In this document: one piece after another, positions 1 through 64,000 of the stretch
How positions within the stretch are numbered: position 1 is the first letter of the stretch
How the letters are laid out: each line of letters begins with the position of its first letter
NCBI GenBank assembly: GCA_023265395.1
Contig: JAHFTX010000012.1
Location: 1 to 64,000 of the forward strand
From: Thermoplasmata archaeon
GTDB taxonomy: Archaea; Thermoplasmatota; DTKX01; JAHFTX01
DNA length: 64,000 bases
Reading direction: 5' to 3'
Made by a program: the position numbers and the translations under genes
Notes under the pieces: generated by a model
Database searches by the model: none
What the model was told of the DNA's origin: nothing
Seen by the model: only the letters and a program-made list of their open reading frames with translations

Positions 1-238
1 GCTGCGGCGGGGGCTCGAACACATCGCGCGGCGGCATGGGGGCGAGGCATACTTCGTGCTCGTCGAGGACCTCGAGCCGCTGGTGTCGTACAACCCCCGG
101 TCGACCGTCGACCGCTTCGCGCAGGAGCTGGGCGCGCAGCTGAAAGAGGTCGGCGCGAGCGTGTTCTTGGTGACGACACCCGACCGCCAAGGTGAGATGG
201 GCCGCAAGGTCCCAGCGGTCCGCTACGGGCTCCTCTGA
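1..238 (+). CDS. Partial C-terminus of a DUF835/KaiC-like protein
   Basis: This open frame enters from the left edge and ends in TGA, so only about 78 C-terminal residues are visible. They read as a hydrophobic strand, an acidic/LExL turn, an Asn, a helix with TV..F, and a second strand ending in TTPD. The same order (hydrophobic strand, LEYL, N, TVL, helix, strand, DP) occurs in the DUF835 domains of the three sensor genes near 53-62 kb. I therefore infer a DUF835 or related RecA/KaiC-like fold. The ATG at 56 in the ORF track is internal to the frame and is not the real start. Function cannot be fixed without the N-terminus. Confidence 0.55.
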   Translation, partial: LRRGLEHIARRHGGEAYFVLVEDLEPLVSYNPRSTVDRFAQELGAQLKEVGASVFLVTTPDRQGEMGRKVPAVRYGLL

Positions 239-253
239 GCCGTGATCCAGCGA

Positions 254-487
254 TCAGCCGCCGAGGGTCTCGAGCTTGAAGAGGACATCGTGGCCACGCA
301 GGATCTCATGGATCTTGTCGGCGAACCAGATGGCGTCCTTGACCGAGGCCTTCTTGTCCCATTCGTAGATGAAGTCGTAGGTCCCCTGGGTCGGCTTGAA
401 GCCGAGCATGCACAGGCGGTCCGTGACCTCGGACGGCTTGGAGCCCTCGCTGTTGAAGGTCACAGTGAGGTAGGTCTTCATCACCAT
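254..487 (-). CDS. Small conserved archaeal protein
   Basis: A 77-residue protein with no signal or membrane segment. It starts MVMKTYLTV and alternates short strands and amphipathic helices, which suggests a small alpha/beta (ferredoxin-like) fold; that is inference. I recall similar short hypothetical proteins in other euryarchaea, but no function. The initiator is either of two Met codons two residues apart. A CTTAAGG box lies about 27 nt upstream, consistent with a leaderless mRNA starting at 487. The gene is convergent with the partial gene to its left and has its own promoter. Confidence 0.75.
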   Translation of the reverse strand: MVMKTYLTVTFNSEGSKPSEVTDRLCMLGFKPTQGTYDFIYEWDKKASVKDAIWFADKIHEILRGHDVLFKLETLGG

Positions 488-510
488 GCCCGGGGCTTCT
501 CCTCCAACGG

Positions 511-517
511 CTTAAGG
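511..517 (-). promoter_or_regulatory. TATA-like box for the small protein gene
   Basis: The box cttaagg is centred about 27 nt before the ATG at 487, the spacing expected for an archaeal TATA box and a leaderless transcript. Confidence 0.5.
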
Positions 518-545
518 ATTGGCCTGGGTCCTACTCCGGTGGGTC

Positions 546-1631
546 CTAGCAGGGTTTGGGGCTACGGTTGAATACCAGCCCTCGGTCGCGCCGCACCAGC
601 ACGTCATCCTCGACGCGCGCCCCCCCGACCTTGGGGATGTAGACCCCTGGCTCGATGGTGATGACCATCCGGTCCCTGGTCTTGCCCTCGGCCAGCGGTG
701 AGACGCGTGGCGACTCGTGGACCTCCAGTCCCAAGCCGTGTCCGGTGCTGTGGCAGAAGTAACGGTCCATGCCGAACTCTGCGAGGACCTCTCGTCCAAG
801 CGCGTCGATCGCACGCAGGCTGCGGTTGGCACGGACCTGCCGCAACTGGGCCTTCTGGGCCTGGTGCACGGCGTCGAGGATGTCGGCAGCGGTCCCGCGC
901 CCCTCCCCGACGATCCAGGTGCGCGTCATGTCGGAGCAGTAGCCCTCGTAGCAGGCGCCCAGGTCGGTGATCACCAGGTCGCCCTTGCGCAGGACGCGGT
1001 TGGTGGCGTCGTGGTGGGGGTGCGCGCTGTGCGGCCCCGACGCGACGATGGTGGGAAAGCTGTTCTCCACGACATCGCCCGAGCGGATCGCAGCATCGAC
1101 ACCCCGTGAGACGTCGCGCTCCGTGACCCCCGGATGCAGCAGCTGAGGCAGCAGCACGCCGGCGCGGTCCCCTGCGGCCGCGGCCTTGCGCATCAGCCGC
1201 ACCTCGACGTCGTCCTTGCGCTCGCGCAGCGGCTCGACCAGGTCGCAGACCCTGAGCCGCGCGCCAGGCGCAGCGACCTTGGCGTCGGCAAGGAGCGTTC
1301 GCACCTTGTGCCTCTTGATCAGCGCGCGCAGCCCGCTGCGCGAGTCCGCCACATCAGCGTCGATGCCGGGGATGCGGCCCCACAGCAGGATATCCTCGCG
1401 CGCGAGGGCGGAGAGCTGCAGCCGGTTCATCTCCAGCACGGTCGCCAGGCCCATGGGGCTGCCGTCGGCGAGCACCAGCACGTGCGTCAGCAACGAGGAG
1501 TGGGGTGCGCAGCTATAGTTGAGGTAGCGGATGTTGTGCGGCCGCACGCTCAGGAAGGCATCGGCGCCTTGAGCCTCGACAGCCCGCCCCAGCGCGCGCC
1601 AGCGGCGGGCAAAATCGATCCTGCTCCTCAT
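546..1631 (-). CDS. pepQ: Xaa-Pro aminopeptidase / M24 family metallopeptidase
   Basis: A cytosolic M24B peptidase, expected to remove residues before proline or cleave Xaa-Pro dipeptides. The N-terminal creatinase-like domain covers about residues 1-125 and the pita-bread catalytic domain the rest. Metal ligands are visible in order: D in TDLGACYEGYCSDMTRT, H in STGHGLGLEVHE, E in ITIEPGVY and a late E in ARVEDD. The ORF track extends the frame to 2162, but that part lies antisense to the UPF0201 gene and has no peptidase character. The ATG at 1631 (MRSRIDFARR) gives 361 residues, normal for the family, and follows a TATA box. PepQ (prolidase) and generic M24 aminopeptidase cannot be separated by eye. 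Confidence 0.9.
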   Translation of the reverse strand: MRSRIDFARRWRALGRAVEAQGADAFLSVRPHNIRYLNYSCAPHSSLLTHVLVLADGSPMGLATVLEMNRLQLSALAREDILLWGRIPGIDADVADSRSGLRALIKRHKVRTLLADAKVAAPGARLRVCDLVEPLRERKDDVEVRLMRKAAAAGDRAGVLLPQLLHPGVTERDVSRGVDAAIRSGDVVENSFPTIVASGPHSAHPHHDATNRVLRKGDLVITDLGACYEGYCSDMTRTWIVGEGRGTAADILDAVHQAQKAQLRQVRANRSLRAIDALGREVLAEFGMDRYFCHSTGHGLGLEVHESPRVSPLAEGKTRDRMVITIEPGVYIPKVGGARVEDDVLVRRDRGLVFNRSPKPC

Positions 1632-1657
1632 CGCGAAGTTGCCACTGACCCCAGGGC

Positions 1658-1666
1658 TATTTAAGG
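1658..1666. promoter_or_regulatory. Shared bidirectional TATA box
   Basis: The element tatttaagg is AT-rich and near-symmetric. It sits about 31 nt before the M24 peptidase ATG on the minus strand and about 24 nt before the UPF0201 ATG on the plus strand. One box may therefore serve both divergent, probably leaderless, transcripts. Confidence 0.5.
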
Positions 1667-1685
1667 AAAAGCCCGTGTCAACGTC

Positions 1686-2102
1686 ATGAGCGAGGACGCC
1701 CGCATCGAGGTGCGCACCCGCTGCCAGCCCACCGAAGTGCAAGAGCGCGTCTACGCCGCGATCAGCGCGCTCTTCCCCAAGTCGACGATCAGCCGCGACG
1801 GCACCGAGGTCATCGCCATCGGCGACGATGGATCGACCCTTCGCAGCGCGTTGGAGCGCTACCAGGTGCGTGCGGCATTCTCTGGACGGCTCCACGCTGC
1901 CGCCCGAAATGGGACGCTGCTCTTTACCCTCTCCAAGCAGGCAGCGCTCATGGGCGTGCCCTCGCTCGGTGTCGGGCATCCTTTGGGGGAACTCGTGGTG
2001 CAGGTGCACCTCGCCCCGACTGCTGATGCACATCGATGGGTCGACTGGCTGACCGGTCGTGAGGCCTGGCCGATGCTCAAGGGCCACGATTCCGAGGAGT
2101 GA
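1686..2102 (+). CDS. UPF0201 family protein
   Basis: A 138-residue soluble protein matching the archaeal UPF0201 family, which is often labelled an RNA-binding or exosome-associated protein. Recognisable features are the N-terminal R..C.PTE..E.V strand-helix, the central LHAAARNGTLLFTLSKQAA segment and the PLGELVVQV strand. The family is nearly universal in euryarchaea but its role is not established. It is divergent from the M24 peptidase and convergent with the TPR gene, whose stop codon lies 4 nt away. Confidence 0.8.
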   Translation: MSEDARIEVRTRCQPTEVQERVYAAISALFPKSTISRDGTEVIAIGDDGSTLRSALERYQVRAAFSGRLHAAARNGTLLFTLSKQAALMGVPSLGVGHPLGELVVQVHLAPTADAHRWVDWLTGREAWPMLKGHDSEE

Positions 2103-2106
2103 GCCC

Positions 2107-3078
2107 TCAGAGCTCCTCGAACTCCTCGTACGTCTCCTGCTCGACGGCCGAGGGAGCGCCACCGCTGCTGGGCTCCTCGATGGCCTCGAAGGTCTCCTCT
2201 TCGTCCGTCGTCGCCACCTGCGAAGTCGGGGGCGGAGGTGCCGTCACCTTTGGGGGGGACAGGTCGACCTTGGGCGGAGGGGATGGGAGGGGCGCGCTGA
2301 TGCTCGGTGGCGCTGGCGCCGACTTTGGTGTAGCAGCGCTTGGCGTCGACGGAGCGCTCGAGGGTGCGGAGGCGGCGGGCACCGCGGGGACGGCCGGTGC
2401 CGACGGCGCCGGTGCGTCGACAAGCCCAATCGTCATCTGCAACTCGCGCGCGTATTCGCTGTTGGGATTGAGGTCGAGGGCCTTCTTGTAGGCCACGATC
2501 GCCTCGTCGGGCTTGCCCACCTTCTTGAACGCGACGCCGCGGTTGTAGAAGGCCAGGTCGTTGCTGGGGTTGAGCTCGATGGCCTTGTCATAGCAGGCGA
2601 TCGCCTCCTCGATCTTCCCCAGCGCGTCCAGCGCACACCCGATGTTGACCCAGGCCCGGTCGTTGTCGATGGCGACCTCGAGCGCCTTGTTGTAGCAGCT
2701 GACCGCCTCCTCGACGCGGTCGAGGCGGCGCAGTGCCACACCCTTGTTGAACCAGGCCCGGTCGTTGCTGGGGTTGAGCTCGACGGCCTTGTCATAGCAG
2801 GCGATGGCCTTGTCGTGCTTCTCCATCAGGTCGAGGGTGTAGCCGATGTTGGTCCAAGTCTTGTCGTTGTCCTTGTTGACCTTGAGCGCCTCGTTGTAGC
2901 AGCTGATGGCGTCGTCGAGCTTGCCTTGGCGACGCAGGATCAGACCCTTGTTGAACCAGGCCCGGTCATTGCGCTTGTCGAGCTTGATGATGTCATCGAA
3001 GCACTGCAGCGCGGTGCTCAGGTCCTCGTCACGCACCGCCTTCTCGGCCCGCTGGAGCAGCTCGACCTCGGAGACCAT
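2107..3078 (-). CDS. TPR repeat protein with Pro/Ala-rich tail
   Basis: A 323-residue cytosolic scaffold. Residues 1 to about 215 hold six near-identical tetratricopeptide repeats, each with the W/A.NKG...L, A..CYDKA and L.PSND signature. Residues 220-295 form a low-complexity Pro/Ala/Ser linker, and the C-terminus is short and acidic (repeated EE/YEE). TPRs bind partner peptides; no enzymatic domain is present. The gene lies 60 nt downstream of the giant surface protein on the same strand and could be co-transcribed with it, but I see no clear promoter either way. The partner is unknown. Confidence 0.88.
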   Translation of the reverse strand: MVSEVELLQRAEKAVRDEDLSTALQCFDDIIKLDKRNDRAWFNKGLILRRQGKLDDAISCYNEALKVNKDNDKTWTNIGYTLDLMEKHDKAIACYDKAVELNPSNDRAWFNKGVALRRLDRVEEAVSCYNKALEVAIDNDRAWVNIGCALDALGKIEEAIACYDKAIELNPSNDLAFYNRGVAFKKVGKPDEAIVAYKKALDLNPNSEYARELQMTIGLVDAPAPSAPAVPAVPAASAPSSAPSTPSAATPKSAPAPPSISAPLPSPPPKVDLSPPKVTAPPPPTSQVATTDEEETFEAIEEPSSGGAPSAVEQETYEEFEEL

Positions 3079-3138
3079 CGTGCACCTGTCCCGCGCGCAC
3101 CCTTGGGCGTCCCACTCCCTGTGTGCCTCTGCTATGCT

Positions 3139-6100
3139 TCAACCCTGGGGTGGTCCCTGCGGGGGCATGCCCGGAGGGGGTCCGGCCATCGGTGGTCCCG
3201 CCGGTCCGCTCGGACCCGGGGGGGTCCCGGGCGCTGGGGATATCGCGCCCGCCGCGGCACCGCCCTTGAAGTCGACGCCGCAACTGGTGCAGACCACCTG
3301 GTCGGCGGTGTTCCACGCGCCGCACTCGGAGCACTTGACGTAGTCGAGGTCGAACTCGGCGTTGCACTTGGGGCAGCTATTGACGTTCTCGGGGATCATC
3401 GCGCCGCACTCACCGCATTCGACGAGGGTGGCCAGCGCCTGGCGCCGCAGGGTGTAGAGGAACAGGCCGACGATGACGGCACCCGCGACCGCCGCGACGA
3501 TGATGATGATGTACATCAGCGTCGGGTCGGAACCGCCGGTGTGCTTCTTGACGGGCGCAAGGTCCACGGGTGTCTTGGCCGTCGCCTGGCAGAGCACGCG
3601 CTCGCCGTAGGCGTTGGTGTCGGTGCAGGTCAGCGAGATCTGGTGGCGCTTGACCACCTCGTCGGTGATGACACCGACGGTCAGCTCAGCCTGGAACCTT
3701 CCCTGGCCATCGGTGTTGACGACCTTGGAGCTGGAGGTGCCGGTGAGGGTGATCGTCAGCGTCCCGCCGGCGTAGGGCAGACCGGTGTCGTAGGTGGCGA
3801 CCCCGGCGATGATGATCAGGTCGCCCGTCGTGAAGATGTAGTCGCCATTGGTGGGGTTGGGGTCCACCGTGGTGCTGAACTTGATCTCCTTGTTGTGCGG
3901 GGGCATCACCGTCAGATGCAGCGTGGCGTTGTCCCGCTGCCGGTTGAGGTTGGGAACGGTCGGGTCGGTGGCGGTGACGTTGACCGCGTACTCCCTCTGG
4001 ATGGCCTGACCATCAGGGGTGGCGAAGCTGATGCAGTAGTTGCCCTTGGCGTCGACCGTCGTCTCGCCGACGTTCTGCCCCAGCATCTCGACCTCGATGC
4101 GCGCCCGGCTGGGGAGCCGGACGCTCCCCTCGTAGACCTGGGTGACGGCACCACAGACCTGCGCCGAGAGGTAGGGCGGGAAGACCTGGGTGCCGTTGGT
4201 GAGGGTGGCGCGCAGGTCGAGGTCCTCGAAGGTGGGGTTGATGTCGAGGTCGAAATAGATCGTCTGGTCCTCGCCCATGCCCACCTGCTGGCTGCGGCCG
4301 ACGTTCTCGTTGGTGTTGGGGTCCGTGTAGGAGAGGGCGACGTTGACGAAGCCGGTGGAGGTCGTGCCGTCCTGGCTGATGCTGGCGACCTTGATGTTGA
4401 AGCAGGCCCGGCCCTGCTCGTCGGTCTTCTGGGTGTCGAGCTCTCGGTTGGTGTCCCCGGAGAGCTCGGTGACGGTGATCTGTGCCCCCTGCAGCCCACC
4501 GAAGAGGGCGTTGGTGGCGTAGACGCACAGCTCGTGGAAGATCTCCACCAAGCCCGTCGAGCCAGTGACGGTGATCGAGGTCGCGATGACCGAGGTCAGG
4601 GTGCCCGTCGCGTCGTCGAAGACCAGGGCGGTACCGAAGTCGACCTTGGTGGCCGCTAGGCTCTTGCAGTCGATGGTGGAGGCGTTGAATCGCCACTCCC
4701 CATCGGTCAGCTGGCAGCTCGGACCGCTCAGGAGCAGGCTGCTGCTGCCCTCCGTCCAGCCGACGACGTCTTGGCCGTAGGCCGAGACGTTGATCATCTT
4801 GACGATGCCCTGGGAGGTGGCCTGCAGGTTGGGGATGAAGGCCAGCCCGTGGCTGAATCCCACCGACGCCGAGGTGGTGATGCCCTCGAGCCAGTTGGTG
4901 GTGCGGTCCTCGGCGGTGATGGTGGCACCGTCGAGGTTCATCTCCTCGCTGATGCGCACGCCGATGGTGCCGTTGACCGTGGTCGAGCGGGTGTGGTCGA
5001 CCATGTTGAAGGTCTTGAACTCGCCGCGGATGTCGGCCTCGATGTTGGTCCCCGAGAGGTCGACGCGACCTCCGACGCCGACGATGGCGTTGGCAGCGAT
5101 GGTGCCGATGGTGGAACTGGGTGAACCCGCGAGCACGGCGTCATCGAGGACGTAGACGTTGAGGGCGTGGTTGGAGTCGATGCCCGCGCCCTTGAGGGTC
5201 AGCGTCCCGGTGCCCTTGAGGATCACTCGGAACTCATAGTCGCGGTTCTGACGGATGTGCAGGGTGGTGTTCTCGAGCAACCACTCGCCACCGGTGTCGA
5301 TGATCAGGTCCCCGAAGATCGTGATGCCGCCGATGGTATCCTTGGCGTCGGGGCGCTTGGAGACCACCAGTTCGCCCTTGATGATCGCGGGGATCGTCGG
5401 TGGCAGTGGCGCGAAGGCACAGTCGAGCGACTGGCTGGCGCCCTCCTCGGTGAGGTCGGGGAAGTGTGCCAGCGCGACGCTGCAGGCGGTCACGTGGGTC
5501 GTGCTCCCTTGGGTGATCTGCGCGCGCAGCTCGTAGTTGCCGATGAAGGTCGCCCCATGGGCACTGAGCTGATCGGCGTCGAGGAGGAACTGGGCCATGC
5601 CTTGTGAGTCGGCGACCTTGGCGTCTGCGAGCGGGCCGCTCAACGATTCGTGATGGACGTCGATGCTGGCCTTGGGGATCACCAGTCCGGTGGCGTCGAT
5701 GGTGCGCACCCACAGGGTCCGCTGGATGGTCAGCGTCGCATCGCCGCTGGCCGCCGCGCCCACCGGCTGCTTGACCGTCGGCGAGTGGACCACGAGGTCC
5801 CCGACGACGGCTGAGGTCGAGCCGGCGACCTGCAGCGCAGCGGTCAGTCCGGGGAAGCCCGAAGGCTGCTCGATCCACCAGTCGTCGCCATCGAGGAAGG
5901 CGACGTCGGTGAAGATCACCGGGTCGGTCGACCGCAGGGTGAGGTCCGCGTGGTCGATGTGGATCGCCGAGGCGCCACTGGCGCTCATGCGACCGCTCAG
6001 TTCCAGGCCGTCGAGGGAGACTGCGGCAGCGTCGGAGATGGCGATGGTGGAATTATGCAGCACCACGTTGGTGCCCGAGAGGGTGGCACCCTCGCCGACG

Positions 6101-6888
6101 CTCAAGAGCACGTTCTCGAAGGTGACGTCGCGCAGCACCACCGACGAGGAGCCGTGCGCCGTGAGGAAGAAGTCGGGCAGGGCGTTGGCGGGGTCCTCCC
6201 CGGAGGTGTCGATGCCGTTGATTGCGACGCCGTCGATCAGGAGGCTGGCGCTGTCATCGACCTCGATACCGAAGAAGGATTGGGGTCCGCTCAGGTAGGT
6301 GATGGTGGCATCCAGAGGGCCGCTCCCGGCGGTGATGGAGCCTGCGGCGTTGCCGTAGAAGGTCAGGAACTGGCTGTAGGCCTTGGGGCCGGAGATGACC
6401 TTGACCCCCGAATCGACGAGCAGGTCCTTGGTCGCATCGGCGACGGTGATCGCAACGGAGCCGTTGTTGTTGGTGCGGTCCGTCTCGGTGACCACCGATT
6501 CGGTGACGATGGTCCAGAAGGTGTGGAAACCGCGCGCTTGGGTGGTGTTCCAGCTAAAGGTCGCCGGCGCGGGAGTGACCCCGGCGTTGACCACTGGGAC
6601 GTCCTTCTCGTCGACCAGGTATACCGGGCCGAGGTCCGTCATGGGGTCGAACTCTTGTGGCGGCGCACCGTCGATGCGGTAGAGGAGCACCTGGACGTTC
6701 TGCGCCTGGGCCTCGCCGACGTTGCGGAAGTGAACGGAGAAGGTGACGACCTCGCCCTGCAACGGGCGATCCACGTCGACCTCGAACGAATCGACCACGA
6801 GGTCGGCAGGCAGGGCCCGGCCCCGCTGATCGCTGGCACCACCGACCATGGCCCCCATCGGACCGATGACCATCAGCAGAACCAGCAC
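3139..6888 (-). CDS. Giant surface protein with cytoplasmic zinc ribbons
   Basis: About 1249 residues. A short hydrophobic N-terminus (LVLLMVIG) is followed by a CARDB-like domain (about 27-150), long beta-strand repeats rich in single Asn/Asp/Gly turns that suggest a right-handed beta-helix (about 150-690), and several Ig-like or carboxypeptidase-regulatory-like domains (about 770-1115). One transmembrane helix at about 1124-1148 is followed by a basic stop (RRQ), two CxxC...CxxC zinc ribbons (about 1157-1208) and a Pro/Gly tail. The ribbons should face the cytoplasm. The only canonical in-frame start is GTG at 6888; it leaves the signal peptide without the usual basic n-region, while the frame stays open upstream with Arg codons. 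It may be an adhesin or sensor; function is unknown. Confidence 0.8.
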   Translation of the reverse strand: MLVLLMVIGPMGAMVGGASDQRGRALPADLVVDSFEVDVDRPLQGEVVTFSVHFRNVGEAQAQNVQVLLYRIDGAPPQEFDPMTDLGPVYLVDEKDVPVVNAGVTPAPATFSWNTTQARGFHTFWTIVTESVVTETDRTNNNGSVAITVADATKDLLVDSGVKVISGPKAYSQFLTFYGNAAGSITAGSGPLDATITYLSGPQSFFGIEVDDSASLLIDGVAINGIDTSGEDPANALPDFFLTAHGSSSVVLRDVTFENVLLSVGEGATLSGTNVVLHNSTIAISDAAAVSLDGLELSGRMSASGASAIHIDHADLTLRSTDPVIFTDVAFLDGDDWWIEQPSGFPGLTAALQVAGSTSAVVGDLVVHSPTVKQPVGAAASGDATLTIQRTLWVRTIDATGLVIPKASIDVHHESLSGPLADAKVADSQGMAQFLLDADQLSAHGATFIGNYELRAQITQGSTTHVTACSVALAHFPDLTEEGASQSLDCAFAPLPPTIPAIIKGELVVSKRPDAKDTIGGITIFGDLIIDTGGEWLLENTTLHIRQNRDYEFRVILKGTGTLTLKGAGIDSNHALNVYVLDDAVLAGSPSSTIGTIAANAIVGVGGRVDLSGTNIEADIRGEFKTFNMVDHTRSTTVNGTIGVRISEEMNLDGATITAEDRTTNWLEGITTSASVGFSHGLAFIPNLQATSQGIVKMINVSAYGQDVVGWTEGSSSLLLSGPSCQLTDGEWRFNASTIDCKSLAATKVDFGTALVFDDATGTLTSVIATSITVTGSTGLVEIFHELCVYATNALFGGLQGAQITVTELSGDTNRELDTQKTDEQGRACFNIKVASISQDGTTSTGFVNVALSYTDPNTNENVGRSQQVGMGEDQTIYFDLDINPTFEDLDLRATLTNGTQVFPPYLSAQVCGAVTQVYEGSVRLPSRARIEVEMLGQNVGETTVDAKGNYCISFATPDGQAIQREYAVNVTATDPTVPNLNRQRDNATLHLTVMPPHNKEIKFSTTVDPNPTNGDYIFTTGDLIIIAGVATYDTGLPYAGGTLTITLTGTSSSKVVNTDGQGRFQAELTVGVITDEVVKRHQISLTCTDTNAYGERVLCQATAKTPVDLAPVKKHTGGSDPTLMYIIIIVAAVAGAVIVGLFLYTLRRQALATLVECGECGAMIPENVNSCPKCNAEFDLDYVKCSECGAWNTADQVVCTSCGVDFKGGAAAGAISPAPGTPPGPSGPAGPPMAGPPPGMPPQGPPQG

Positions 6889-7009
6889 CCCGGCACGAGC
6901 GGCCGTGCCATGGGTATACCTCAGCGTCGTCGCCAGGACAGTCCCCTCCCGCAGTCCCGGATGGTCGCCCGCGACCCCCGGGTCCTCCGGCTCGCTCTGT
7001 ATGGCCTCG

Positions 7010-7019
7010 ATATATATAC
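7010..7019 (-). promoter_or_regulatory. Strong TATA box for the giant surface protein
   Basis: The run atatatatac is the strongest AT-rich element in this area. On the minus strand it predicts a transcription start near 6990, about 100 nt before the GTG at 6888. This implies a real 5' leader or a non-canonical upstream start codon. Confidence 0.5.
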
Positions 7020-7068
7020 CTTTACGGGTTGCGCCATGGGCGTCGAGTCTGCCGTGAAGGGCTGGCTC

Positions 7069-7260
7069 CTATCGCTCCGGCGCGACATCGAAGGCGACGG
7101 GGCCGAGGTAGTCACACGAGCGGCAATGGTACCGCTGCCCTGTGATCATCGCCGCCTCGTAGTCGAGGGCGTCGCTGCCGCAACTGGGGCAGCGCAATCG
7201 CCGCACCTTGCGCCGCGATGCCGCTGCGCGATTACCCTTCGTCTGGACCCGGACCATCAT
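7069..7260 (-). CDS. Small zinc-ribbon protein
   Basis: A 63-residue protein with a basic N-terminus (RAAASRRKVRR) and one zinc ribbon, CPSC...CRSC. It is probably a nucleic-acid or protein-binding element, but nothing more specific can be claimed. The start is set by the ATGA overlap with the upstream PqqD-like gene (ATG at 7260); the ORF track extends further only because the frame stays open through that gene. The overlap implies translational coupling. Confidence 0.7.
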   Translation of the reverse strand: MMVRVQTKGNRAAASRRKVRRLRCPSCGSDALDYEAAMITGQRYHCRSCDYLGPVAFDVAPER

Positions 7261-7814
7261 CGCTCCTGGGGCAGCGGCTGATCGAGCAACGTCAGCCAAC
7301 GGGGCTCCGCCTCGATGGGCTCGAGGCTCACCCCCGGTGGCAAGGCGATCCGATCGAGCGGGGTGGGGGAGAGCTCGACCAGCCCGCGCTCAGCGAGCAG
7401 TTCGACGAAGCGGAGGATGCGCACCCCCACGGGTTCGACCTGCGCGCCGTGGCGCGTGGCGACCTCGCCGAGGATCCGTGCCAGCGGCGTCGCACCATCG
7501 CAGCGGAGCCAGACGTAGCTGCCTGCATCATCGAGGGGGACCCGCAGGTCGGTCGGTCCGCCCAAGACGTCCTGCAGCTTGCGCTCGAAACGGGTCAGGC
7601 GCTTGGGGAACGTGACCACCACGCGGCCCTCCTCCAGATGCCACCGCGCGCCGACCTCGTTGCGTCGGACATAGCAGCGCAGCACGCGCAACGTCCCCGG
7701 TGTCGGCTCGGCGTCGCTGCTGGCAGGAGCACCCGTGCGACGGCCGTGGATCAACCGCAGCTCGCCCCGCAACGCCCGTGACTCGCCGTTCCTTCCCGTG
7801 CCCATCGCGTACAC
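7257..7814 (-). CDS. PqqD-like winged-helix protein
   Basis: A 185-residue soluble protein. The central and C-terminal part follows the PqqD pattern: a strand segment, then L-D-x-A-(G/S)-x-x-V-W, an ATPLARILGEVATRHG helix and an R-x-x-R-F-V-x-x-L-x-x-x-G-L-V-E-L helix. PqqD domains bind leader peptides for radical-SAM or other modifying enzymes in RiPP and cofactor pathways, but many archaeal homologues have no known partner and none is visible here. It starts at GTG 7814 or ATG 7805, directly after a small membrane protein gene, and overlaps the next gene by 4 nt. Confidence 0.65.
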   Translation of the reverse strand: MYAMGTGRNGESRALRGELRLIHGRRTGAPASSDAEPTPGTLRVLRCYVRRNEVGARWHLEEGRVVVTFPKRLTRFERKLQDVLGGPTDLRVPLDDAGSYVWLRCDGATPLARILGEVATRHGAQVEPVGVRILRFVELLAERGLVELSPTPLDRIALPPGVSLEPIEAEPRWLTLLDQPLPQER

Positions 7815-7997
7815 CTAAGGGAGGTAGAGCAGCGCCCATCCGATCCAGGCGGTGCCGCTGATCAGGCCGCCGACGACCAGCAGGTTGGTCAGCGGTCGGT
7901 TGTGCTTGACCGCTCGAGCGTATTGGGCAGCCACCAAGAAGAGGAGCGCGATGCCCATGAGCAGGAGCGGCACGAGCGGGGAGTCGCTCTGGGCCAT
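7815..7997 (-). CDS. Two-TM small membrane protein
   Basis: About 60 residues from the ATG at 7997 (MAQSDSPLV), with two hydrophobic helices separated by a basic loop (VKHNRPLTN), ending LLYLP. A GTG at 8024, directly next to the upstream stop codon, is an alternative start but would add an unusual polar extension. It lies inside the group that runs from the PKD lipoprotein to the zinc-ribbon gene. No family recognised. Confidence 0.6.
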   Translation of the reverse strand: MAQSDSPLVPLLLMGIALLFLVAAQYARAVKHNRPLTNLLVVGGLISGTAWIGWALLYLP

Positions 7998-8024
7998 CGT
8001 CCCGACCGCCCGCAGGATACACAC

Positions 8025-9146
8025 TCAGCCAATCTCGACGATGTGCATCGTGTAGTGGGTGATGATGACATCACCTTCGTAGTTGTTGCTGTTGTCGAGG
8101 TCGAAGACGTCGTTGGTGGTATCGATGAAATCACCCGCCTCGAGCAACGTCAGGGAGAAGTCCCAGGCGCCCTTGCCCTCATGGGCCGGGGCGAAGTCCT
8201 TGGCGACGCGCGTGCCGATGTCCGCGACATTGCGTCCCTGGTACTGTTGTGTCGCGGGGAGGGTGTCGACGCGGAAGCCCAGCAGCAGGCTCTCGTTGGT
8301 CCCGCTGACCTCTTGCGTGTCGCCATCGGTGCTGCGGACGCGCAACAGGAACTCGTCGTTGGCGGTCAGGGCGGGGAAGGCGCGGATGTTGTCGCTCCAG
8401 GTGAGCTGGAAGGTGACGACCGTGAGGTTGTCGCTGGTGAGGTCGAAGGTGCGGTTGTCGCTCTGGTTCTGGTCCAGCGTCCCGCTGAAGGTGTCGAAGG
8501 TCTCGACCAGCTCCTCCCAGTCGACGCGGAAGCTGCGCAGCTCCACTTCGACGGCGAACGAGGAGGTCGTCGTGGCGCCGTGGTCGTCGACGACCACCAG
8601 GGTGACGTCATAGGTGCCGACACGGTCGTACGCATGCTGGGGGGTGGCACCCGTACCGTCGGTGCCATCGCCAAAGTCCCAGCGGTAATCGGCGATCTGC
8701 CCATCGGGGTCGGCGGACTTGCTACCATCGAAGGTCACGACCTCGTCGATCTTGATGGTGGTGCTCGGGACGAAGCCCAGCGCCTTGGGGAAGGCGTTGA
8801 CCTTGACCGTCGAGGGGTGGCTGTCGAGGTCGCCGTCATCGTCGGTCACCACGAGCTGGACGTCGAACGTGCCGGCCTCCTCGTAGGCATGCTCGACCCG
8901 CACCCCCGAGCCGACCTGCCCGTCGCCGAAGTCCCAGGAGTAGCGGACGATCTTGCCGTCGCGGTCGGTGCTGTTGGCAGCGTTGAGCACCACGGCCTCC
9001 CCGACGTCGACCAGGAGGGCCGAGACGGTGAAGGAGGCGATCGGCGCCTTGTTCTCGGGTGGGGAGAGGCTCCCCAGACATCCGGCAGCCGCTGGGACGA
9101 CCAGTAGCACCAGGGCCAGCAGTGCGCCCGATCGGCGGGACAGCAT
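8025..9146 (-). CDS. PKD-domain lipoprotein
   Basis: A secreted, probably lipid-anchored surface protein of 373 residues. The N-terminus MLSRRSGALLALVLLVVPAA ends in a lipobox-like AAGC. Two PKD domains follow (about 30-115 and 120-200), each with the WDFGDG core and a V.V.D..G edge strand. The C-terminal ~170 residues form an unrecognised beta-rich domain with several N-x-T sequons. The ORF track begins at 9269, but the signal peptide fixes the ATG at 9146. PKD domains mediate surface interactions; no enzymatic residues are evident. Confidence 0.8.
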   Translation of the reverse strand: MLSRRSGALLALVLLVVPAAAGCLGSLSPPENKAPIASFTVSALLVDVGEAVVLNAANSTDRDGKIVRYSWDFGDGQVGSGVRVEHAYEEAGTFDVQLVVTDDDGDLDSHPSTVKVNAFPKALGFVPSTTIKIDEVVTFDGSKSADPDGQIADYRWDFGDGTDGTGATPQHAYDRVGTYDVTLVVVDDHGATTTSSFAVEVELRSFRVDWEELVETFDTFSGTLDQNQSDNRTFDLTSDNLTVVTFQLTWSDNIRAFPALTANDEFLLRVRSTDGDTQEVSGTNESLLLGFRVDTLPATQQYQGRNVADIGTRVAKDFAPAHEGKGAWDFSLTLLEAGDFIDTTNDVFDLDNSNNYEGDVIITHYTMHIVEIG

Positions 9147-9447
9147 CGCCCTTGCAGCCGGTCCGTCGGGAGATAAGGTTTCTTGTGGCACCCGCGGGGC
9201 TTCCCACAACCACTCCCCGAGACCTTCCTGGCGTAGCTGGGTGCAGGGCAATTGGCCGACTCCACGCATTGGATGGCGTACTTTCTTCGCGGCTACCCAC
9301 GGAACGACTCATCGTCCCCTTCCCCTGTTCGACGGGAAGAACCCCCAGCCGTTGCTGCAGCCCTGATTCTTGCAGTTGATTCCTGGTCTTACCTCAGCTT
9401 ACGACTCGCAGGCATAGGGCAGCTCCTGATTCGTTCGCGTGCGATGG
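9147..9447. other. Intergenic region of about 300 nt
   Basis: No convincing gene. A cttatc-type element at about 9172-9181 may be the promoter of the PKD lipoprotein. The rest is a stretch of lower GC that continues into the orphan gene to the right. The short ORFs here lack coding character. Confidence 0.5.
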
Positions 9448-10218
9448 CTATGGTCCGGCGACGTGTTCGCCGTAGAGCCTACCGAATTCCTCCCGTTGGC
9501 ACAGGATTACCGTTTTCACGCCACCAGGTAACGATGTGATTCTGAGGCGTGCATTCGTTTCCACGATGAAGAGGACCGTGTCCTCAAGGGGGAACCGTTG
9601 GTCATCTTTCAATCTGAGTGTTCGCCAATTCCGAATCTTATCGAAGTACTTCGCGTGCGTGCCGGGCGTGAGTTCCTCTTCGATCAAGATGCAAACCTTG
9701 CCAGCCCGAATCCCGCTGAGGTCGACCTGCTTGACCTCGTGCTCCCTCCCCTCCTCACCTGCAAGCACGGCGTTGTTTCCCTTGATGGCGACATCGCGAC
9801 AATCCGGCGGAATGCTTTCAGTGGGGTGGTCGACGACGATGCGGTCGTAGAAAGGAGTTCCAACCTTCTTGTGGCTGCACAAGACCCTGAGGAACTGTTC
9901 ATATCGCCGGCCACGCTCGAGAACCCGCCGAAGTATTGGATCCACTGGTTCGGGTCTCGGGGGAAGAGGGACCTGCTCGGAGAGTCTAGAGAGGTATGCA
10001 TGCCATGGCCCGGTCTGCCCCAGGTCAACGGAAGCTAGTCTCGGTCGCGTTACCCAAATCAACTCTGGAAGTTCGGCCGAATTCCCATCTCGCACCAACG
10101 CGCGAGAGCTTTCTCTACTGAGGACCTCCCATACGTTGTAGTTGTTTTCGATGCAAGAGAGGTAGACGAAGCTGTCACTCAAGGAGGGGATCCTGGCGGC
10201 CCGGACATACGACCCCAT
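9448..10218 (-). CDS. Orphan protein, possible nuclease-like fold
   Basis: A 256-residue soluble protein of unknown function. Base composition is visibly lower in GC than the neighbours, and codon usage includes many A/T-ending codons. The C-terminal half has a strand CILIEEELTPG, then K...D-K-I-R-N-W and a second strand VLFIVETNARLRI. This resembles the core of PD-(D/E)xK-like or plasmid replication-relaxation proteins, but the match is weak. No transposase, integrase or tRNA edge is adjacent. It is probably a recent acquisition. The start at 10218 is ATG (MGSYVRAARI). Confidence 0.6.
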   Translation of the reverse strand: MGSYVRAARIPSLSDSFVYLSCIENNYNVWEVLSRESSRALVRDGNSAELPELIWVTRPRLASVDLGQTGPWHAYLSRLSEQVPLPPRPEPVDPILRRVLERGRRYEQFLRVLCSHKKVGTPFYDRIVVDHPTESIPPDCRDVAIKGNNAVLAGEEGREHEVKQVDLSGIRAGKVCILIEEELTPGTHAKYFDKIRNWRTLRLKDDQRFPLEDTVLFIVETNARLRITSLPGGVKTVILCQREEFGRLYGEHVAGP

Positions 10219-10289
10219 TGTCCCCTCACCGCAATGTGCGCGCTTGTTCGAATGACGGTCCGACCCCCCTCAGACGCTGTGAGGTCAGG

Positions 10290-13200
10290 TCACTGTTGCA
10301 GTTTGCGAAGCACGGAGTCGATGACGTCATCCCCGCCCTGCGCCTCTTGTGCTGCCGGAGCAGTCGGCACCGGGGTCGGTGAGGACTCTGCGACGTACCA
10401 CCCGTCATCCGGCGGCGGGACCGCTTCAGCGGCTGGTGCAGTGACCGATGGAGGCTGCGGAGGGCTGCTCGGCGCAGTCGTCGGCCCAGCAGGCGGCACG
10501 GAGTTCGCCTGCCAGGGATCACTCGGGCCGGTAGGCTGGTAGGGCGCCGCAGATCCGAGCGATTGCACATTCTGCGGCTGCGACCATTGCGGGGCAGCAC
10601 CTGTGGGTGCTAGGCTCCCGACGGGGGCCATCCCCATGCCATCCGACCCGCCGAGCTGCGACATCCGGGGCGCGGGCTCGACCCCGGCCCGCTGAGCTGC
10701 GCGGCGCCTGCGCATCAGCACTGCCGCGATCACGCACAGTGCGACGATGGCGAGCAATGCCATCACACCGAGCGACCCACCGAAGCCGCCTCGGCCCTCT
10801 TGCTGCGGGGCAAAAGGGGTGGCGAGGAGCGGGGCGGTCACGCGCACCTTTGCGGTGCCGCTGGCGCTATTCCCAGCGGCGTCGAGAGCGGTGACCTTGA
10901 CGGCGAAGGTGCCTGGCTTGTGGAAGGTGTGCGACGACAGCGTGCGGGTGGTGGTCTCAGGGTCGCTGCCGTCATCGTAGTCGATGATGTAGGAGACGAT
11001 CTTCTGGTCGTCCTTGCTGCCGTCGAGGGAGATGCTGACCCGTCCTCCGACGCTGGTGCTGGTGGGTTGCGCGACGACTTTGACCTTGGGGGCCTCGGTG
11101 TCCAGCTGTACCGCTAGCTTGGTGTGTTCCCCTGAATTGCCCGCAGCATCGATGGCATAGAACGTGAGGGTGTGGGGCCCCTCGGGGACCTCGAGCGGGG
11201 TGCTGTAGGCCGCCTCCGGTTCCCTGTCCCAGATGTAGAGCAAGCTCGCCCCGACCTCGTCGGTCGAGAGGGTGATGGTGGTATCCTTGGTGAGCCATCC
11301 TCCTTCATTGGGCTCTGCGCTCAGCGTCGCGTTGGCGCCGGGCACGGTGCTGTCGAGGAGCACCTCGAGCTCGTGGCGGAGCTCGGTGTTGCCCGCCTCG
11401 TCGACAGCCCAGTAGCGCAACATCGAATCGCCCTGCGGGACCTCCGGCGGGACATCGACCGACGAGAGTGGCTCCTCTTCGCCCCACTGGTACCACACCA
11501 CGGCACTGGGGTCGTCGGGCAGCTCGAAGAGCACTTCTGGAGCATTGACGTACCAGCCGTTGCCTCCATCGGGGTCCTCGGGGGAGAGCTCGACGAGACA
11601 CGAGGGGACCAGCAGGTCGACGCGGACCTCGACCGACTCGACGGCCGATTCGTGTCCGACGACGTCCTTGCCGTAGAACTCCAGCGTCGCCCGGCCATGG
11701 CCCAAGACGATCGGTGCGGAGTAGGGCAGCCACAGGCCGCCGTCGGTGCGGTAGAACAGCTCGGCGGGCTGGGGCTCGTTGGTGGCTTCGAGGGTTATCG
11801 TGGGCTTGCTGACGTACCAGCCGTCGGCGCCATCGGGCAGGGGCGGCAGGAACGTGGCGTTGACCGCCGGGGCGTCGAGGTCGACCTTGACGGTCGCCTC
11901 CTGGGCCGATTCCTTGCGCTGCTGCGTGCTGCCGACCGACCAATAGGTCAGGGTGTGCACCCCCTCACCGAGCGTGAAGGGCCCTGCACCGGTCATCGCC
12001 TCGCTCCCATCGACGGTATGATAGGTCTCGTCGATGCGGGTGGGCTTGTCGAACGTGAAGGAATACGTCGGGGCGGTGGTGTACCACTCCCCGACCTCGC
12101 CCTCGCTGGGATCGAGCACCAGCGTCGTCACCGGGGCAGCACTGTCGACCTTGAGGTCGACGGACTGCTCGACCTCGATGTTGCCCGCGAAATCGACCGC
12201 GTGGAAGTAGATAGTGTGCTCGCCTTGGGGGACCGCCACCGAGGCCGGTCCGACATAGGGGGCGTCGATGCCGTCGTCCCAGCGGAAGGAGATCGTCGCC
12301 GTCGGGTCGACCGTCTCGAGGGTGACCGTTGGCGAGACGGTGTACCAGAGCCCATCGTCCGGTGCCGCCGGCGAGAGGCTGATGGTCGAAACCGGGGGGG
12401 TGAGGTCGATGATCGACGCGGAGAGGGTGTAGGAGATGTCCGACAGCGAGCCCAGCGCCAGGTAGACGGTGGTCGGGCCGCCGACCCCGCCGAAGTCGGG
12501 GACCTCGAAGAAGGGTTCGGTCATCTCGGTGCGTACCGGGTCGTCACTGCCGGTGATGGTGAGCACTTGGCCGATGAAGAGCCCACCGGTGTCGACGCTG
12601 ACCCGCAGTGTGTCACCGGTGCCGCCGACGTACTTGTAGTACCGCGCGCCGTAGTCCTCGACGTTGGTATTGGCGTCGTAGGGGTAGCTCGCCACCTGGC
12701 TGACCGAGGGGGTGATGTCGAAGGTGTCGTATCCCCACAGGCCGTCGCCGATGGAGGTATCATCGAGGAGCGTCGCCAGGACCCAGTCCTTGTAGATGCC
12801 CGTCGAGTCGATGGGATACCCGTTGGTCGACAGCTGCGAGGAGATCGAGCCGAGCCCGTTGCTCTGGCGCTGGACCAGCGGCTCGATGTAGCCTTGGCCT
12901 CCGTAGTGCTCCTTGAGGTACTGCATGAAGGTGAAGGAGCCGCCATAGTCGTGCCCGGCGTTGTTGAAGGTGGTCAGGGAGCGCCAGGTGTTCACCTGGT
13001 AATCCTGGACGTGGCCAGCCAGCCCGATCGAGTCCTGGAAGGGCATGTTGAGCAGGATCGCCATGTCGCTCATGCCCTCGTTCATCCACAGGTCCTCGTC
13101 GCAGTCGTAGTCGCACTGGATCAGGTGGTAGAACTCGTGGGCGGCGATCTCATCGCCCCAGATCCCCAAGTCGGCTGTGTCGATGGTGATGCGGGTCGGG

Positions 13201-13709
13201 ACGGCAGGCGAGAAGAAGCCACCGACCCCACCGACGCCGTCGACGTTGGCGACACGGTAGTTGATCGGGTCGTACGTCGAGCCGAAGAAGCCCGTGTTCG
13301 TGGGGTAGATCTGGTTGTCGAAGGCGTCCATGCTGTCTTGGCGCAGCTGGGCGCTCGGGACGGGATTGGCCTGGTCGTCGTTGAAGACGAGGTGTGCGCC
13401 GTTGTAGGTGGCGCGCGAGCTGGGGCCGACGACCCGCGCAGGCCCGTCGTCACGGATGTGGTACTGATGGGTCAGGGCCGCCATCGCCGCGGTCCCGCTG
13501 AGCCAGTGGTCGCTCCCATAGGAGGGCTCGGCCTGCAGCATGGCGACCATCTTGGCGATGGCCTCGGTCTCGGTGATGGTCGGCAGCGTAGCGGCATCGA
13601 CCGTCGCTGCGGACCCTCCGTCGGGGCTGGGCACAGCCAGCACCGACAGGGGGGTCAGCAGCAACGGCACGAGCGAGAGTAGGATGAGCACAGGTCGGCG
13701 GATGGACAT
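10290..13709 (-). CDS. Secreted HExxH metallopeptidase with Ig-like repeats
   Basis: About 1139 residues. A signal peptide (MSIRRPVLILLSLVPLLL) leads into a catalytic domain with the zinc motif HEFYH at 191-195 and a downstream NEG (Glu 211), as in gluzincin peptidases. Five tandem Ig-like repeats follow (about 430-860), each with GWY/WYT, a P-x-(V/I)-T-L strand and a D-x-A-G-N end, then a PKD-like domain and one transmembrane helix (about 972-995) with an RRRR stop. A Pro/Gln-rich cytoplasmic tail ends the protein. It should be a cell-surface protease anchored by its C-terminus. The exact peptidase family is uncertain. Its repeat/PKD/TM layout matches the M6-like protein at 39.6 kb. Confidence 0.85.
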   Translation of the reverse strand: MSIRRPVLILLSLVPLLLTPLSVLAVPSPDGGSAATVDAATLPTITETEAIAKMVAMLQAEPSYGSDHWLSGTAAMAALTHQYHIRDDGPARVVGPSSRATYNGAHLVFNDDQANPVPSAQLRQDSMDAFDNQIYPTNTGFFGSTYDPINYRVANVDGVGGVGGFFSPAVPTRITIDTADLGIWGDEIAAHEFYHLIQCDYDCDEDLWMNEGMSDMAILLNMPFQDSIGLAGHVQDYQVNTWRSLTTFNNAGHDYGGSFTFMQYLKEHYGGQGYIEPLVQRQSNGLGSISSQLSTNGYPIDSTGIYKDWVLATLLDDTSIGDGLWGYDTFDITPSVSQVASYPYDANTNVEDYGARYYKYVGGTGDTLRVSVDTGGLFIGQVLTITGSDDPVRTEMTEPFFEVPDFGGVGGPTTVYLALGSLSDISYTLSASIIDLTPPVSTISLSPAAPDDGLWYTVSPTVTLETVDPTATISFRWDDGIDAPYVGPASVAVPQGEHTIYFHAVDFAGNIEVEQSVDLKVDSAAPVTTLVLDPSEGEVGEWYTTAPTYSFTFDKPTRIDETYHTVDGSEAMTGAGPFTLGEGVHTLTYWSVGSTQQRKESAQEATVKVDLDAPAVNATFLPPLPDGADGWYVSKPTITLEATNEPQPAELFYRTDGGLWLPYSAPIVLGHGRATLEFYGKDVVGHESAVESVEVRVDLLVPSCLVELSPEDPDGGNGWYVNAPEVLFELPDDPSAVVWYQWGEEEPLSSVDVPPEVPQGDSMLRYWAVDEAGNTELRHELEVLLDSTVPGANATLSAEPNEGGWLTKDTTITLSTDEVGASLLYIWDREPEAAYSTPLEVPEGPHTLTFYAIDAAGNSGEHTKLAVQLDTEAPKVKVVAQPTSTSVGGRVSISLDGSKDDQKIVSYIIDYDDGSDPETTTRTLSSHTFHKPGTFAVKVTALDAAGNSASGTAKVRVTAPLLATPFAPQQEGRGGFGGSLGVMALLAIVALCVIAAVLMRRRRAAQRAGVEPAPRMSQLGGSDGMGMAPVGSLAPTGAAPQWSQPQNVQSLGSAAPYQPTGPSDPWQANSVPPAGPTTAPSSPPQPPSVTAPAAEAVPPPDDGWYVAESSPTPVPTAPAAQEAQGGDDVIDSVLRKLQQ

Positions 13710-13786
13710 ACGGCGGCCCCCGCCAGGGACGCCGCCCCGCAGGCGGGGCAGACGACCACTTGGCGCGCCTTCGAGGGCCCCTCCCC

Positions 13787-13794
13787 CTATTTAC
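13787..13794 (-). promoter_or_regulatory. TATA-like box for the metallopeptidase gene
   Basis: The element ctatttac on the minus strand predicts a start of transcription near 13765, leaving a leader of about 55 nt before the ATG at 13709. Confidence 0.4.
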
Positions 13795-13933
13795 GGCCTC
13801 TGTAACATATGCCGAACGAGTCGCAGGGGCCCACCGCTCACCGGCGCAGCAGCAGTGTGGCAGGTCGTGCCTTGGGAGCCTCTGTCATGGGGTGGGGTTC
13901 CCCGCTGGATCGCCGGGCCGCCTGGGGCAGGAG

Positions 13934-13940
13934 GGTATTT
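13934..13940 (+). promoter_or_regulatory. TATA-like box for lhr
   Basis: The element ggtattt lies about 29 nt before the ATG at 13967. This supports that ATG, rather than the ORF-track start at 13760, and suggests a leaderless transcript. Confidence 0.45.
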
Positions 13941-13966
13941 CTCTCTCCCCGCCACCGACCCGCCCG

Positions 13967-16801
13967 ATGGGCGATCCCTCGGCCACCTCGGTGTTCTCCA
14001 GCCTCACACCTGCGCTCCAAGCTGCGCTAGCCCATTTGGGCATCAGCGACCCGACTGCACCGCAGGTGGCGGCGATCCCCAAGCTGCTCGCCGGTGACCA
14101 CGTCCTGGTGGTCGCACCCACGGGCATCGGCAAGACCGAGGCGGCGATGCTGCCGATACTCGAGCTCCTCCTGCGCACCCCGGCCAAGGTTGAGCCGGGG
14201 GTCCGCGCACTCTACATCACCCCCCTGCGGGCGCTCAACCGCGACCTGCTGCTGCGGCTCCAAGGATGGGCGGCGTCGGTGGGCGTCGATCTGCAGGTGC
14301 GCCACGGCGACACCTCGCAGTCGGAGCGACGCCGGCTGGCGCGCAAACCGCCCGACGTGCTGATAACGACCCCCGAGACGCTCCAGATCCTCCTGGTCAG
14401 CCCGCGACTGCGCGAGCAGCTCAAGAGCGTCGCCCATGTCGTCATCGACGAAATCCACGAGCTGGCCACCAGCGAGCGGGGCGCACAGCTGATGGTCGGC
14501 CTCGAGCGCCTCGAGGAATTACGCGGCGCCCCCTTCCAGCGCATCGGGCTGAGCGCGACCGTCGGGGACGTCGGCGCCATCGCCTCCTTCCTCGGCGGCG
14601 TCGACCGCCATGTCGAGGCGGTCGTCGTCTCTGTGCCCAAGGGGCAGGATGTCCTGGTGGTACGCCCCGTCGCTTCGCCGCGGTTCCTAGCCTCGGTTCA
14701 GGCCAAGTTGCAGCCAGTCCCGGAGGATGACCTCTGCGCGATCCTCGAAGCGATGCTCGCGGAGATCGCCGCCCATCGTTCGACTCTCGTCTTCGTGAAC
14801 ACCCGCGACGCTGCCGAGAGCCTGACGGTGCGTCTGCGGCGGTTGGGCGCAGAAGGGATCGGGGTCCACCACGGCTCGCTCTCGAAGGAAGGCCGCGTCG
14901 CCGCCGAGGAGGAGTTCAAGGCTGGCAGACTACGCGCGCTCGTGTGCACCTCCAGCCTCGAGCTGGGGATCGACATCGGCACCGTCGAGGCGACGGTGCA
15001 GTACAACTCCCCGCGCCAGGTCGCCCATCTCGTGCAGCGGATCGGTCGCAGCGGCCACCGCTTGGGGCTGACCTCCGTCGGCCGTGTGCTCGCGACCCAT
15101 CCGGACGAGCTGACGGAAGCCGCCGTCATCGCGCGCCGTGCGCTTGCGGGGGAGCTCGAACGCCCATTGATCCGCGCCTCGCCGCTGACGGTGCTGGCCA
15201 ACCAGCTGCAGGCGATGGCGTTGGAAGGCCCCTTTCCGCTGGAGGAGGCCTATGTCCTGCTGCGGCGCTCAGCGCCCTTTGCCGACCTCTCGTGGCAGAC
15301 CTTCGTCCGCACCCTGCGCCTTCTGGCGTCGCTGCGCGTGCTCTGGTTCGAGGAGCTCGAGGGCACCTTCGGCAAGAAGCAGCGGGGGATGTTCCATTTC
15401 TACGAGAACCTCTCGATGATTGCCGACCAACGGACCTACCGGGTCCGCGACATCACCACTCGCGGAGTGGTCGGGACCCTTGACGAGGACTTCGTGATCT
15501 CCTACCTTGCTCAGGGAGTCGCCTTCATCGTCGCGGGCTCGACCTGGCGCGTCGTGGAGCTGCAGGAGGAGGAGGTGCTGGCCTCCCCAGACAAGGAGGT
15601 CGGTGCCCTGCCCAGCTGGGTCGGTGAGCAGATCCCCGTCCCGCAGGAGGTGGCCCAAGAGGTCGGCGCCCTGCGCCGCAGCTTCGAGGCGGGGCAGGGC
15701 ATCGCCAGCCACTATCCCCTCGATCCCAAGGCGCGCGAAGCGATCGAGACCGTACTCGAACATCACCTGCAGAGCGCGCCGCTGGCCACGGACCAGCGTA
15801 TCACGATCGAGCCGGCGATGGGCGTGGGCGGATCCCGACTGATCATCCTGCAGGCGCCGCTGGGTTCAGCCGTCACCGCGACGCTGGGTCTGCTTGTGGC
15901 CTCGCTCTTGGAAGCACGCATCGGGGTGGCCGTGCATGTGCGCACCGATCCCTACCGCATCCAGCTGGAGGTGCCGCGGCGCGTCGAACCCTCCCAGGTG
16001 GCCGAGCTGCTGCGGCGCTTCGAACCGGCGACGCTGCCCGAGACGCTGCGGATCATCGCGCGGTCGAGCCCCAGCCTCAAGCGCGAGGTGCTCCATGCTG
16101 CACGCAAGATTGGCGCCCTCCACGCGGGGATCGATCCCCGCAGCGTCCGGATCGACCGTCTCCTGGAGCGTTTCGAGACGACCCCGCTGGGGGAGGAGGC
16201 CATCGAGCGCACCATCGAGCTGCGCATGGACGAGCACGCCACCCTCGAGGTGCTCGGCGCGATCGCCGAGGGGCGGTTGGAGATTGTCGTGCTCGACCGA
16301 CCGACGGTCCTGGGGGGGCTGGGGCTCTCCCGTGGGTTGGAGCTGATCGGGCCGGGCAAAGCCACCAGCCAGGTGCTCGCGGCGCTGCGCAAACGCCTCG
16401 AGGAACGGACCGTGCGCACGCTCTGCCTCCACTGTGGCAGCAGCCGCCGCAGTCGCATCGGCGCGATCGTCGCGCCGCTGCGCTGCACCAAGTGCAGCGC
16501 GGTGATGGTCGCATTGGCGACCCCCTTCCACGAGGAAGAATATCAGAAGGTGATCGCCGCCAAGGTGCGCGGCAGCACGTTGAGTGCACCGCAGAAGAAG
16601 TCCCTCGCGCAGATGCAGAAGGTGGCCAACCTCCTGCACACCTACGGGCGCGCAGCGGCGCTGGCGCTTGCAGCGCGCGGGGTCGGTCCCGAAGTCGCCG
16701 CGCGGATCTTGCGCAAGGAGCCGCAGAGCGAGGAGGACCTGCTGCGGGAGCTGCTCGAGGCTGAGGTGACCTTCGCTCGCACCAAGCAATACTGGGCCTA
16801 A
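13967..16801 (+). CDS. lhr: Lhr-type superfamily 2 DNA/RNA helicase
   Basis: An ATP-dependent helicase of the Lhr group, used in DNA repair and nucleic-acid remodelling. From the ATG at 13967 it has 944 residues, typical for archaeal Lhr. Motifs in order are a Q-motif region, Walker A APTGIGKTEAAM (near residue 42), motif II DEIH (near 160), SAT, TSSLELGIDIG, and QRIGRSGHR (motif VI). The winged-helix and Lhr-core regions follow, and near 819-845 there is a CxxC...CxxC zinc site (CLHCG, CTKCS). The ORF-track start at 13760 adds a Cys/Pro-rich segment without family character. No linked operon partner is visible. Confidence 0.93.
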   Translation: MGDPSATSVFSSLTPALQAALAHLGISDPTAPQVAAIPKLLAGDHVLVVAPTGIGKTEAAMLPILELLLRTPAKVEPGVRALYITPLRALNRDLLLRLQGWAASVGVDLQVRHGDTSQSERRRLARKPPDVLITTPETLQILLVSPRLREQLKSVAHVVIDEIHELATSERGAQLMVGLERLEELRGAPFQRIGLSATVGDVGAIASFLGGVDRHVEAVVVSVPKGQDVLVVRPVASPRFLASVQAKLQPVPEDDLCAILEAMLAEIAAHRSTLVFVNTRDAAESLTVRLRRLGAEGIGVHHGSLSKEGRVAAEEEFKAGRLRALVCTSSLELGIDIGTVEATVQYNSPRQVAHLVQRIGRSGHRLGLTSVGRVLATHPDELTEAAVIARRALAGELERPLIRASPLTVLANQLQAMALEGPFPLEEAYVLLRRSAPFADLSWQTFVRTLRLLASLRVLWFEELEGTFGKKQRGMFHFYENLSMIADQRTYRVRDITTRGVVGTLDEDFVISYLAQGVAFIVAGSTWRVVELQEEEVLASPDKEVGALPSWVGEQIPVPQEVAQEVGALRRSFEAGQGIASHYPLDPKAREAIETVLEHHLQSAPLATDQRITIEPAMGVGGSRLIILQAPLGSAVTATLGLLVASLLEARIGVAVHVRTDPYRIQLEVPRRVEPSQVAELLRRFEPATLPETLRIIARSSPSLKREVLHAARKIGALHAGIDPRSVRIDRLLERFETTPLGEEAIERTIELRMDEHATLEVLGAIAEGRLEIVVLDRPTVLGGLGLSRGLELIGPGKATSQVLAALRKRLEERTVRTLCLHCGSSRRSRIGAIVAPLRCTKCSAVMVALATPFHEEEYQKVIAAKVRGSTLSAPQKKSLAQMQKVANLLHTYGRAAALALAARGVGPEVAARILRKEPQSEEDLLRELLEAEVTFARTKQYWA

Positions 16802-16821
16802 GGCAGGCGGAGCAGCGACGC

Positions 16822-17052
16822 CTACTTGGGCAGAATCGGCGACGCCAAGGTCGGTACCATTGGGATGTCGACGGCGACGCGGTTCTGACTGAAGACGAAC
16901 TCGTCGAGACTCCTGTCGTTGAGATTGCGCTTGATCATGCGAATGCCCTCACCACTGCCACGACAGACCCACACCCCAACCTCCCGTCCTTCAGAGACGG
17001 CCCCTGAAGAACGGCAGGAGGAGCTCCCTCCGCCGGGCATGCCCTTTATCAA
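16822..17052 (-). CDS. Doubtful short ORF
   Basis: A 76-codon frame between lhr and ribB. The first ~38 residues are Gly/Ser-rich and look non-coding. The last ~38 (from an internal Met, IKRNLNDRSLDEFVF) look more protein-like and could be a small gene at about 16822-16938. No ribosome binding site or family match supports it, so it is listed with low confidence. The surrounding 330 nt hold only the ribB promoter. Confidence 0.25.
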   Translation of the reverse strand: MIKGMPGGGSSSCRSSGAVSEGREVGVWVCRGSGEGIRMIKRNLNDRSLDEFVFSQNRVAVDIPMVPTLASPILPK

Positions 17053-17103
17053 GGACCACGGTTATAGTCCTTATTCATACTTGTTTCATGGTATCTACCC
17101 CAG

Positions 17104-17113
17104 TTTCTAATAG
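17104..17113 (+). promoter_or_regulatory. TATA-like box for the riboflavin operon
   Basis: The element tttctaatag is centred about 27 nt before the ribB ATG at 17135. The leader is minimal, so there is no room for an FMN riboswitch. Confidence 0.45.
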
Positions 17114-17134
17114 TCCCCTCGCCTTGGGTGACCA

Positions 17135-17926
17135 ATGGCCACGAAAAGCCGCAGCGCGTCTGGCAGCCACCCCCCCCCGTCGCCGATAGGCGGGGGCCTG
17201 CAGGCTGCCATCGACCAAGTGCGGGGCGGCGGCCTGGTTCTCCTCTACGACGGTGACGACCGCGAGGGGGAGATCGACCTGGTCGCCCCCGCAGGCGTCG
17301 CGACCCCGCAGTTGGTGCGGCGGATGCGGACCGATGCCGGGGGGATGCTCTGTGTCACCATCCCACCCTCGGTCCACCTCGCCTGGGGGCTTCCCCTTGC
17401 CGAGGATCTGCTGGCATCGGCTGCGACGCAGCACCCACTGCTCAGGAACGTCATCGCCGGCAAGCCTGCCTACGACGCGCGCTCAGCGTTCAGCCTATTC
17501 GTCAATGCGCGGACGACCTTCACCGGCATCACCGATGCCGACCGCTCGACGACCATCCAAGCGCTAGCCTCGTTGGTCGAAGAGACGCTCGAGTCGCCAA
17601 GCCCCCGGATGGGTGAGCGCTTCGCGCAGACCTTCCGCGCACCCGGGCATGTCGCGCTCCTCAATTGCGCCATCGGCGGGCTAGCCGCACGTAGGGGCCA
17701 CACCGAGCTGACCGCGACGTTGCTCGAGCTCGGCGGCCTGCCAGGGTGCGGGATGATCTGCGAGATGCTCGGCGATGATGGCGCAGCGCTCGACAAGGCG
17801 GCGGGCTTCAAATACGCCGCGCGGCATGGGCTGCCATTCCTCGAGGGCGCGGAGGTTCTGAGCGCATGGCAGAACACGAGTCGCAAGCCCGAGCATCCCC
17901 TGACAGCCCCACCCCGATTCGGGTGA
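17135..17926 (+). CDS. ribB: 3,4-dihydroxy-2-butanone 4-phosphate synthase
   Basis: Converts ribulose 5-phosphate to the four-carbon unit used by lumazine synthase, plus formate. The acidic active-site loop YDGDDREGEIDLV is near residue 38, and the C-terminal signature RRGHTELTATLLELGGLPG is present. At 263 residues the length fits archaeal stand-alone RibB; no GTP cyclohydrolase II domain is fused. The gene is first in the ribB-ribL-ribC-ribH operon, and its last 61 nt overlap the longest ribL frame. Confidence 0.95.
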   Translation: MATKSRSASGSHPPPSPIGGGLQAAIDQVRGGGLVLLYDGDDREGEIDLVAPAGVATPQLVRRMRTDAGGMLCVTIPPSVHLAWGLPLAEDLLASAATQHPLLRNVIAGKPAYDARSAFSLFVNARTTFTGITDADRSTTIQALASLVEETLESPSPRMGERFAQTFRAPGHVALLNCAIGGLAARRGHTELTATLLELGGLPGCGMICEMLGDDGAALDKAAGFKYAARHGLPFLEGAEVLSAWQNTSRKPEHPLTAPPRFG

Positions 17927-18429
17927 TGGCCACCGGTGTCTTCGATCTCCTCCATCTTGGTCATCTGCATTTCCTGAGGCAGGCGCGCGCACTGGGGAGT
18001 GAACTGGTCGTGGTCGTCGCTCGCGATGTCACTGCGGAGCGCTTCAAGCACCGCCCCATCGTCCCCGAGCGGTTGCGGGTGCAGATGGTCGGCGCCCTCA
18101 AGCCCGTCGACATCGCGGTGCTCGGCGACGAGCAGGATTACTACAAGGTGGTCGAGACGTTCCGTCCAGACCTCATCGCGCTCGGCTACGACCAACACTG
18201 GAACGAGGAGCGATTGGCGTCCGACCTGCAAGCGCGGGGACTGCATCCCAAGATCGTCCGCCTACCGGTGCTCCAACACGACCTGCATGCGACACGCAGG
18301 ATCATCGGTCGCATCCTCTCCCTCTATGACATCGATGGCGAACGGCGCGACCCGAGCGGCGCCGAACCCTCGGAGCACAGCGCCCAGTCGCTCGAAGAGC
18401 TCTTCGAGGGTCCGAAGGAGGTACGCTGA
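17866..18429 (+). CDS. ribL: Archaeal FAD synthase (FMN adenylyltransferase)
   Basis: A nucleotidyltransferase of the cytidylyltransferase-like fold, expected to adenylate FMN to FAD. The HxGH-type motif appears as ATGVFDLLHLGHLHFL, and the ISSTxR-region equivalent as DLHATRRIIGRIL near the C-terminus. The ATG at 17866 keeps the first beta strand (IRVMATG). The alternative ATG at 17926 would form a TGATG junction with the ribB stop but would cut that strand. The ribC start overlaps its stop by 1 nt, which suggests coupled translation. Confidence 0.9.
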   Translation: MAEHESQARASPDSPTPIRVMATGVFDLLHLGHLHFLRQARALGSELVVVVARDVTAERFKHRPIVPERLRVQMVGALKPVDIAVLGDEQDYYKVVETFRPDLIALGYDQHWNEERLASDLQARGLHPKIVRLPVLQHDLHATRRIIGRILSLYDIDGERRDPSGAEPSEHSAQSLEELFEGPKEVR

Positions 18430-18899
18430 TGCGGCGCGTCGGTGTGGTGGACACCACCTTCGCCCGCGCCGACCTCGCCACGGCGGCGATCACCGCGCTC
18501 CAAGAACACGCCACCCACGTGCGGGTGGTGCGTCGCACAGTCCCGGGCATCAAGGACCTTCCCGTCGCGTGCAAGAAGCTGATCGAGGAAGAGGGCGCCG
18601 AGCTGGTGCTGGCGCTAGGGATGCCCGGTCCCAACCCCATCGACAAGCAGTGCGCCCATGAGGCGACCTTGGGGCTGCAGCAGGTGCAGCTGGCCACCAA
18701 CACCCACATCCTCGAGGTGTTCGTCCATGCCGACGAGGAATCCGACGAGCGCAAGCTGCGCGCGCTGGCACTGGGGCGCGCCCGCGAGCATGGAATCAAC
18801 GCCTACCGACTCCTGTTCCGCCCCGCCGAGCTGACCAAGCTCGCCGGCTCCGGCCAGCGGGAGGGCCACGCCGATGCGGGCCCCCTCGCGGGCGGCTGA
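18429..18899 (+). CDS. ribC: Archaeal-type riboflavin synthase
   Basis: Dismutates two 6,7-dimethyl-8-ribityllumazine molecules to riboflavin. The archaeal enzyme is a lumazine-synthase relative and is unrelated to bacterial RibE. It starts RRVGVVDTTFARADLA and contains the conserved TVPGIKDLPVACKKL and ALGMPGP segments. It has 156 residues, normal for the family. ATG overlaps the ribL stop in TGATG, so translation is probably re-initiated. Confidence 0.93.
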   Translation: MRRVGVVDTTFARADLATAAITALQEHATHVRVVRRTVPGIKDLPVACKKLIEEEGAELVLALGMPGPNPIDKQCAHEATLGLQQVQLATNTHILEVFVHADEESDERKLRALALGRAREHGINAYRLLFRPAELTKLAGSGQREGHADAGPLAGG

Positions 18900-18916
18900 C
18901 CTCGGGGCGGCAGGTA

Positions 18917-18923
18917 GGGAGGA
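18917..18923 (+). promoter_or_regulatory. Shine-Dalgarno site of ribH
   Basis: gggagga lies about 6 nt before the ribH ATG. It is one of the few clear ribosome-binding sites in the window and occurs where the operon has a 30-nt gap instead of an overlap. Confidence 0.65.
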
Positions 18924-18929
18924 ACACAG

Positions 18930-19346
18930 ATGCGAATCGCGATCGTCGCTGCCGAGTTCAACTATGACATCACCGCCATGATGCTAGAGCAGGCCAAGGA
19001 CCACATCGGCTTCCTGGGTGCGCAGCTGGGTCCCGTGGCCATGGCCCCCGGCGTCTACGACATCCCGCTTCTGGCCGCCGAGCTGGCAAAGCGCAGCGAT
19101 GTCGACGCGGTCGTCGCGCTGGGCGCGGTCATCGAAGGCTGCACCGATCACGACGAACTCGTCATCAGCCACGCTGCACGCAAGCTCGCCGATCTTGCCG
19201 TCAGCAGTGGCAAGCCCGTCGGGCTCGGTCTGACCGGCCCCGGTCAGACTCGTCTCCAAGCCCAGGAGCGCATCGATCGTGGCAAGGCCGCCGTCGAGGC
19301 CGTCGTCAAGGTCCATCGGCAGCTCGCAGTTCTCCGCCAGACGTGA
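18930..19346 (+). CDS. ribH: 6,7-dimethyl-8-ribityllumazine synthase
   Basis: Condenses the pyrimidinedione intermediate with dihydroxybutanone phosphate. Family features are AAEFNYDITAMML at the N-terminus, the APGVYDIPLLA loop, the ALGAVIEGCTDHDELV active-site region and the GLTGPGQ..QA.ER C-terminal turn. The 138-residue length is typical. It is the last gene of the riboflavin operon; the tRNA that follows has its own promoter. Confidence 0.95.
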   Translation: MRIAIVAAEFNYDITAMMLEQAKDHIGFLGAQLGPVAMAPGVYDIPLLAAELAKRSDVDAVVALGAVIEGCTDHDELVISHAARKLADLAVSSGKPVGLGLTGPGQTRLQAQERIDRGKAAVEAVVKVHRQLAVLRQT

Positions 19347-19378
19347 GAGGAGTTACGCGCGCGGCCGCGCGCCCCAAT

Positions 19379-19388
19379 GCTTTATAGC
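19379..19388 (+). promoter_or_regulatory. TATA box of the tRNA-Gly gene
   Basis: gctttatagc lies about 32 nt before the mature tRNA 5' end, which fits transcription starting a few nucleotides upstream of the tRNA. Confidence 0.65.
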
Positions 19389-19415
19389 AGGCTGCAGCAT
19401 CGCAGCATTCCTCGT

Positions 19416-19488
19416 GCGGGTGTAGTGTAGTCTGGTATCACTGTAGCTTGCCAAGCTACAAACTCGGGTTCAAATCCCGGCGCCCGCA
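19416..19488 (+). tRNA. tRNA-Gly (GCC anticodon)
   Basis: A 73-nt cloverleaf. The acceptor stem gcgggtg pairs with cgcccgc, with one G-U pair. The anticodon stem gtagc/gctac encloses the loop ttgccaa with anticodon GCC, and the T arm has the ttcaaat loop. The discriminator base is A, the 3' CCA is not encoded, and no intron is present. It reads GGC/GGU glycine codons. Identified by manual folding. Confidence 0.93.
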
Positions 19489-19573
19489 TCTGCCGCCTCG
19501 CAGCATGCGGGGCGGCTCCCCTCGGGCCGTTCCCACAACACATTCTTTGTAGCCGAGTCCACCTGAAGAGCCT

Positions 19574-20800
19574 ATGGCCCGCAGGCCGCGCGCCCCCCCG
19601 CAGGGCGTGTGGGCCTACCGTCCGCGTTTCGACGTCGTCGTCGAGCAACGGGAACGCAACGTCTCGGCATTGCGCCGGTTCCGAGCGTGGGCCGACCTGG
19701 GGCGCGCCCAGGGGATCACCTCCACGGCGACCATCGCCATCGTCGGTGCCATCACTTCGACGACGTCACTTGCCAGCGCCGGTGCGAGCACGCCGCTCGA
19801 AGCCTTCCTGCGGCTGTTCATCCTCGACCCCCATCGGATCGACGCCTTCGATCTTGCCATCCTCACCCTCGTCTCCGTCTTCACCCATGCCGTGCCCAAC
19901 GCCTACATCGAACTAGGGGACTACCCACTCGATTCGCTCATCAAGGAGAGCAGTCGCAAGCCGATCGTCAGTGGGATCATCCAACCACGCCAGGTGTGGT
20001 GGTTCATCCTGGTGGGCTTGTCCATCAGCGTCGCCCTCTCGCTGGTGGCGTTCTTCCGCTATCCGGGGGACCCTCGTCTGCCCAACCTCCCGATGCTGGC
20101 CGCGCTCACCGGTGGGGCGCTGTGGGTGATGTGGTACGGCAATGGCGCCGGCAAGCGCCTGGTCGGCAGCTATGACTTCGCCTTCACTGTCGCCTATTGC
20201 TTCTACGCCCTGTACGGTGCTTTCGCCGTCGGGCTTCCGACGATCTGGACCGTGGCGTTCCTGGGCGTCGTCGCGACGGCTGGCACCACGTTCACCCAGT
20301 GGGAGAACGGTCTCAAGGATGTCCGCGCAGACCGTGTGACGGGTGTTCGTTCCCTGGCCGTTGTCAGTGGGCTGACTGAGGACGGTCCCCTTCCCTGGCG
20401 GCACCCCTTCCTCCTCTATGGGATCGCGCTCAAGGTGGCCTTTCTGAGCGTCCCGCTGTGGGTGTTGACGCTGATGGACCCGGCGTTGCGGCTCCCCTAT
20501 GCCATATTCTTGGCGCTGGTGGCGCTCCCCAGCCAGGTGTGGGTGCTCTGGCGCTTCCACCGCTACCGCGACCGCCTCTCGATCCGCAAGACGATGCTCT
20601 GGGACGTGACCTTTGCGGCGACGATCGCCTTCTCGATCCTCATCCCGATCGTCGGGTGGTGGGGGCTGCTGGGGCTGATGGCCTTCCTGGTCGGGGGCTA
20701 TCTCATCGGCTCCTCGGCGCAATACGGCACCGAGTTCAAGTTCGGGCGCTACTCCTCGCGGTGGGAGGAGCGCCTCTCTACCGACCAGCTCGTCGAGTGA
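19574..20800 (+). CDS. UbiA-family prenyltransferase
   Basis: An integral-membrane prenyltransferase of about 408 residues with eight or nine hydrophobic helices. The two Asp-rich motifs are present as NAYIELGDYPLDS (followed by the family's RKPIVSG) and ENGLKDVRADRVTG. It transfers a polyprenyl group to an acceptor. Candidates are digeranylgeranylglyceryl phosphate synthesis or a quinone pathway, and the sequence alone does not decide. The 408-residue length, with a long polar N-terminus, is larger than most archaeal DGGGP synthases. It stands alone between the tRNA and a regulator pair. Confidence 0.85.
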   Translation: MARRPRAPPQGVWAYRPRFDVVVEQRERNVSALRRFRAWADLGRAQGITSTATIAIVGAITSTTSLASAGASTPLEAFLRLFILDPHRIDAFDLAILTLVSVFTHAVPNAYIELGDYPLDSLIKESSRKPIVSGIIQPRQVWWFILVGLSISVALSLVAFFRYPGDPRLPNLPMLAALTGGALWVMWYGNGAGKRLVGSYDFAFTVAYCFYALYGAFAVGLPTIWTVAFLGVVATAGTTFTQWENGLKDVRADRVTGVRSLAVVSGLTEDGPLPWRHPFLLYGIALKVAFLSVPLWVLTLMDPALRLPYAIFLALVALPSQVWVLWRFHRYRDRLSIRKTMLWDVTFAATIAFSILIPIVGWWGLLGLMAFLVGGYLIGSSAQYGTEFKFGRYSSRWEERLSTDQLVE

Positions 20801-20841
20801 GCGCACCCTGCAGCGTGCGCCCCCAAAGCGTTAGGACCTGC

Positions 20842-20855
20842 AGCGCCTAGGCGCT
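20842..20855. repeat. 14-bp perfect palindrome, possible operator
   Basis: agcgcctaggcgct is a perfect inverted repeat ending 11 nt before the ATG of the small membrane protein that precedes a wHTH regulator. Its position would suit autoregulation. With no U-tract it does not look like a terminator. Confidence 0.45.
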
Positions 20856-20866
20856 CCAGTGGTTCG

Positions 20867-21133
20867 ATGAGTGACCTCGACAACGCGCTGACGGCCTGGG
20901 TGACCCTCTTTGCCGCCGTGATGTTCGTCACGGCAGCGATCAGCTGGTGGCGACTGCGTTCGGGTCGGCTCCTGCTTGCGACCTCCGCATTCGGGTTATT
21001 CCTGGCCAAAGGCGTGCTCCTGACCCTCGCGCTCATCGACCCTCGCGTCGCGCGACTGATGACCCCCACCGTGGGACTACTGCTCGATACGGTGGTGCTG
21101 GCGCTGCTGGCGCTGACCCTGCTGCGCCGATAG
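20867..21133 (+). CDS. Three-TM small membrane protein
   Basis: An 88-residue protein with three hydrophobic helices (VTLFAAVMFVTAAISWW, a LATSAFGLFL segment, LLLDTVVLALLALTLL). It lies 39 nt upstream of a two-domain wHTH regulator on the same strand. I recall such membrane protein/wHTH pairs from other euryarchaea, where the role is unknown. It might act as a membrane partner of the regulator; that is inference. Confidence 0.75.
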   Translation: MSDLDNALTAWVTLFAAVMFVTAAISWWRLRSGRLLLATSAFGLFLAKGVLLTLALIDPRVARLMTPTVGLLLDTVVLALLALTLLRR

Positions 21134-21172
21134 GATGCCCCGGGTCCGACCCTTCGTGCGATCGCAGGCACC

Positions 21173-21790
21173 ATGGCTCCCCCTCTGGCTCCCCATGGTA
21201 GCAAAGCTGCCCAGGCGCTCGAGCTGGACAGCCGCCGTCGAATCTTCGTCTACGTCCAGGAACACCCGGGGGCGCACTTGCGCGAGGTCCAACGAGCCCT
21301 CGACCTGCCCATGGGGATGCTCGAGCACCACCTGCGTTTCCTCGAACAGGCGGAGCTCGTCTCGACCCGCAAAGACCGCTACTACAAACGGTACTACTCT
21401 AGTGCAGTCCGGGCCGGCGACAAGGCGGTCCTCAACGCACTGCGCCAACGCAACCCGCGGCGGATCGTCCTGCACCTGATGCTCCATCCGGGCAGTTCGC
21501 ACAAGGAATTGCTCGATTGCCTCCAGCTGGGGCCGAGCACCCTGAGCTTCTACCTCAAGGACCTCCTCGCCAAAGCGGTGGTGCGTCGGGAACGCCAGGG
21601 GCGTCGGAGCCTATTCTGGGTCGTCGACCACGAGATGGTCGCACGGGTGCTCATCGCCTACCGGCCCAGTTTCCTCGACGCGATGGTCGACCGCTTCTTG
21701 GAGGTGTGGTTCGAGGCTTCTCCCGCAGCAGGTGGCCCTGAGGCAGCTGCGCCGCAGACGCCCACGGACGCCCTCGAGCCCAAGGGGTAA
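21173..21790 (+). CDS. Tandem winged-helix transcriptional regulator
   Basis: A 205-residue DNA-binding protein with two winged-helix domains. The first (about 18-75) reads RRRIFVYVQEHPGAHLREV...MLEHHLRFLE, and the second (about 95-150) RRIVLHLMLHPGSSHKELL...STLSFYLKDL. A C-terminal helix and a disordered Ala/Pro tail follow. The ArsR/MarR-like layout is common in archaea. No metal or ligand-binding residues are obvious. It is probably co-transcribed with the three-TM protein and may bind the palindrome upstream. Confidence 0.85.
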   Translation: MAPPLAPHGSKAAQALELDSRRRIFVYVQEHPGAHLREVQRALDLPMGMLEHHLRFLEQAELVSTRKDRYYKRYYSSAVRAGDKAVLNALRQRNPRRIVLHLMLHPGSSHKELLDCLQLGPSTLSFYLKDLLAKAVVRRERQGRRSLFWVVDHEMVARVLIAYRPSFLDAMVDRFLEVWFEASPAAGGPEAAAPQTPTDALEPKG

Positions 21791-21924
21791 AGGGAGCCCG
21801 CCGTGGCCCGGCGCAAAAGCCAAGTCGGACCGGTCGCCCTAGCGTCCGATGATCCGCATCTACCGTCGGCTGCTGGTGCTCTCAGCCCTGCACAAGGCGC
21901 TGGTGCTCTACTACTGCTGAGCGC

Positions 21925-23835
21925 TCAGCAGAGACGGATGGTCTCGAGGTTCTGCGGTACACGGGTCTCTATCCCGTATTTCTTGTGCAGCGAGCTGGCC
22001 AGGTCGACCGACTTGCTAGGCTCCCCATGCCCGATGATGATCCGCTCAGGCCGAGGGGAGAGGTTGGCGATCCAGTTCATCAGTTGCCCGCGGTCCGAGT
22101 GACCACTGAAGCCGTCGACCGTCTCGACCTGCAGGTTGCAGGGGACCCGAGTGGTCTGGCCACGGTCGTTGTAGGAGAATTCGGCAAGTCCGCGCTGGAT
22201 GCGACGCCCCATCGTCCCCTCGGCGTTGAACCCGACGAAGATGATGACGTTGTTCTCGCCCTCGGCCCAGGACTTGAAGTACTCCATGATCGGCCCGCCG
22301 CTGAGCATGCCACTGGTGGCCAGTACGATGCACTGCTCGCGGCCATTGATGATCTGCTCGCGCTGCATCTGGCTCTCGACCTTGTGGAACATCGGCTCCA
22401 GGAAGGGGTTGTGGCCCTCGGTGAGGATCATCTCGCGCAGCTGGTTGTTGAGGTACTCGGGGTAGGCGGTGTGGATCGCTGTCGCCTCCCAGATCATGCC
22501 ATCGAGATAGACGGGCACCTTGGGGATCTGGCCGCTGCGCATGATCTCCTCGAGCACCAGCATCACTTCCTGGCTGCGCCCGACGGCGAAGACGGGCAGC
22601 AACACGTTGCCACCGCGGGCAAGCGAACGCCCGATGATGGAGCGCAGCTCGTCGCCGGCCTCTTGGCGCGATGGCTGGAAGTCGTTCTGCGCCCCGTAGG
22701 TGCTCTCCATCACCAGCGTCTCGAGTCGCGGGAAGTGGTCGGTGGTGGGGTCGAAGAGCCAGGAGCGCTCGTACTTCATGTCCCCGCTCATCGCGATGTT
22801 GTGCAACCCGTCGCCGATGTGGAAGTGGGCTACGGCGCTGCCGAGGATGTGCCCGGCGTTCTGGAAGGTCAGTCGGATGTCGGGGGAGATGTCGGTGGTC
22901 TCGCCATAGCCGAGGGTGATGGTACGCTTGACGGCCTCCCGGATGTGGGAGCTGTCATAGGCCGAGACCTTCCCCTCGCCGGAGCTGACCTTGATGTAGT
23001 CGAGCTGCAGCAACGAGGCGAGCTCGCGCGTGGGAGGCGTGCAGTAGACGGCCCCCTGGTAGCCGAACTTGTAGAGCGCCGGGAGCATGCAGCTGTGGTC
23101 GAGATGGGCGTGGGTGAGCACCATCGCATCAAGGCTCTCGATGGGGAGGACCTCGGGCGCGCTCAGGTAGGGGCTGTCATCGCTGCCCGGCGCGAACTTG
23201 ACGCCGCAGTCGATGATCACCTTGCTGATGTTGGTCGTCAGCAGCGTCGCCGAGCGGCCGACCTCACGGTAGGCGCCGAGCATCGTCAATCGGGCATAGG
23301 GTTGGCTGTCCCCGACGTCCCGCAGGATGCGGCGGCTCAGGCGGTGGAGGAACTCCTGCCGCTCTTCGGTGACCATCCGCAGGAAGCTCCGGATCTCGGC
23401 GACGGTCTTGGAGGGGATCGGCGGTGCCCGCATCACCTGTGGCGACCACCCGATCCGCTTGCGCACCTCCGTGAGGATCGCCCCGTGGCGACCGATCGCC
23501 GCGCCAGGGTTGAGCGCCTCGATGCTGACCTCGCCGGTTGCTGGGTTGAACCAGACGTCGGTGACGCCCGCATCCTTGGGGATGATCTCATCGAGGATCT
23601 TCTGTGCGGCCTCGACGGGCTTGAGGATGGACTTGTCGGGGCGGATGAGCACGCGCTTGTGTAATGCGTGGGCCAGCTGTTTGACTAAGTCGCTGCCCTT
23701 GCTGAACTCCTCGATCTGCTTGGTGAAGATCACCACGTTGGCGGCCTCGAGTTCGACCTTCGTGACGTCGATGCCTCGCGGCAGCGTCTTGGCGATCACC
23801 TTCTCGGCATTGCGCAGGAATTCCTCGTGGCCCAT
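21925..23835 (-). CDS. KH-domain metallo-beta-lactamase ribonuclease aCPSF1 (FttA)
   Basis: An archaeal CPSF73 homologue: an endo-/5'-3' exoribonuclease that cleaves nascent RNA after U-rich sites and drives factor-dependent transcription termination. N-terminal KH domains (about 1-140, with NPGAAIGRHGAIL) precede the metallo-beta-lactamase fold with HAHLDH near residue 242, and the beta-CASP domain ends with the conserved FSGHSD and IIGHGEPSK. The ATG at 23835 (MGHEEFLRNAEKV) gives 636 residues, as in the family; the ORF-track start adds 14 residues without homology. It is the neighbour of psmB, on the same strand and 292 nt downstream of it. Confidence 0.95.
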   Translation of the reverse strand: MGHEEFLRNAEKVIAKTLPRGIDVTKVELEAANVVIFTKQIEEFSKGSDLVKQLAHALHKRVLIRPDKSILKPVEAAQKILDEIIPKDAGVTDVWFNPATGEVSIEALNPGAAIGRHGAILTEVRKRIGWSPQVMRAPPIPSKTVAEIRSFLRMVTEERQEFLHRLSRRILRDVGDSQPYARLTMLGAYREVGRSATLLTTNISKVIIDCGVKFAPGSDDSPYLSAPEVLPIESLDAMVLTHAHLDHSCMLPALYKFGYQGAVYCTPPTRELASLLQLDYIKVSSGEGKVSAYDSSHIREAVKRTITLGYGETTDISPDIRLTFQNAGHILGSAVAHFHIGDGLHNIAMSGDMKYERSWLFDPTTDHFPRLETLVMESTYGAQNDFQPSRQEAGDELRSIIGRSLARGGNVLLPVFAVGRSQEVMLVLEEIMRSGQIPKVPVYLDGMIWEATAIHTAYPEYLNNQLREMILTEGHNPFLEPMFHKVESQMQREQIINGREQCIVLATSGMLSGGPIMEYFKSWAEGENNVIIFVGFNAEGTMGRRIQRGLAEFSYNDRGQTTRVPCNLQVETVDGFSGHSDRGQLMNWIANLSPRPERIIIGHGEPSKSVDLASSLHKKYGIETRVPQNLETIRLC

Positions 23836-24127
23836 CGTTAGCCTCCCGCAGCGCGGGTGCGTGGTGCTGACTTGCACGACGGCGCCCCATAGTCATGGGT
23901 CGCCGCCGTCCGTGCAGCTGGTGTCGTCCCTCTCAACCGCACCTTCGAGGCGCCGTCGCCTCCTCAGGCTGCTCCCAAGGAGGTCGTCCGCGCGACCTGC
24001 TCGCCCACCGGGCGGGGGTCGGCTGCAGAAGGACGAGCCCCAGTCGTCACCTGGGGTACATAAGCGTTCGCTTGCGATAGGGAGAGAACGTGCGACTGCC
24101 GTTTCGGGGCCCTGCCAACGCGCCGAC
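23836..24127. other. Intergenic region between the aCPSF1 gene and psmB
   Basis: About 290 nt with no supported gene. It must hold the promoter of the aCPSF1 gene, but I cannot pick a convincing TATA box. The antisense ORFs here look spurious. Confidence 0.4.
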
Positions 24128-24781
24128 TTAGATGTTGAGGGCCTTGCGGCGTTTGTCAAGGTCGGCGGCGCTGACCGGTGCGTACCCCTTACGGGTGATC
24201 ACGGCGATGTCGACACCGTCGCCGCTGGCGCTGTCGCGTTTCATGGCGGCGGTGATGCCACGGAGGACGAGGTCCACCCCATCCTGTTCCTTGAGGTCCT
24301 CCTTCCAATTGTCCTCGAGGACACCGTAGACGTAGGGCGAACCGCTGCCTCCCGAAGTGAACCGGTCAGGGATCGAGCCGCCCGCGGCGTCGAGGGTGTA
24401 GATGTGGCTGCCACTCTCATCGACCCCGGCCAGGAGGAGTTGCACCCAGTAAGGGTACATGCGCCGGCCCGCGAGGATGTTGGCCATCAGCGTCGAGGCG
24501 GCCTTGACCGACATCTGGCCGCCACGCTTGAGCTTGTAGAGTTCCACCTCGGCGCTGAGGTAGCGTTGCAGCAGCTGCGCGTCGCCGACGAGGCCGGCGA
24601 CCGCAAGACCGAGGTTCTCGTCGATCCGGAAGAGCTTCTGGGTCCCCTTGTGGGCGATGAAGTTCCCCATGGTGGCGCGATTCTCCGTGCCCATCACGAC
24701 CCCGTCCTTGATGGTGATTGCCACGGTGGTGGTCCCCGTCTTGAGCGGTTCAGACCGGGTCTGTTCGAGGGAAGCTGTCAT
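24128..24781 (-). CDS. psmB: Proteasome beta subunit
   Basis: Catalytic subunit of the archaeal 20S proteasome, an N-terminal Thr hydrolase. From the ATG at 24781 a 16-residue propeptide ends in KTG, and autocleavage exposes Thr17 (TTTVAITIKDG). Glu replaces the common Asp at mature position 17 (GTENRATMG), as I recall for the Thermoplasma acidophilum enzyme. The catalytic Lys (AHKGTQK) and the GSGS and RDSASG loops are present. The longer ORF-track start at 24832 would place coding sequence over the promoter. The alpha subunit is not in the window. Confidence 0.96.
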   Translation of the reverse strand: MTASLEQTRSEPLKTGTTTVAITIKDGVVMGTENRATMGNFIAHKGTQKLFRIDENLGLAVAGLVGDAQLLQRYLSAEVELYKLKRGGQMSVKAASTLMANILAGRRMYPYWVQLLLAGVDESGSHIYTLDAAGGSIPDRFTSGGSGSPYVYGVLEDNWKEDLKEQDGVDLVLRGITAAMKRDSASGDGVDIAVITRKGYAPVSAADLDKRRKALNI

Positions 24782-24821
24782 TGCTGCACGCTCCGATGGC
24801 TGCGCCGACCACCCTCTGCCC

Positions 24822-24830
24822 GTTATAAAC
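24822..24830 (-). promoter_or_regulatory. TATA box of psmB
   Basis: On the minus strand this reads gtttataac, a good archaeal TATA match. It predicts transcription from about 24800 and a leader of about 20 nt. Confidence 0.55.
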
Positions 24831-24924
24831 ATTCGCCGAGTGCGGCCTCACTCCCTCCACCCCCTGCGGAGTTGGCGGCAGAGGGCGGGCCATCGCCCAC
24901 AGGCCTGGGGTCCACAGGCAGCGG

Positions 24925-24933
24925 TTTTATAGC
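24925..24933 (+). promoter_or_regulatory. TATA box for the second surface protein
   Basis: ttttatagc predicts transcription from about 24954, leaving a leader of about 38 nt before the ATG at 24992. It forms a divergent promoter region with psmB. Confidence 0.5.
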
Positions 24934-24991
24934 GCACTGGGCGGTCCTTTGTCTTGCGCTCGAGTCTTGAATCGCTCTGGCGGGGAGTTCC

Positions 24992-27900
24992 ATGGACGCA
25001 CCCTTGCACATTGCCTCGCCTCCATCGACCGGTCCTTCCCAGGTCGGCGTCCAAGCCGTGCGAAGGCGCCACCTTCTGCCACTTGTGCTGTTGCTTGGGG
25101 GCGCGGTGCTGCTGGTGCTCGCGCTAGGCGCTGCAGCGCAACCCCCCGTCAGTGGCGACTGGGTCATCACCACCCCTGAGGTGCTCTCGGGAGGCGGCGA
25201 CATGGTCAATGGTTCGGTGATCATCGGGGCGGGCGGCTCGCTCACGCTCCAGGACGGCGAGGTGCTCGTCATCAATTGCGGCGCGCCCGGTGAGTTTGGC
25301 CTTCAGGTCAACGCCAGCGGGACCTTCCGCATGCTCGACGGCGCGACCTTGTCCAGTTTCGACAGCAACGACCCCTACACCTTCGAGGCGCAGGCCGGCT
25401 CGACCGTCGAGCTGCGCGAATCGGTCATCGAGTCGGCCGGTTTCATGCTCGGACCCAACGGCACCGACAGCGGCGTGGTCGTCCGCACCTCCGACGCGAC
25501 CATCGTCAACCTCACCATCTACGACTCCTACCAAGGGCTCGTCGTCGACGGCGCGACCGTCAGCGCCAGCGGTCTCCGGATCCAGTTCGTCTCGTGGTCC
25601 GCGGTCTTCACCAACAATGCCACGGTGACGATCGACGGTCTCGAGGTCCTTGGCGCCGCCGCTGGCCTGCGGCCCGTCGACTCCCGTCTGAGTGTCGTCG
25701 AGGGCACCTTCGCCCTGCTACAGAATGGGGTGTGGGCGCTCAACTCGACAACTGAGTTGGTCTCGCCGCTGTTCTTGTACGCCAACTCGGACCTCCTGAT
25801 CCAAGGGGGGCAGGCCAACGTCACCGAGGGCTTCCTCTCGGTCGATGGTGCCTCGCAGGTGACAGTGGTCGACAACGCCACGGTCCGACTGATCGACACC
25901 TCCTATGCGCTCACCTCGCTGTTCTTCGATACCAACCCCAACACCACCAACTACATCGAGGCCTGGTGGACGCTTGCCGTCACCGTCGGGTGGAAGGACG
26001 GTCCGGCGATCAACGGCAGCGCGGTCACCATCTCCGACGTCACCGACACCGTCCTCTTCGACGGCTTCACCGACGCCAACGGGACGATACCCAACCTCGT
26101 CGTGCGCTCGGTGGTCATGAGCGAGGGGGTCACGACCCTGTTGACCCCCCACAACATCACCGTCGTCGCCGATCCCTACCAGCTGTCGACCTACCCCGTC
26201 ATCCTCTCGCCGACCGACCTGCCGGTGGAGGTCAACGACTGGCTCGCGCCGACGTTGCAAGTCGATGCGCCGGGCACCGATGCGATGCTCTCAAGCAGCG
26301 AGGTCCTGGTCAACGGTTCCAGCGACGACCTTGGCAGCGGTGTCGCAAACCTGTGGTTGGCCATCGATTCGCCTCAGTGGGTGCCGGTTGCCACCAGCAG
26401 GGGCCCCTTCGCCTACCTCCTCTCCAACGTCAGTGACGGGCCGCACACCCTCTACTTCCGGCTCGTCGATGCCGTCGGCAACCAGATCGAGGCCGAGGTG
26501 GACTTCAGCACCGACACCATCGCCCCCGAGGTCGTCTTCGTCACGCCGATCGACGGCGAGCCGGGCAACGACCCCACCCCGCTCTTTAGCGGCTACACCG
26601 AATCGACCGCGACGCTGGTCATCAACCAAGTGGTCGTCGACGTCGACCCTCAGACCGGCTGGTTCTCCTTCTCCAACCTCTCGCTCGAGGACGGGACGTC
26701 GCCCGTCGGCTGGGCGGTCGTCGACCTCTTCGGCAACGGCGCCAATGGCACGCTCCAAATAACGGTCGACACCATCGCGCCGACGCTGACCATCGGCTCT
26801 CCGGCCAATGGCAGCACCTTCAACACCAACCGCGTCACGGTGTCGGGACACGCCGACCCTGAGAGCATCGTGACCATCAACGGCACCTCCATCAGCCTGC
26901 TCTCCAACGGTGACTTCACCGTCGTGTTGCAGCTCGCCGAGGGCCTCCAGGAACTCGAGCTGACCGCGGCCGACACGCTCGGCAACCTCGCCATTGGCAC
27001 GCTGGTGCTGCACATCGACCTGACCGGCCCCTCCCTGCACCTGATCTCTCCGCAAGAAGGGGAGCTGATCGCCGCGACGACGGTGAACGTCACAGGGGTG
27101 ACCGAGGCCGGCGCGCGCGTCTCGGTCAACGGCGGCCCCCAGGTGGTGGTGGTCACGGGTGTGTTCTCGATCGACGTCCCCCTCAGCGAAGGCGCCGACA
27201 CGTTGCAGGTCGCGGCTCTCGATGTCGCGGGCAACGTCGCGACACTCAGTCTGTCGGTGGTGCGCGACACCATCCCTCCCGAACTAGAGGTCAACATCCC
27301 CGAGTATGGACTCAACGTCACCGCTGAACAGGTGACCCTCACCGGAACCACCGACATCGGCGCCTCCGTCTCGATCCTGGGGGACCCGGTCTTCGTCGAC
27401 AGTGATGGCCGGTTCAGCCAGACGGTCGACTTGCCCCAGGTGGGCACCTTGGTCGTGACCCTCTCGGCGACCGACCGCGCTGGCAATGAGGTCCATATCA
27501 TCCGCAAGGTCACCCGCGTCAGCGAGAAGGCCCCCACCAAACCCGGCGACTTGGTGTCGACGATACTCGACTTCAACGACCCGATGGGCCTCCTGTTGCT
27601 GCTGATCATCATCATGGTGGTCGTGGTGCTGGCCTTCACCGCGGTCTCGGTGCGCAAGCTCTCGAAGCAGTCTGCCGCGGCGGCCACCGGCGAGCGGCAG
27701 CCCCGCGATGGGTCGATCGACCTAGGGGCCGAGCGGCCGGCGCCGCGACCGATGCGTGCCCCCGATGACAGCTATGGCGATGGGTACCGCGAGCAGCGCT
27801 ACCCCGAAGCGCCCCAGCGCTACCCTGAGGTCCAATCCACCTACGAGGAGCCTGCCCCGGCGGTCTATGAGGAGCCGGCACCGCCGATGCCGCCGCAACG

Positions 27901-28333
27901 TGCGAGCGCCCCGCCGCGTGCACCCGAGCCCCAACCGCAAGAGAGCGGCCCTGAGGCGTTCGAGACGTCGCACGCGGTCATCGACGACACGCCCCCCAAC
28001 GTCCACCACGAGACCCACACCGACGACATCACATCGATCCTCAGCGGCCTCGAGCCTGGTGCAGGCCACGATGGCGTCCGGCCAGCGGTGCTGCCGCTCG
28101 AAGCGCGCAAGGGCACATCGGCGCATCCAGGTGCCACGGCCGCCTGCCCCAAGTGCGGCGAGGAGGTCCAGCCCACCTGGTCGATCTGCCCCTACTGCGA
28201 CCACCGTCTCAAGGGCGGTGCGCCGCCGACCCCGCCGACCCCAGCACCTGCAGCGACGCCCGCCAGCGGCAAGGAGCCACCCAAGGAGCAGGAGGACGAC
28301 CTCGACTCGTTGCTCTCCTCTCTTGGGGACTGA
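24992..28333 (+). CDS. Beta-helix/Ig-like surface protein with cytoplasmic zinc ribbon
   Basis: About 1113 residues. A signal anchor (RRRHLLPLVLLLGGAVLLVL) is followed by a right-handed beta-helix-like region with many N-x-S/T sequons (about 60-420) and about five Ig-like domains (about 430-855) with repeated G-x-x-D-x-x-A-P and D-x-x-G-N signatures. A transmembrane helix at about 866-890 leads into a long Pro/Glu/Arg-rich cytoplasmic tail. It carries one zinc ribbon (CPKCG...CPYCD, about 1051-1070) and an acidic/Leu C-terminus. The topology places a metal-binding module in the cytoplasm. The layout matches the protein at 3.1-6.9 kb. It may act in surface sensing or scaffolding. Confidence 0.85.
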   Translation: MDAPLHIASPPSTGPSQVGVQAVRRRHLLPLVLLLGGAVLLVLALGAAAQPPVSGDWVITTPEVLSGGGDMVNGSVIIGAGGSLTLQDGEVLVINCGAPGEFGLQVNASGTFRMLDGATLSSFDSNDPYTFEAQAGSTVELRESVIESAGFMLGPNGTDSGVVVRTSDATIVNLTIYDSYQGLVVDGATVSASGLRIQFVSWSAVFTNNATVTIDGLEVLGAAAGLRPVDSRLSVVEGTFALLQNGVWALNSTTELVSPLFLYANSDLLIQGGQANVTEGFLSVDGASQVTVVDNATVRLIDTSYALTSLFFDTNPNTTNYIEAWWTLAVTVGWKDGPAINGSAVTISDVTDTVLFDGFTDANGTIPNLVVRSVVMSEGVTTLLTPHNITVVADPYQLSTYPVILSPTDLPVEVNDWLAPTLQVDAPGTDAMLSSSEVLVNGSSDDLGSGVANLWLAIDSPQWVPVATSRGPFAYLLSNVSDGPHTLYFRLVDAVGNQIEAEVDFSTDTIAPEVVFVTPIDGEPGNDPTPLFSGYTESTATLVINQVVVDVDPQTGWFSFSNLSLEDGTSPVGWAVVDLFGNGANGTLQITVDTIAPTLTIGSPANGSTFNTNRVTVSGHADPESIVTINGTSISLLSNGDFTVVLQLAEGLQELELTAADTLGNLAIGTLVLHIDLTGPSLHLISPQEGELIAATTVNVTGVTEAGARVSVNGGPQVVVVTGVFSIDVPLSEGADTLQVAALDVAGNVATLSLSVVRDTIPPELEVNIPEYGLNVTAEQVTLTGTTDIGASVSILGDPVFVDSDGRFSQTVDLPQVGTLVVTLSATDRAGNEVHIIRKVTRVSEKAPTKPGDLVSTILDFNDPMGLLLLLIIIMVVVVLAFTAVSVRKLSKQSAAAATGERQPRDGSIDLGAERPAPRPMRAPDDSYGDGYREQRYPEAPQRYPEVQSTYEEPAPAVYEEPAPPMPPQRASAPPRAPEPQPQESGPEAFETSHAVIDDTPPNVHHETHTDDITSILSGLEPGAGHDGVRPAVLPLEARKGTSAHPGATAACPKCGEEVQPTWSICPYCDHRLKGGAPPTPPTPAPAATPASGKEPPKEQEDDLDSLLSSLGD

Positions 28334-28364
28334 CCCCCTCGACTTCGCGCGGCCCGCCCCTTGC

Positions 28365-28373
28365 GGTTAAGTA
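28365..28373 (+). promoter_or_regulatory. TATA-like element abutting leuS
   Basis: ggttaagta directly touches the ORF-track ATG at 28374. If it is the real TATA box, transcription would start near 28395 and translation must begin downstream, for example at the in-frame GTG at 28449. Confidence 0.35.
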
Positions 28374-31373
28374 ATGGGGTGCGATTGGGCGCCCCAGCCC
28401 CAGGCGGGAGGCCGTCCCATCCCTTTGCACACACCTCCTCCCGATCCTGTGCGTTCGGACGATGGGGCCCCCACCCTCGACGTCGCGCAGCTGGAGGCCA
28501 AGTGGCAAGCGCGCTGGGCCGATGCCAAGGTCTTCGAGGCCGAACGAAAGTCGGATGCCCCCAAGTTGATGATCACGGTCGCCTGGCCCTATCCCAGCGG
28601 CCCGATGCATGTCGGCCACGGTCGCACCTACACCATCCCTGATGTGATCGCCCGGTTCCATCGGATGGAGGGCAAGCGGGTGCTCTTTCCCATGGGGTGG
28701 CACCTGACGGGCAGCCCGATCGTCGGCGCGACCGAGCGCATCCGCAAGCAGGACCCCGCGTACGTGGCGATGATGCGCGGCCTCTACGCCGTCAGCGATC
28801 AAGACCTCGCACGCATGGTCGACCCTGTGGCCTTCGCCCGGTACTTCACCTCCGAAAGCCCGCTGGGTTACCGCAAGGGGATGCAGGGACTGGGCTACTC
28901 CGTCGATTGGCGTCGCGAGTGTACCTCGATCGACCCTCACTTTAGCACACTCGTGCGCTGGCAGTACCGCACCCTGCGGGCCAAGGGGCTGGTCGCTCCG
29001 GGTAGTCACCCGGTCAAGTTCTGTCCCGCTTACTCCAGCTCGGTGACCGACCACGACCTCTCGGAGGGCGAGGGGGCATCGATCCAGGAGTTCACCTTGA
29101 TCCACTACACCGCTGGGGAGCTCCACTTCCCCGCCGCGACGCTGCGACCCGAGACCATCTTTGGCGCCACCAACCTCTGGCTCCACCCGCAGGCAGAGTA
29201 CGTCGAAGCAGAGGTGACCCTCCACGACGGCTCGCGGCAGCGCTGGGTCATCAGCGCCGACGCCGCCTATCGGCTCTCCTTCCAGGGCTACGGGGTGCGG
29301 GAACTCACGCGGAGCACGGGCGCCGCCTACATCGGCCAGATGGTGCAGGTCCCGCTGTGCGACCGCAGCGTGCCGATCCTCCCAGCGACCTTCGTCGACG
29401 TCACGCACACCAGCGGCGTCGTGGCATCGGTACCGGCGCACGCACCCTTCGACCTCATCGCCCTGCAGGAGCTCCAGCAGGCGGGCGCGCCTCCTGCAGG
29501 GGTCGATGCCGCGGTGCTCCAAGCGCTCCTGCCCATGCCCATCGTAGCGATCAACGGGGATTCATCGTTGACGGCGCGGACCCTCACGAAGATGGGAATC
29601 ACGAGCCAACACCAGCGCGAGGCGCTCGACGAAGCGACCCATGAGGTCTACAAGGCCGAGTTCGCCAAGGGGGTGATGACCGTCGGCTTCGTCCGCGGTC
29701 AGGGCGTCGGCGCAGCGCGCGATGCGGTGCGGCAGAAGCTCCAGGCCTCAGGGCATGCCTCGCGGATGTGGGAGTTCACCCTCAAGCCGGTGATCCACCG
29801 CAGCGGCGCTCCCTGCGTCGTGGGGCTGGTCAAGGACCAGTGGTTCCTGCGCTATGGCGACGAGGCATGGACCGCATCGGTGCGGGAGCATCTCCATAAG
29901 GTCTCGCTGATCCCCGCCGACACCCTGACGTACTACGAGAATGTCCTCGAGTGGCTCCAGGACTGGCCCTGCACCCGCGCCGCTGCCGTGGGGATGGGCA
30001 CGATGCTGCCATGGGATTCGCGGTGGCTGATCGAGAGTCTCTCAGACAGCACCATCTACATGGCCTACTATACCATCGCCCATCGGATCACACAGGTCGA
30101 TCCAAAGCGGATCGACGATTCCTTCTACGAGTACCTCTTCTATGGCACGGGTGACGCCGACGCCCTGTCGGTGTCGATGGGGGTGACCCCCCGCGACATC
30201 GAGGCTCTGCGCGCCGAGTTCGAGTACTGGTACCCGCTCGACTGGCGCGTCAGCGCCAACGAGCTGATCCCCAACCACCTGACCTTCATGCTCTACCATC
30301 ACAACGCCCTGCTGCCCCACAAGCAGCCACGGGGGATCGCCAACCTGGGCATGGGGATCCTCGAGGGCGCCAAGATGAGCAGCAGCAAGGGCAACATCCT
30401 GCCCGTCTCGACGGCGGTCACGACCTATGGCGCCGATGCGGTCCGTCTCTATCTGATGAACATCTGCGAACCCTGGCAGGACTTCGACTGGCGCAACCGC
30501 GACTGCGAGATCGTTCGCCGTCAGCTCGACCGTTTCTACGCCTACGTCGACGGCCTCCCCGGCCGTCCTCCGGGGCGGGCCGAGCCCCACCTCGACACGT
30601 GGCTGCGTTCCCGTGTCGCTGGGCACATCGCCGCCACGCGAGAGGCGCTCGAGGGATTCTCGACGCGCAAGGCGGTGCAGCATGGCTTCTTCTACCTCGC
30701 GAACGACCTGCGCTGGTACGAGCGCCGCGGCGGGGACAATCGCGAGCTGCTGCTGAGCATCGCCCAGCTGTGGGTGCGACTGCTCTGCCCGATCGTCCCC
30801 CACCTGAGCGAGGAGCTGTGGTCGCGGATCGGTCCGCCGGCTGCGGCGATGTGCAGTCTGAGCCCCTATCCCCACCCGCCGATGGACTGGGCCAGCGGAT
30901 CTGCCGAGACCCTCGAAGGGCTCGTCGAACAGTTGGTCGAGGACATCGGGCAGATCTACAAGGTCCTCAAGCGTGAGCATGCCCCGCGTGTGGTCCTCCT
31001 GTGCGCCCCTGCGTGGAAGCGTGCTGTGCTGCGCACGATCGTCGATGCCAAGTCCAAGGGTCCCCTGGAGGTCGGTGCGCTGATGAAATCACTGATGGCC
31101 GACCAATCGTTGCGCGCCCACGGCAAGGACCTGCAGAAGTGGCTGCCCAAGATCATCGAACAGGTGCGCACTCGCGACGTCGCGACGCTCGAGCTGTTGC
31201 TGCAGACCGATGAGGCTGCCCTCTGGCGCTCGGCCCTGCCATTCCTCCAAGCAGAGTTTGCCGACGTCTTCGAGGTCGTCGGGCCCGACGAAGGAGGGGA
31301 TGCGGGCAACAAGCGCGGTGCGGCATCACCAGGTCGGCCAGCGATCTACGTCGAGGGCGGGGTCGCCACCTAA
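28374..31373 (+). CDS. leuS: Leucyl-tRNA synthetase (archaeal type)
   Basis: Charges tRNA-Leu. A class I synthetase with WPYPSGPMHVGHGRTY (HIGH region near residue 79), a CP1 editing domain beginning around ATLRPETIFGATN, and KMSSSKGN at 667-674. An archaeal/eukaryotic-type C-terminal extension follows. At up to 999 residues it is slightly longer than most archaeal LeuRS because the first ~25 residues are a Pro-rich segment. A GTG at 28449 (VRSDDGAPTLDV) is the more likely start if the upstream TATA-like element is used. Confidence 0.96.
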   Translation: MGCDWAPQPQAGGRPIPLHTPPPDPVRSDDGAPTLDVAQLEAKWQARWADAKVFEAERKSDAPKLMITVAWPYPSGPMHVGHGRTYTIPDVIARFHRMEGKRVLFPMGWHLTGSPIVGATERIRKQDPAYVAMMRGLYAVSDQDLARMVDPVAFARYFTSESPLGYRKGMQGLGYSVDWRRECTSIDPHFSTLVRWQYRTLRAKGLVAPGSHPVKFCPAYSSSVTDHDLSEGEGASIQEFTLIHYTAGELHFPAATLRPETIFGATNLWLHPQAEYVEAEVTLHDGSRQRWVISADAAYRLSFQGYGVRELTRSTGAAYIGQMVQVPLCDRSVPILPATFVDVTHTSGVVASVPAHAPFDLIALQELQQAGAPPAGVDAAVLQALLPMPIVAINGDSSLTARTLTKMGITSQHQREALDEATHEVYKAEFAKGVMTVGFVRGQGVGAARDAVRQKLQASGHASRMWEFTLKPVIHRSGAPCVVGLVKDQWFLRYGDEAWTASVREHLHKVSLIPADTLTYYENVLEWLQDWPCTRAAAVGMGTMLPWDSRWLIESLSDSTIYMAYYTIAHRITQVDPKRIDDSFYEYLFYGTGDADALSVSMGVTPRDIEALRAEFEYWYPLDWRVSANELIPNHLTFMLYHHNALLPHKQPRGIANLGMGILEGAKMSSSKGNILPVSTAVTTYGADAVRLYLMNICEPWQDFDWRNRDCEIVRRQLDRFYAYVDGLPGRPPGRAEPHLDTWLRSRVAGHIAATREALEGFSTRKAVQHGFFYLANDLRWYERRGGDNRELLLSIAQLWVRLLCPIVPHLSEELWSRIGPPAAAMCSLSPYPHPPMDWASGSAETLEGLVEQLVEDIGQIYKVLKREHAPRVVLLCAPAWKRAVLRTIVDAKSKGPLEVGALMKSLMADQSLRAHGKDLQKWLPKIIEQVRTRDVATLELLLQTDEAALWRSALPFLQAEFADVFEVVGPDEGGDAGNKRGAASPGRPAIYVEGGVAT

Positions 31374-31582
31374 GGCTGCTCCCAGGCAGCCTCCCCCGCG
31401 GCGGCTCCCCGATGTCCCGTCACGACGTCCGCGGCCTGTCCCTGTGGCGAGGCCAAGGTCAGGAACTGCTGGCACCAGGCTTGGACCATCGGAAGGCAGA
31501 TAGGGCTGCAACCCTGGGGCAGCCGCAGGCGAGGACCTTGGTGGGTGTATCGAACGCTGCGGTGGGCTCCTCACGGCTGCGG

Positions 31583-32566
31583 ATGGACCACGCATTGCGT
31601 GGACGAAAGGCTCCCTCCTTCGCCGACGATGTCCGCACGTCCCTGTGGGACGTCCCCAAATGGCTACCCTCGAAGTACTTCTATGACGAACGTGGCTCGG
31701 AGCTGTTCGAACGGATCTGCACGCTGCCGGAGTACTACCTGACGAGCACCGAGGCGCAGATCCTGCGCGGGGCCGCTTCAGAGATCGTCGCGGAGGCCTC
31801 CATGGGAGAGGACCTGGTGCTGGTCGAACTCGGCAGCGGATCGTCGCGCAAGACCCAGACCCTCATCGCCGCGCTGCTGGCCGCCCAGGGACGATTGCTC
31901 TACGTCCCCATCGACATCTCCCCGACGATCCTGCACCAGGCGGCAGAGCGGCTGCTCGCCGCCTACCCGACCCTGCGGATCGTGGGCAAGGCCATGGAAC
32001 ACGAACAGGGACTGGCTGCGCTCTCGTTGGAGCAGCAAGGACCCAAGCTCGTGCTGTTCCTGGGCTCCTCCCTCGGGAACTACGAGCCTGCAGACTCAGA
32101 ACGCTTCCTGCGTGAGATCCGGCGCCACCTCGGACCGCAGGACCACCTGCTGCTTGGGGCCGACCTCTGCCACGACCCCGCGGTCCTCGAAGCGGCCTAT
32201 GACGACCCCACGGGGGTCACCGCCCTCTTCAACAAGAACCTGCTGGAGAGGATCAACCGCGAGCTGGGTGGGCGGTTCTCGACCGAGAGCTTCGACCATC
32301 TGGCGTTCTTCTCCCCCGAGAAGGTGCGGGTCGAGATGCACCTGCGCAGTCGCATCGACCAGCAGGTGCCCATCGAGGCGATCGGAGAGGTGGTCCGGTT
32401 CTCCGCAGGGGAGACGATCCACACGGAGAACTGCTACAAGTACACCCGCGAGCAGCTCACCACGCTCGCCGAGGTCTGTGGGTTCGCCCAGGTCACCTCG
32501 TGGAGCGACCCCCCTGATCGGTTCAGCGTCCAGCTGCTGCGGCCGCGTGGTGCCTCTCTCCGCTAG
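31583..32566 (+). CDS. egtD: EgtD-like histidine N-alpha-methyltransferase
   Basis: A SAM-dependent methyltransferase closely resembling EgtD, which trimethylates histidine to hercynine in ergothioneine synthesis. Family features are LPSKYFYDERGSELFE, LPEYYLTSTEAQIL, VELGSGSSRKT (SAM site), LFLGSSLGN and a C-terminal IHTENCYKYT followed by W...D..RFS. The ATG at 31583 gives 327 residues, matching known EgtD; the ORF-track start at 31412 adds a basic segment without homology. No EgtB or other ergothioneine gene is adjacent. It is 209 nt after leuS and convergent with the MFS gene, with a 6-nt gap. Confidence 0.88.
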   Translation: MDHALRGRKAPSFADDVRTSLWDVPKWLPSKYFYDERGSELFERICTLPEYYLTSTEAQILRGAASEIVAEASMGEDLVLVELGSGSSRKTQTLIAALLAAQGRLLYVPIDISPTILHQAAERLLAAYPTLRIVGKAMEHEQGLAALSLEQQGPKLVLFLGSSLGNYEPADSERFLREIRRHLGPQDHLLLGADLCHDPAVLEAAYDDPTGVTALFNKNLLERINRELGGRFSTESFDHLAFFSPEKVRVEMHLRSRIDQQVPIEAIGEVVRFSAGETIHTENCYKYTREQLTTLAEVCGFAQVTSWSDPPDRFSVQLLRPRGASLR

Positions 32567-32572
32567 GCTCGG

Positions 32573-33997
32573 TCAGGGGGTGACCGCGCCTGAAGGGGGA
32601 GGCGCGCTCCCCTCAGGGGCGAGTACCGGGTGCACATGGCGCAAGAGAAGTGCGGCGCCGACCAACAGGATTCCCGCGCCCAGAGGTGCCGAGAAGGCCC
32701 CGGCGGTGGATACCAGCAGCCCTCCGAGCAAGGCGCCGCCCAGGTCCCCCGTCGCCTCGACCGCTCGGTACAGACCGAGGACCTCCCCGCGAAGGTGCGG
32801 GGGTGCCAGGTGGGCCGTCGCTAGGGTCCCGCTGATGGAGATGAAGGACCAGACGATGCCGTCGATCGCCTGGAACACCACCAATCCAAGCGCGAGGTAG
32901 AGCTGCGGCACCCCCTGGAACAGAAGGAGCACCGCAAGCCCCCCGAGCATCACGCCGCGCACCGCCGATGCACGCACGAATCGGCTGATGGGATTGCCCG
33001 AGGAGGAGATCCTGCCGACCAGCTGGAAACCAATCATGCTGCACATGACCTTGGTCCCGAGCATCAGGTAGACGTATCCGATGGGCAAGTGCCAGAAGAC
33101 CACCACCAGCAGCGGCAACATGGTGAACAGCGCGTTGGAGCCCGAGAAGACCAGCATCGCACCAGCCATGTAGGTGGCAACAGCGCTGCGCCCGACGTTG
33201 TGCTCTGAGAGTGCAGTCTTGATGTGGCTCCATCGCGGCGGGGCGAGCTGCTTGAGTGGCAGCCACATCCCGCGCTCGATCGGGTGGGCATGCACGTAGG
33301 TGAGCAGGATGGTCACCGGCGAGCGCCGAGCCAGATGCAGGTCGTGCTTGGTGGCATGGGGATGGGGCAGGGTCAGCCGCCCCACGAGGGCAGCGGCAAA
33401 GGACGCGACCACCACCACCGCCAGGAGCCCCAGCAGCGGGTCACCGACCCGCTCCGTCAGTTGCGGTTCGATCGGGGTCAGCAGGATGATCCCCAACGAG
33501 ACCCCGACGAGCCATCCAAGGCACCCGATCATGTTGAGATGGGCAAGGACCGACGTGCGCTCCTCGGCCCTGTACATCCGTACCAGGTAGGCGGTCAGCA
33601 CCGGCGAGAGGGTGGAGGCACCGATGCCGAAGATGGTCCCCAGCAACGGCAACAGGGTGAGGATTGGGTTGAGCACCATCCCCAAGGAAGAGACCCCCAT
33701 CAGCAGCCCGCCGACTGGTTGGAGGTCCCCCGGCGGCCAGCCGCGGTCGATGAGGTGGCCGATGAGGAGCGCACCGCCGATGGAGCCCGCGGAGAGCCCT
33801 GCAGCGATGCCCGCGACCTCGATGGCGCCGCCGTGCAGCCGGGTGATGGCAAAGAGCGGCAGCGTCAGGTTCGCCAGCGCCACGGCTAGGCTGTTGGGCA
33901 GCGCGGGCCACAACCATCGCGGGGCGGTGGACCGCCTCTCGTCTGCATGGGTCGTACCAAGCTCGACGCGCGGCGCGAGCGGGGGGGGTGCCGCCAT
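32573..33997 (-). CDS. MFS transporter
   Basis: A major facilitator superfamily permease of about 474 residues with twelve predicted helices and a central basic loop (THDLHLARRSPV region). The motif-A-like loop after TM2 reads GHLIDRGWPPG. The substrate cannot be inferred. ATG 33997 (MAAPPPLAP) is preferred to the GTG at 34015. It is the last gene of the seven-gene minus-strand array, about 60 nt after the GGCT-like gene, so it probably exports or imports something linked to that array. Confidence 0.82.
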   Translation of the reverse strand: MAAPPPLAPRVELGTTHADERRSTAPRWLWPALPNSLAVALANLTLPLFAITRLHGGAIEVAGIAAGLSAGSIGGALLIGHLIDRGWPPGDLQPVGGLLMGVSSLGMVLNPILTLLPLLGTIFGIGASTLSPVLTAYLVRMYRAEERTSVLAHLNMIGCLGWLVGVSLGIILLTPIEPQLTERVGDPLLGLLAVVVVASFAAALVGRLTLPHPHATKHDLHLARRSPVTILLTYVHAHPIERGMWLPLKQLAPPRWSHIKTALSEHNVGRSAVATYMAGAMLVFSGSNALFTMLPLLVVVFWHLPIGYVYLMLGTKVMCSMIGFQLVGRISSSGNPISRFVRASAVRGVMLGGLAVLLLFQGVPQLYLALGLVVFQAIDGIVWSFISISGTLATAHLAPPHLRGEVLGLYRAVEATGDLGGALLGGLLVSTAGAFSAPLGAGILLVGAALLLRHVHPVLAPEGSAPPPSGAVTP

Positions 33998-34057
33998 CTG
34001 GTCGTGGTGGAACACGCCGTGGCCGGATAGGTGTGTCGCTCTGCCTCAGGTGGAGCA

Positions 34058-34915
34058 CTAGGGCGGTGCAAGACCACGGTCGGCAAGGCCGGAGCGTGCA
34101 AGTCGTCGATGCTGTTGACCGAGGGTGCGCTCCATCGCCGCAGCGTCACCGCCGAACCATGCCGTCGTGGCCGCCTCCAGCTCCTCCTGCACCTCTTCAG
34201 GCGTCAGGCGGTACTCGGGCGGTTGTCCGCGCAGCAGGTCCCGCACATCAACTCCATGGAGGCCCCCGAGCACACAGCCGAGGTGGTACTCCCATTGGTC
34301 ATTGTTTGCTCCCAGTTCGGCGATCGCTTCCGCCACGGAGAGGGCGGGGATCCTCATTGCTGGGGCGACCTGCCCCAGCTCAAGGGTAGGTGGGATGAAG
34401 CAGACCGCCACCGCCTTCCCAAGATGGACCGGCACCGGCACGTAGCAGGGGGACCAGTATCGCATCTGCTGATAGAGCTGGAATTGATATCTGGGGAAGT
34501 CGGCGACCTTCATTGCCAGCTGCCACAGGAAGGCCTCGATCCGCAGGCCCGCACCAGCAGCCTCACGTTCCAGGCCCGCCAGGATCTGCGCACACCCCGT
34601 TCGGGCGGCGATCGCCTGCCATCCACCCTCTGCCAACTGCAGCACCAGGCCCTCGACCGCAGTAGAGTCGACCGGGTCCTGCGGTGAGCGAATCACCCCG
34701 CCCATCGGCCAGGTGCGTGGACGCAGCCCTGCAGCCACACGCGCCTTGGCCGGTCCCTCCGGTGCGACGCGGACGCAGTAGCCGCGCTCCGCAGCCCCGA
34801 TCGCCGCCATCTGGGGAGGTCCCTGGGTCGGCACGTCCGGCCCCTGGCGCAAGCCGGTGCGGCTGAGCAACGAGCCGTAGACGAAGAGCGTCCCGCCACC
34901 TGCGGGAGGTGACAT
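34058..34915 (-). CDS. GGCT/ChaC-fold protein
   Basis: About 285 residues. The N-terminus TLFVYGSLLSRTGL carries the YGSL signature of the gamma-glutamylcyclotransferase fold, which cleaves gamma-glutamyl amides with release of 5-oxoproline. The rest diverges, with a helical C-terminal half (EVQEELEAATTAWFGG). I cannot identify the catalytic Glu with confidence, so activity is uncertain. ATG at 34915 overlaps the upstream stop as ATGA; the ORF-track start at 35044 lies inside the upstream gene. It is the sixth gene of the array. Confidence 0.6.
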   Translation of the reverse strand: MSPPAGGGTLFVYGSLLSRTGLRQGPDVPTQGPPQMAAIGAAERGYCVRVAPEGPAKARVAAGLRPRTWPMGGVIRSPQDPVDSTAVEGLVLQLAEGGWQAIAARTGCAQILAGLEREAAGAGLRIEAFLWQLAMKVADFPRYQFQLYQQMRYWSPCYVPVPVHLGKAVAVCFIPPTLELGQVAPAMRIPALSVAEAIAELGANNDQWEYHLGCVLGGLHGVDVRDLLRGQPPEYRLTPEEVQEELEAATTAWFGGDAAAMERTLGQQHRRLARSGLADRGLAPP

Positions 34916-36516
34916 CACCCCATCCCACCGTGGAAGTGGCCAGGGTGCGAATGGTAGCCGAAGCCCCGGCGGGAGCCGTACCACCGCCGCCGGTAGCCTC
35001 CCCAGTAGACGTGGTCGGAGTGCCCGGCGCGGTACCAGAACCACGAAGGCTGATAGTTGGCGACCGCCGCCTGCTGCACCTGGTAGTGGACCTTGAGGTA
35101 GTGTTGCGGCAGGAGGACCGAGCTATAGAAGGCCTGGCTCAGGACAGGGAACTGTGCACCGTCGATCCTGCGGGGGTCGAGCCCTCGGGCGATGGCGAAG
35201 ACCGCAGGGTTCTGGAGCACCAGCAGGGCCAGAGAGGCGTCCTCGCGCGGTGAGGCCCCGACCTGCCGTCGCGCCATGGCCCGGATCGCGCGGTCGAAGT
35301 GCGCCAGCACCTCGGCGGGGCCCAGGGGCGAGAGGGCGGCGAAGGCCGCGGCAATCTCGGGATGATCGACCCGTTGGCGCAATTGCGGGAAGAGGGTGCC
35401 GAACCGGTCGATGGCCCGCTGGAGCTCGCCCGTGCCCATGGTGAGCATCGCCGCCACGGAGGTGCGGGTCGCCGGCTGGTCGATCCCGATGGCTGAGAGC
35501 GGTTGGTTGAGCCCCCCCAGGTGCTCGAGCGTCTGCTCGAGGGGCCGCGGCTGGACCAGGAGCGCCGCAGCCAGCGGGGGGTCCCCGGGGAGCAGCTGCA
35601 TCAGCCGCGAGGCCAGCTGGCCCGCCGCAGGGGTAACCTGCTCGATGGGCAACGCTGCGAGCACCGCTGCCGCGGCCGTGCGCTTGGCAGCGTCCATCGG
35701 CACGCTCCAGAGCGCACGGATCGCTTCGTAGAAGGGACGATGGTCGGGACTGCTGCTGCTGGCGGTAAGGATCATCGCCGCGGCCAGCCCGCCCATCCCC
35801 GGATCCCCCTGGGAGGTCTGCTGGAAGTTGTCCAGGAAGCGCGGCACGGTGAGCTCAGGCGGCTCGGGCAGACCCGCCAGCACGAAGGCCACCGGGCGCA
35901 GGTCGGTCGGCGAGACCGTCGCGCCCAATCGCGCCATCAGCTGCTGGTGGATCTGGCTCCCCAGGGTGATGCGATGTTCGAGCCATGCATCGACCGCGGC
36001 GTTCCACTCGAGGACCTGCTCGAGGTTCGCGGTGCCCAGCACCTCAGGCGGGAGCGCCTCGAGGTCGCGCAGCACCTCCCAGCCCTGTCGGTTGATGGCG
36101 TAGGCGCTCTGGGTCGCTGCGCTATAGGCCAGCCGGGCGAGGGAGGCTTGGATCCGCATGATCTCGAGGGTCCGTGAACGGATCGCCGCCAGCTCCTGGC
36201 GCGTCGAGGTGCGCTCGGCAGCGGCATCGCGCTCGGGGCCCTCCTCTCCCTTGGCCCCCAGCAACTTGCCCAGCAGCGAGGCGTTGGAGCGGTCCAGCTC
36301 CATCTCGAGCCGGTGGACCTTGCCCATCAGCTCTTGCTGTCGCGCCACCAAGGTGGGAAGCTCGGCGACCTCCTTCTTGCGTTGCCCCAGCTCCCATTCC
36401 GAGAGGATGTCCACCAGTCCGCGCTTGACGAGGTCTTGTCCCTCGATGGCATCGAGGCTCACCTGGTCGTTGTCCCGGACGGTCCGCAACAGCGCCAGAG
36501 CGCGGTCAGAACGCAT
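34915..36516 (-). CDS. Coiled-coil protein with aromatic/Gly/His tail
   Basis: About 533 residues and no recognised domain. Residues about 25-130 form charged heptad-like helices (coiled coil). The middle is alpha-helical and Leu/Ala-rich. The last ~45 residues are strikingly rich in Tyr, Trp, Gly, His and Arg (WFWYRAGHSDHVYWGG and on to HFHGGMG). No signal peptide or TM helix. ATG 36516 overlaps the upstream stop by ATGA, which refutes the longer ORF-track start. The fifth gene of the array; possibly a cytosolic scaffold. Confidence 0.65.
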   Translation of the reverse strand: MRSDRALALLRTVRDNDQVSLDAIEGQDLVKRGLVDILSEWELGQRKKEVAELPTLVARQQELMGKVHRLEMELDRSNASLLGKLLGAKGEEGPERDAAAERTSTRQELAAIRSRTLEIMRIQASLARLAYSAATQSAYAINRQGWEVLRDLEALPPEVLGTANLEQVLEWNAAVDAWLEHRITLGSQIHQQLMARLGATVSPTDLRPVAFVLAGLPEPPELTVPRFLDNFQQTSQGDPGMGGLAAAMILTASSSSPDHRPFYEAIRALWSVPMDAAKRTAAAAVLAALPIEQVTPAAGQLASRLMQLLPGDPPLAAALLVQPRPLEQTLEHLGGLNQPLSAIGIDQPATRTSVAAMLTMGTGELQRAIDRFGTLFPQLRQRVDHPEIAAAFAALSPLGPAEVLAHFDRAIRAMARRQVGASPREDASLALLVLQNPAVFAIARGLDPRRIDGAQFPVLSQAFYSSVLLPQHYLKVHYQVQQAAVANYQPSWFWYRAGHSDHVYWGGYRRRWYGSRRGFGYHSHPGHFHGGMG

Positions 36517-37892
36517 CAGTGGCCCCCTCCTTGGATCAGGTCGGGCCCCAGCATCCCGGCAGCGGCTCCCGCGATGGCCGGCCCGGTCGCTCCTTGCAGC
36601 GCCGCCGCCACGCTGGGTGGATGCACTGGTAGATCGAGCAGGGGCACGCGCACCGTCTCTCCGAGCAGTCCCGGCGGATGCAGCAGCAACCAGAGCCGCT
36701 GGCCCTCCCACTCGGTACGGGCGATGGGGTCATCCTGCAGTGCCATGGGCAACAGGCCAGCCAGCGTCTGGCGCCATTGCGCCCAGCGCACGGGTTGCCC
36801 TTCCAGCTCCATCGCGGCGCCCCACAGACGTGTGACGGCATAGAATAGTTCGTAGCACGTACGCCCGAACTGCTCGCGCTGCACCTTGTGCACCCATCCG
36901 GGGGTCGGCAAGCGCACCGGCTCGAGCCCTTCGAGGTCGGCAAAGTAGAGCGTGCCGTCGGGCGCGATCACCGCATCCTTGTCCAGCCACACGTCGCGGT
37001 AGTCCATCCCTACCCACCCAGGGCCCTCGAACAGGCCATGTTCCTCGCCAAGGTCTCCCCTGCCCGCTGGCCGCAAGGTGCGGCACAGCACAGTGGTCGC
37101 TGCCACCCCCGAGGCGAGCATGCGCAGGATGCGCTCCTCCAGTGGGAGGGAGCTGAGCTGGGCGGTGGCGGCGATGACCTCCATCGGGTCGTTGCCGGCG
37201 CTGACCGAGCCGCCGAAGTAGACACGTACGTTTGAGGGAACCAAGCGGAGCTCCTGGACTGCTGGCCCATCGAATCGCCGCAGCCACCAGTGCTGCGCTG
37301 CGAAATCTGCCGCCTCTTCTGGGAGCGCCACGACCGCGACCGACGGGCAGATCCGGAACCCACACACATCGGAGGGGTCGTCGGGGGATGCGAGGGCCGA
37401 GAGTGCCAGCGAGCCGTCGGTGTTGGGCAGCCCCTGCGCGCCATAGGCGCTCGAGCCAAACCACTCCTCGGAGGTCACCCACGGGCTTTCTAGCTCGGGC
37501 AGGGGCTCCCCAGCCCGAGCGGGCACACCGCGCATCCGCGCAGCGGTCTGCTCGGTCATCGGCCCGTCGCCATAGAGGTCGGACCGGGTACCGACCCCCT
37601 TGACGCTGAGGACGAACCCTTGTCCAGAGAGGTCGACCCGTTGCTGCGGCAGGATCGCACACCTGTTGTCGTCGGCGATCGCACGAACCTCCCCCCTGGC
37701 TGGGGCGCCGCAAGCTGCAGCAAAGCGCGGCGGGAGGAACCACCGAATCCCGCCGATGGATTCAAGGCTCTGCGCTAGGAGCGGGTTGCTGCGCAACGCC
37801 TGGGCCTCTGCGAAGACCAGGGGACGGTCCTCCTCGCGAACGAGCAGCGGCGGAAGGATGCCGATGTGATGGGGTTGCGGAGGAGTGTACAT
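36516..37892 (-). CDS. Unrecognised 458-residue protein
   Basis: A soluble protein with no domain I can name. Conserved-looking features are a Trp/Phe-rich segment (WVTSEEWFGSSAYG), an ICPSVAVVALPEEAA strand-helix, and Y-R-D-V-W-L-D-K-D followed by APDGTLYFADLEG. The last faintly recalls the catalytic and DFG loops of kinase-like folds, but there is no clear ATP-binding lysine. ATG 37892 lies 5 nt after the stop of the TM-GNAT gene and the gene overlaps the next one by ATGA, so it is tightly coupled to both. Confidence 0.6.
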   Translation of the reverse strand: MYTPPQPHHIGILPPLLVREEDRPLVFAEAQALRSNPLLAQSLESIGGIRWFLPPRFAAACGAPARGEVRAIADDNRCAILPQQRVDLSGQGFVLSVKGVGTRSDLYGDGPMTEQTAARMRGVPARAGEPLPELESPWVTSEEWFGSSAYGAQGLPNTDGSLALSALASPDDPSDVCGFRICPSVAVVALPEEAADFAAQHWWLRRFDGPAVQELRLVPSNVRVYFGGSVSAGNDPMEVIAATAQLSSLPLEERILRMLASGVAATTVLCRTLRPAGRGDLGEEHGLFEGPGWVGMDYRDVWLDKDAVIAPDGTLYFADLEGLEPVRLPTPGWVHKVQREQFGRTCYELFYAVTRLWGAAMELEGQPVRWAQWRQTLAGLLPMALQDDPIARTEWEGQRLWLLLHPPGLLGETVRVPLLDLPVHPPSVAAALQGATGPAIAGAAAGMLGPDLIQGGGH

Positions 37893-37896
37893 CAGC

Positions 37897-39564
37897 TCAC
37901 CTGCGGAACACCGGCGAACCACCGCGCGACTGACCGCGGCTGGTCAGGAACGATTGGCCGGCGACGGTGAATCCCAGCTGCTGGTAGATGCGCGCCGAGG
38001 GGGTGTTCCAGGTGGCCACCTCGGTGAGCGCCTGCGGTATCCCCAGCGCGGCGAGCGCCTCGATGCGCGCCTTGACGAGGTCGGCGCCGACGCCGCGGTT
38101 GCGCCAGGTCGGGTGGACCGTCAGCCCATAGAGCCGTCCCAGCTGCGGGGAGATGTTGCAGAAGCCAAACCCGACGATGGCGCCCTGGTATTCGGCGACG
38201 AAGGCGAGGTCGTCGCTGGTGAGCGTGCGGTCCACCCACCGCTGCACGGCCACGCCGTAGACGCTCTTGGCCAGCGTGACGATCGCCGGGCCGTCCTTGG
38301 GTGTCGCCGGGCGCACGAGCTGCCCGTCGAATCCCAGACGCGCACGGGTCCCCCCGACATAGAGATCGTAAGTCTCGACGCGCGTGCCCTCGAGGCCGAT
38401 CTCGCTGAAGAAGTCTCGCGACCGGCTGTAGCGGAGCAGTTCGTCGGCCAGCCGTGGGTCATCGGCATAGAGCGAGACGGTGCGCGACTCGCGGTCGCCG
38501 ATCACGACCCCGCGCAGCGCCTCCCCATCGAGCGCGATCCAGACCCGCTCCTTGGCCTCGGCAGCCCGCTCGACCATCTCGGCGACGAAGGGGCTGTAGT
38601 AGGAGCGGAAGGAGAGGCGCAGGTGGTGGATCCCCTGGCCCGTGCCTAACCGGCGCAGTTTGGGCCGGACCGTCGTGCCATCGAAGGTGACGAGCCGCAC
38701 CCGTCGGGGGCCGTAGCGGCGGTGGACGACCAGCCCGATGACCACAAAGAGGACGCCCAGCCCTAGTCCGTAGGTGGCCCCGACCATCCACCAGCTGACC
38801 TGGAACCCGAAGCTCTGTGGCGTGATCTCGGTGACGGTGTGGAGGTGGAAGCCACCGATGAAGTCGATTCCTTCGTCATCCTCGGAGTAGTCCGCCGTGA
38901 TCAAGTACCCTGTGTGGGGATCGAAGTAGAGCGTGTTGCTGTAGGTCGCATAGGCAGTCCCGTAACTATCGTTGCGCTCGAATCCGCCACGATCCACCAG
39001 CCGTGTCGACTCCAGTGGCGTGGCGCCCCGCCACACGACTGCATGGGGCTCAGCGACGCTCAGTTGTTGGTCGCTGCTGGGGACAGAGCCGCCCAGGGCG
39101 GGGATGTGCTCGATGTGGAACCAGACGGCGAGGGTGCTGCTGTTGGCGCCTGCGTACGCCTCCCCGAGGTCGTTGTCACCGACGTAGGTACGCTCGACTC
39201 GGTCGAAGGTGAACACACCACGGATCCGTCCGGAATCCGTCGCGCCGTCGCTACCCGAGAAGGTCCATTTGACGTTGGCGCGGAACCGCACCTGGTGGGT
39301 ATCGACCGTCAGGATCTCATAGGTACCCGAGCTCTCACTGCGGTCGCTATAGTCGTAGTAATCCCCCCATCCGCCATCGACGGTGACCACCTCGTGCACT
39401 GAGAACCTCTGCCCCGCATGGGGTGCCTGACCACCGGAGGCCGCAGCGCCGCCAAGCATGCTCAAGCCTGCGCCCAGAAGCAACAACCCGATGAGCGCAG
39501 TGGCAGCGCCGCGACGTCCCGTTCCCGCTCGTGCCCGCCTGCCCGTTCGCACGGGCTCGACCAC
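37897..39564 (-). CDS. Transmembrane GNAT acetyltransferase with extracytoplasmic domain
   Basis: About 555 residues. A basic-then-hydrophobic signal segment (RRARAGTGRRGAATALIGLLLL) leads to an extracytoplasmic beta-rich domain (about 50-245) of no known family. A transmembrane helix at about 252-282 (WMVGATYGLGLGVLFVVIGLVV) ends in RRYGPRR. The cytoplasmic half ends in a GNAT domain (about 415-550) with the acetyl-CoA loop RNRGVGADLV near 488 and an LYGLTVHP strand before it. Between them is an unclassified segment that may be a degenerate second GNAT. The start is GTG at 39564. The layout suggests outside-to-inside signalling through acetylation. Confidence 0.75.
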   Translation of the reverse strand: MVEPVRTGRRARAGTGRRGAATALIGLLLLGAGLSMLGGAAASGGQAPHAGQRFSVHEVVTVDGGWGDYYDYSDRSESSGTYEILTVDTHQVRFRANVKWTFSGSDGATDSGRIRGVFTFDRVERTYVGDNDLGEAYAGANSSTLAVWFHIEHIPALGGSVPSSDQQLSVAEPHAVVWRGATPLESTRLVDRGGFERNDSYGTAYATYSNTLYFDPHTGYLITADYSEDDEGIDFIGGFHLHTVTEITPQSFGFQVSWWMVGATYGLGLGVLFVVIGLVVHRRYGPRRVRLVTFDGTTVRPKLRRLGTGQGIHHLRLSFRSYYSPFVAEMVERAAEAKERVWIALDGEALRGVVIGDRESRTVSLYADDPRLADELLRYSRSRDFFSEIGLEGTRVETYDLYVGGTRARLGFDGQLVRPATPKDGPAIVTLAKSVYGVAVQRWVDRTLTSDDLAFVAEYQGAIVGFGFCNISPQLGRLYGLTVHPTWRNRGVGADLVKARIEALAALGIPQALTEVATWNTPSARIYQQLGFTVAGQSFLTSRGQSRGGSPVFRR

Positions 39565-39600
39565 AGCGGGCAGGCAGATAACGCTTGGCGTCGACGGCCC

Positions 39601-42594
39601 CTACTCCGTCGGCGGTGGCGGCAGTGAGCGTCGATGCGCGCGCACCCACCGGACGGCCACGAGGAGAGTCGCGACCAGCAGGAAGGTCGCCCCCAACCCC
39701 CCGCCCACAGGTCCATCGAGGCGCTCGGCGAGGCTGGGCTCGACCACGTCCACCTCCACCGAGGTGCGGTTGGTGTTCCCCGCGTGGTCCACCACTTCCA
39801 AGCTCACCGTGTGGCGGCCGGAGCGCTCAAAGGCATGGCTGATGGTGCCCGCGGTGCTGACGCGCGACTGGCCTTCGTCGAAGAAGAAGCGGTAGGTGAC
39901 AATCCCCTGGTCGTCCTCGCTGTCACTGCCGTCGAGCAGCACGAGGCTGCCGGCACTCACGCGCTGCGGGACCAGCAGCACCGGTTGTGGTGGGACGAAG
40001 TCGCTGCGCACCTGCAGGTGCTGTGGCTCCTGCTGGTTGCCCGCGGCGTCGGTGGCCCAGTAGGTCCACCGGTGGTCCCCCCCGGGCAGCGCCATCGGCC
40101 CCTCGTACCGCACGGGCGCCGCAGAATCCTCTTGGATGAGGACCGTCACAGGGGAGCCATGGTCCTCCACCTCGGTTGCGAGCGTCAGGGTGACGCGGGA
40201 GGAGAGCCACTGGGGCGCGCCGTCAGAGTCGGGGCTCGGCAACGGTTGCACCGTCGCTCCCGACCACGGGACGGAAGTGTCCACAGCCATCGCCAGGACG
40301 ACCGGCGGGGAGCGGTTCCCCGCAGGGTCGGTGGCGATGCAGCGGACCTCGTGCGCACCCTCGGGGATTACCAATGGTGCCTTGACGAGCGAGGCGCCGG
40401 GCGAGACCACCTCCACATCCAGGTCGCACTGGACGGTCGCCTCAGGGTCGGTCAAGGGCTGGACGTGCGCGCGTGATCGGTACCACCCCTGGCTGCCGTC
40501 GGGCAGAGGCGGGTCGGCGACCAGCGCCAGGCTCGGGGGCTGCGAGTCTATTCGCAGTACCAGCTGCTGGGACGACCCGATGTTGCCCGCCACGTCGACG
40601 GCAGCGTAGTGGAGCGTGTGGGTCCCCTCGCGGCCGATCAACGGCCCAGCGTACGGGAAGGAGGCCTCGTCGTCCCACCAGAAGTCGATTGCGTCGTCGC
40701 TGCTGAGGGTGACCGAGGGCGGGTGGGTGTACCATCCCTGGGAACCGTCCGGCGTCACCGGGGTGACGAGCGCACTGGCGTTGGGTGGTGTGCGGTCGAC
40801 CTTCAGATGCAACGCACGAGGCTCGCCGATGTTCCCCGCCAGATCGACGGCCCAGTACCAGAGGTCATGCACCCCCTCTGGTGCGAACAGCGGCTGGGTA
40901 TAGTTGGTCGCCGCATCGGCATCGAGGCGAAAGCGCACCTGAGCGTCCTGCTCGCTGCGCAGCGTCACCTGCGGTGTTGAGCGGTACCATCCTTCGTCGC
41001 CGTCGGGTTGTGGCGGATCGATCTCTGCCGACGCCGTCGGCGCCGTCATGTCGAGCACCACATGGCGTGCCTGGGAATCCTCACGATTGTCCAGCAGGTC
41101 GGTGGCGAACCACTGCAGCAAGTTGTCTCCTTCGACGAAGGTGGGCTGGGGTGAGACGGCGCCGCCCGAAGGGCTCGTCTGGGGCGCCCCGGTGTCGACC
41201 CAGTAGGTCATCGTCGATGGCTCGTCGGTATGGAAAGAGACGATCGGTGGCTTGTTGAACGCCGTAGCGTCCTCGGGAGGCGCCGAAGGGCTGAGCAGGA
41301 GGGTCGAGACCGGTGGCGGTAGCCCGAGCCTCACGTCGAGGGAGAAGTGCGTCGCGCTGCCGCTGCTAGCGATCCCATCGAGGCGGACCCCGCTGTCGCT
41401 CCCATCGGTGCGCCGGCTGTCGGGGTTGGAGGTGTTGGTCAGCGTGTCGAACCCATCGCTCCCATCCCAGAGGGAATCCAGCGCGAAGATAGCGCCTCCA
41501 GGTGGCGAATCCAGCAGCTGGGGCCAGGTCCCCTCGACGAGGTCGACGCGTCGACGCGAGTCATCGCTGTTGGAGATCCGACCGAGGTCGACATGCCAGA
41601 CGAGCAAGCCTTCGCCGGGCAAGCTCGCGTCGAAGCCGGTTCGTTGGCGGACCTCCAGGAGGAAGAACTCCTCGGAGTCGATGGGGATGACCGCCACCTG
41701 CCGGGAGGTCTCGACCGCATCCAGCTCCAGGTGAGTCGGCGAGGTGGTCACGATTTGCACCCTTACCCATCCTAGCTGCCACTTGCTGGGGCCGCTCAAC
41801 TGCGGGGGAAGGTCCAGCGTGTCGCCCCACCCCAGCAGGTCCCATCCCCCGACGCCGAGGCTGGTCCCATCAGGGTCTCGCAGCAGAACGAGCCCGAGGT
41901 CCTCGCACAACAGGCGGCTGACCCGCGCGGTCGGCGCGACCACCGAGGAGAGCAGGTAGCTGGGGATCGTCACCCCGTCGCGGACGACGCCCGAGAGGGT
42001 GGCGTGATGGCTCCACACTTGTGGGTCGCCGATGGAGGAGGTGCCGCCGTCTCCGTCATCCTCGTCGGGGATTCCCGGATGCAGCAGCACCAGCACGTCG
42101 AGCAGCCCGTCCCCATCCTCGTCGTAGAGTGAGAAGTCCACAGCGGCATCGACCGCATCGATCGCCTCGAGGGCCAGTTGCTGGCCGTTGGCCAGTCCCG
42201 GTGGAGGGTCGCTGCTGGTGTCGAAGAGGCCGTAATGGCCCTCGCTGCCGGTAAGATTGACCCAATCGGCAGGTGCGTCCCCCTGCAGCGTGAGGTTGTC
42301 CCCGCTGCTTTGGGAGAAGTACTCGGCCATCGAGGCGGAACCGGTGGTCGGGTCGAGGTAGCGGTCGGCGATCTCCGTCGGCGTCGTCGACGGCGCTGGC
42401 ACGTCGGTGAATGCGACCAGCAGGATGAGCACCCGTGCGTCGGCTTGCACCGGCGTCGGCGGCGTCGACGGGTCGTCGTTGAGCGACCGTGACGAAGGAT
42501 CCAGGTGCGTCGGCGGCGCCCCCACCACCGTTGGAGTCGGAAGGCTTAGCAGCACCACGGCGGCGACGATGGCCACTGCGCCGATGGAGCCCAT
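39601..42594 (-). CDS. M6-peptidase-like surface protein, active site lost
   Basis: About 997 residues from the ATG at 42594. After a signal peptide, residues to about 420 follow the M6 (immune inhibitor A-like) plan: YFSQSSGDNLTLQG, the DEDGDGLLDVLVLLHPG strand, a WSHHATL segment, and GVGGWDLLGWGD with KWQLGWV. Where active M6 enzymes have HEFGH before DLGL, this protein has RLLCE (about 227-231), so the zinc site is gone. Five Ig-like repeats with GWY...P.VTL, a PKD-like domain and one C-terminal transmembrane helix follow. It may bind peptides or surfaces rather than cleave. Confidence 0.82.
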   Translation of the reverse strand: MGSIGAVAIVAAVVLLSLPTPTVVGAPPTHLDPSSRSLNDDPSTPPTPVQADARVLILLVAFTDVPAPSTTPTEIADRYLDPTTGSASMAEYFSQSSGDNLTLQGDAPADWVNLTGSEGHYGLFDTSSDPPPGLANGQQLALEAIDAVDAAVDFSLYDEDGDGLLDVLVLLHPGIPDEDDGDGGTSSIGDPQVWSHHATLSGVVRDGVTIPSYLLSSVVAPTARVSRLLCEDLGLVLLRDPDGTSLGVGGWDLLGWGDTLDLPPQLSGPSKWQLGWVRVQIVTTSPTHLELDAVETSRQVAVIPIDSEEFFLLEVRQRTGFDASLPGEGLLVWHVDLGRISNSDDSRRRVDLVEGTWPQLLDSPPGGAIFALDSLWDGSDGFDTLTNTSNPDSRRTDGSDSGVRLDGIASSGSATHFSLDVRLGLPPPVSTLLLSPSAPPEDATAFNKPPIVSFHTDEPSTMTYWVDTGAPQTSPSGGAVSPQPTFVEGDNLLQWFATDLLDNREDSQARHVVLDMTAPTASAEIDPPQPDGDEGWYRSTPQVTLRSEQDAQVRFRLDADAATNYTQPLFAPEGVHDLWYWAVDLAGNIGEPRALHLKVDRTPPNASALVTPVTPDGSQGWYTHPPSVTLSSDDAIDFWWDDEASFPYAGPLIGREGTHTLHYAAVDVAGNIGSSQQLVLRIDSQPPSLALVADPPLPDGSQGWYRSRAHVQPLTDPEATVQCDLDVEVVSPGASLVKAPLVIPEGAHEVRCIATDPAGNRSPPVVLAMAVDTSVPWSGATVQPLPSPDSDGAPQWLSSRVTLTLATEVEDHGSPVTVLIQEDSAAPVRYEGPMALPGGDHRWTYWATDAAGNQQEPQHLQVRSDFVPPQPVLLVPQRVSAGSLVLLDGSDSEDDQGIVTYRFFFDEGQSRVSTAGTISHAFERSGRHTVSLEVVDHAGNTNRTSVEVDVVEPSLAERLDGPVGGGLGATFLLVATLLVAVRWVRAHRRSLPPPPTE

Positions 42595-42658
42595 GTCCGA
42601 TGGGTGGTCGCCCGGGTACAAAGCGTTCACGGAAGCGGCTCGAAACGCCGACTTCGAC

Positions 42659-45217
42659 CTATTCCTCGGGATTGTCTGCGAATTCCGCTGGGGGGGGTGG
42701 GGTCACCTTCTCGGTCAGCGCTGGAGGTCGGTTCCGCCGGACGGAGGCCGGCAGCCGAGGACCGAGGCGTCGCCGACTGGAACCTCCGCCCGTCAGCAGC
42801 AGCAGGCTGGGGATCAGCACGACCGTCGCCAGCAGGCTGTAGGCGAGCATCAGCGTGGAGAGGATTCCGAAGGTCGCGAACATGTTCATCGGCGAGAAGG
42901 CAAGCACCATGAACCCCAGCCCGGTGGAGGCGGCGGCGCCCACGGAGGCGCTCCCGCTGTGCTGCAACGACAAGGTCACCGCTCCCTCATGACTTTCGCC
43001 GCGCCCGAGCTCCTCGCGATAGCGCTGGATGATGTGGATCGCGTAGTCGACCCCGACCCCGATGGTCATGGAGGTCACGGTCACGGTCACGACGTTGAGG
43101 CTCAGCCCCAGCAGGCGCATCGTCGCGAGGATCCAGATGGCCACCAGGATTACCGGGAGCACCCCGATCAGGCCCAGGCGGAGCGAACGGAACACCACGA
43201 TCAGCATCAGGGTCACGACGATGATCGAGATGATCACCGAGGAGACCATGCTGTCGCTGATGTCGGTCAGGAGCTCATGGAAGATCACCGGGCTGCCCGT
43301 GGCAGTGACCTCCACGCTGTCCAGGTGCTGCAAGGACCGCACATCGTCGGTGACCTCGTCGAGCACCTCCTTCTGCTCGATGGTCCCCTTGACGTCGACG
43401 TTGCTAAAGCGCAAGACGGTGGCGTCGTACCTCCCGTGGTCATCACGGTGGAGCACGCTGGCGGCGACCGTTGCGCTGCGAGGGTCGTCCAGGAGGGCAT
43501 GGAACACGATGGTGACGTGATCATCGTCATCGGGGAGCCCATCCCCGTTGCCATCGGAGAGGTCGAGGGCGGAGACCGCCTCTGGGTCGGCCATCAGCTC
43601 GCGGACGAGCGAGGCAGCGGTGAGGAGCTGGATCTGGCCTCCGATGCGGGCGATGTGCTCATCGTCAGCGGCCCGCCGGCTGACGTCATCGATCGCCTGG
43701 AGCACACGCAGCGTGTCAATCGGTCCGCGGACCAGCACCAGGGCGTTGTTGAACCCGACGCTCCCATAGTGGTTGTCGAGCGCCTCGAAGGCGACGATCA
43801 CATCCGCGTCGTCCGCCACCAGGTCGGCGTTGCGCAGGGAGCTCTGAAGGGTCGAGCCCATCCACACGGCCGGGAGGGTCAGTGCGACGACCATCAGCAC
43901 CACCAGGGGGCCGCGCTTCGCCACGCCGATGGTCGAGCGCACCAGCCATCCCGGAGGCCGCCGGTTCTCAAGGCTCTTCCCCGTCGCGTGGGAGGCGGTC
44001 TCCCGTCCGGAGGCGATGAGCAGACGCAGGGCAGGCAGCAGGAGGGAGTTCGCCACCAGCGCATAGGCCATCCCCAGGGCCAATGCCAGCCCAAAGTCGC
44101 GGATGGCGCTGATCGAGCTGACCAGGTTGCTGGCGAAAGCGGCCGAGGTGGTGATGGTCGTCAGGAACAGCGCCAGGCCCACGGCGGAGATGGAGCGGCC
44201 CATCGCGGTCGTGGGGCCGTTGCCGTTGGACCCTTCTTCACGGTATCGATGGAGCAGGTGCAACCCGTCGTCGACCCCCAGTGCCAGCAGCAGGATCGGC
44301 GCGAAGAAGGTCAGCTGCGAGAAGGTCAGGTGCAGGTAGGTGATGGATCCTGCCAGCCATACGAAGACCATCGGGATCATCGCGAACACCAAGATTGCGT
44401 CGAGGAGGCGGCGCAACGTGAGCGCGAGGACGACGATGAGGAGGACCAAGGCGATAGGCAGCAGGATCCGCAGACTCTCGATGCTGCTGTCGTTCATCTC
44501 CTGGATGAACGCGCCAGCGACCTTGGGCTCGATCCCGCCTTCGCGGAAGTGCTGCGCCACCGTGCGTACGGCCACCTGGTCCTCCTCTGCCCCATCGGTC
44601 AGTCGGGTTTGGAGCACGAGCAACGCGGAGCTGCGGTCATCAGCCATCAGCGCGCTCACCCGAGGGTCCTGCAGGACCGCATCGAGCGTGGCATCGAGGG
44701 TGACGTCATCGACCGACGCAAGGGTGAGATTGCGTGATGCCAGGGCGGGGGTGATGGCACTGAGCACAGATTGGAACGCCTCGTCGCGGGGAACGTCGAC
44801 GTAGCTGCGGACACGCTCGTCCGCCCACAGCGCATCCTCGAAGAGCGCAAGCCCGCGGATCTCCTTGGCATCGATGCGTCCATCGTTTGCGAGGGCGACG
44901 ATCGCGACCGATTGGCCCGTGGGTGGGAAGAGCTCCTGGATGTCGTCGTCGGCGTTGATCACCGGGCTGTTGGGGAAGTAGTCGGCGATGTCGACCTTGA
45001 TCTCCAACCGCAGGACCCCAGGGACCATCAGGATGGTCACGAGGACGAAGGCGATGACCACCAACCGCGGCCGCGTGGTGACCAATGTAGAGACTGAGGC
45101 AGCGACCGGGCGCCGTTGCGGTTCCGCGCGGGGGGAGGCCATCGGCTCGCGGGCAACCGACGCGCCGCCCATTAGCCCTTCGATGGGCTTGCGGCCGCGG
45201 CGGTGCGCCCGCATCAT
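42659..45217 (-). CDS. MMPL/RND-family (HAE3-like) transporter
   Basis: About 852 residues with two homologous halves. Each has a first TM helix, a large extracytoplasmic loop and a five-helix sterol-sensing-like bundle. The matching loops LALGVDDGLHLLHRYRE and GVGVDYAIHIIQRYREE carry the Asp expected for proton-coupled transport. The substrate is likely lipid-like or hydrophobic, from family knowledge. It starts at ATG 45217 behind a TATA box and is the first gene of the seven-gene minus-strand array; the M6-like gene starts 64 nt after its stop. Confidence 0.85.
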   Translation of the reverse strand: MMRAHRRGRKPIEGLMGGASVAREPMASPRAEPQRRPVAASVSTLVTTRPRLVVIAFVLVTILMVPGVLRLEIKVDIADYFPNSPVINADDDIQELFPPTGQSVAIVALANDGRIDAKEIRGLALFEDALWADERVRSYVDVPRDEAFQSVLSAITPALASRNLTLASVDDVTLDATLDAVLQDPRVSALMADDRSSALLVLQTRLTDGAEEDQVAVRTVAQHFREGGIEPKVAGAFIQEMNDSSIESLRILLPIALVLLIVVLALTLRRLLDAILVFAMIPMVFVWLAGSITYLHLTFSQLTFFAPILLLALGVDDGLHLLHRYREEGSNGNGPTTAMGRSISAVGLALFLTTITTSAAFASNLVSSISAIRDFGLALALGMAYALVANSLLLPALRLLIASGRETASHATGKSLENRRPPGWLVRSTIGVAKRGPLVVLMVVALTLPAVWMGSTLQSSLRNADLVADDADVIVAFEALDNHYGSVGFNNALVLVRGPIDTLRVLQAIDDVSRRAADDEHIARIGGQIQLLTAASLVRELMADPEAVSALDLSDGNGDGLPDDDDHVTIVFHALLDDPRSATVAASVLHRDDHGRYDATVLRFSNVDVKGTIEQKEVLDEVTDDVRSLQHLDSVEVTATGSPVIFHELLTDISDSMVSSVIISIIVVTLMLIVVFRSLRLGLIGVLPVILVAIWILATMRLLGLSLNVVTVTVTSMTIGVGVDYAIHIIQRYREELGRGESHEGAVTLSLQHSGSASVGAAASTGLGFMVLAFSPMNMFATFGILSTLMLAYSLLATVVLIPSLLLLTGGGSSRRRLGPRLPASVRRNRPPALTEKVTPPPPAEFADNPEE

Positions 45218-45247
45218 CGCCGCACGCCAAGGCCTTCCCCCGCGAAT

Positions 45248-45255
45248 CTTAAATA
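45248..45255 (-). promoter_or_regulatory. TATA box for the MMPL-led array
   Basis: cttaaata (minus strand tatttaag) is centred about 33-35 nt before the MMPL ATG. I saw no equally good box within the array, which supports one long transcript. It also lies about 85 nt before artA and could serve it. Confidence 0.5.
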
Positions 45256-45326
45256 GGGTTCGGAGCCCACCTGCGACCCCGATGAGGGCCCTTGCTCCCG
45301 CGCAATCGCGGCCTGGTTGCCAGCCC

Positions 45327-45331
45327 AGGAG
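45327..45331 (+). promoter_or_regulatory. Shine-Dalgarno site of artA
   Basis: aggag lies 6 nt before the ATG at 45338 and decides for that start over the ORF-track start at 45317. Confidence 0.55.
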
Positions 45332-45337
45332 TGTGCG

Positions 45338-46594
45338 ATGGCCGACTGGGTGACCCTGCTGCTGCCCTTGGCGGCGGTCATCGGCGTCTGCTATTACTTC
45401 CTCAATCGCAACGACCGTGCGTTTGCGGTCGCCACCCTCTGGTGCGGTGGGTGGGTCCTGCTGGTGATGGCGGGGAACGCGCCCGAGTACATCCTCGGCG
45501 AGTACAACGCCGGCCCATCGGATCGGGCAGCCATCCTCTCAGTGACCATGCTCGATGCCACCGACTCCATCTACAGTCCCCTCGTGGCGGCGGTGGATGC
45601 CAGCCTGTTCGCTGGCCTGCTTCTGCTGGGCCTTGCCGCCCTCTCATACCGGGACCGGGGACATCTGCTTGCGGCAGTGGGTTGGCAGCTCTTCGGTATC
45701 TATTGGCTGTTCCAGATCCCCAAGAACCTCCTGATCAACGACACCGTCAACATCCTCTTCATCACCGGCGGTTTCTCCCTCTTTGCGGTCCTGAGCTACC
45801 ACGAGGTCCTGTCTCGTGCATGGGATGAGCAACTGGCATCGATGCGCTTCATCGCGGGCGCCTCGGCGATCGCGGGGGGGTTGTACTTCGCCTTGGCCAA
45901 GCTCCACGTGCTGGGCACACCGCTGATCTTCACGGTCGCCAACCAGACCACGGTGCTCGCGCGCGCGTTCTTTGGCTACCACGTCGGCCTCGCGGCCCCA
46001 CCATATTCGATCACCGCCGAGGATGGGGTGATCATCCCCGTCACGGGGATGATCGGCGGCACCGACATCGCGCTCGTGCTCGCCTGCACGGGGATCGAGG
46101 CGATCGCCCTCTTCCTTGGGGCGATCCTCGCTGCACCCTACGTGCAGAACCCCTGGGAGGGATGGCGCAGGGCCCCTTCGCGACTGAGCATGACCTGGCG
46201 CCGACTCTCCCCACTCGGGCGGTGCCTGCTGGCCTTGTCGTTGACGGGCCCTGTCATCTACGTCCTCAACGTCCTACGCAACGTCGCCATCATCTTCCTG
46301 CTCGAAGAACACCAATTCGCTGGAGTTGCCCAGTCCCTCGGCTACACAGAGTTCGATTTCGTCCATGGGATCCTGTTCAAACTCTTCGCCCTGGGGGTCC
46401 TGATCGGTCTCTCCCTGGTGGTGTTCGAGATCGTACCCGAGCTTCACACCGCCGTGCTGGGCCTCTTTAGACTGGTCAACCGGCGCCCGATGCACGCCTC
46501 CACCCCTTCATCGACAGAGGGCAGCTTGCGGACGACGAGACGCTCCGTCATTCCATCCCCTGCGGTCGTCGGCCCCGATGACGAGGCTGAGTAG
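45338..46594 (+). CDS. artA: Archaeosortase
   Basis: A multi-spanning membrane transpeptidase-like enzyme that processes C-terminal sorting signals of surface proteins. The archaeo-/exosortase catalytic elements are in order: Cys in ACTGIEAIALFLGAI (near residue 250 from this start), Arg in YVLNVLRNVAIIF (near 314) and a basic residue in DFVHGILFK (His near 343). The CTGI...AI loop and the LNxxRN helix resemble archaeosortase A, the PGF-CTERM enzyme. The 418-residue length includes extra N-terminal helices. A clear SD site precedes it. No PGF-CTERM substrate is visible in the window. It is followed by asd and pssA. Confidence 0.88.
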   Translation: MADWVTLLLPLAAVIGVCYYFLNRNDRAFAVATLWCGGWVLLVMAGNAPEYILGEYNAGPSDRAAILSVTMLDATDSIYSPLVAAVDASLFAGLLLLGLAALSYRDRGHLLAAVGWQLFGIYWLFQIPKNLLINDTVNILFITGGFSLFAVLSYHEVLSRAWDEQLASMRFIAGASAIAGGLYFALAKLHVLGTPLIFTVANQTTVLARAFFGYHVGLAAPPYSITAEDGVIIPVTGMIGGTDIALVLACTGIEAIALFLGAILAAPYVQNPWEGWRRAPSRLSMTWRRLSPLGRCLLALSLTGPVIYVLNVLRNVAIIFLLEEHQFAGVAQSLGYTEFDFVHGILFKLFALGVLIGLSLVVFEIVPELHTAVLGLFRLVNRRPMHASTPSSTEGSLRTTRRSVIPSPAVVGPDDEAE

Positions 46595-46646
46595 ACTCGC
46601 CGGCTCCCGCCGTAGGTTGAAGTAGGGCCAGCCCCTGGCTTGGACC

Positions 46647-47285
46647 GTGCTGGCCCCGCGCAGTGGCCCCTGGATCGCGGCACCGCTGGCGGGTGCGGCG
46701 GCGTGGATTGCCCTTTGGCTGCTGCTCCCCCTCCCCAGCGGCCCTGCACCGATTGCCCCCATGGTCGCCCTGGCGACGGTCTCCCTGGTGCTGCTGGTAT
46801 TCTTCCGCGACCCCAATCGGGCGGTGGGTTTGGGGGTCGTCTCGCCCGCCGACGGACGGGTCACGGCGCTGGCGCAGCGGGAGGGTCGCTGGGAAGTCTC
46901 CATATTCATGAACCTCCACGATGTCCACGTCAATCGCATGCCTCTTGCAGGAAAGGTCGAGGCAATCACCCACCATCCCGGGAGTCATCGGTTCGCCTTC
47001 TCCAAGGACAGCATCCACAATGAGCGGATGGTCTACGAGGTGTCGACCCCTGCAGGGCGGATGCTCGTGACGCAGATCGCCGGGGCGTTCGCCCGCCGCT
47101 GCGTCAGCTACGTCGAGCCGGGCTCGGTGGTCGAGCGTGGATCTCGCTTTGGGATGATCCGCCTCTCGTCGCGGGTCGACCTTTCCCTACCGGCCCTTCA
47201 GGGGCTCGAACCAGCCGTGGCGGTCGGAGACCGTGTCCTTGCCGGGACATCGACCCTCTTCGTGATGCCGTCCGCAGGGGGCTAG
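46647..47285 (+). CDS. asd: Archaetidylserine decarboxylase (PSD family)
   Basis: Decarboxylates archaetidylserine to archaetidylethanolamine. It has an N-terminal hydrophobic hairpin, then VFFRDPNR, SPADGRV, the FMNLHDVHVNRMPLAGKV core with the conserved His, and the C-terminal MIRLSSRVDLSLP. The usual self-cleavage/pyruvoyl site in this class, as I recall it, is a G-S pair in a RFGSRVD context; here the pair is S-S (174-175). The start is GTG at 46647. It lies 52 nt after artA and 4 nt before pssA, so it is probably in one operon. Confidence 0.9.
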   Translation: MLAPRSGPWIAAPLAGAAAWIALWLLLPLPSGPAPIAPMVALATVSLVLLVFFRDPNRAVGLGVVSPADGRVTALAQREGRWEVSIFMNLHDVHVNRMPLAGKVEAITHHPGSHRFAFSKDSIHNERMVYEVSTPAGRMLVTQIAGAFARRCVSYVEPGSVVERGSRFGMIRLSSRVDLSLPALQGLEPAVAVGDRVLAGTSTLFVMPSAGG

Positions 47286-47289
47286 GGTC

Positions 47290-48309
47290 GTGCGGCTCCT
47301 GCGGGCGATCTCCATCGCCGATGTCTTCACCCTGGTCAATGCCTCGTTCGGTTTCCTCGCCATCGTCGCGATCATGGCCAGCCGCAGCGTGGCCTTCGAC
47401 GGTGGCCAGAGGACCTGGGGACTGTTGCTCAACACGAGGGCGCTCATCTGGGGACCGGGCACCCCCTCCCCGGCAGGGCTGGCGGTCGCGCTGATCTTGC
47501 TGGGCATCCTCGCGGATGGATTCGATGGGATCGTCGCACGGCGCTTCGCCCAGCAGTGGGTCCTGGGCGACTACCTCGACCTGATGGCGGACACCATCAG
47601 TTTCGCGATCGCCCCCGGACTGCTCTTCCTGCGGATGCTCCTCTCTCTGGCAGAGGCTTCCAGCACCCTCCGACCGGAGGGTGCCTTCTCGCACCAGCTG
47701 TTGATGCTCATCGTCATCCCAGCCCTGATCGTATTGCCCATGGTCATCGGCACCGTGCTGCGCCTGGCCCGCTTCGCACATTCCAAGGGTGGTCGACAAG
47801 TTGCCTTCCGCGGGCTGCCCTCTCCAGCGTCAGGTCTGGTCGCCGTCCTGGTGATCCTGATGGTCCTGGAGGCACCACCGCAGTTGCAGCAGGACTGGCG
47901 GTTCTTCACGTTGGTGGCGCTCCTCCCCATGGCGTTGTGCGTCCTGATGATCAGTGAGATTCCCTACCCCAAGGTGCGCGGTATCGAGGCGGTCGTCGCG
48001 GCGGTGCTCCTGCTTGCCCTGGTGGGGGTGCTGCTCTCCGCCAGCGGTGGGTTGTTGCTCACCTGGAGCATCGCTGCCATCGCTGGGGCGCATCTCGCGT
48101 ACCTGGTCGGCGGACCGCTCTTGGCAAGTTTCCGACTCCCCGATCCTGAAGACCTCCGGGCCTGGGAGGCGCCGCCGCGAAGCGGTGGCGAACAAGCACC
48201 CCCGGCGCAGCAGGCTCCTGCCGCAGGGAGAGGGTATGTGATCCCGCCACCGCCCTCCGCAGGCCTCAAGATGGGCCGCCCGCATCCCCCAACTCTCGAG
48301 GAGGAGTGA
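47290..48309 (+). CDS. pssA: Archaetidylserine synthase (CDP-alcohol phosphatidyltransferase)
   Basis: Exchanges CMP of CDP-archaeol for serine. The CDP-alcohol phosphatidyltransferase motif D-x2-D-G-x2-A-R-x8-G-x3-D-x3-D is complete as DGFDGIVARRFAQQWVLGDY plus LDLMAD, near residue 76. About eight transmembrane helices follow the usual layout. The C-terminal ~60 residues form a Pro-rich cytoplasmic tail. GTG start at 47290. Substrate assignment to serine rests mainly on the adjacent decarboxylase gene. Its stop overlaps mptD by 4 nt. Confidence 0.88.
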   Translation: MRLLRAISIADVFTLVNASFGFLAIVAIMASRSVAFDGGQRTWGLLLNTRALIWGPGTPSPAGLAVALILLGILADGFDGIVARRFAQQWVLGDYLDLMADTISFAIAPGLLFLRMLLSLAEASSTLRPEGAFSHQLLMLIVIPALIVLPMVIGTVLRLARFAHSKGGRQVAFRGLPSPASGLVAVLVILMVLEAPPQLQQDWRFFTLVALLPMALCVLMISEIPYPKVRGIEAVVAAVLLLALVGVLLSASGGLLLTWSIAAIAGAHLAYLVGGPLLASFRLPDPEDLRAWEAPPRSGGEQAPPAQQAPAAGRGYVIPPPPSAGLKMGRPHPPTLEEE

Positions 48310-48716
48310 CCATCCCCACGGGACGAGCGACCAAGGACGATCCGCTTGCCGGTCATTTCCACTGCTCGGCGCGGGAGCGCGCGGCCTTCGAGGCGGGAAT
48401 CAAGCTCGGGAGCGCCCTGCATCAATACAGTGGCACACCCTTTCGCCGCGCAGCGGCGCCGACGATCGAGGCAGCCATCGCCGCGTCGATTCGCTCGCAA
48501 CCCTACGTCGTCGACGCCAAGGCGACGATCGTGCTACCCCGCCCGACCGGTGACGGGGAATATGACTACCATGTCGTCGACCAACACAATCTGCGCTTGG
48601 ATGTGCTCATCGACTACATGGGCGTGCAAGTCCGGGGGCGCATCGAGTATCTCGACGACCGCGCCTACCCGCTGATGACCTTGCATGAGATCCCATCGGG
48701 GAGCTCGTCCCTCTAG
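48306..48716 (+). CDS. mptD: Archaeal dihydroneopterin aldolase (MptD family)
   Basis: A 136-residue protein with the MptD layout: EAGIKLGSALHQYSGTPF near the N-terminus, I..SI.SQPYVVDAKATI in the middle, and a YPLMTLHEI end. MptD converts dihydroneopterin to 6-hydroxymethyl-dihydropterin in tetrahydromethanopterin or folate synthesis. The GTG start lies within GTGA, overlapping the pssA stop, so it is translationally coupled to a lipid gene with which it has no obvious metabolic link. Confidence 0.82.
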   Translation: MTIPTGRATKDDPLAGHFHCSARERAAFEAGIKLGSALHQYSGTPFRRAAAPTIEAAIAASIRSQPYVVDAKATIVLPRPTGDGEYDYHVVDQHNLRLDVLIDYMGVQVRGRIEYLDDRAYPLMTLHEIPSGSSSL

Positions 48717-48782
48717 GAGCGCGCGAGGGTGCGCGCAAAGGCGCGATCGCACACCTCGTTGGTCCGGTCGACCTATTGCACC

Positions 48783-48790
48783 CTTTATAT
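48783..48790 (+). promoter_or_regulatory. TATA box of the THEP1-type NTPase gene
   Basis: ctttatat predicts transcription from about 48812 and a leader of about 48 nt. The 143-nt gap after mptD and this box separate the two operons. Confidence 0.5.
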
Positions 48791-48859
48791 GGACCTCCCT
48801 CGTTATGGGTAGGGCGTGCCCACGGAACTGCGGACAGGGTCTAGGGAAGGTGGTCTACC

Positions 48860-49408
48860 ATGGCTGGCGCCATGAAGGTCGGGATTACCGGTCTGCCTGG
48901 TTCGGGCAAGACCCACACACTGCTCAAGGTCATCGAGATGCTCGAAGCCGATGGCTCCGCGGTCGGCGGCATGATCACCGCCCCCATCCGTGAGAACAAC
49001 TCTCGGGTGGGATTCGAGGTCACCGACTGGATGTCCAAGGACCACGGATGCCTTGCGCATACCGCAATCGAGAGCAAGGTCCACGTGGGCAGCTACGGAG
49101 TCGATCTGATCACCCTCGAGCGAGTCGGCGTTGGCGCGATCACCCACGCCGTCACGGACGCAGACATCATCGTCATCGACGAGGTCGGCAAGATGGAGGT
49201 CGAATCCCCGGGCTTCATCAATGCCGTGAAATCCGCCCTCGACAGCTCCAAGCCGTTGATCCTCACCCTGCACAAGAAGAGCCGCAACCCGTTGTTGCAG
49301 GATATCCGGAGGCGTGATGACATCCGGATCCTCGAGGTCACCCCGATCAACCGCAACCTCCTCCCCTACAAGATCATGAAGCTCCTCAAGGGCCAGGAAA
49401 GAGTCTGA
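48860..49408 (+). CDS. THEP1-type nucleoside-triphosphatase
   Basis: A small P-loop NTPase of 182 residues. Walker A is GLPGSGKTHT near residue 10, and Walker B is IIVIDEVGKMEVES near 108, the THEP1 signature. It hydrolyses NTPs in vitro, but its cellular role is unclear. The start is ATG 48860; the Met four codons later (MKVGITG) is an alternative. trm1 begins 43 nt downstream and is probably co-transcribed. Confidence 0.9.
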   Translation: MAGAMKVGITGLPGSGKTHTLLKVIEMLEADGSAVGGMITAPIRENNSRVGFEVTDWMSKDHGCLAHTAIESKVHVGSYGVDLITLERVGVGAITHAVTDADIIVIDEVGKMEVESPGFINAVKSALDSSKPLILTLHKKSRNPLLQDIRRRDDIRILEVTPINRNLLPYKIMKLLKGQERV

Positions 49409-49451
49409 CCTTCGGAATCGTCGGTGAGGGAACCGCCGACGCGGGGGTCCG

Positions 49452-50741
49452 ATGACGGGGATCTTGGTGGGGGGAGACCCCCGGCCTCTGGTCGACTGGA
49501 CCGAGGGCGCGGCCCGCTTGCGGGTCCCGCAGCCGCGCTCGATGCGCGGCCCCGGGACGGTCGACGGCGAGTTGTTCTTCAACCCTGCGATGGCGCCGTC
49601 GCGGGACCTGGCGATGGTCGTGCCTGCGCTGTGGTTCGCACTCCACCCCCGGCGCGGCAGTGAGCCACTGCGGGCCATCGACCCGATGGCCGGCAGCGGG
49701 GTGCGCGCGATTCGCTGGGCTGCCGAGCTGGGGCTCGAGGTGGTGGCCAATGACATCGATTCCTCCGCACGCACTGCGACCATCGCGAACCTGGCACTGA
49801 CCTCAGCGCACCTTGCAGCGTCGAACCCGCAGGTCGCCGCGGCACTGGAGCAGCGGGTGGCCGTCCACGACAGGCCCGCGCACCTGCTGTTGGCCCAGGA
49901 GCGGGCCCACTTGATCGACATCGACCCCTTCGGCTCACCGATCCACCTGGTAGCTGCGGCCACCGGTGCGCTGGCCTACCGAGGGTTGTTGGCGCTGACC
50001 GCCACCGACACCCCAGTGCTCTGCGGGGCGATGCCCGAGCCGGCGATGGCCCGCTATGGTGCCGTGCCCCTGCGCTGCCCCATCACCAAGGAGCTGGGGC
50101 TCCGAATCCTCGTGGGCGCGGCGGTACGCATCGCCGCCAACCAGGGTCGCGCGCTGCGGCCGGTCCTCTGCCATGTCAGCGACCACCACATGCGCGCCTA
50201 TCTCGGCTGCGCCGGTGGGAGCACGACCCACTTCCTGCAGGAGTCGGTGCGGCAGCTGGGGTGGGTGCGCTACGACCGCACCGTGGGCGTGGGCACCTTT
50301 GTCGATGCGCCTCAGCCCGGTTGGAATGCCCAGGGACCGCGGACGGCGACGATACGCTCCCAGCAGAACTTGCCCGCCGACGTTGGCCCGCTCTGGACTG
50401 GCCCCTTGTTCGACCCGGAGCTGATCGCGACCTGGGCCTCCACCGCTTCAGCTTGGGATATCCCCAGCGTGTCACAGCCCTGCACCGGGATCCTCCCCTC
50501 GGCATCGGCACCGCTGGCGCGCCTTCAGGCGGCCCTCATCGACGAATCTCCCGCAGACCTCTTGCCTATGGACCTCCCCACGCAAGGGCGCCTTTTGCGC
50601 TGCAGCCTCCCCCGAAAGACCGAACTCATCGCTCGCTTGCAGCTCTTGGGGGCGCGGGCTAGCGGCACCCACATCGATGGCCAAGGGATTCGTACCGATG
50701 CGCCCATCGCGACGGTGCAAGGCCTGTTGTCGCCCCGCTAG
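49452..50741 (+). CDS. trm1: tRNA (guanine26-N2)-dimethyltransferase
   Basis: Methylates G26 in tRNA using SAM. It shows FFNPAMAPSRDLA near residue 43, the SAM motif IDPMAGSGVRAIRWA, VANDID, and the catalytic DIDPFGSP. The C-terminal domain has the family's HHMRAYL segment. At 429 residues it is a little long. The zinc-binding Cys cluster common in many archaeal Trm1 proteins is not evident. Its stop overlaps that of the convergent purQ by 4 nt. Confidence 0.92.
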   Translation: MTGILVGGDPRPLVDWTEGAARLRVPQPRSMRGPGTVDGELFFNPAMAPSRDLAMVVPALWFALHPRRGSEPLRAIDPMAGSGVRAIRWAAELGLEVVANDIDSSARTATIANLALTSAHLAASNPQVAAALEQRVAVHDRPAHLLLAQERAHLIDIDPFGSPIHLVAAATGALAYRGLLALTATDTPVLCGAMPEPAMARYGAVPLRCPITKELGLRILVGAAVRIAANQGRALRPVLCHVSDHHMRAYLGCAGGSTTHFLQESVRQLGWVRYDRTVGVGTFVDAPQPGWNAQGPRTATIRSQQNLPADVGPLWTGPLFDPELIATWASTASAWDIPSVSQPCTGILPSASAPLARLQAALIDESPADLLPMDLPTQGRLLRCSLPRKTELIARLQLLGARASGTHIDGQGIRTDAPIATVQGLLSPR

Positions 50742-51616
50742 GGGAGGAATGTATCACAGACGTACTGGAGCGCCGAGGCGAAGATCAGGCGCCCATCACC
50801 GACATCATCGGCCGTCCGTGTGCGAGTCCAGTCGGGGTGCTGGTGGCGGTAGAATGCCCGTTCAGGGTGGGGCATCATCCCAAAGACCGTGCCTCGCTCG
50901 TTGGTCAGGCCGGCGATGTCCCCCATGGCGCCGTTGGGGTTCCACGGATGCGGGACCTGCGGGCGGACGCTCGCGCGAGACCCGCGGCGGCGCCCACGAT
51001 CGCCTTGCTGCGGCTCGCAGTAGCGGAAGACCAGCTGGTCTTTGGCGACCCACCGGCGCAAGGCTGCTGACGCCCGCTCGGGGGCGACCTGCAGGTTCCC
51101 CTCGCGGTGCGCGACCGCCAGGGTGAGCATCGCGCCCTTGGGCAATGCGCGCGTGAAGACACAGCGTCCCTTGTTGATGTGCCGCAGATGGATCGGCCGG
51201 CATTCGAAACGGCCCGAGGTGTTCTCCGCAAGGACGGCGGTGGGCCGGGTCGTCGCCCTGCCCCCAGGCCCACCTGGGAGCAGACCCATCTCGACGAGCA
51301 CCTGGAAGCCGTTGCAGGTCCCCCCGACGGGGAGGTCGGCAGCGACGAAGGTCTCCACGTCCTCCCACACCTGGGCTCGCAGCCGCGCCGCCATGATCGC
51401 GCCGGCGCGTACGTAGTCGCCGGCGCTGAATCCCCCCGGGAGCATCAGGACGTGGTAGTCGAGCAGCGACCGCGAGTCCTTGCCCCTGCGCGTCAGTTGA
51501 TTGAGGTGGACGAGCTCGGGCATCGCGCCCAGGCGGTGGTAACAGTCGAACATCTCCTGCTCGTTGTTGGTCCCCTCCATCCGCAGGATGCAGACCTTGA
51601 CCTCTGAGACGTCCAT
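50738..51616 (-). CDS. purQ: Phosphoribosylformylglycinamidine synthase glutaminase subunit
   Basis: The class I glutamine amidotransferase that supplies ammonia to PurL in purine synthesis. Nucleophile Cys101 lies in GGTCNGFQVL, and the His/Glu pair in GMMPHPERAF. The N-terminus VKVCILRMEGTNNEQE is typical. ATG 51616 follows a TATA box; the ORF-track start at 51685 lies upstream of it. About 292 residues, with a short Arg/Gln-rich insert before the PHPWNPNG segment. No purS or purL nearby. Confidence 0.93.
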   Translation of the reverse strand: MDVSEVKVCILRMEGTNNEQEMFDCYHRLGAMPELVHLNQLTRRGKDSRSLLDYHVLMLPGGFSAGDYVRAGAIMAARLRAQVWEDVETFVAADLPVGGTCNGFQVLVEMGLLPGGPGGRATTRPTAVLAENTSGRFECRPIHLRHINKGRCVFTRALPKGAMLTLAVAHREGNLQVAPERASAALRRWVAKDQLVFRYCEPQQGDRGRRRGSRASVRPQVPHPWNPNGAMGDIAGLTNERGTVFGMMPHPERAFYRHQHPDWTRTRTADDVGDGRLIFASALQYVCDTFLP

Positions 51617-51648
51617 CGCACCCGCCGATCGGAGCATCGATGCGACGA

Positions 51649-51657
51649 CGATAAACC
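51649..51657 (-). promoter_or_regulatory. TATA box of purQ
   Basis: On the minus strand this reads ggtttatcg, about 37 nt before the ATG at 51616. It lies inside the ORF-track's extended frame, arguing for the shorter start. Confidence 0.45.
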
Positions 51658-51724
51658 TGGTGGGCTGGCCCTGGTAAGTGAACATTCAAGCCCTCGGAGC
51701 GCCGCGCCGGCATGGCGAGGCACC

Positions 51725-52822
51725 ATGGCGCAGGCCGATTCCCCAGCTCGAGCGTGGCTGCCCGAGCTGCCGGTCGCACCTGGCACCGATGCCGTGGTCC
51801 TGTGCCACGATTCATTGCGCACACCGCGAGCCAAGACCACGCATGGCCTGCTGCGCCACGGTCTGCTCTTGCGGATTTGCGCGGTCGTCGACCGCGGTTG
51901 CGCTGGGGCGGATGCCCGACAGGTGTGCGGGATTCCCGCGTCGTCCTCCTCGTGCTCGCCCCCGCACGTGCCCGTGCTGGCGGAGGTTCCTGAGTCGACC
52001 AACGTGCTCGTGATCGGTGTCGCGCCCCCTGGTGGTGCGGCCCCCCTCGCATGGCGCGAGGAGATTGCCGCGGTGCTCGCACGCGGTGGCCTCGTCATCA
52101 GCGGCATGCACGAGCCGCTGCTCTCGGATCCGGAGCTGGCGAAGGCCGCCGTGAGCGGCGGCGGCGGGGTCTGGGAAGTGCGGGCGGCCCCACCGACCCT
52201 GCCCCTGGCCCACCTGCCTCGACCCTGGCCCGTGCCGGTGGTGCTGACGGTCGGAACCGATGCGGCCTGCGGCAAGCGCACTGCTGCGGTAGCACTGGTG
52301 GAAGCAGCGGAGGAGCAACGGATCGATGCCCGCTTCGTCCCTTCGGGTCAGACGGGGATCCTCCTGGGTCGGGGTCGGGGCGTGGCTGCCGATCATCTCG
52401 TGGCCGACTTCCTCAGTGGGGTGTTCCAGCGCCTCGTCGAGGATGCGATCGATGAGGGCGCGCAGCTCGTCGTCGTCGAGGGCCAGGGTGCGCTCTCCCA
52501 CCCCGCCTATGGTGCCGTCAGCTATGGCCTGTTGCAGGGGGTCGCTCCGACTCACCTGCTGATGGTCCACCCGCACGGTCGACAGGAGCGCCAGAGCTTC
52601 GCGCCCCAGCCTGTCCCGACGCCCATGGAGGAATGCACCCGCATCCGACAGTTGAGCCACGCACGGCTGCTGGGCCTTGCACTCAACCCCGGTGGTGCCG
52701 GGCGCACCCTGCAGGCGGCACTCCCGCTACCCCCGTGGGATGCGGCGCGCGACGGCCCGGTGGTCGATGTGCTGCGCCAGGGTGCGACGGCGCTGCTGGC
52801 GAACTTGGCTCCGTCGCCCTAG
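51725..52822 (+). CDS. DUF1611-family P-loop protein
   Basis: About 365 residues. The N-terminal half is a Rossmann-like domain (VLVIGVAPPGGAAP), and the second half a P-loop domain with TVGTDAACGKRTAAVALV near residue 176 and VVEGQGALSHPAYG. This is the DUF1611 layout, whose bacterial DgcN members act on D-glutamate by N-acetylation; the archaeal substrate is unknown. A 38-residue stretch near residue 60-85 is unusually Cys/Ser-rich. Convergent with the DUF835 gene; the two stops overlap by 4 nt. Confidence 0.78.
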   Translation: MAQADSPARAWLPELPVAPGTDAVVLCHDSLRTPRAKTTHGLLRHGLLLRICAVVDRGCAGADARQVCGIPASSSSCSPPHVPVLAEVPESTNVLVIGVAPPGGAAPLAWREEIAAVLARGGLVISGMHEPLLSDPELAKAAVSGGGGVWEVRAAPPTLPLAHLPRPWPVPVVLTVGTDAACGKRTAAVALVEAAEEQRIDARFVPSGQTGILLGRGRGVAADHLVADFLSGVFQRLVEDAIDEGAQLVVVEGQGALSHPAYGAVSYGLLQGVAPTHLLMVHPHGRQERQSFAPQPVPTPMEECTRIRQLSHARLLGLALNPGGAGRTLQAALPLPPWDAARDGPVVDVLRQGATALLANLAPSP

Positions 52823-53847
52823 TGCGCGGCACCGGGCAGCTCCATCTCGGACTTGATCAGCGCCGCCTCCTTGGGATGCAGCGAATCGGCGTTGAGCGGG
52901 ATCAACAGGATGATCCCACGGGTGACGACGTGCTCGTTGATGTACTGCAAGAAGCGCAGGACGGTCTCGAAGCCATTCTGGATGATCAGGTATTCGAGTC
53001 CCTCGATCAGCACGACCCCTTGGTCGGTCTGTTTGAAGAACTCCTTGAGGATGTTGATCAGGATTCCGAGGTTGGAGGGGTCGACGTGCTCCTCCTCCCC
53101 TTCGGTGTGGCTCAGCCAGAGCATCGGGGTCTTCTCGAGCTCAAAGCGTGTGCGCAACTTGCCCGGGTAGTAGCGGGTGATGCTCAGCCCGTGGTAGCCC
53201 TCCTTGACGAAGTGAGCGAAGGTCGCAAAGGCGACGTCCGGTCGTTCCCCGATGATGAGGTAGCTGTGCCCCTTGCTCAGGTCGGTATGGGCCACGATGG
53301 TCTCGGGTGGAGGCTGGGTCGGTGCGCTCTGCGGTCCTTTCGACCCCCCCGCTGGACGCAGCCCCACAATCTCGCGGATGGGGTCGATCACCAGGCGCTT
53401 GGTGCGGAGCGCATGGTCAAGTCGGCGATGGATGCTCAGCGGGTCGGACGCCCCTACCGAGGCGACGGTCCGATCCATCGCGTCCTCGGCGATGCCGGGG
53501 CTCAGGATGCTCTCCTGAGCGTCGAGGATCCGCAGGAGAAGGTCGGCGTATTGCGACTGCAGGCGCTCGAGTCGGTATCCGCGTTGCACCGCACGGTCGT
53601 AGAGGACCCGAGGGACGACGGTGGGAATCTGCATCCCTTGGAAGATGGAGGTCGGTCCGACCAGTGCTACCGCCATCTTGTAGATGTCCGCGCGCTCAGC
53701 GGGAGCGATGGCATCGAGGGCGCTATCGACCTGCTCGAGGGAGGTGGCGATACAGGCACAGGCCTCCTCGAGGTTCACTGGGGCCCCCTCAGCCGAGCGC
53801 CACCCTTCGTCGGTAGATGAACCCTTCGCCGTGGCCGCAGCGCTCAA
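52819..53847 (-). CDS. DUF835 protein linked to the ABC operon
   Basis: About 342 residues. A helical N-terminal domain (about 25-150) has no clear family. A Pro/Gln linker precedes a C-terminal DUF835 domain (about 190-330) with SYLIIGERPD, LSITRYYPGKLRTRF, PMLWLSHTEG and GVVLIEGLEYLIIQNGFETVL. DUF835 resembles a RecA/KaiC-like core without a clear Walker A, so it may be a non-catalytic signalling module. The TTG start overlaps the upstream permease stop as TTGA, which ties it to the transporters. Confidence 0.8.
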   Translation of the reverse strand: MSAAATAKGSSTDEGWRSAEGAPVNLEEACACIATSLEQVDSALDAIAPAERADIYKMAVALVGPTSIFQGMQIPTVVPRVLYDRAVQRGYRLERLQSQYADLLLRILDAQESILSPGIAEDAMDRTVASVGASDPLSIHRRLDHALRTKRLVIDPIREIVGLRPAGGSKGPQSAPTQPPPETIVAHTDLSKGHSYLIIGERPDVAFATFAHFVKEGYHGLSITRYYPGKLRTRFELEKTPMLWLSHTEGEEEHVDPSNLGILINILKEFFKQTDQGVVLIEGLEYLIIQNGFETVLRFLQYINEHVVTRGIILLIPLNADSLHPKEAALIKSEMELPGAAH

Positions 53848-55913
53848 TCAAGGTCGCGGCTCTCGAGCCGCAGCACACCCAGCGCGAGCATGATCACCAT
53901 CACCAGCAGGGGCACGGCGATGGCGATTGCCAGCGGGGCCGGTTGCACTCCAAAGGCTCCCCCCGAGATGTTGGGGAAAATCAACCTCGCCGAGACCGCG
54001 TGGTCGGGAACGATCAGGTCATAGGCGACGGACTTGAGGTAATGCATGATGGAGGATTGCGACAGCGAGCTCGCAATCGGCCCGCACAGAGCGCCGCCAG
54101 TAAAGGCCGTGTTGAGCTCCCACATGAATACGTACAGACCGGAGATCGCCAAGGGGTGCTTGGTCAGGGTCGAGATCATCATGAACAGTGCGCTGTAGGC
54201 CAGCAGACCCAGGAAGGCCGCCAACAGGAAGGCCCCGAGGACGGAGAGGTTGCTGCTAAGGAAGGACCCGCCAGCGCCGATGCCGAGGATGAGGTAGGAA
54301 CCGACGATGGGTGGGAGCACCAGCACCGGCAAGGAGAGGGCGGTCCCGATGTACTTGTAGAGCAGGATCTCCAGGCGGCGGATTGGCTTGACCGCCATCA
54401 TCTGCAAGGTCTTGGTCTCGACCTCGCTGCTGATTGCCGTCCCCGCGTAGACCAGGGAGACGAAGGTCACCCCAAACGTCAGGTAGACGAAGGTCGCCGA
54501 GAGGATGAGGATCCCCCGGGCCTGGAACTCCTCGGGGTCTTCATCGATGACGCTGACCTCGGTATATTCTTCGACTGAAAGGAGCGACTGGTCGGCGCCG
54601 GGGAAGGCCAGCCCGTCGGCCGTAGAGACGTCGATTCTGATCTGCCACGATTCGCCCCCCGTGCGGGTGGCCGCGGGTATGGTGACGATCAGCGGTGACT
54701 GGCTGTGGGGTTCGAGGCGCACCGGGACCGAGGAGTAGACCCGGCGGTTGAGGGTCACCTCCGCCGAGAGGATCAGCGGGCGCGTATGGTGGGAGGTGCC
54801 TTGGACCACCAGCGTCCGCGTCACTCCCACCTGCTCCATGAGGTCTGTCGTGATGGTGAGGTCGACGATCGACTGGCGCACCGAACCGTAGTGGACCTCT
54901 TGCGTCAGGGCCAGTACCTGCCGCATCGTCGAACTGGTGTTCGAGTGCAATCCACCCGATTCGAGGGAGAGGAAGAGGTCGATCACCTCGCGCTCTGGGG
55001 GAAGGTCTGCAAGGTCGAGCGCCACGACCTGCCCTTGCATGAATGCCGGGACGGTGACCGAGCGATTGAAGATCAGCCCCTCGGTTCCGCCAGCAGCGGC
55101 GACCGACACGTTCGCCACCATGGAGGTCGGCGCCGTGTTGGCGAGCAAGAACCGGACTTGCGGGGTTGCCCCGGCCAAGACATCAGTGTCGAACTCGACG
55201 GTCGCGCTCAGACCGTTGTTGATCACTAGGGCGAGGGGCAACTCATTGACCTGCGGGATTGCGACGGCGATGAAGAGGGAATAGTAGTCACCCCCGCCCT
55301 CATAGGGCCTGGTCGGGTCAATCGTATCGAGGTAGAACACCGGATTGTTCCCATACCGGACCAGCCGATCTGAGGTGATTTGGAACACCTTGGTGACATT
55401 GGACCCAGGGTCCATCGTCCAGCGCACGATATCAATCCCGTAATTCCCACCACTGTTCTCCCGCAAGCTGCACTCGATGGGCTCGCTCCCGGTGAACTCG
55501 AACGAGAAGGTGATGACCGCTTTCTGTCCTTGGGCGATTGCCGAAGGATAGGTCACATTGGTCAGGAGGGTGGGGAGGTCCAGGGACTGGTGGTTGATGT
55601 TCGAAGTGGCCGCCAGGTCCGGGCTCGAGACCCACGCGCCGGCAACGATCGCTGGCATCAGCAGCAGGGCGATGACCAGCAAGGTTGCCTTCCGCAGCAA
55701 CGTCTGCCGGATCGTCCGGTCGACGATGGCCCACCCGCGGGTTGACGCGCCGTCGAGGACATCGGAAAGTGCGCTCTTGGGCGGGGCCAGGGGTGTCAGT
55801 GCGGGCGTCGTGTGGACACTCGGGGGTGGTGTCCAGGGCTTGATCGGCTTCTCGGCCTGCGCCGGCGGCCCCTCGGTGAGGGGCGAGCCCGAGGGTTCTG
55901 CCGGGGGCGTCAT
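53844..55913 (-). CDS. ABC-2 type permease with large extracytoplasmic domain
   Basis: About 689 residues from ATG 55913. It has a Pro-rich cytoplasmic N-terminus and a first TM helix (ATLLVIALLLMPAIVAGAW). A large beta-rich extracytoplasmic domain follows (about 95-450, with many N-x-S/T sequons), then five or six TM helices with the ABC-2 signature ISSEVETKTLQMMAVKPI between them. The extracytoplasmic insertion is unusual for such a permease and suggests a surface-sensing role. It is the partner of the ATPase gene ending 1 nt upstream. The longer ORF-track start lies within that gene. Confidence 0.85.
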   Translation of the reverse strand: MTPPAEPSGSPLTEGPPAQAEKPIKPWTPPPSVHTTPALTPLAPPKSALSDVLDGASTRGWAIVDRTIRQTLLRKATLLVIALLLMPAIVAGAWVSSPDLAATSNINHQSLDLPTLLTNVTYPSAIAQGQKAVITFSFEFTGSEPIECSLRENSGGNYGIDIVRWTMDPGSNVTKVFQITSDRLVRYGNNPVFYLDTIDPTRPYEGGGDYYSLFIAVAIPQVNELPLALVINNGLSATVEFDTDVLAGATPQVRFLLANTAPTSMVANVSVAAAGGTEGLIFNRSVTVPAFMQGQVVALDLADLPPEREVIDLFLSLESGGLHSNTSSTMRQVLALTQEVHYGSVRQSIVDLTITTDLMEQVGVTRTLVVQGTSHHTRPLILSAEVTLNRRVYSSVPVRLEPHSQSPLIVTIPAATRTGGESWQIRIDVSTADGLAFPGADQSLLSVEEYTEVSVIDEDPEEFQARGILILSATFVYLTFGVTFVSLVYAGTAISSEVETKTLQMMAVKPIRRLEILLYKYIGTALSLPVLVLPPIVGSYLILGIGAGGSFLSSNLSVLGAFLLAAFLGLLAYSALFMMISTLTKHPLAISGLYVFMWELNTAFTGGALCGPIASSLSQSSIMHYLKSVAYDLIVPDHAVSARLIFPNISGGAFGVQPAPLAIAIAVPLLVMVIMLALGVLRLESRDLD

Positions 55914-55914
55914 C

Positions 55915-57084
55915 CTAGTAGAAGCCCCCCATCTGCGCCAGCGCTCGGAAGAGCGAATCGAGGTTGTCGTCGGGCGAGCCGATGTGGCGGATGCGGATCC
56001 GGCTCTCCACGAGGACTTTGGGCAGGTCGACATAGAGCAGCTGGGGCTGGTGCGTCATGATCGATAGCCCGCGCGGGTTGACGCTGATTGCCACGGACAC
56101 GACGTAGGGCAGCTGCACCAGCAGCGCCCCGAGCTCACGCGGATAGTCGGTCTCCACCCACACCCGGTGGGGGATGGTGTCGATGAGCGAGCGGACGACA
56201 CCGACATCGCCCTCGGCCACCACGCGGCCGCGCGCCAGGACGATGACGTTGCGGGTCAGCGTCTCGACCTCATGGAGCACGTGGGAGCTGACCAGTAAGC
56301 TCCGGCCCTCGCGTGCCCACCGCAGGAAGAGCTGGCGCAAGCTCGCCTTGGTCAGTGGGTCGGTACCATTGAAGGGCTCGTCGAGGATCAGCACCTGCGG
56401 GTCCGTGAGGATCGACTGGGCGATCTTGACCCGCTGGCGCATGCCTCGGCTATAGGTGCGAATCTGCCGCTGAGAGACCCAGTCGAGCTCGACAGCCTGC
56501 AACGCCCACTCGGCTTCAGCGATCGCGTCGGTCGGCGAGAGGCCGTGCAGGCGTGCCATGAAGGTGAGGTATTGCAGGCCGGTCATCGTCGGGTAGAAGG
56601 CGTCGTAGTCAGGACAGAAGCCCAACGTCGACATCACCCGCGGATTGTTGAAAGGGTCCTCACCCAGGACGGTGACCACCCCCTTGTTGGGCCGGGAGAG
56701 CCCCGCGATGAGTTTGAAGAGGGTCGACTTGCCCGAACCGTTGGGCCCGACCACCGCGGTGATTCCCGGCCGCAAGACGAGCGAGACTTCGTTGAGCCCG
56801 AGCAGCGTCCCGTAGGTCTTGGTGACATTGCGCAAGACGATGGGGGATCGCGAGATGTCGACGTCATCGAATCGCATCGTCGGAACGACCGGTGCGAGGT
56901 CGGGGGGGACCGCAGGATAAAGGGACCACGCGTCGGCAAGGGGGGCCTGGCCCGCCTGCGGGGGGCCGTAGGCCATGGGTGCCTGCGGGGCCGGATAGGC
57001 CGGCCCCGGGTAGGCCGGCCCCCCGTAGCCGCCTGGCGCACCCGGTACACCCTGCGGGGGCCAGTGCCCTTGGGTCGGGCTCAT
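55915..57084 (-). CDS. ABC transporter ATPase with Pro-rich N-terminus
   Basis: About 389 residues. A Gly/Pro/Tyr/Ala-rich N-terminal extension of about 70 residues precedes a standard ABC domain: Walker A GPNGSGKST (near residue 113), signature YSRGMRQRV and Walker B VLILDEPF with switch His SSHVLHEV. A C-terminal domain ends DSLFRALAQMGG. It energises the permease immediately downstream. ATG overlaps the stop of the other permease (57081-57084). Confidence 0.9.
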   Translation of the reverse strand: MSPTQGHWPPQGVPGAPGGYGGPAYPGPAYPAPQAPMAYGPPQAGQAPLADAWSLYPAVPPDLAPVVPTMRFDDVDISRSPIVLRNVTKTYGTLLGLNEVSLVLRPGITAVVGPNGSGKSTLFKLIAGLSRPNKGVVTVLGEDPFNNPRVMSTLGFCPDYDAFYPTMTGLQYLTFMARLHGLSPTDAIAEAEWALQAVELDWVSQRQIRTYSRGMRQRVKIAQSILTDPQVLILDEPFNGTDPLTKASLRQLFLRWAREGRSLLVSSHVLHEVETLTRNVIVLARGRVVAEGDVGVVRSLIDTIPHRVWVETDYPRELGALLVQLPYVVSVAISVNPRGLSIMTHQPQLLYVDLPKVLVESRIRIRHIGSPDDNLDSLFRALAQMGGFY

Positions 57085-58001
57085 GACTCGACCTCGATGT
57101 CGGCGACGCTCATGCGATGGAACATCAAGCCCCAGCAGAGGGCGAGCACCCCACCGAGCACGGCGGCCGCGCCCGCAGGAGGCCGGCCGGGCGTGTCCGG
57201 CTGCTGGTAGACCCAGTTGAGGACATCATGCCAATCATCGATGAGGGAGAAGTAACTCAGCATGTTCTGGTGGGTGATGGCAACCAACAGGTTGCTGAAG
57301 AGGAAGCTGAAGAGCACCAGCGCCAGCACCGCGGCGAAGGCCCATCCGCGCCGCTTGAAGAACGCCGAGAAGGCCAGCCCCAGCGTCCCCCAGAACACGA
57401 TGCACAGCAGGGAGATCAACACGGTCACAGGAAGGGTCCAGAGTTTCTCGTTGCGATCGATCGCGTCGATCGTCCCGATCGACAGTCCACTGATGTTGAA
57501 GATGAGGGCTGGCACCAATGAGAAGAAGATGAGGATGAACTCAAGCGAGAGCAGCTTGCCGACGAGGTAGTCAGTCCGGTGGAGAGGGCGACAGAAGTAC
57601 AGGACGATGGAGCGACTGGCGAAATCATCGGCGATGAGCTTCGAGCCCAGCCCTGCTGAGAGGACGACCATCGCGGGGATGACGGCGACCATCATGTAGG
57701 TGGCCATGTACGCACCCCCGAAGCTCACCAATGGTGATTCAGGATCGGCGAACTGTCCCAGGAAATAGAGGGCGCTGATCAACGCGAAGGTCACGCCAAG
57801 CACGTACAGCCCGGTGAAGATGGTCAGTACCAGGCTGGCGACATTCTTCAGGTTGGCCATCGCCTCCCCCGTGGCTAGGGCCAAGAGGCGGTGCAGCCGA
57901 TCCTTGCGCTGGCCTCTCCAGTCCCGGTAGCCTTGGGGCCCGGTACTGATCCGGCCGGTGGGGATGGCCGGCGCTGGTGCGTCAAGGGTGGGCGCAGTCA
58001 C
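57081..58001 (-). CDS. ABC-2 type permease
   Basis: About 306 residues with six TM helices, preceded by a basic cytoplasmic segment. The conserved loop LIADDFASRSIVLYFCRPLHR matches the ABC-2 coupling element. Its start overlaps the upstream ATPase stop as ATGA and its stop overlaps the next ATPase start, so it sits in the middle of the operon and most likely pairs with the 57998-59080 ATPase. Confidence 0.85.
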   Translation of the reverse strand: MTAPTLDAPAPAIPTGRISTGPQGYRDWRGQRKDRLHRLLALATGEAMANLKNVASLVLTIFTGLYVLGVTFALISALYFLGQFADPESPLVSFGGAYMATYMMVAVIPAMVVLSAGLGSKLIADDFASRSIVLYFCRPLHRTDYLVGKLLSLEFILIFFSLVPALIFNISGLSIGTIDAIDRNEKLWTLPVTVLISLLCIVFWGTLGLAFSAFFKRRGWAFAAVLALVLFSFLFSNLLVAITHQNMLSYFSLIDDWHDVLNWVYQQPDTPGRPPAGAAAVLGGVLALCWGLMFHRMSVADIEVES

Positions 58002-59080
58002 GGTTCGAGCTGGCCCCCCGGTGGTGGCGACGATCGGTCGCCGGGTGCAAGGTCGGCGGCCGCCGCGCCTTCGCCTTGTCGATGGGTAACGAGCAGCTCG
58101 ATGAACGCCTCCTCGAGGGTGCGCACCCCGATCGACGCGCCACGGACCTGGATGCCCAGCTGGGAGGCGACCAGGATGCCGTCATCGATCGCCTTGGGCA
58201 GGGTACTCTGGATGCGCACCTCCTCGCCAGCGATGGTGACGGCCCAGCCACGGGCCCGCAGCCCTGCGACGAAGCTGGGCAGGTTCCCGCCGATGCGGAA
58301 CGCGACGTACCCCAGGTCCTTGCCCTTGAGCTCGGCGACCTCCCCCTGGAGCACGAGCCGACCTTGGTTGATGACGACGACGTGCTTGCAGAGGAACTCG
58401 ACATCGGCGAGGATGTGTGTGGAGATGATGATCGTCTTGTCGGTGGTTCGCGTGACGTGCGCGAGCAGGCCGAGCATCTCGTTGCGTGCCCAGGGGTCGA
58501 GGCCCGAGGTCGGCTCGTCGAGCAGCAGCAGGTCGGGGTTGTGCAACAGCGCCTGGGCGAGCTTGACCTTCTGGCGCATCCCCAGGGAATAGGTGCGGAT
58601 CTTCCGGTTGCGCTCCTCGCCGAGCTTGAGATACCCCAACACCTCATGGGCACGCGAGAGCGCATCGGTACGAGTTAGGCCGCTGATGCGTCCCATCTGG
58701 ACGAGGTAGCCCACCCCCGTGTAGTCGGGATTGAGGCAGTCATACTCGGGCATGAAGCCGATTCGCTCCTTGACCTCGAGTGGTTGGGCGATCATGTCCA
58801 ACCCGAGGACCTCGATCTGGCCAGCGGTGGGCAACGTGATCCCGGCGAGGATCTTCAGCAGTGTCGACTTTCCCGCACCGTTGGGGCCGAGCAACCCGAC
58901 GGCGCCGGTGGGGATGGTCAGATCGACATCTTCGAGGGCCGTGACCACCCCGTAGCGCTTGATCAATCCCGAGGCCACGACCGCTCCCGCAGGGGGCTGC
59001 CCGGGAAGTGGCGGCAGCGCACCCGAAGGTCCGCTGGTGAGGCCCTCTTTCTGGGTCAGGGGAGAGCCGAGCGGTGCCAC
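57998..59080 (-). CDS. ABC transporter ATPase
   Basis: About 360 residues. Walker A is GPNGAGKST (near residue 65), the signature YSLGMRQKV, and Walker B LLLLDEPTSGLDP with STHILADVEFL. A C-terminal domain follows and then a disordered tail. It is the first gene of the five-gene ABC/DUF835 operon. GTG at 59080 lies 27 nt after a TATA box, so the mRNA is probably leaderless. Confidence 0.92.
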   Translation of the reverse strand: MAPLGSPLTQKEGLTSGPSGALPPLPGQPPAGAVVASGLIKRYGVVTALEDVDLTIPTGAVGLLGPNGAGKSTLLKILAGITLPTAGQIEVLGLDMIAQPLEVKERIGFMPEYDCLNPDYTGVGYLVQMGRISGLTRTDALSRAHEVLGYLKLGEERNRKIRTYSLGMRQKVKLAQALLHNPDLLLLDEPTSGLDPWARNEMLGLLAHVTRTTDKTIIISTHILADVEFLCKHVVVINQGRLVLQGEVAELKGKDLGYVAFRIGGNLPSFVAGLRARGWAVTIAGEEVRIQSTLPKAIDDGILVASQLGIQVRGASIGVRTLEEAFIELLVTHRQGEGAAAADLAPGDRSSPPPGGQLEP

Positions 59081-59102
59081 GGCAAATCAAGTGGGGGTCG
59101 GT

Positions 59103-59111
59103 GGATAAACC
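59103..59111 (-). promoter_or_regulatory. TATA box of the ABC/DUF835 operon
   Basis: On the minus strand this reads gtttatcca, centred 27 nt before the GTG start at 59080. Confidence 0.55.
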
Positions 59112-59149
59112 TTCGGAGCTGGTTGGGTGGTGACCCCGCCTGCCGAGGT

Positions 59150-61003
59150 TCAGCTGTCACGCGCCGCTTCGCGGGCGGCTGCCACGGCGAGCTTGGGCGT
59201 CGCCGGCTGGTGGTCGAGGGGGCGCATCTCACGCAACAGCAGGTGCAGCTCCCGTTCCTCCATGGTCAACGGGTCGATGCTCACGAGGATGATGGCCGAG
59301 GTCAGCATCACGCGGTCGTTGAGGAGCTGGATGAGGTTGAGGACGGTCTTGAAGGAGTTCTGGGTCACTAGGTACTCCAGACCGTCGAGGACGACGACTC
59401 CCGCGTCGCTCTTCTCGATGAAACTGGTGATCAAGGAGCTCAGTTCCGCGATCGCGCTCGGCGCGATGCAGTGGAACTCCTTGGAACGGTTGGTGGTCAG
59501 CCACACGACCGGAGTGACCTCGAGGCGGTAGCGCGCCTTGAGGCGCTCAGGCAACGTCCGCGAGATCACCAGTCCGTGCAAACCCCGGTCAAGGAGGGCC
59601 CGTGCCACGCCCAAGGCCTGATCCGTGCCTCCCGTCAGCCCGTAGACGGCACCGCCCTCGAAGCCGCCTTGGTCGGTCACAGGGGTCAGCGGTGCGCCGA
59701 CCTCCCGCTTGGGTTCGATCGTCAGCAGCTCCTTGAGTCGCTCGCTCTCCTCGACCAAGGCGATGTTGTGGGACTGCAACCGTTCGTAGGCATGCTGCAG
59801 CTCCTGCTGGGAGGAGCGCAGCTCGCGCTCCATCTGCAGGCGCCGACTGATGTCGCGGATGATCAGGCTGACGCCGTCGATCGCCCCCGATCCTCCGGAG
59901 ATCGCCGTAGCGTTGACCGAGCCATCGATGCGCAGGCCCGATTGGGTCAGGAGCTGGATCTCGACCTCCCGGGCGTCGCCTGCGGCCAGCACCCGCTGGC
60001 TGAGGTCGGCAAAGAGGTGGCGCTGGTCCGCGGGCACGATACCGCGGAAGTTCTGCCCGAGCATCTGTTCGACCCGATGACCGAAGATCTCCTCGGCACC
60101 GCGGTTCCAGGCGGTGATGTTGCCGCCCGAGTCGAGGGTGATGATCGCATCGCGGCTGTTGCGCACGACCATCGCCAGATGGTGCTCGTACCGTCGCACA
60201 TCATCTTCGAGCTGCTTCTGTGCACTGAGGTCGATGAGGGTGGTCAACGTCCCGAGGATGCGTCCCCCATCCTGCAGCGGCACGCCGCTGACGAGCACGG
60301 GGATCGTCCTGCCACCGCTGTCGACCACCTCGGCCTCGTACTTGACCCGTTGTCCCTTCAGCTGCCGCTGGAGTTCCTCCTGGGCGATGTTGGCATAGGC
60401 CGGCGCCAGCAGGTCGGTCAGCTGGCGGCCCACCAGCTGGTCGGGGGGAAAGCCCAGCGTCGCGCTGGCCGCGGGATTGGCCAACACGCATGCCCCCTTG
60501 GGGTCGAAAAGCAACACCATCTCCTGCAACTGCTGGATGATCGAGCGATACTCGCGCAAGCCCGTCAGTTGGTCGAGGTGCAGCTCCCACGAGTAGCTAT
60601 AGAGCCAAGAGAGCAATTGATCAAAGAGCTCGTAGGTCGTGGCCTCGAGGCTGGCTCGCTCGGTCGGGTCCTTGGCGAGTTTGGTCGTGACCCCGATGAT
60701 GGCAGTGCGCAGCAGCTTGGCCTCGCGCACCAGTTCGGGGCCAGGCATGCCTTCGCGCATCCGTTCGTCGAGGTCCTCCTTGAAGGCCCAGAAGAGCGCG
60801 CGCAGGTCATGGTCACGCAGCCCCGTGGCGGTCAGCTCGAGATAGTGCCGGCCTTTGGGCAGCAACTTCTCCGCGGGGACCTGGAGGTAGAGGCCGCCAA
60901 CCTGGTCGCGGGTGCCAATCCAGGCACGGAGGATCTCCTCCTTGTGGTCCAGCAGCACGTCGGCCAGGCGCGCGCGCGGATCGGACGCCTTGCTCTCGCC
61001 CAC
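59150..61003 (-). CDS. PAS-PAS-DUF835 sensor protein
   Basis: About 617 residues, cytosolic. An N-terminal helical RsbR-N/globin-like region (about 10-145) precedes PAS 1 (about 150-265, EMVLLFDPKGACVLANPAA) and PAS 2 (about 275-400, DAIITLDSGGNITAWNRGAEEIFG). A coiled coil (about 400-445) and a DUF835 domain (about 450-600) follow, the latter with VVWLTTNRS and GVVVLDGLEYLVTQNSFKTV. No His-kinase phosphoacceptor or ATPase domain is present, so output probably runs through DUF835. The leaderless start lies 28 nt after a TATA box. Confidence 0.85.
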   Translation of the reverse strand: MGESKASDPRARLADVLLDHKEEILRAWIGTRDQVGGLYLQVPAEKLLPKGRHYLELTATGLRDHDLRALFWAFKEDLDERMREGMPGPELVREAKLLRTAIIGVTTKLAKDPTERASLEATTYELFDQLLSWLYSYSWELHLDQLTGLREYRSIIQQLQEMVLLFDPKGACVLANPAASATLGFPPDQLVGRQLTDLLAPAYANIAQEELQRQLKGQRVKYEAEVVDSGGRTIPVLVSGVPLQDGGRILGTLTTLIDLSAQKQLEDDVRRYEHHLAMVVRNSRDAIITLDSGGNITAWNRGAEEIFGHRVEQMLGQNFRGIVPADQRHLFADLSQRVLAAGDAREVEIQLLTQSGLRIDGSVNATAISGGSGAIDGVSLIIRDISRRLQMERELRSSQQELQHAYERLQSHNIALVEESERLKELLTIEPKREVGAPLTPVTDQGGFEGGAVYGLTGGTDQALGVARALLDRGLHGLVISRTLPERLKARYRLEVTPVVWLTTNRSKEFHCIAPSAIAELSSLITSFIEKSDAGVVVLDGLEYLVTQNSFKTVLNLIQLLNDRVMLTSAIILVSIDPLTMEERELHLLLREMRPLDHQPATPKLAVAAAREAARDS

Positions 61004-61026
61004 GGTCGACTGAGGCGCCCTTGTGG

Positions 61027-61035
61027 CCTTATAGC
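61027..61035 (-). promoter_or_regulatory. TATA box of the PAS-PAS-DUF835 gene
   Basis: On the minus strand this reads gctataagg, centred 28 nt before the ATG at 61003. Confidence 0.55.
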
Positions 61036-61048
61036 ACTTCTGTCTGCG

Positions 61049-62725
61049 TCAGGTGGTACCGGCGTCCTCGAGGGGCGTCATCTCGTGCAGCAGGAGCTGC
61101 GCCTCCCTGGGCGGGACGGTAGCCTGGTCGAGTAGGATCAGCACCGCGGCATCGCTCAAGGCGACCTTGTCATTGAGCAATTGCACGAGATTGAGCACGG
61201 TTCGGAACTCGTTGGTGGAGAAGAGGTATTCCAAGCCGTCGAGGACGAGCAGCCCGCCCTTGCCCTCACCGATGAACCGCAGCAGCAAGGAGGAGAGGTC
61301 GACCAAGGCGCTGGGGTCGATGCACCGGACGTCAGGCACGCGGTTGGAGGTCAGCCACACCACGGTGGCACCGCGGAGGTCCACGCGTTCGCGCAGCTGC
61401 ACCGGGTTGTGGCGGCTGACGATGAGCACAGGGCTGCCGCGCGCGCTGGCTTGCTGGCCCAGCCGCATCGCCAGCGGCAGGGCGCGCAGGTGGTAGAGTC
61501 GCCCACCCTCGGGCAGTCCGACCCGATGCGCTGCCGCCGCCTGGTCCGCCGGAAGTTCCAGCCGTTGGCGCAGCACCTCGTTGTCGTGCTCAAGTTGGCT
61601 GGCGCGACGGGCGAGCTCGTCGTTGGCCTCCCGCAGCTTGTCGCGGGAGAGTTCCAGCTCGGTCTGGAGGCTCTTGAGCTCGCGGATGTCGCTGACGACC
61701 GTCAGCACGCCTTCGAGTCGGTCCCCGGTGAAGAGCGGCGTCGCCGATACGATCACCGGGATGCGTCGGTTGTCCTTGGTGAGGACCGCTGCCTGGTACC
61801 TCCCCTTGACCCCCTGGCGACGGGCGCGGGTCTGCTGCTCGGCGGTGGGCCAGAAGTCTGGGGCGATGATGGTGCGCCAATGGCTGCCGATGAGCTCCTC
61901 ATGGGCATAGCCGGTCAACGCGCTGAGCTTGGGATTGGCGAAGGTCATGATTCCCGAGGGGTCCTCGAGGACCACCGACTCCTCGAGGTTGAGCAGCAGG
62001 TTGTCCTGCAGCTGTTGTAGCCCCGCCACGCGTCCTTCGAGGACGGCGATGGCAGCGGCGAAGATCTCGGCGGTGATCTCCTCGAACGCCAGGTAGATCA
62101 CGGCGGTCGCCTGGTGCCGTTGGAACGCTGGGAGGTTGGGGACGAGGATCTGGAGCAGGATGTCGCGCAAGAGGGCGATGCCAGCGCGCAGCTCGGTGGG
62201 TGCCATCCCCTGCTCGATGCGCTCGGCCACCACCCGTGCGAGGAAGATGTCCAAGGCATCGCGCTCGCCGGTCCCGAGGAAGCGACTCATCTCATCGAGG
62301 AAGTCGCGCCCGGTGGTGCGGAGCTCCTCGATGGTGACCTTGGAGTTGGGCGCGCGCGCCTCGATGCGCCGGTTGAGCCACAGGACCAGCAGTTCCTCCT
62401 TGGAGCCCTCCAGCTGTGTGGCCAGCCAGGAGCGGAACTGTCTGGGGGTCCGCTGCAATCCCGAGAGGTTCTCCTCCTCAGGTTCGTCCTCTTCGTCGGG
62501 GGGTAGGGTTCGTGGGGCATTTGGCCGTGGCACGACCGCAGAGGGGAGCAGTTCCCGCGGATTGTGCAGGAGGGCGCGACCAGCGACCACCGGTGGGACC
62601 GTCGTCGGCGGGAGAGGCAGTTGCGGCAGCGGGCCCGCCCCCGTCGGTGATGTCGGCGGCGCGATGGGGTCTTTGGGCTTGCGGGTCCCGGGCGAGGACG
62701 CCTTCCTCCGCGTGCCCTTGGCCAT
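61049..62725 (-). CDS. RsbR-N-PAS-DUF835 sensor protein
   Basis: About 558 residues. A basic and Pro-rich N-terminus (about 1-90) is followed by an RsbRD-N-like helical sensor region (about 95-240), one PAS domain (about 245-365, NLEESVVLEDPSGIMTFANPK), a coiled coil and a C-terminal DUF835 domain (about 410-550, GLLVLDGLEYLFSTNEFRTVL). It is a paralogue of the preceding protein and also lacks any kinase domain. It lies 45 nt upstream of that gene, which has its own TATA box. Its own promoter is not obvious. Confidence 0.83.
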   Translation of the reverse strand: MAKGTRRKASSPGTRKPKDPIAPPTSPTGAGPLPQLPLPPTTVPPVVAGRALLHNPRELLPSAVVPRPNAPRTLPPDEEDEPEEENLSGLQRTPRQFRSWLATQLEGSKEELLVLWLNRRIEARAPNSKVTIEELRTTGRDFLDEMSRFLGTGERDALDIFLARVVAERIEQGMAPTELRAGIALLRDILLQILVPNLPAFQRHQATAVIYLAFEEITAEIFAAAIAVLEGRVAGLQQLQDNLLLNLEESVVLEDPSGIMTFANPKLSALTGYAHEELIGSHWRTIIAPDFWPTAEQQTRARRQGVKGRYQAAVLTKDNRRIPVIVSATPLFTGDRLEGVLTVVSDIRELKSLQTELELSRDKLREANDELARRASQLEHDNEVLRQRLELPADQAAAAHRVGLPEGGRLYHLRALPLAMRLGQQASARGSPVLIVSRHNPVQLRERVDLRGATVVWLTSNRVPDVRCIDPSALVDLSSLLLRFIGEGKGGLLVLDGLEYLFSTNEFRTVLNLVQLLNDKVALSDAAVLILLDQATVPPREAQLLLHEMTPLEDAGTT

Positions 62726-62903
62726 CGGTGCTTGACCCGTGCCAAGGCATTTGAGGTTTGGCCGTAGCCCCCAGCGGCCCCCAGCGGGCGGTCGTCGTCG
62801 AGTGTTGCCCGCTGCACGATGGCTGCTTCATATAGGGGTCGGCACCAGATGCGACCTTGCGCCAGAGCGAGCGGCCCGCGTGGCCTGCAGCTGTTGTCGC
62901 CAA

Positions 62904-62912
62904 CACTTAAGG
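62904..62912 (+). promoter_or_regulatory. TATA-like box of the LeuA/CimA-type gene
   Basis: cacttaagg predicts transcription from about 62933, giving a leader of about 13 nt before the ATG at 62946. Confidence 0.45.
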
Positions 62913-62945
62913 GCAAGGTTCGGTTGGGGGCGCGCAGGGACGTAC

Positions 62946-64000
62946 ATGGCCGACGATGGGGTGGAACTGGTCCACAATCACCTGCCCGCCTCGGGCGCCA
63001 CCGCCGGGCTGCCGGAGAAGATCATCTTCTGGGATGAGACGCTGCGCGACGGCGAGCAGACACCCGGCGTCTCCTTCAGCGCCGCGGAGAAACTCCAGCT
63101 CGCCAAGCTGCTCGATGACATCGGCATCGGCATCATCGACGTCGGGCTGCCGGTGGTCTCCGAGGGCGAGTTCGCCAGCGTGCGCGCCATCGCCCGCGAG
63201 GGTCTCGGGTGCACGGTCCTGGGCGCCGCACGGACGATCCTCAAGGACATCCAGGCCTGTGTCGACGCCGAGGTCGACGAGACCTCGATCTTCGTCGCCT
63301 GCAGCGACCTGCATCTCAAGTACAAGCTCAAGAAGACCCGTCAGGAGGTCATCGACCTCTCGGTCGAGTGCGTCCAGTACGCCAAGGAGCACGGCCTTGC
63401 GGTCAGCTTCGTCACCGAGGACACGGTGCGGGCCGACATCGACTACGCCGTCGCCTTGAACACCGCTGCGATCGAGGCGGGCGCGGACCGGATCGTGCTC
63501 TGCGACACCGTCGGCGTGATGGTGCCCGCGGCGGTGCGGTGGTGGGTCGGTACCATGCGTGCACGGCTGCCCAAGGTCCAGCTGAGCTGGCACGGGCACA
63601 ACGACTTCGGCATGGGCGTCGCCAACACCCTCGCCGCCCTCGAGTCGGGCGTCGAGATCCCGCATACGACCATCAACGGCATCGGAGAACGCAGCGGCAA
63701 CGCCGTCTTCGACGAGGTGGTCATGGCCCTGGAGCTGCTCTACGACAAGCGCACGGGCATCAAGGTCGATCGCCTCTACGGCTTGAGCCGCCTGGTAGAG
63801 GACCTCACCGGCATCCCGCTGGCCATCCAGAAGCCCATCGTCGGCTACAATGCCTTCAGCCATGAGAGCGGCATTCACACCGATGGGATCCTCAAGCACA
63901 CCCTCACCTACGAGCCCATCGATCCCAAGATCCTGGGCCGGGAGCGCTCGTTCATCTTCGGCAAGCACACCGGCACCGCGGCAATCGCCGCCAAGCTCTC
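62946..64000 (+). CDS. LeuA/CimA/homocitrate-synthase family enzyme, partial
   Basis: This gene runs off the right edge and is absent from the ORF track because no stop is reached. It encodes an alpha-keto-acid acyltransferase of the DRE-TIM barrel family, which condenses acetyl-CoA with a 2-oxo acid. It shows WDETLRDGEQTPGVSF (metal/catalytic Arg-Asp), a GAARTI segment, LCDTVG, the metal-binding WHGHND, and NGIGERSGN. About 351 residues are present, including the beginning of the subdomain after the barrel (FSHESGIHTDG). Isopropylmalate, citramalate, homocitrate or AksA-type activity cannot be separated by eye. Divergent from the PAS-DUF835 gene. Confidence 0.9.
   Translation, partial: MADDGVELVHNHLPASGATAGLPEKIIFWDETLRDGEQTPGVSFSAAEKLQLAKLLDDIGIGIIDVGLPVVSEGEFASVRAIAREGLGCTVLGAARTILKDIQACVDAEVDETSIFVACSDLHLKYKLKKTRQEVIDLSVECVQYAKEHGLAVSFVTEDTVRADIDYAVALNTAAIEAGADRIVLCDTVGVMVPAAVRWWVGTMRARLPKVQLSWHGHNDFGMGVANTLAALESGVEIPHTTINGIGERSGNAVFDEVVMALELLYDKRTGIKVDRLYGLSRLVEDLTGIPLAIQKPIVGYNAFSHESGIHTDGILKHTLTYEPIDPKILGRERSFIFGKHTGTAAIAAKL

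Follow-up and report, generated by a model that had tools for sequence, protein, structure and literature searches.

The seven genes of the array do not make up a single conserved system; three of them, which encode the membrane-anchored acetyltransferase TM-GNAT, the 458-residue protein P458 and the coiled-coil protein CC, form a conserved core that is present in some fifty other archaea. The existence of this three-gene module is well supported, and its chemistry is one that we infer. Our tentative reading, to which we give somewhat less than an even chance, is that the array combines a conserved signalling module, nucleotidylating and acetylating, with four neighbours specific to the lineage, the whole being a probable operon.

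In the window (the whole stretch of 64,000 nucleotides analysed), the ORF list contains seven long ORFs at 32573-45217, all on the minus strand. In the order of reading, they encode an MMPL/HAE3-type RND transporter (42659..45217; PF03176, E 1.1e-51), an M6-like surface pseudopeptidase with OmpL47, Big_13 and PKD domains and a C-terminal TM segment (39601..42630), TM-GNAT (37897..39564; Acetyltransf_1, E 9e-15, and hydropathy), P458 (36516..37892; SelO-like pseudokinase fold, a predicted nucleotidyltransferase), CC (34915..36516; 533 aa), a GGCT-like protein with a YGSLL motif (34058..34915; 285 aa) and an MFS transporter (32573..34015; PF07690, E 2.8e-24), the first two and the last two being neighbours outside the module. 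The gaps from the MMPL gene to the MFS gene are 28, 36, 4, -1, -1 and 42 nt with the adopted starts, which for CC and the GGCT-like protein are internal ATGs, both genes being over-extended in the ORF lists. Hence every gap is below 65 nt, as the sequence-only reading had it (at most about 65 nt), and the two overlaps that it saw are present, each, however, being a one-base TGATG stop/start rather than a four-base ATGA. Its one strong TATA box ahead of the first gene was also recovered: the run TTAAATA at 45249-45255 is the only A/T-only run of at least 6 bases within 32573-45330, and on the minus strand it reads CCTATTTAAG (a TATA-like TATTTAA, 45249..45255), approximately 35 nt before the MMPL ATG. 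As this run is situated between the MMPL gene and a divergent archaeosortase gene (45317), which it also faces, it could serve either of them. The seven genes are probably an operon and are candidates for co-transcription.

Homologues of P458 were found in 13 other genomes from a 389-genome sample of the phylum, with identities of 34-39% in the phylum; within one order, 49 of 106 genomes have them, many of these genomes being incomplete. In each of the 33 other neighbourhoods that we read, the CC gene directly follows the P458 gene on the same strand. A gene for a membrane ectodomain comes next after CC in 29 of the 31 loci with room for it, and in the other two it is fused upstream. Where ectodomain and GNAT are split, 26 of the 27 loci that could be tested have the GNAT gene in convergent orientation, and one split locus (L025) lacks the GNAT. 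In the window and two relatives, the ectodomain and the GNAT are fused and lie upstream of P458. This fusion ties the ectodomain and the GNAT together in function. A fused TM-GNAT homologue (L030:4049-5749) has 27.8% identity over 576 aa, and split homologues were observed in 29 loci; in the tree, the fused loci fall outside the clade of split loci, which is well supported (100/99). Genes in contigs with 70% GC were called by GC3 weighting and HMM mapping, since ORF length favours antisense ORFs.

The proposed neighbourhood search with TM-GNAT, CC and the 458-residue protein thus gave a conserved order for these three genes, but not for the other four. The claim that no described system has such genes stands in a narrower form: an undescribed conserved set is present, limited to TM-GNAT, P458 and CC. 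Neither P458 nor CC has a meaningful family match in sequence searches of Pfam, NCBIfam, PADLOC and PDB, and the module reveals protein families of approximately 400-530 residues that have no description in the libraries searched.

According to hydropathy, TM-GNAT consists of a signal/TM segment (19-43), an ectodomain, a second TM segment (258-282) and a two-part cytoplasmic GNAT. The Acetyltransf_1 match scores 55.4 bits against a curated cut-off of 20.7, and the CoA motif is retained in the alignment as RNRGVGA. Like other GNAT acetyltransferases (PF00583), the module proteins match the Pfam family above its cut-off in both fused and split forms and keep the RxxGxG/A motif; unlike them, they carry an additional N-terminal half ahead of the acetyltransferase domain, and three loci have the GNAT fused behind a membrane-anchored ectodomain. 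As a probe, TM-GNAT alone was misleading, as conservation seemed absent, and P458 was the informative probe: in its own order (one genome) and class (five genomes) the matches of TM-GNAT were confined to GNAT domains, and a scan of the genome contigs yielded one weak match.

P458 is predicted to have a kinase-like fold, closest to that of the protein AMPylase SelO/YdiU. In the VIA-align comparison of its AF2 model (pLDDT 73.9, falling below 50 at 143-152, beside the candidate alpha-C Glu), the best match is Pseudomonas syringae SelO (6eac; Z 15.6, rmsd 3.7 over 263 residues), and the top seven rows are all SelO/YdiU (Z 14.4-15.6, rmsd 3.5-3.9, approximately 265 residues). NIS synthetases form the next group (Z 9.6-12.7), ordinary protein kinases do not exceed Z 9.8, and Foldseek alone found no match to the model with E below 0.001. 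At the sequence level, identity to SelO/YdiU is only 12-14%, and no profile match was obtained: the SelO HMM reached at best E 10 against P458, the Pfam SelO family (PF02696) matched none of 14 P458 members at E<=1, and hhalign gave P 0.018-0.041 (probability 1-3%).

The likeness to SelO/YdiU extends to the ordered elements DxR, KGxG, RxxxSxxR, Vxxxx[ND] and D-x(1-2)-G. Written as a composite motif, D[GN]R-x(15-25)-KGxG ... RxxxSxxR ... Vxxxx[ND] ... D-x(1-2)-G, they occur in 7 of 8 SelO and 38 of 42 P458 sequences, and in none of 4 NIS synthetases, 5998 other ORFs and 84000 shuffles, the motif having been built post hoc with both families in view. The Lys, the pair of gamma-phosphate Arg and the DFG-type Asp follow the SelO order in P458: K98, R216, R223 and D319 match K107, R170, R177 and D256 of Escherichia coli SelO in order and in the RxxxSxxR spacing. 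R216, R223 and D319 also correspond in order to SelO Arg176 and Arg183 (gamma phosphate) and Asp262 (PMC8097203). The position of the catalytic Asp of kinases is Val in both SelO and P458 (Val301), whereas the metal-binding Asn of SelO (Asn253) is replaced by Asp306 in all P458 homologues. The genomic setting also differs: unrelated genes surround E. coli selO, whereas P458 is accompanied by TM-GNAT and CC in the module. The predicted SelO-like kinase fold points to protein nucleotidylation and not to transport.

Two other activities of P458 have to be weighed against nucleotidylation. It could be a NIS-like ligase adenylating a carboxylate, with the GNAT acylating an amine and the MFS and MMPL transporters exporting the product, similarly to hydroxamate siderophore clusters. 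NIS synthetases (the IucA/IucC family, AcsD, DesD, RhbC/RhbF) may share a kinase-like ATP-binding core with P458 and come second in the structural comparison (AcsD, Z 12.7; IucA, 12.5), and their usual partners are GNAT and MFS genes, both of which are also neighbours in the window. However, the SelO rows have higher Z and lower rmsd, the motif set is not shared, profile similarity is absent (no IucA_IucC Pfam match; hhalign P 0.82 to four NIS proteins), at other loci the transporters show no linkage with the module, and the GNAT is joined in one gene with a membrane ectodomain; hence we consider a ligase quite unlikely. P458 could, on the other hand, be a kinase-like protein that phosphorylates or lacks catalysis altogether, in which case the module would be a receptor-scaffold with the GNAT as the sole transferase of interest. 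Many pseudokinases act as scaffolds, and both Val301 at the catalytic-loop position and Asp306 in place of the metal Asn would agree with this; but K98, R216, R223, D304, D306 and D319 are invariant in 42 homologues, which is typical of a working active site, and such a role seems to us somewhat improbable, though worth keeping in mind.

The tight spacing, the two TGATG overlaps and the single TATA-like run at the head would fit one transport-and-modification system of all seven genes, recently assembled in the lineage. Still, relatives of the MMPL, M6-like, GGCT-like and MFS genes are absent near the 33 other modules, save one weak MMPL-type match (23% identity), and MMPL relatives in the same class have no M6 relative beside them. 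The earlier suggestion of transport coupled to modification of a small molecule or peptide finds no support in these neighbourhoods, and a seven-gene system is decidedly unlikely. A defence or conflict role could account for the patchy presence in the order (49 of 106 genomes, many incomplete), as conflict systems commonly use kinase-like and GNAT effectors; but PADLOC gave no meaningful match, no relative was found in viral contigs, and recurrent defence neighbours were not found in the neighbourhoods read, leaving this explanation very improbable.

The neighbours themselves vary in how clearly they can be assigned. The MMPL protein matches its profile at 176.2 bits (cut-off 20.5), and TIGR00921 at 236.9 bits, which is below the cut-off of that model. 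The M6-like protein matches Peptidase_M6 (E 2e-6), PKD_4 and Big_13, as well as TIGR03296 below cut-off (93.9 bits), and its designation as a pseudopeptidase was apt, the HExxH zinc motif being absent from all its 1009 aa. For the GGCT-like protein, the YGSLL motif is the only sign of GGCT membership, with no Pfam or PDB sequence match, and its sole other relative is a paralogue in the same genome (contig 33), beside an amino-acid permease. No link of the GGCT-like/MFS pair to ergothioneine emerged: EgtD is adjacent, but the sole EgtB-like match lies on another contig and scores below cut-off.

In its AF2 model, CC comprises a coiled coil, an alpha/alpha solenoid and a disordered tail, which ends in HPGHFHGGMG; the HP-H tail is invariant in the 12-member family alignment. 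The fold search returned only coiled-coil and designed alpha-toroid matches with Z 7-9, that is, a generic architecture. A single-sequence search outside its own genome yielded one marginal fragment, the homologues being missed because their identity is only 18-24%; they were recognised by synteny.

If the module is a signalling device, the anchored ectodomain would sense a signal at the cell surface, and the cytoplasmic acetyltransferase and the SelO-like P458 would cooperate at the membrane, as the gene fusion and gene order suggest. Judging by its fold and residues, P458 would bind ATP and move AMP or another nucleotide onto a protein hydroxyl. CC might be the scaffold and likely substrate, its disordered HPxH tail being modified or binding metal, which is the weakest step of the scheme. 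Among kinase-fold enzymes, it is mainly SelO, of bacteria and mitochondria, for which protein AMPylation is known; we know of no membrane receptor driving such AMPylation. The boldest version is a receptor-type transmembrane system of Thermoplasmata­ta whose outside sensor would exert direct control over protein acetylation paired with protein AMPylation by a new SelO-like pseudokinase family, the His-rich tail of CC being the target; it would differ from two-component and Ser/Thr-kinase signalling, and we regard it as rather unlikely. A module coupling a SelO-like enzyme to both an acetyltransferase and a membrane ectodomain would give archaeal surface signalling a new layout. The module is apparently present in cultured Cuniculiplasma divulgatum S5, and such a carrier would let biochemistry and proteomics begin at once.

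The window belongs to contig 23 (68,206 bases) of an archaeal genome of 2.78 Mb with 66% GC, the sole member of its order in the genome set compared. All seven co-oriented genes described in the sequence-only reading are present on the minus strand at 32573-45217: MMPL (42659-45217), M6-like (39601-42630), the membrane-anchored acetyltransferase TM-GNAT (37897-39564), the 458-residue protein P458 (36516-37892), the coiled-coil protein CC (34915-36516; 533 aa), GGCT-like (34058-34915) and MFS (32573-34015). MMPL, MFS and the GNAT have Pfam matches above the cut-off; P458, CC and the GGCT-like protein have no match in family searches, Pfam among them. The M6-like protein has PKD, Big_13 and OmpL47 repeats and no HExxH motif, in agreement with its description as a pseudopeptidase. 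The gaps, from MMPL to MFS, are 28, 36, 4, -1, -1 and 42 nt; hence the proposed limit of about 65 nt holds (the largest is 42 nt), as do the two overlaps, but these read TGATG, not ATGA. AAGGAGG precedes the ATG of CC. The one strong TATA box placed ahead of the first gene is also there, TATTTAA before MMPL being the only A/T run of at least six bases in the array; this TATA-like sequence also precedes the divergent archaeosortase gene.

In a 389-genome sample of the phylum, P458 homologues were found in 13 further genomes, at 34-39% identity (E 1e-46 to 1e-53); G291 would be the fourteenth, but its match is a marginal fragment. In the order containing most of them, with genomes of about 2 Mb and about 70% GC, 49 of the 106 genomes have a homologue. 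In one single-contig genome (G092) the locus has 36% GC. With TM-GNAT as the query, matches were domain-level only, in a class of five genomes.

We read 33 P458 neighbourhoods, placing four protein types by HMM, and the gene order around TM-GNAT, P458 and CC, for which a neighbourhood search had been proposed, proved conserved. A CC homologue directly follows P458 on the same strand in all 33, and of the 31 with space for it, 29 have a membrane-ectodomain gene next. In the other two (L030, L087) the ectodomain is fused to the GNAT just upstream of P458, as in the window. Split loci carry the GNAT as a convergent gene of its own in 26 of the 27 cases that could be tested (L025 has none), and their ectodomain protein has a conserved C-terminal zinc ribbon, CxYCGxxxDSTxxxCPxCGAPR (L031:2046-3098 and equivalents), where the fused form has its GNAT. 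A tree of P458 places the three fused loci, although on long branches, outside the strongly supported split-locus clade (100/99). That the components are fused in some lineages and strictly neighbouring in others is good evidence for a shared function of ectodomain, GNAT, P458 and CC. Two further GNAT genes flank the fused-type module of G355 (L030:3400-3954 and L030:8596-9234; best match Acetyltransf_3), extending its acetylation theme. No paper describing the module was found in a partial coverage of the literature.

The remaining four genes are not carried along with the 33 other modules, near which there are no M6, GGCT-like or MFS relatives and no MMPL relative bar one MMPL-type match at 23%. 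Thus the seven genes, read earlier as one system, are a conserved core with locally assembled additions, and the same absence counts against the rival explanation that all seven form a true transport system. Where we read the flanks of MMPL relatives within the class (25-37% identity), no M6-domain relative adjoined them, and the only relative of the GGCT-like protein among 292 genomes searched is a paralogue in the same genome. This paralogue (L102:7476-8402, contig 33; 36% identity) lies downstream of an amino-acid permease, so that each of the two copies in this family, which has no other match, adjoins a transporter. A second large protein, at 10290-13709 on the minus strand of the window, has a repeat region in common with the M6-like protein (31% over 550 aa).

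The AlphaFold2 model of P458, built from 14 homologues (pLDDT 73.9, pTM 0.80), is kinase-like. Foldseek alone gave weak matches, none with E under 0.001; upon structural realignment the protein AMPylase SelO/YdiU occupied the first seven rows (Z 14.4-15.6, rmsd 3.5-3.9), followed by NIS siderophore synthetases (Z up to 12.7) and ordinary kinases (up to 9.8). The residues invariant in 42 homologues (K98, G99, G101, R216, S220, R223, D304, K305, D306, D319) correspond in order to K107, G108, G110, R170, S174, R177, N247 and D256 of SelO (E. coli numbering), with identical RxxxSxxR spacing. In the P. syringae enzyme the ATP is flipped and its gamma phosphate is held by Arg176 and Arg183; Asn253 and Asp262 are metal ligands, and Asp262 is also the base (PMC8097203). 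A composite motif pattern occurs in 7/8 SelO, 38/42 P458, 0/4 NIS, 0/5998 other ORFs and 0/84000 shuffles; it supports the SelO link, short of proof, because it was put together after inspecting the sequences. As plain sequence profiles do not detect the link, P458 is best called SelO-like, not a member of the SelO family.

What is established is that the module is conserved and occurs both fused and split, and that P458 is predicted to be SelO-like. In TM-GNAT, two membrane segments accompany a GNAT domain with the CoA motif; the topology would place this domain in the cytoplasm. CC is predicted to comprise a coiled coil, an alpha/alpha solenoid, with no convincing known match in the fold search, and a C-terminal tail; the tail is predicted to be disordered yet is strongly conserved (H524, P525 and H527 invariant), which suggests a substrate peptide or a metal site. 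We infer a mechanism where the ectodomain would sense an outside signal, P458 would carry out nucleotidyl transfer and the GNAT acetylation, CC serving as a scaffold and probable substrate. P458 could instead be a siderophore-type ligase, the NIS enzymes being next in the realignment, behind SelO and lacking the composite motif; or a non-catalytic pseudokinase, given the Val at the usual catalytic Asp position, counting from the metal-binding residue, which SelO has as well. For the module as a whole, a further, unlikely rival explanation is a defence system.

Divergently from the array, archaeosortase A (TIGR04125, 120 bits vs the cut-off of 75) opens a plus-strand cluster at 45317-48309; immediately after it comes an archaetidylserine-decarboxylase-like gene, then a membrane gene resembling phosphatidylserine/archaetidylserine synthase; this is a probable lipid-anchoring cluster for surface proteins. 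At the other end, EgtD, an L-histidine methyltransferase (31412-32566, plus strand; 348.6 bits vs 290.9), lies 6 nt from the convergent MFS gene; the genome's only EgtB-like candidate for an ergothioneine pathway is encoded on a different contig and scores below the cut-off.
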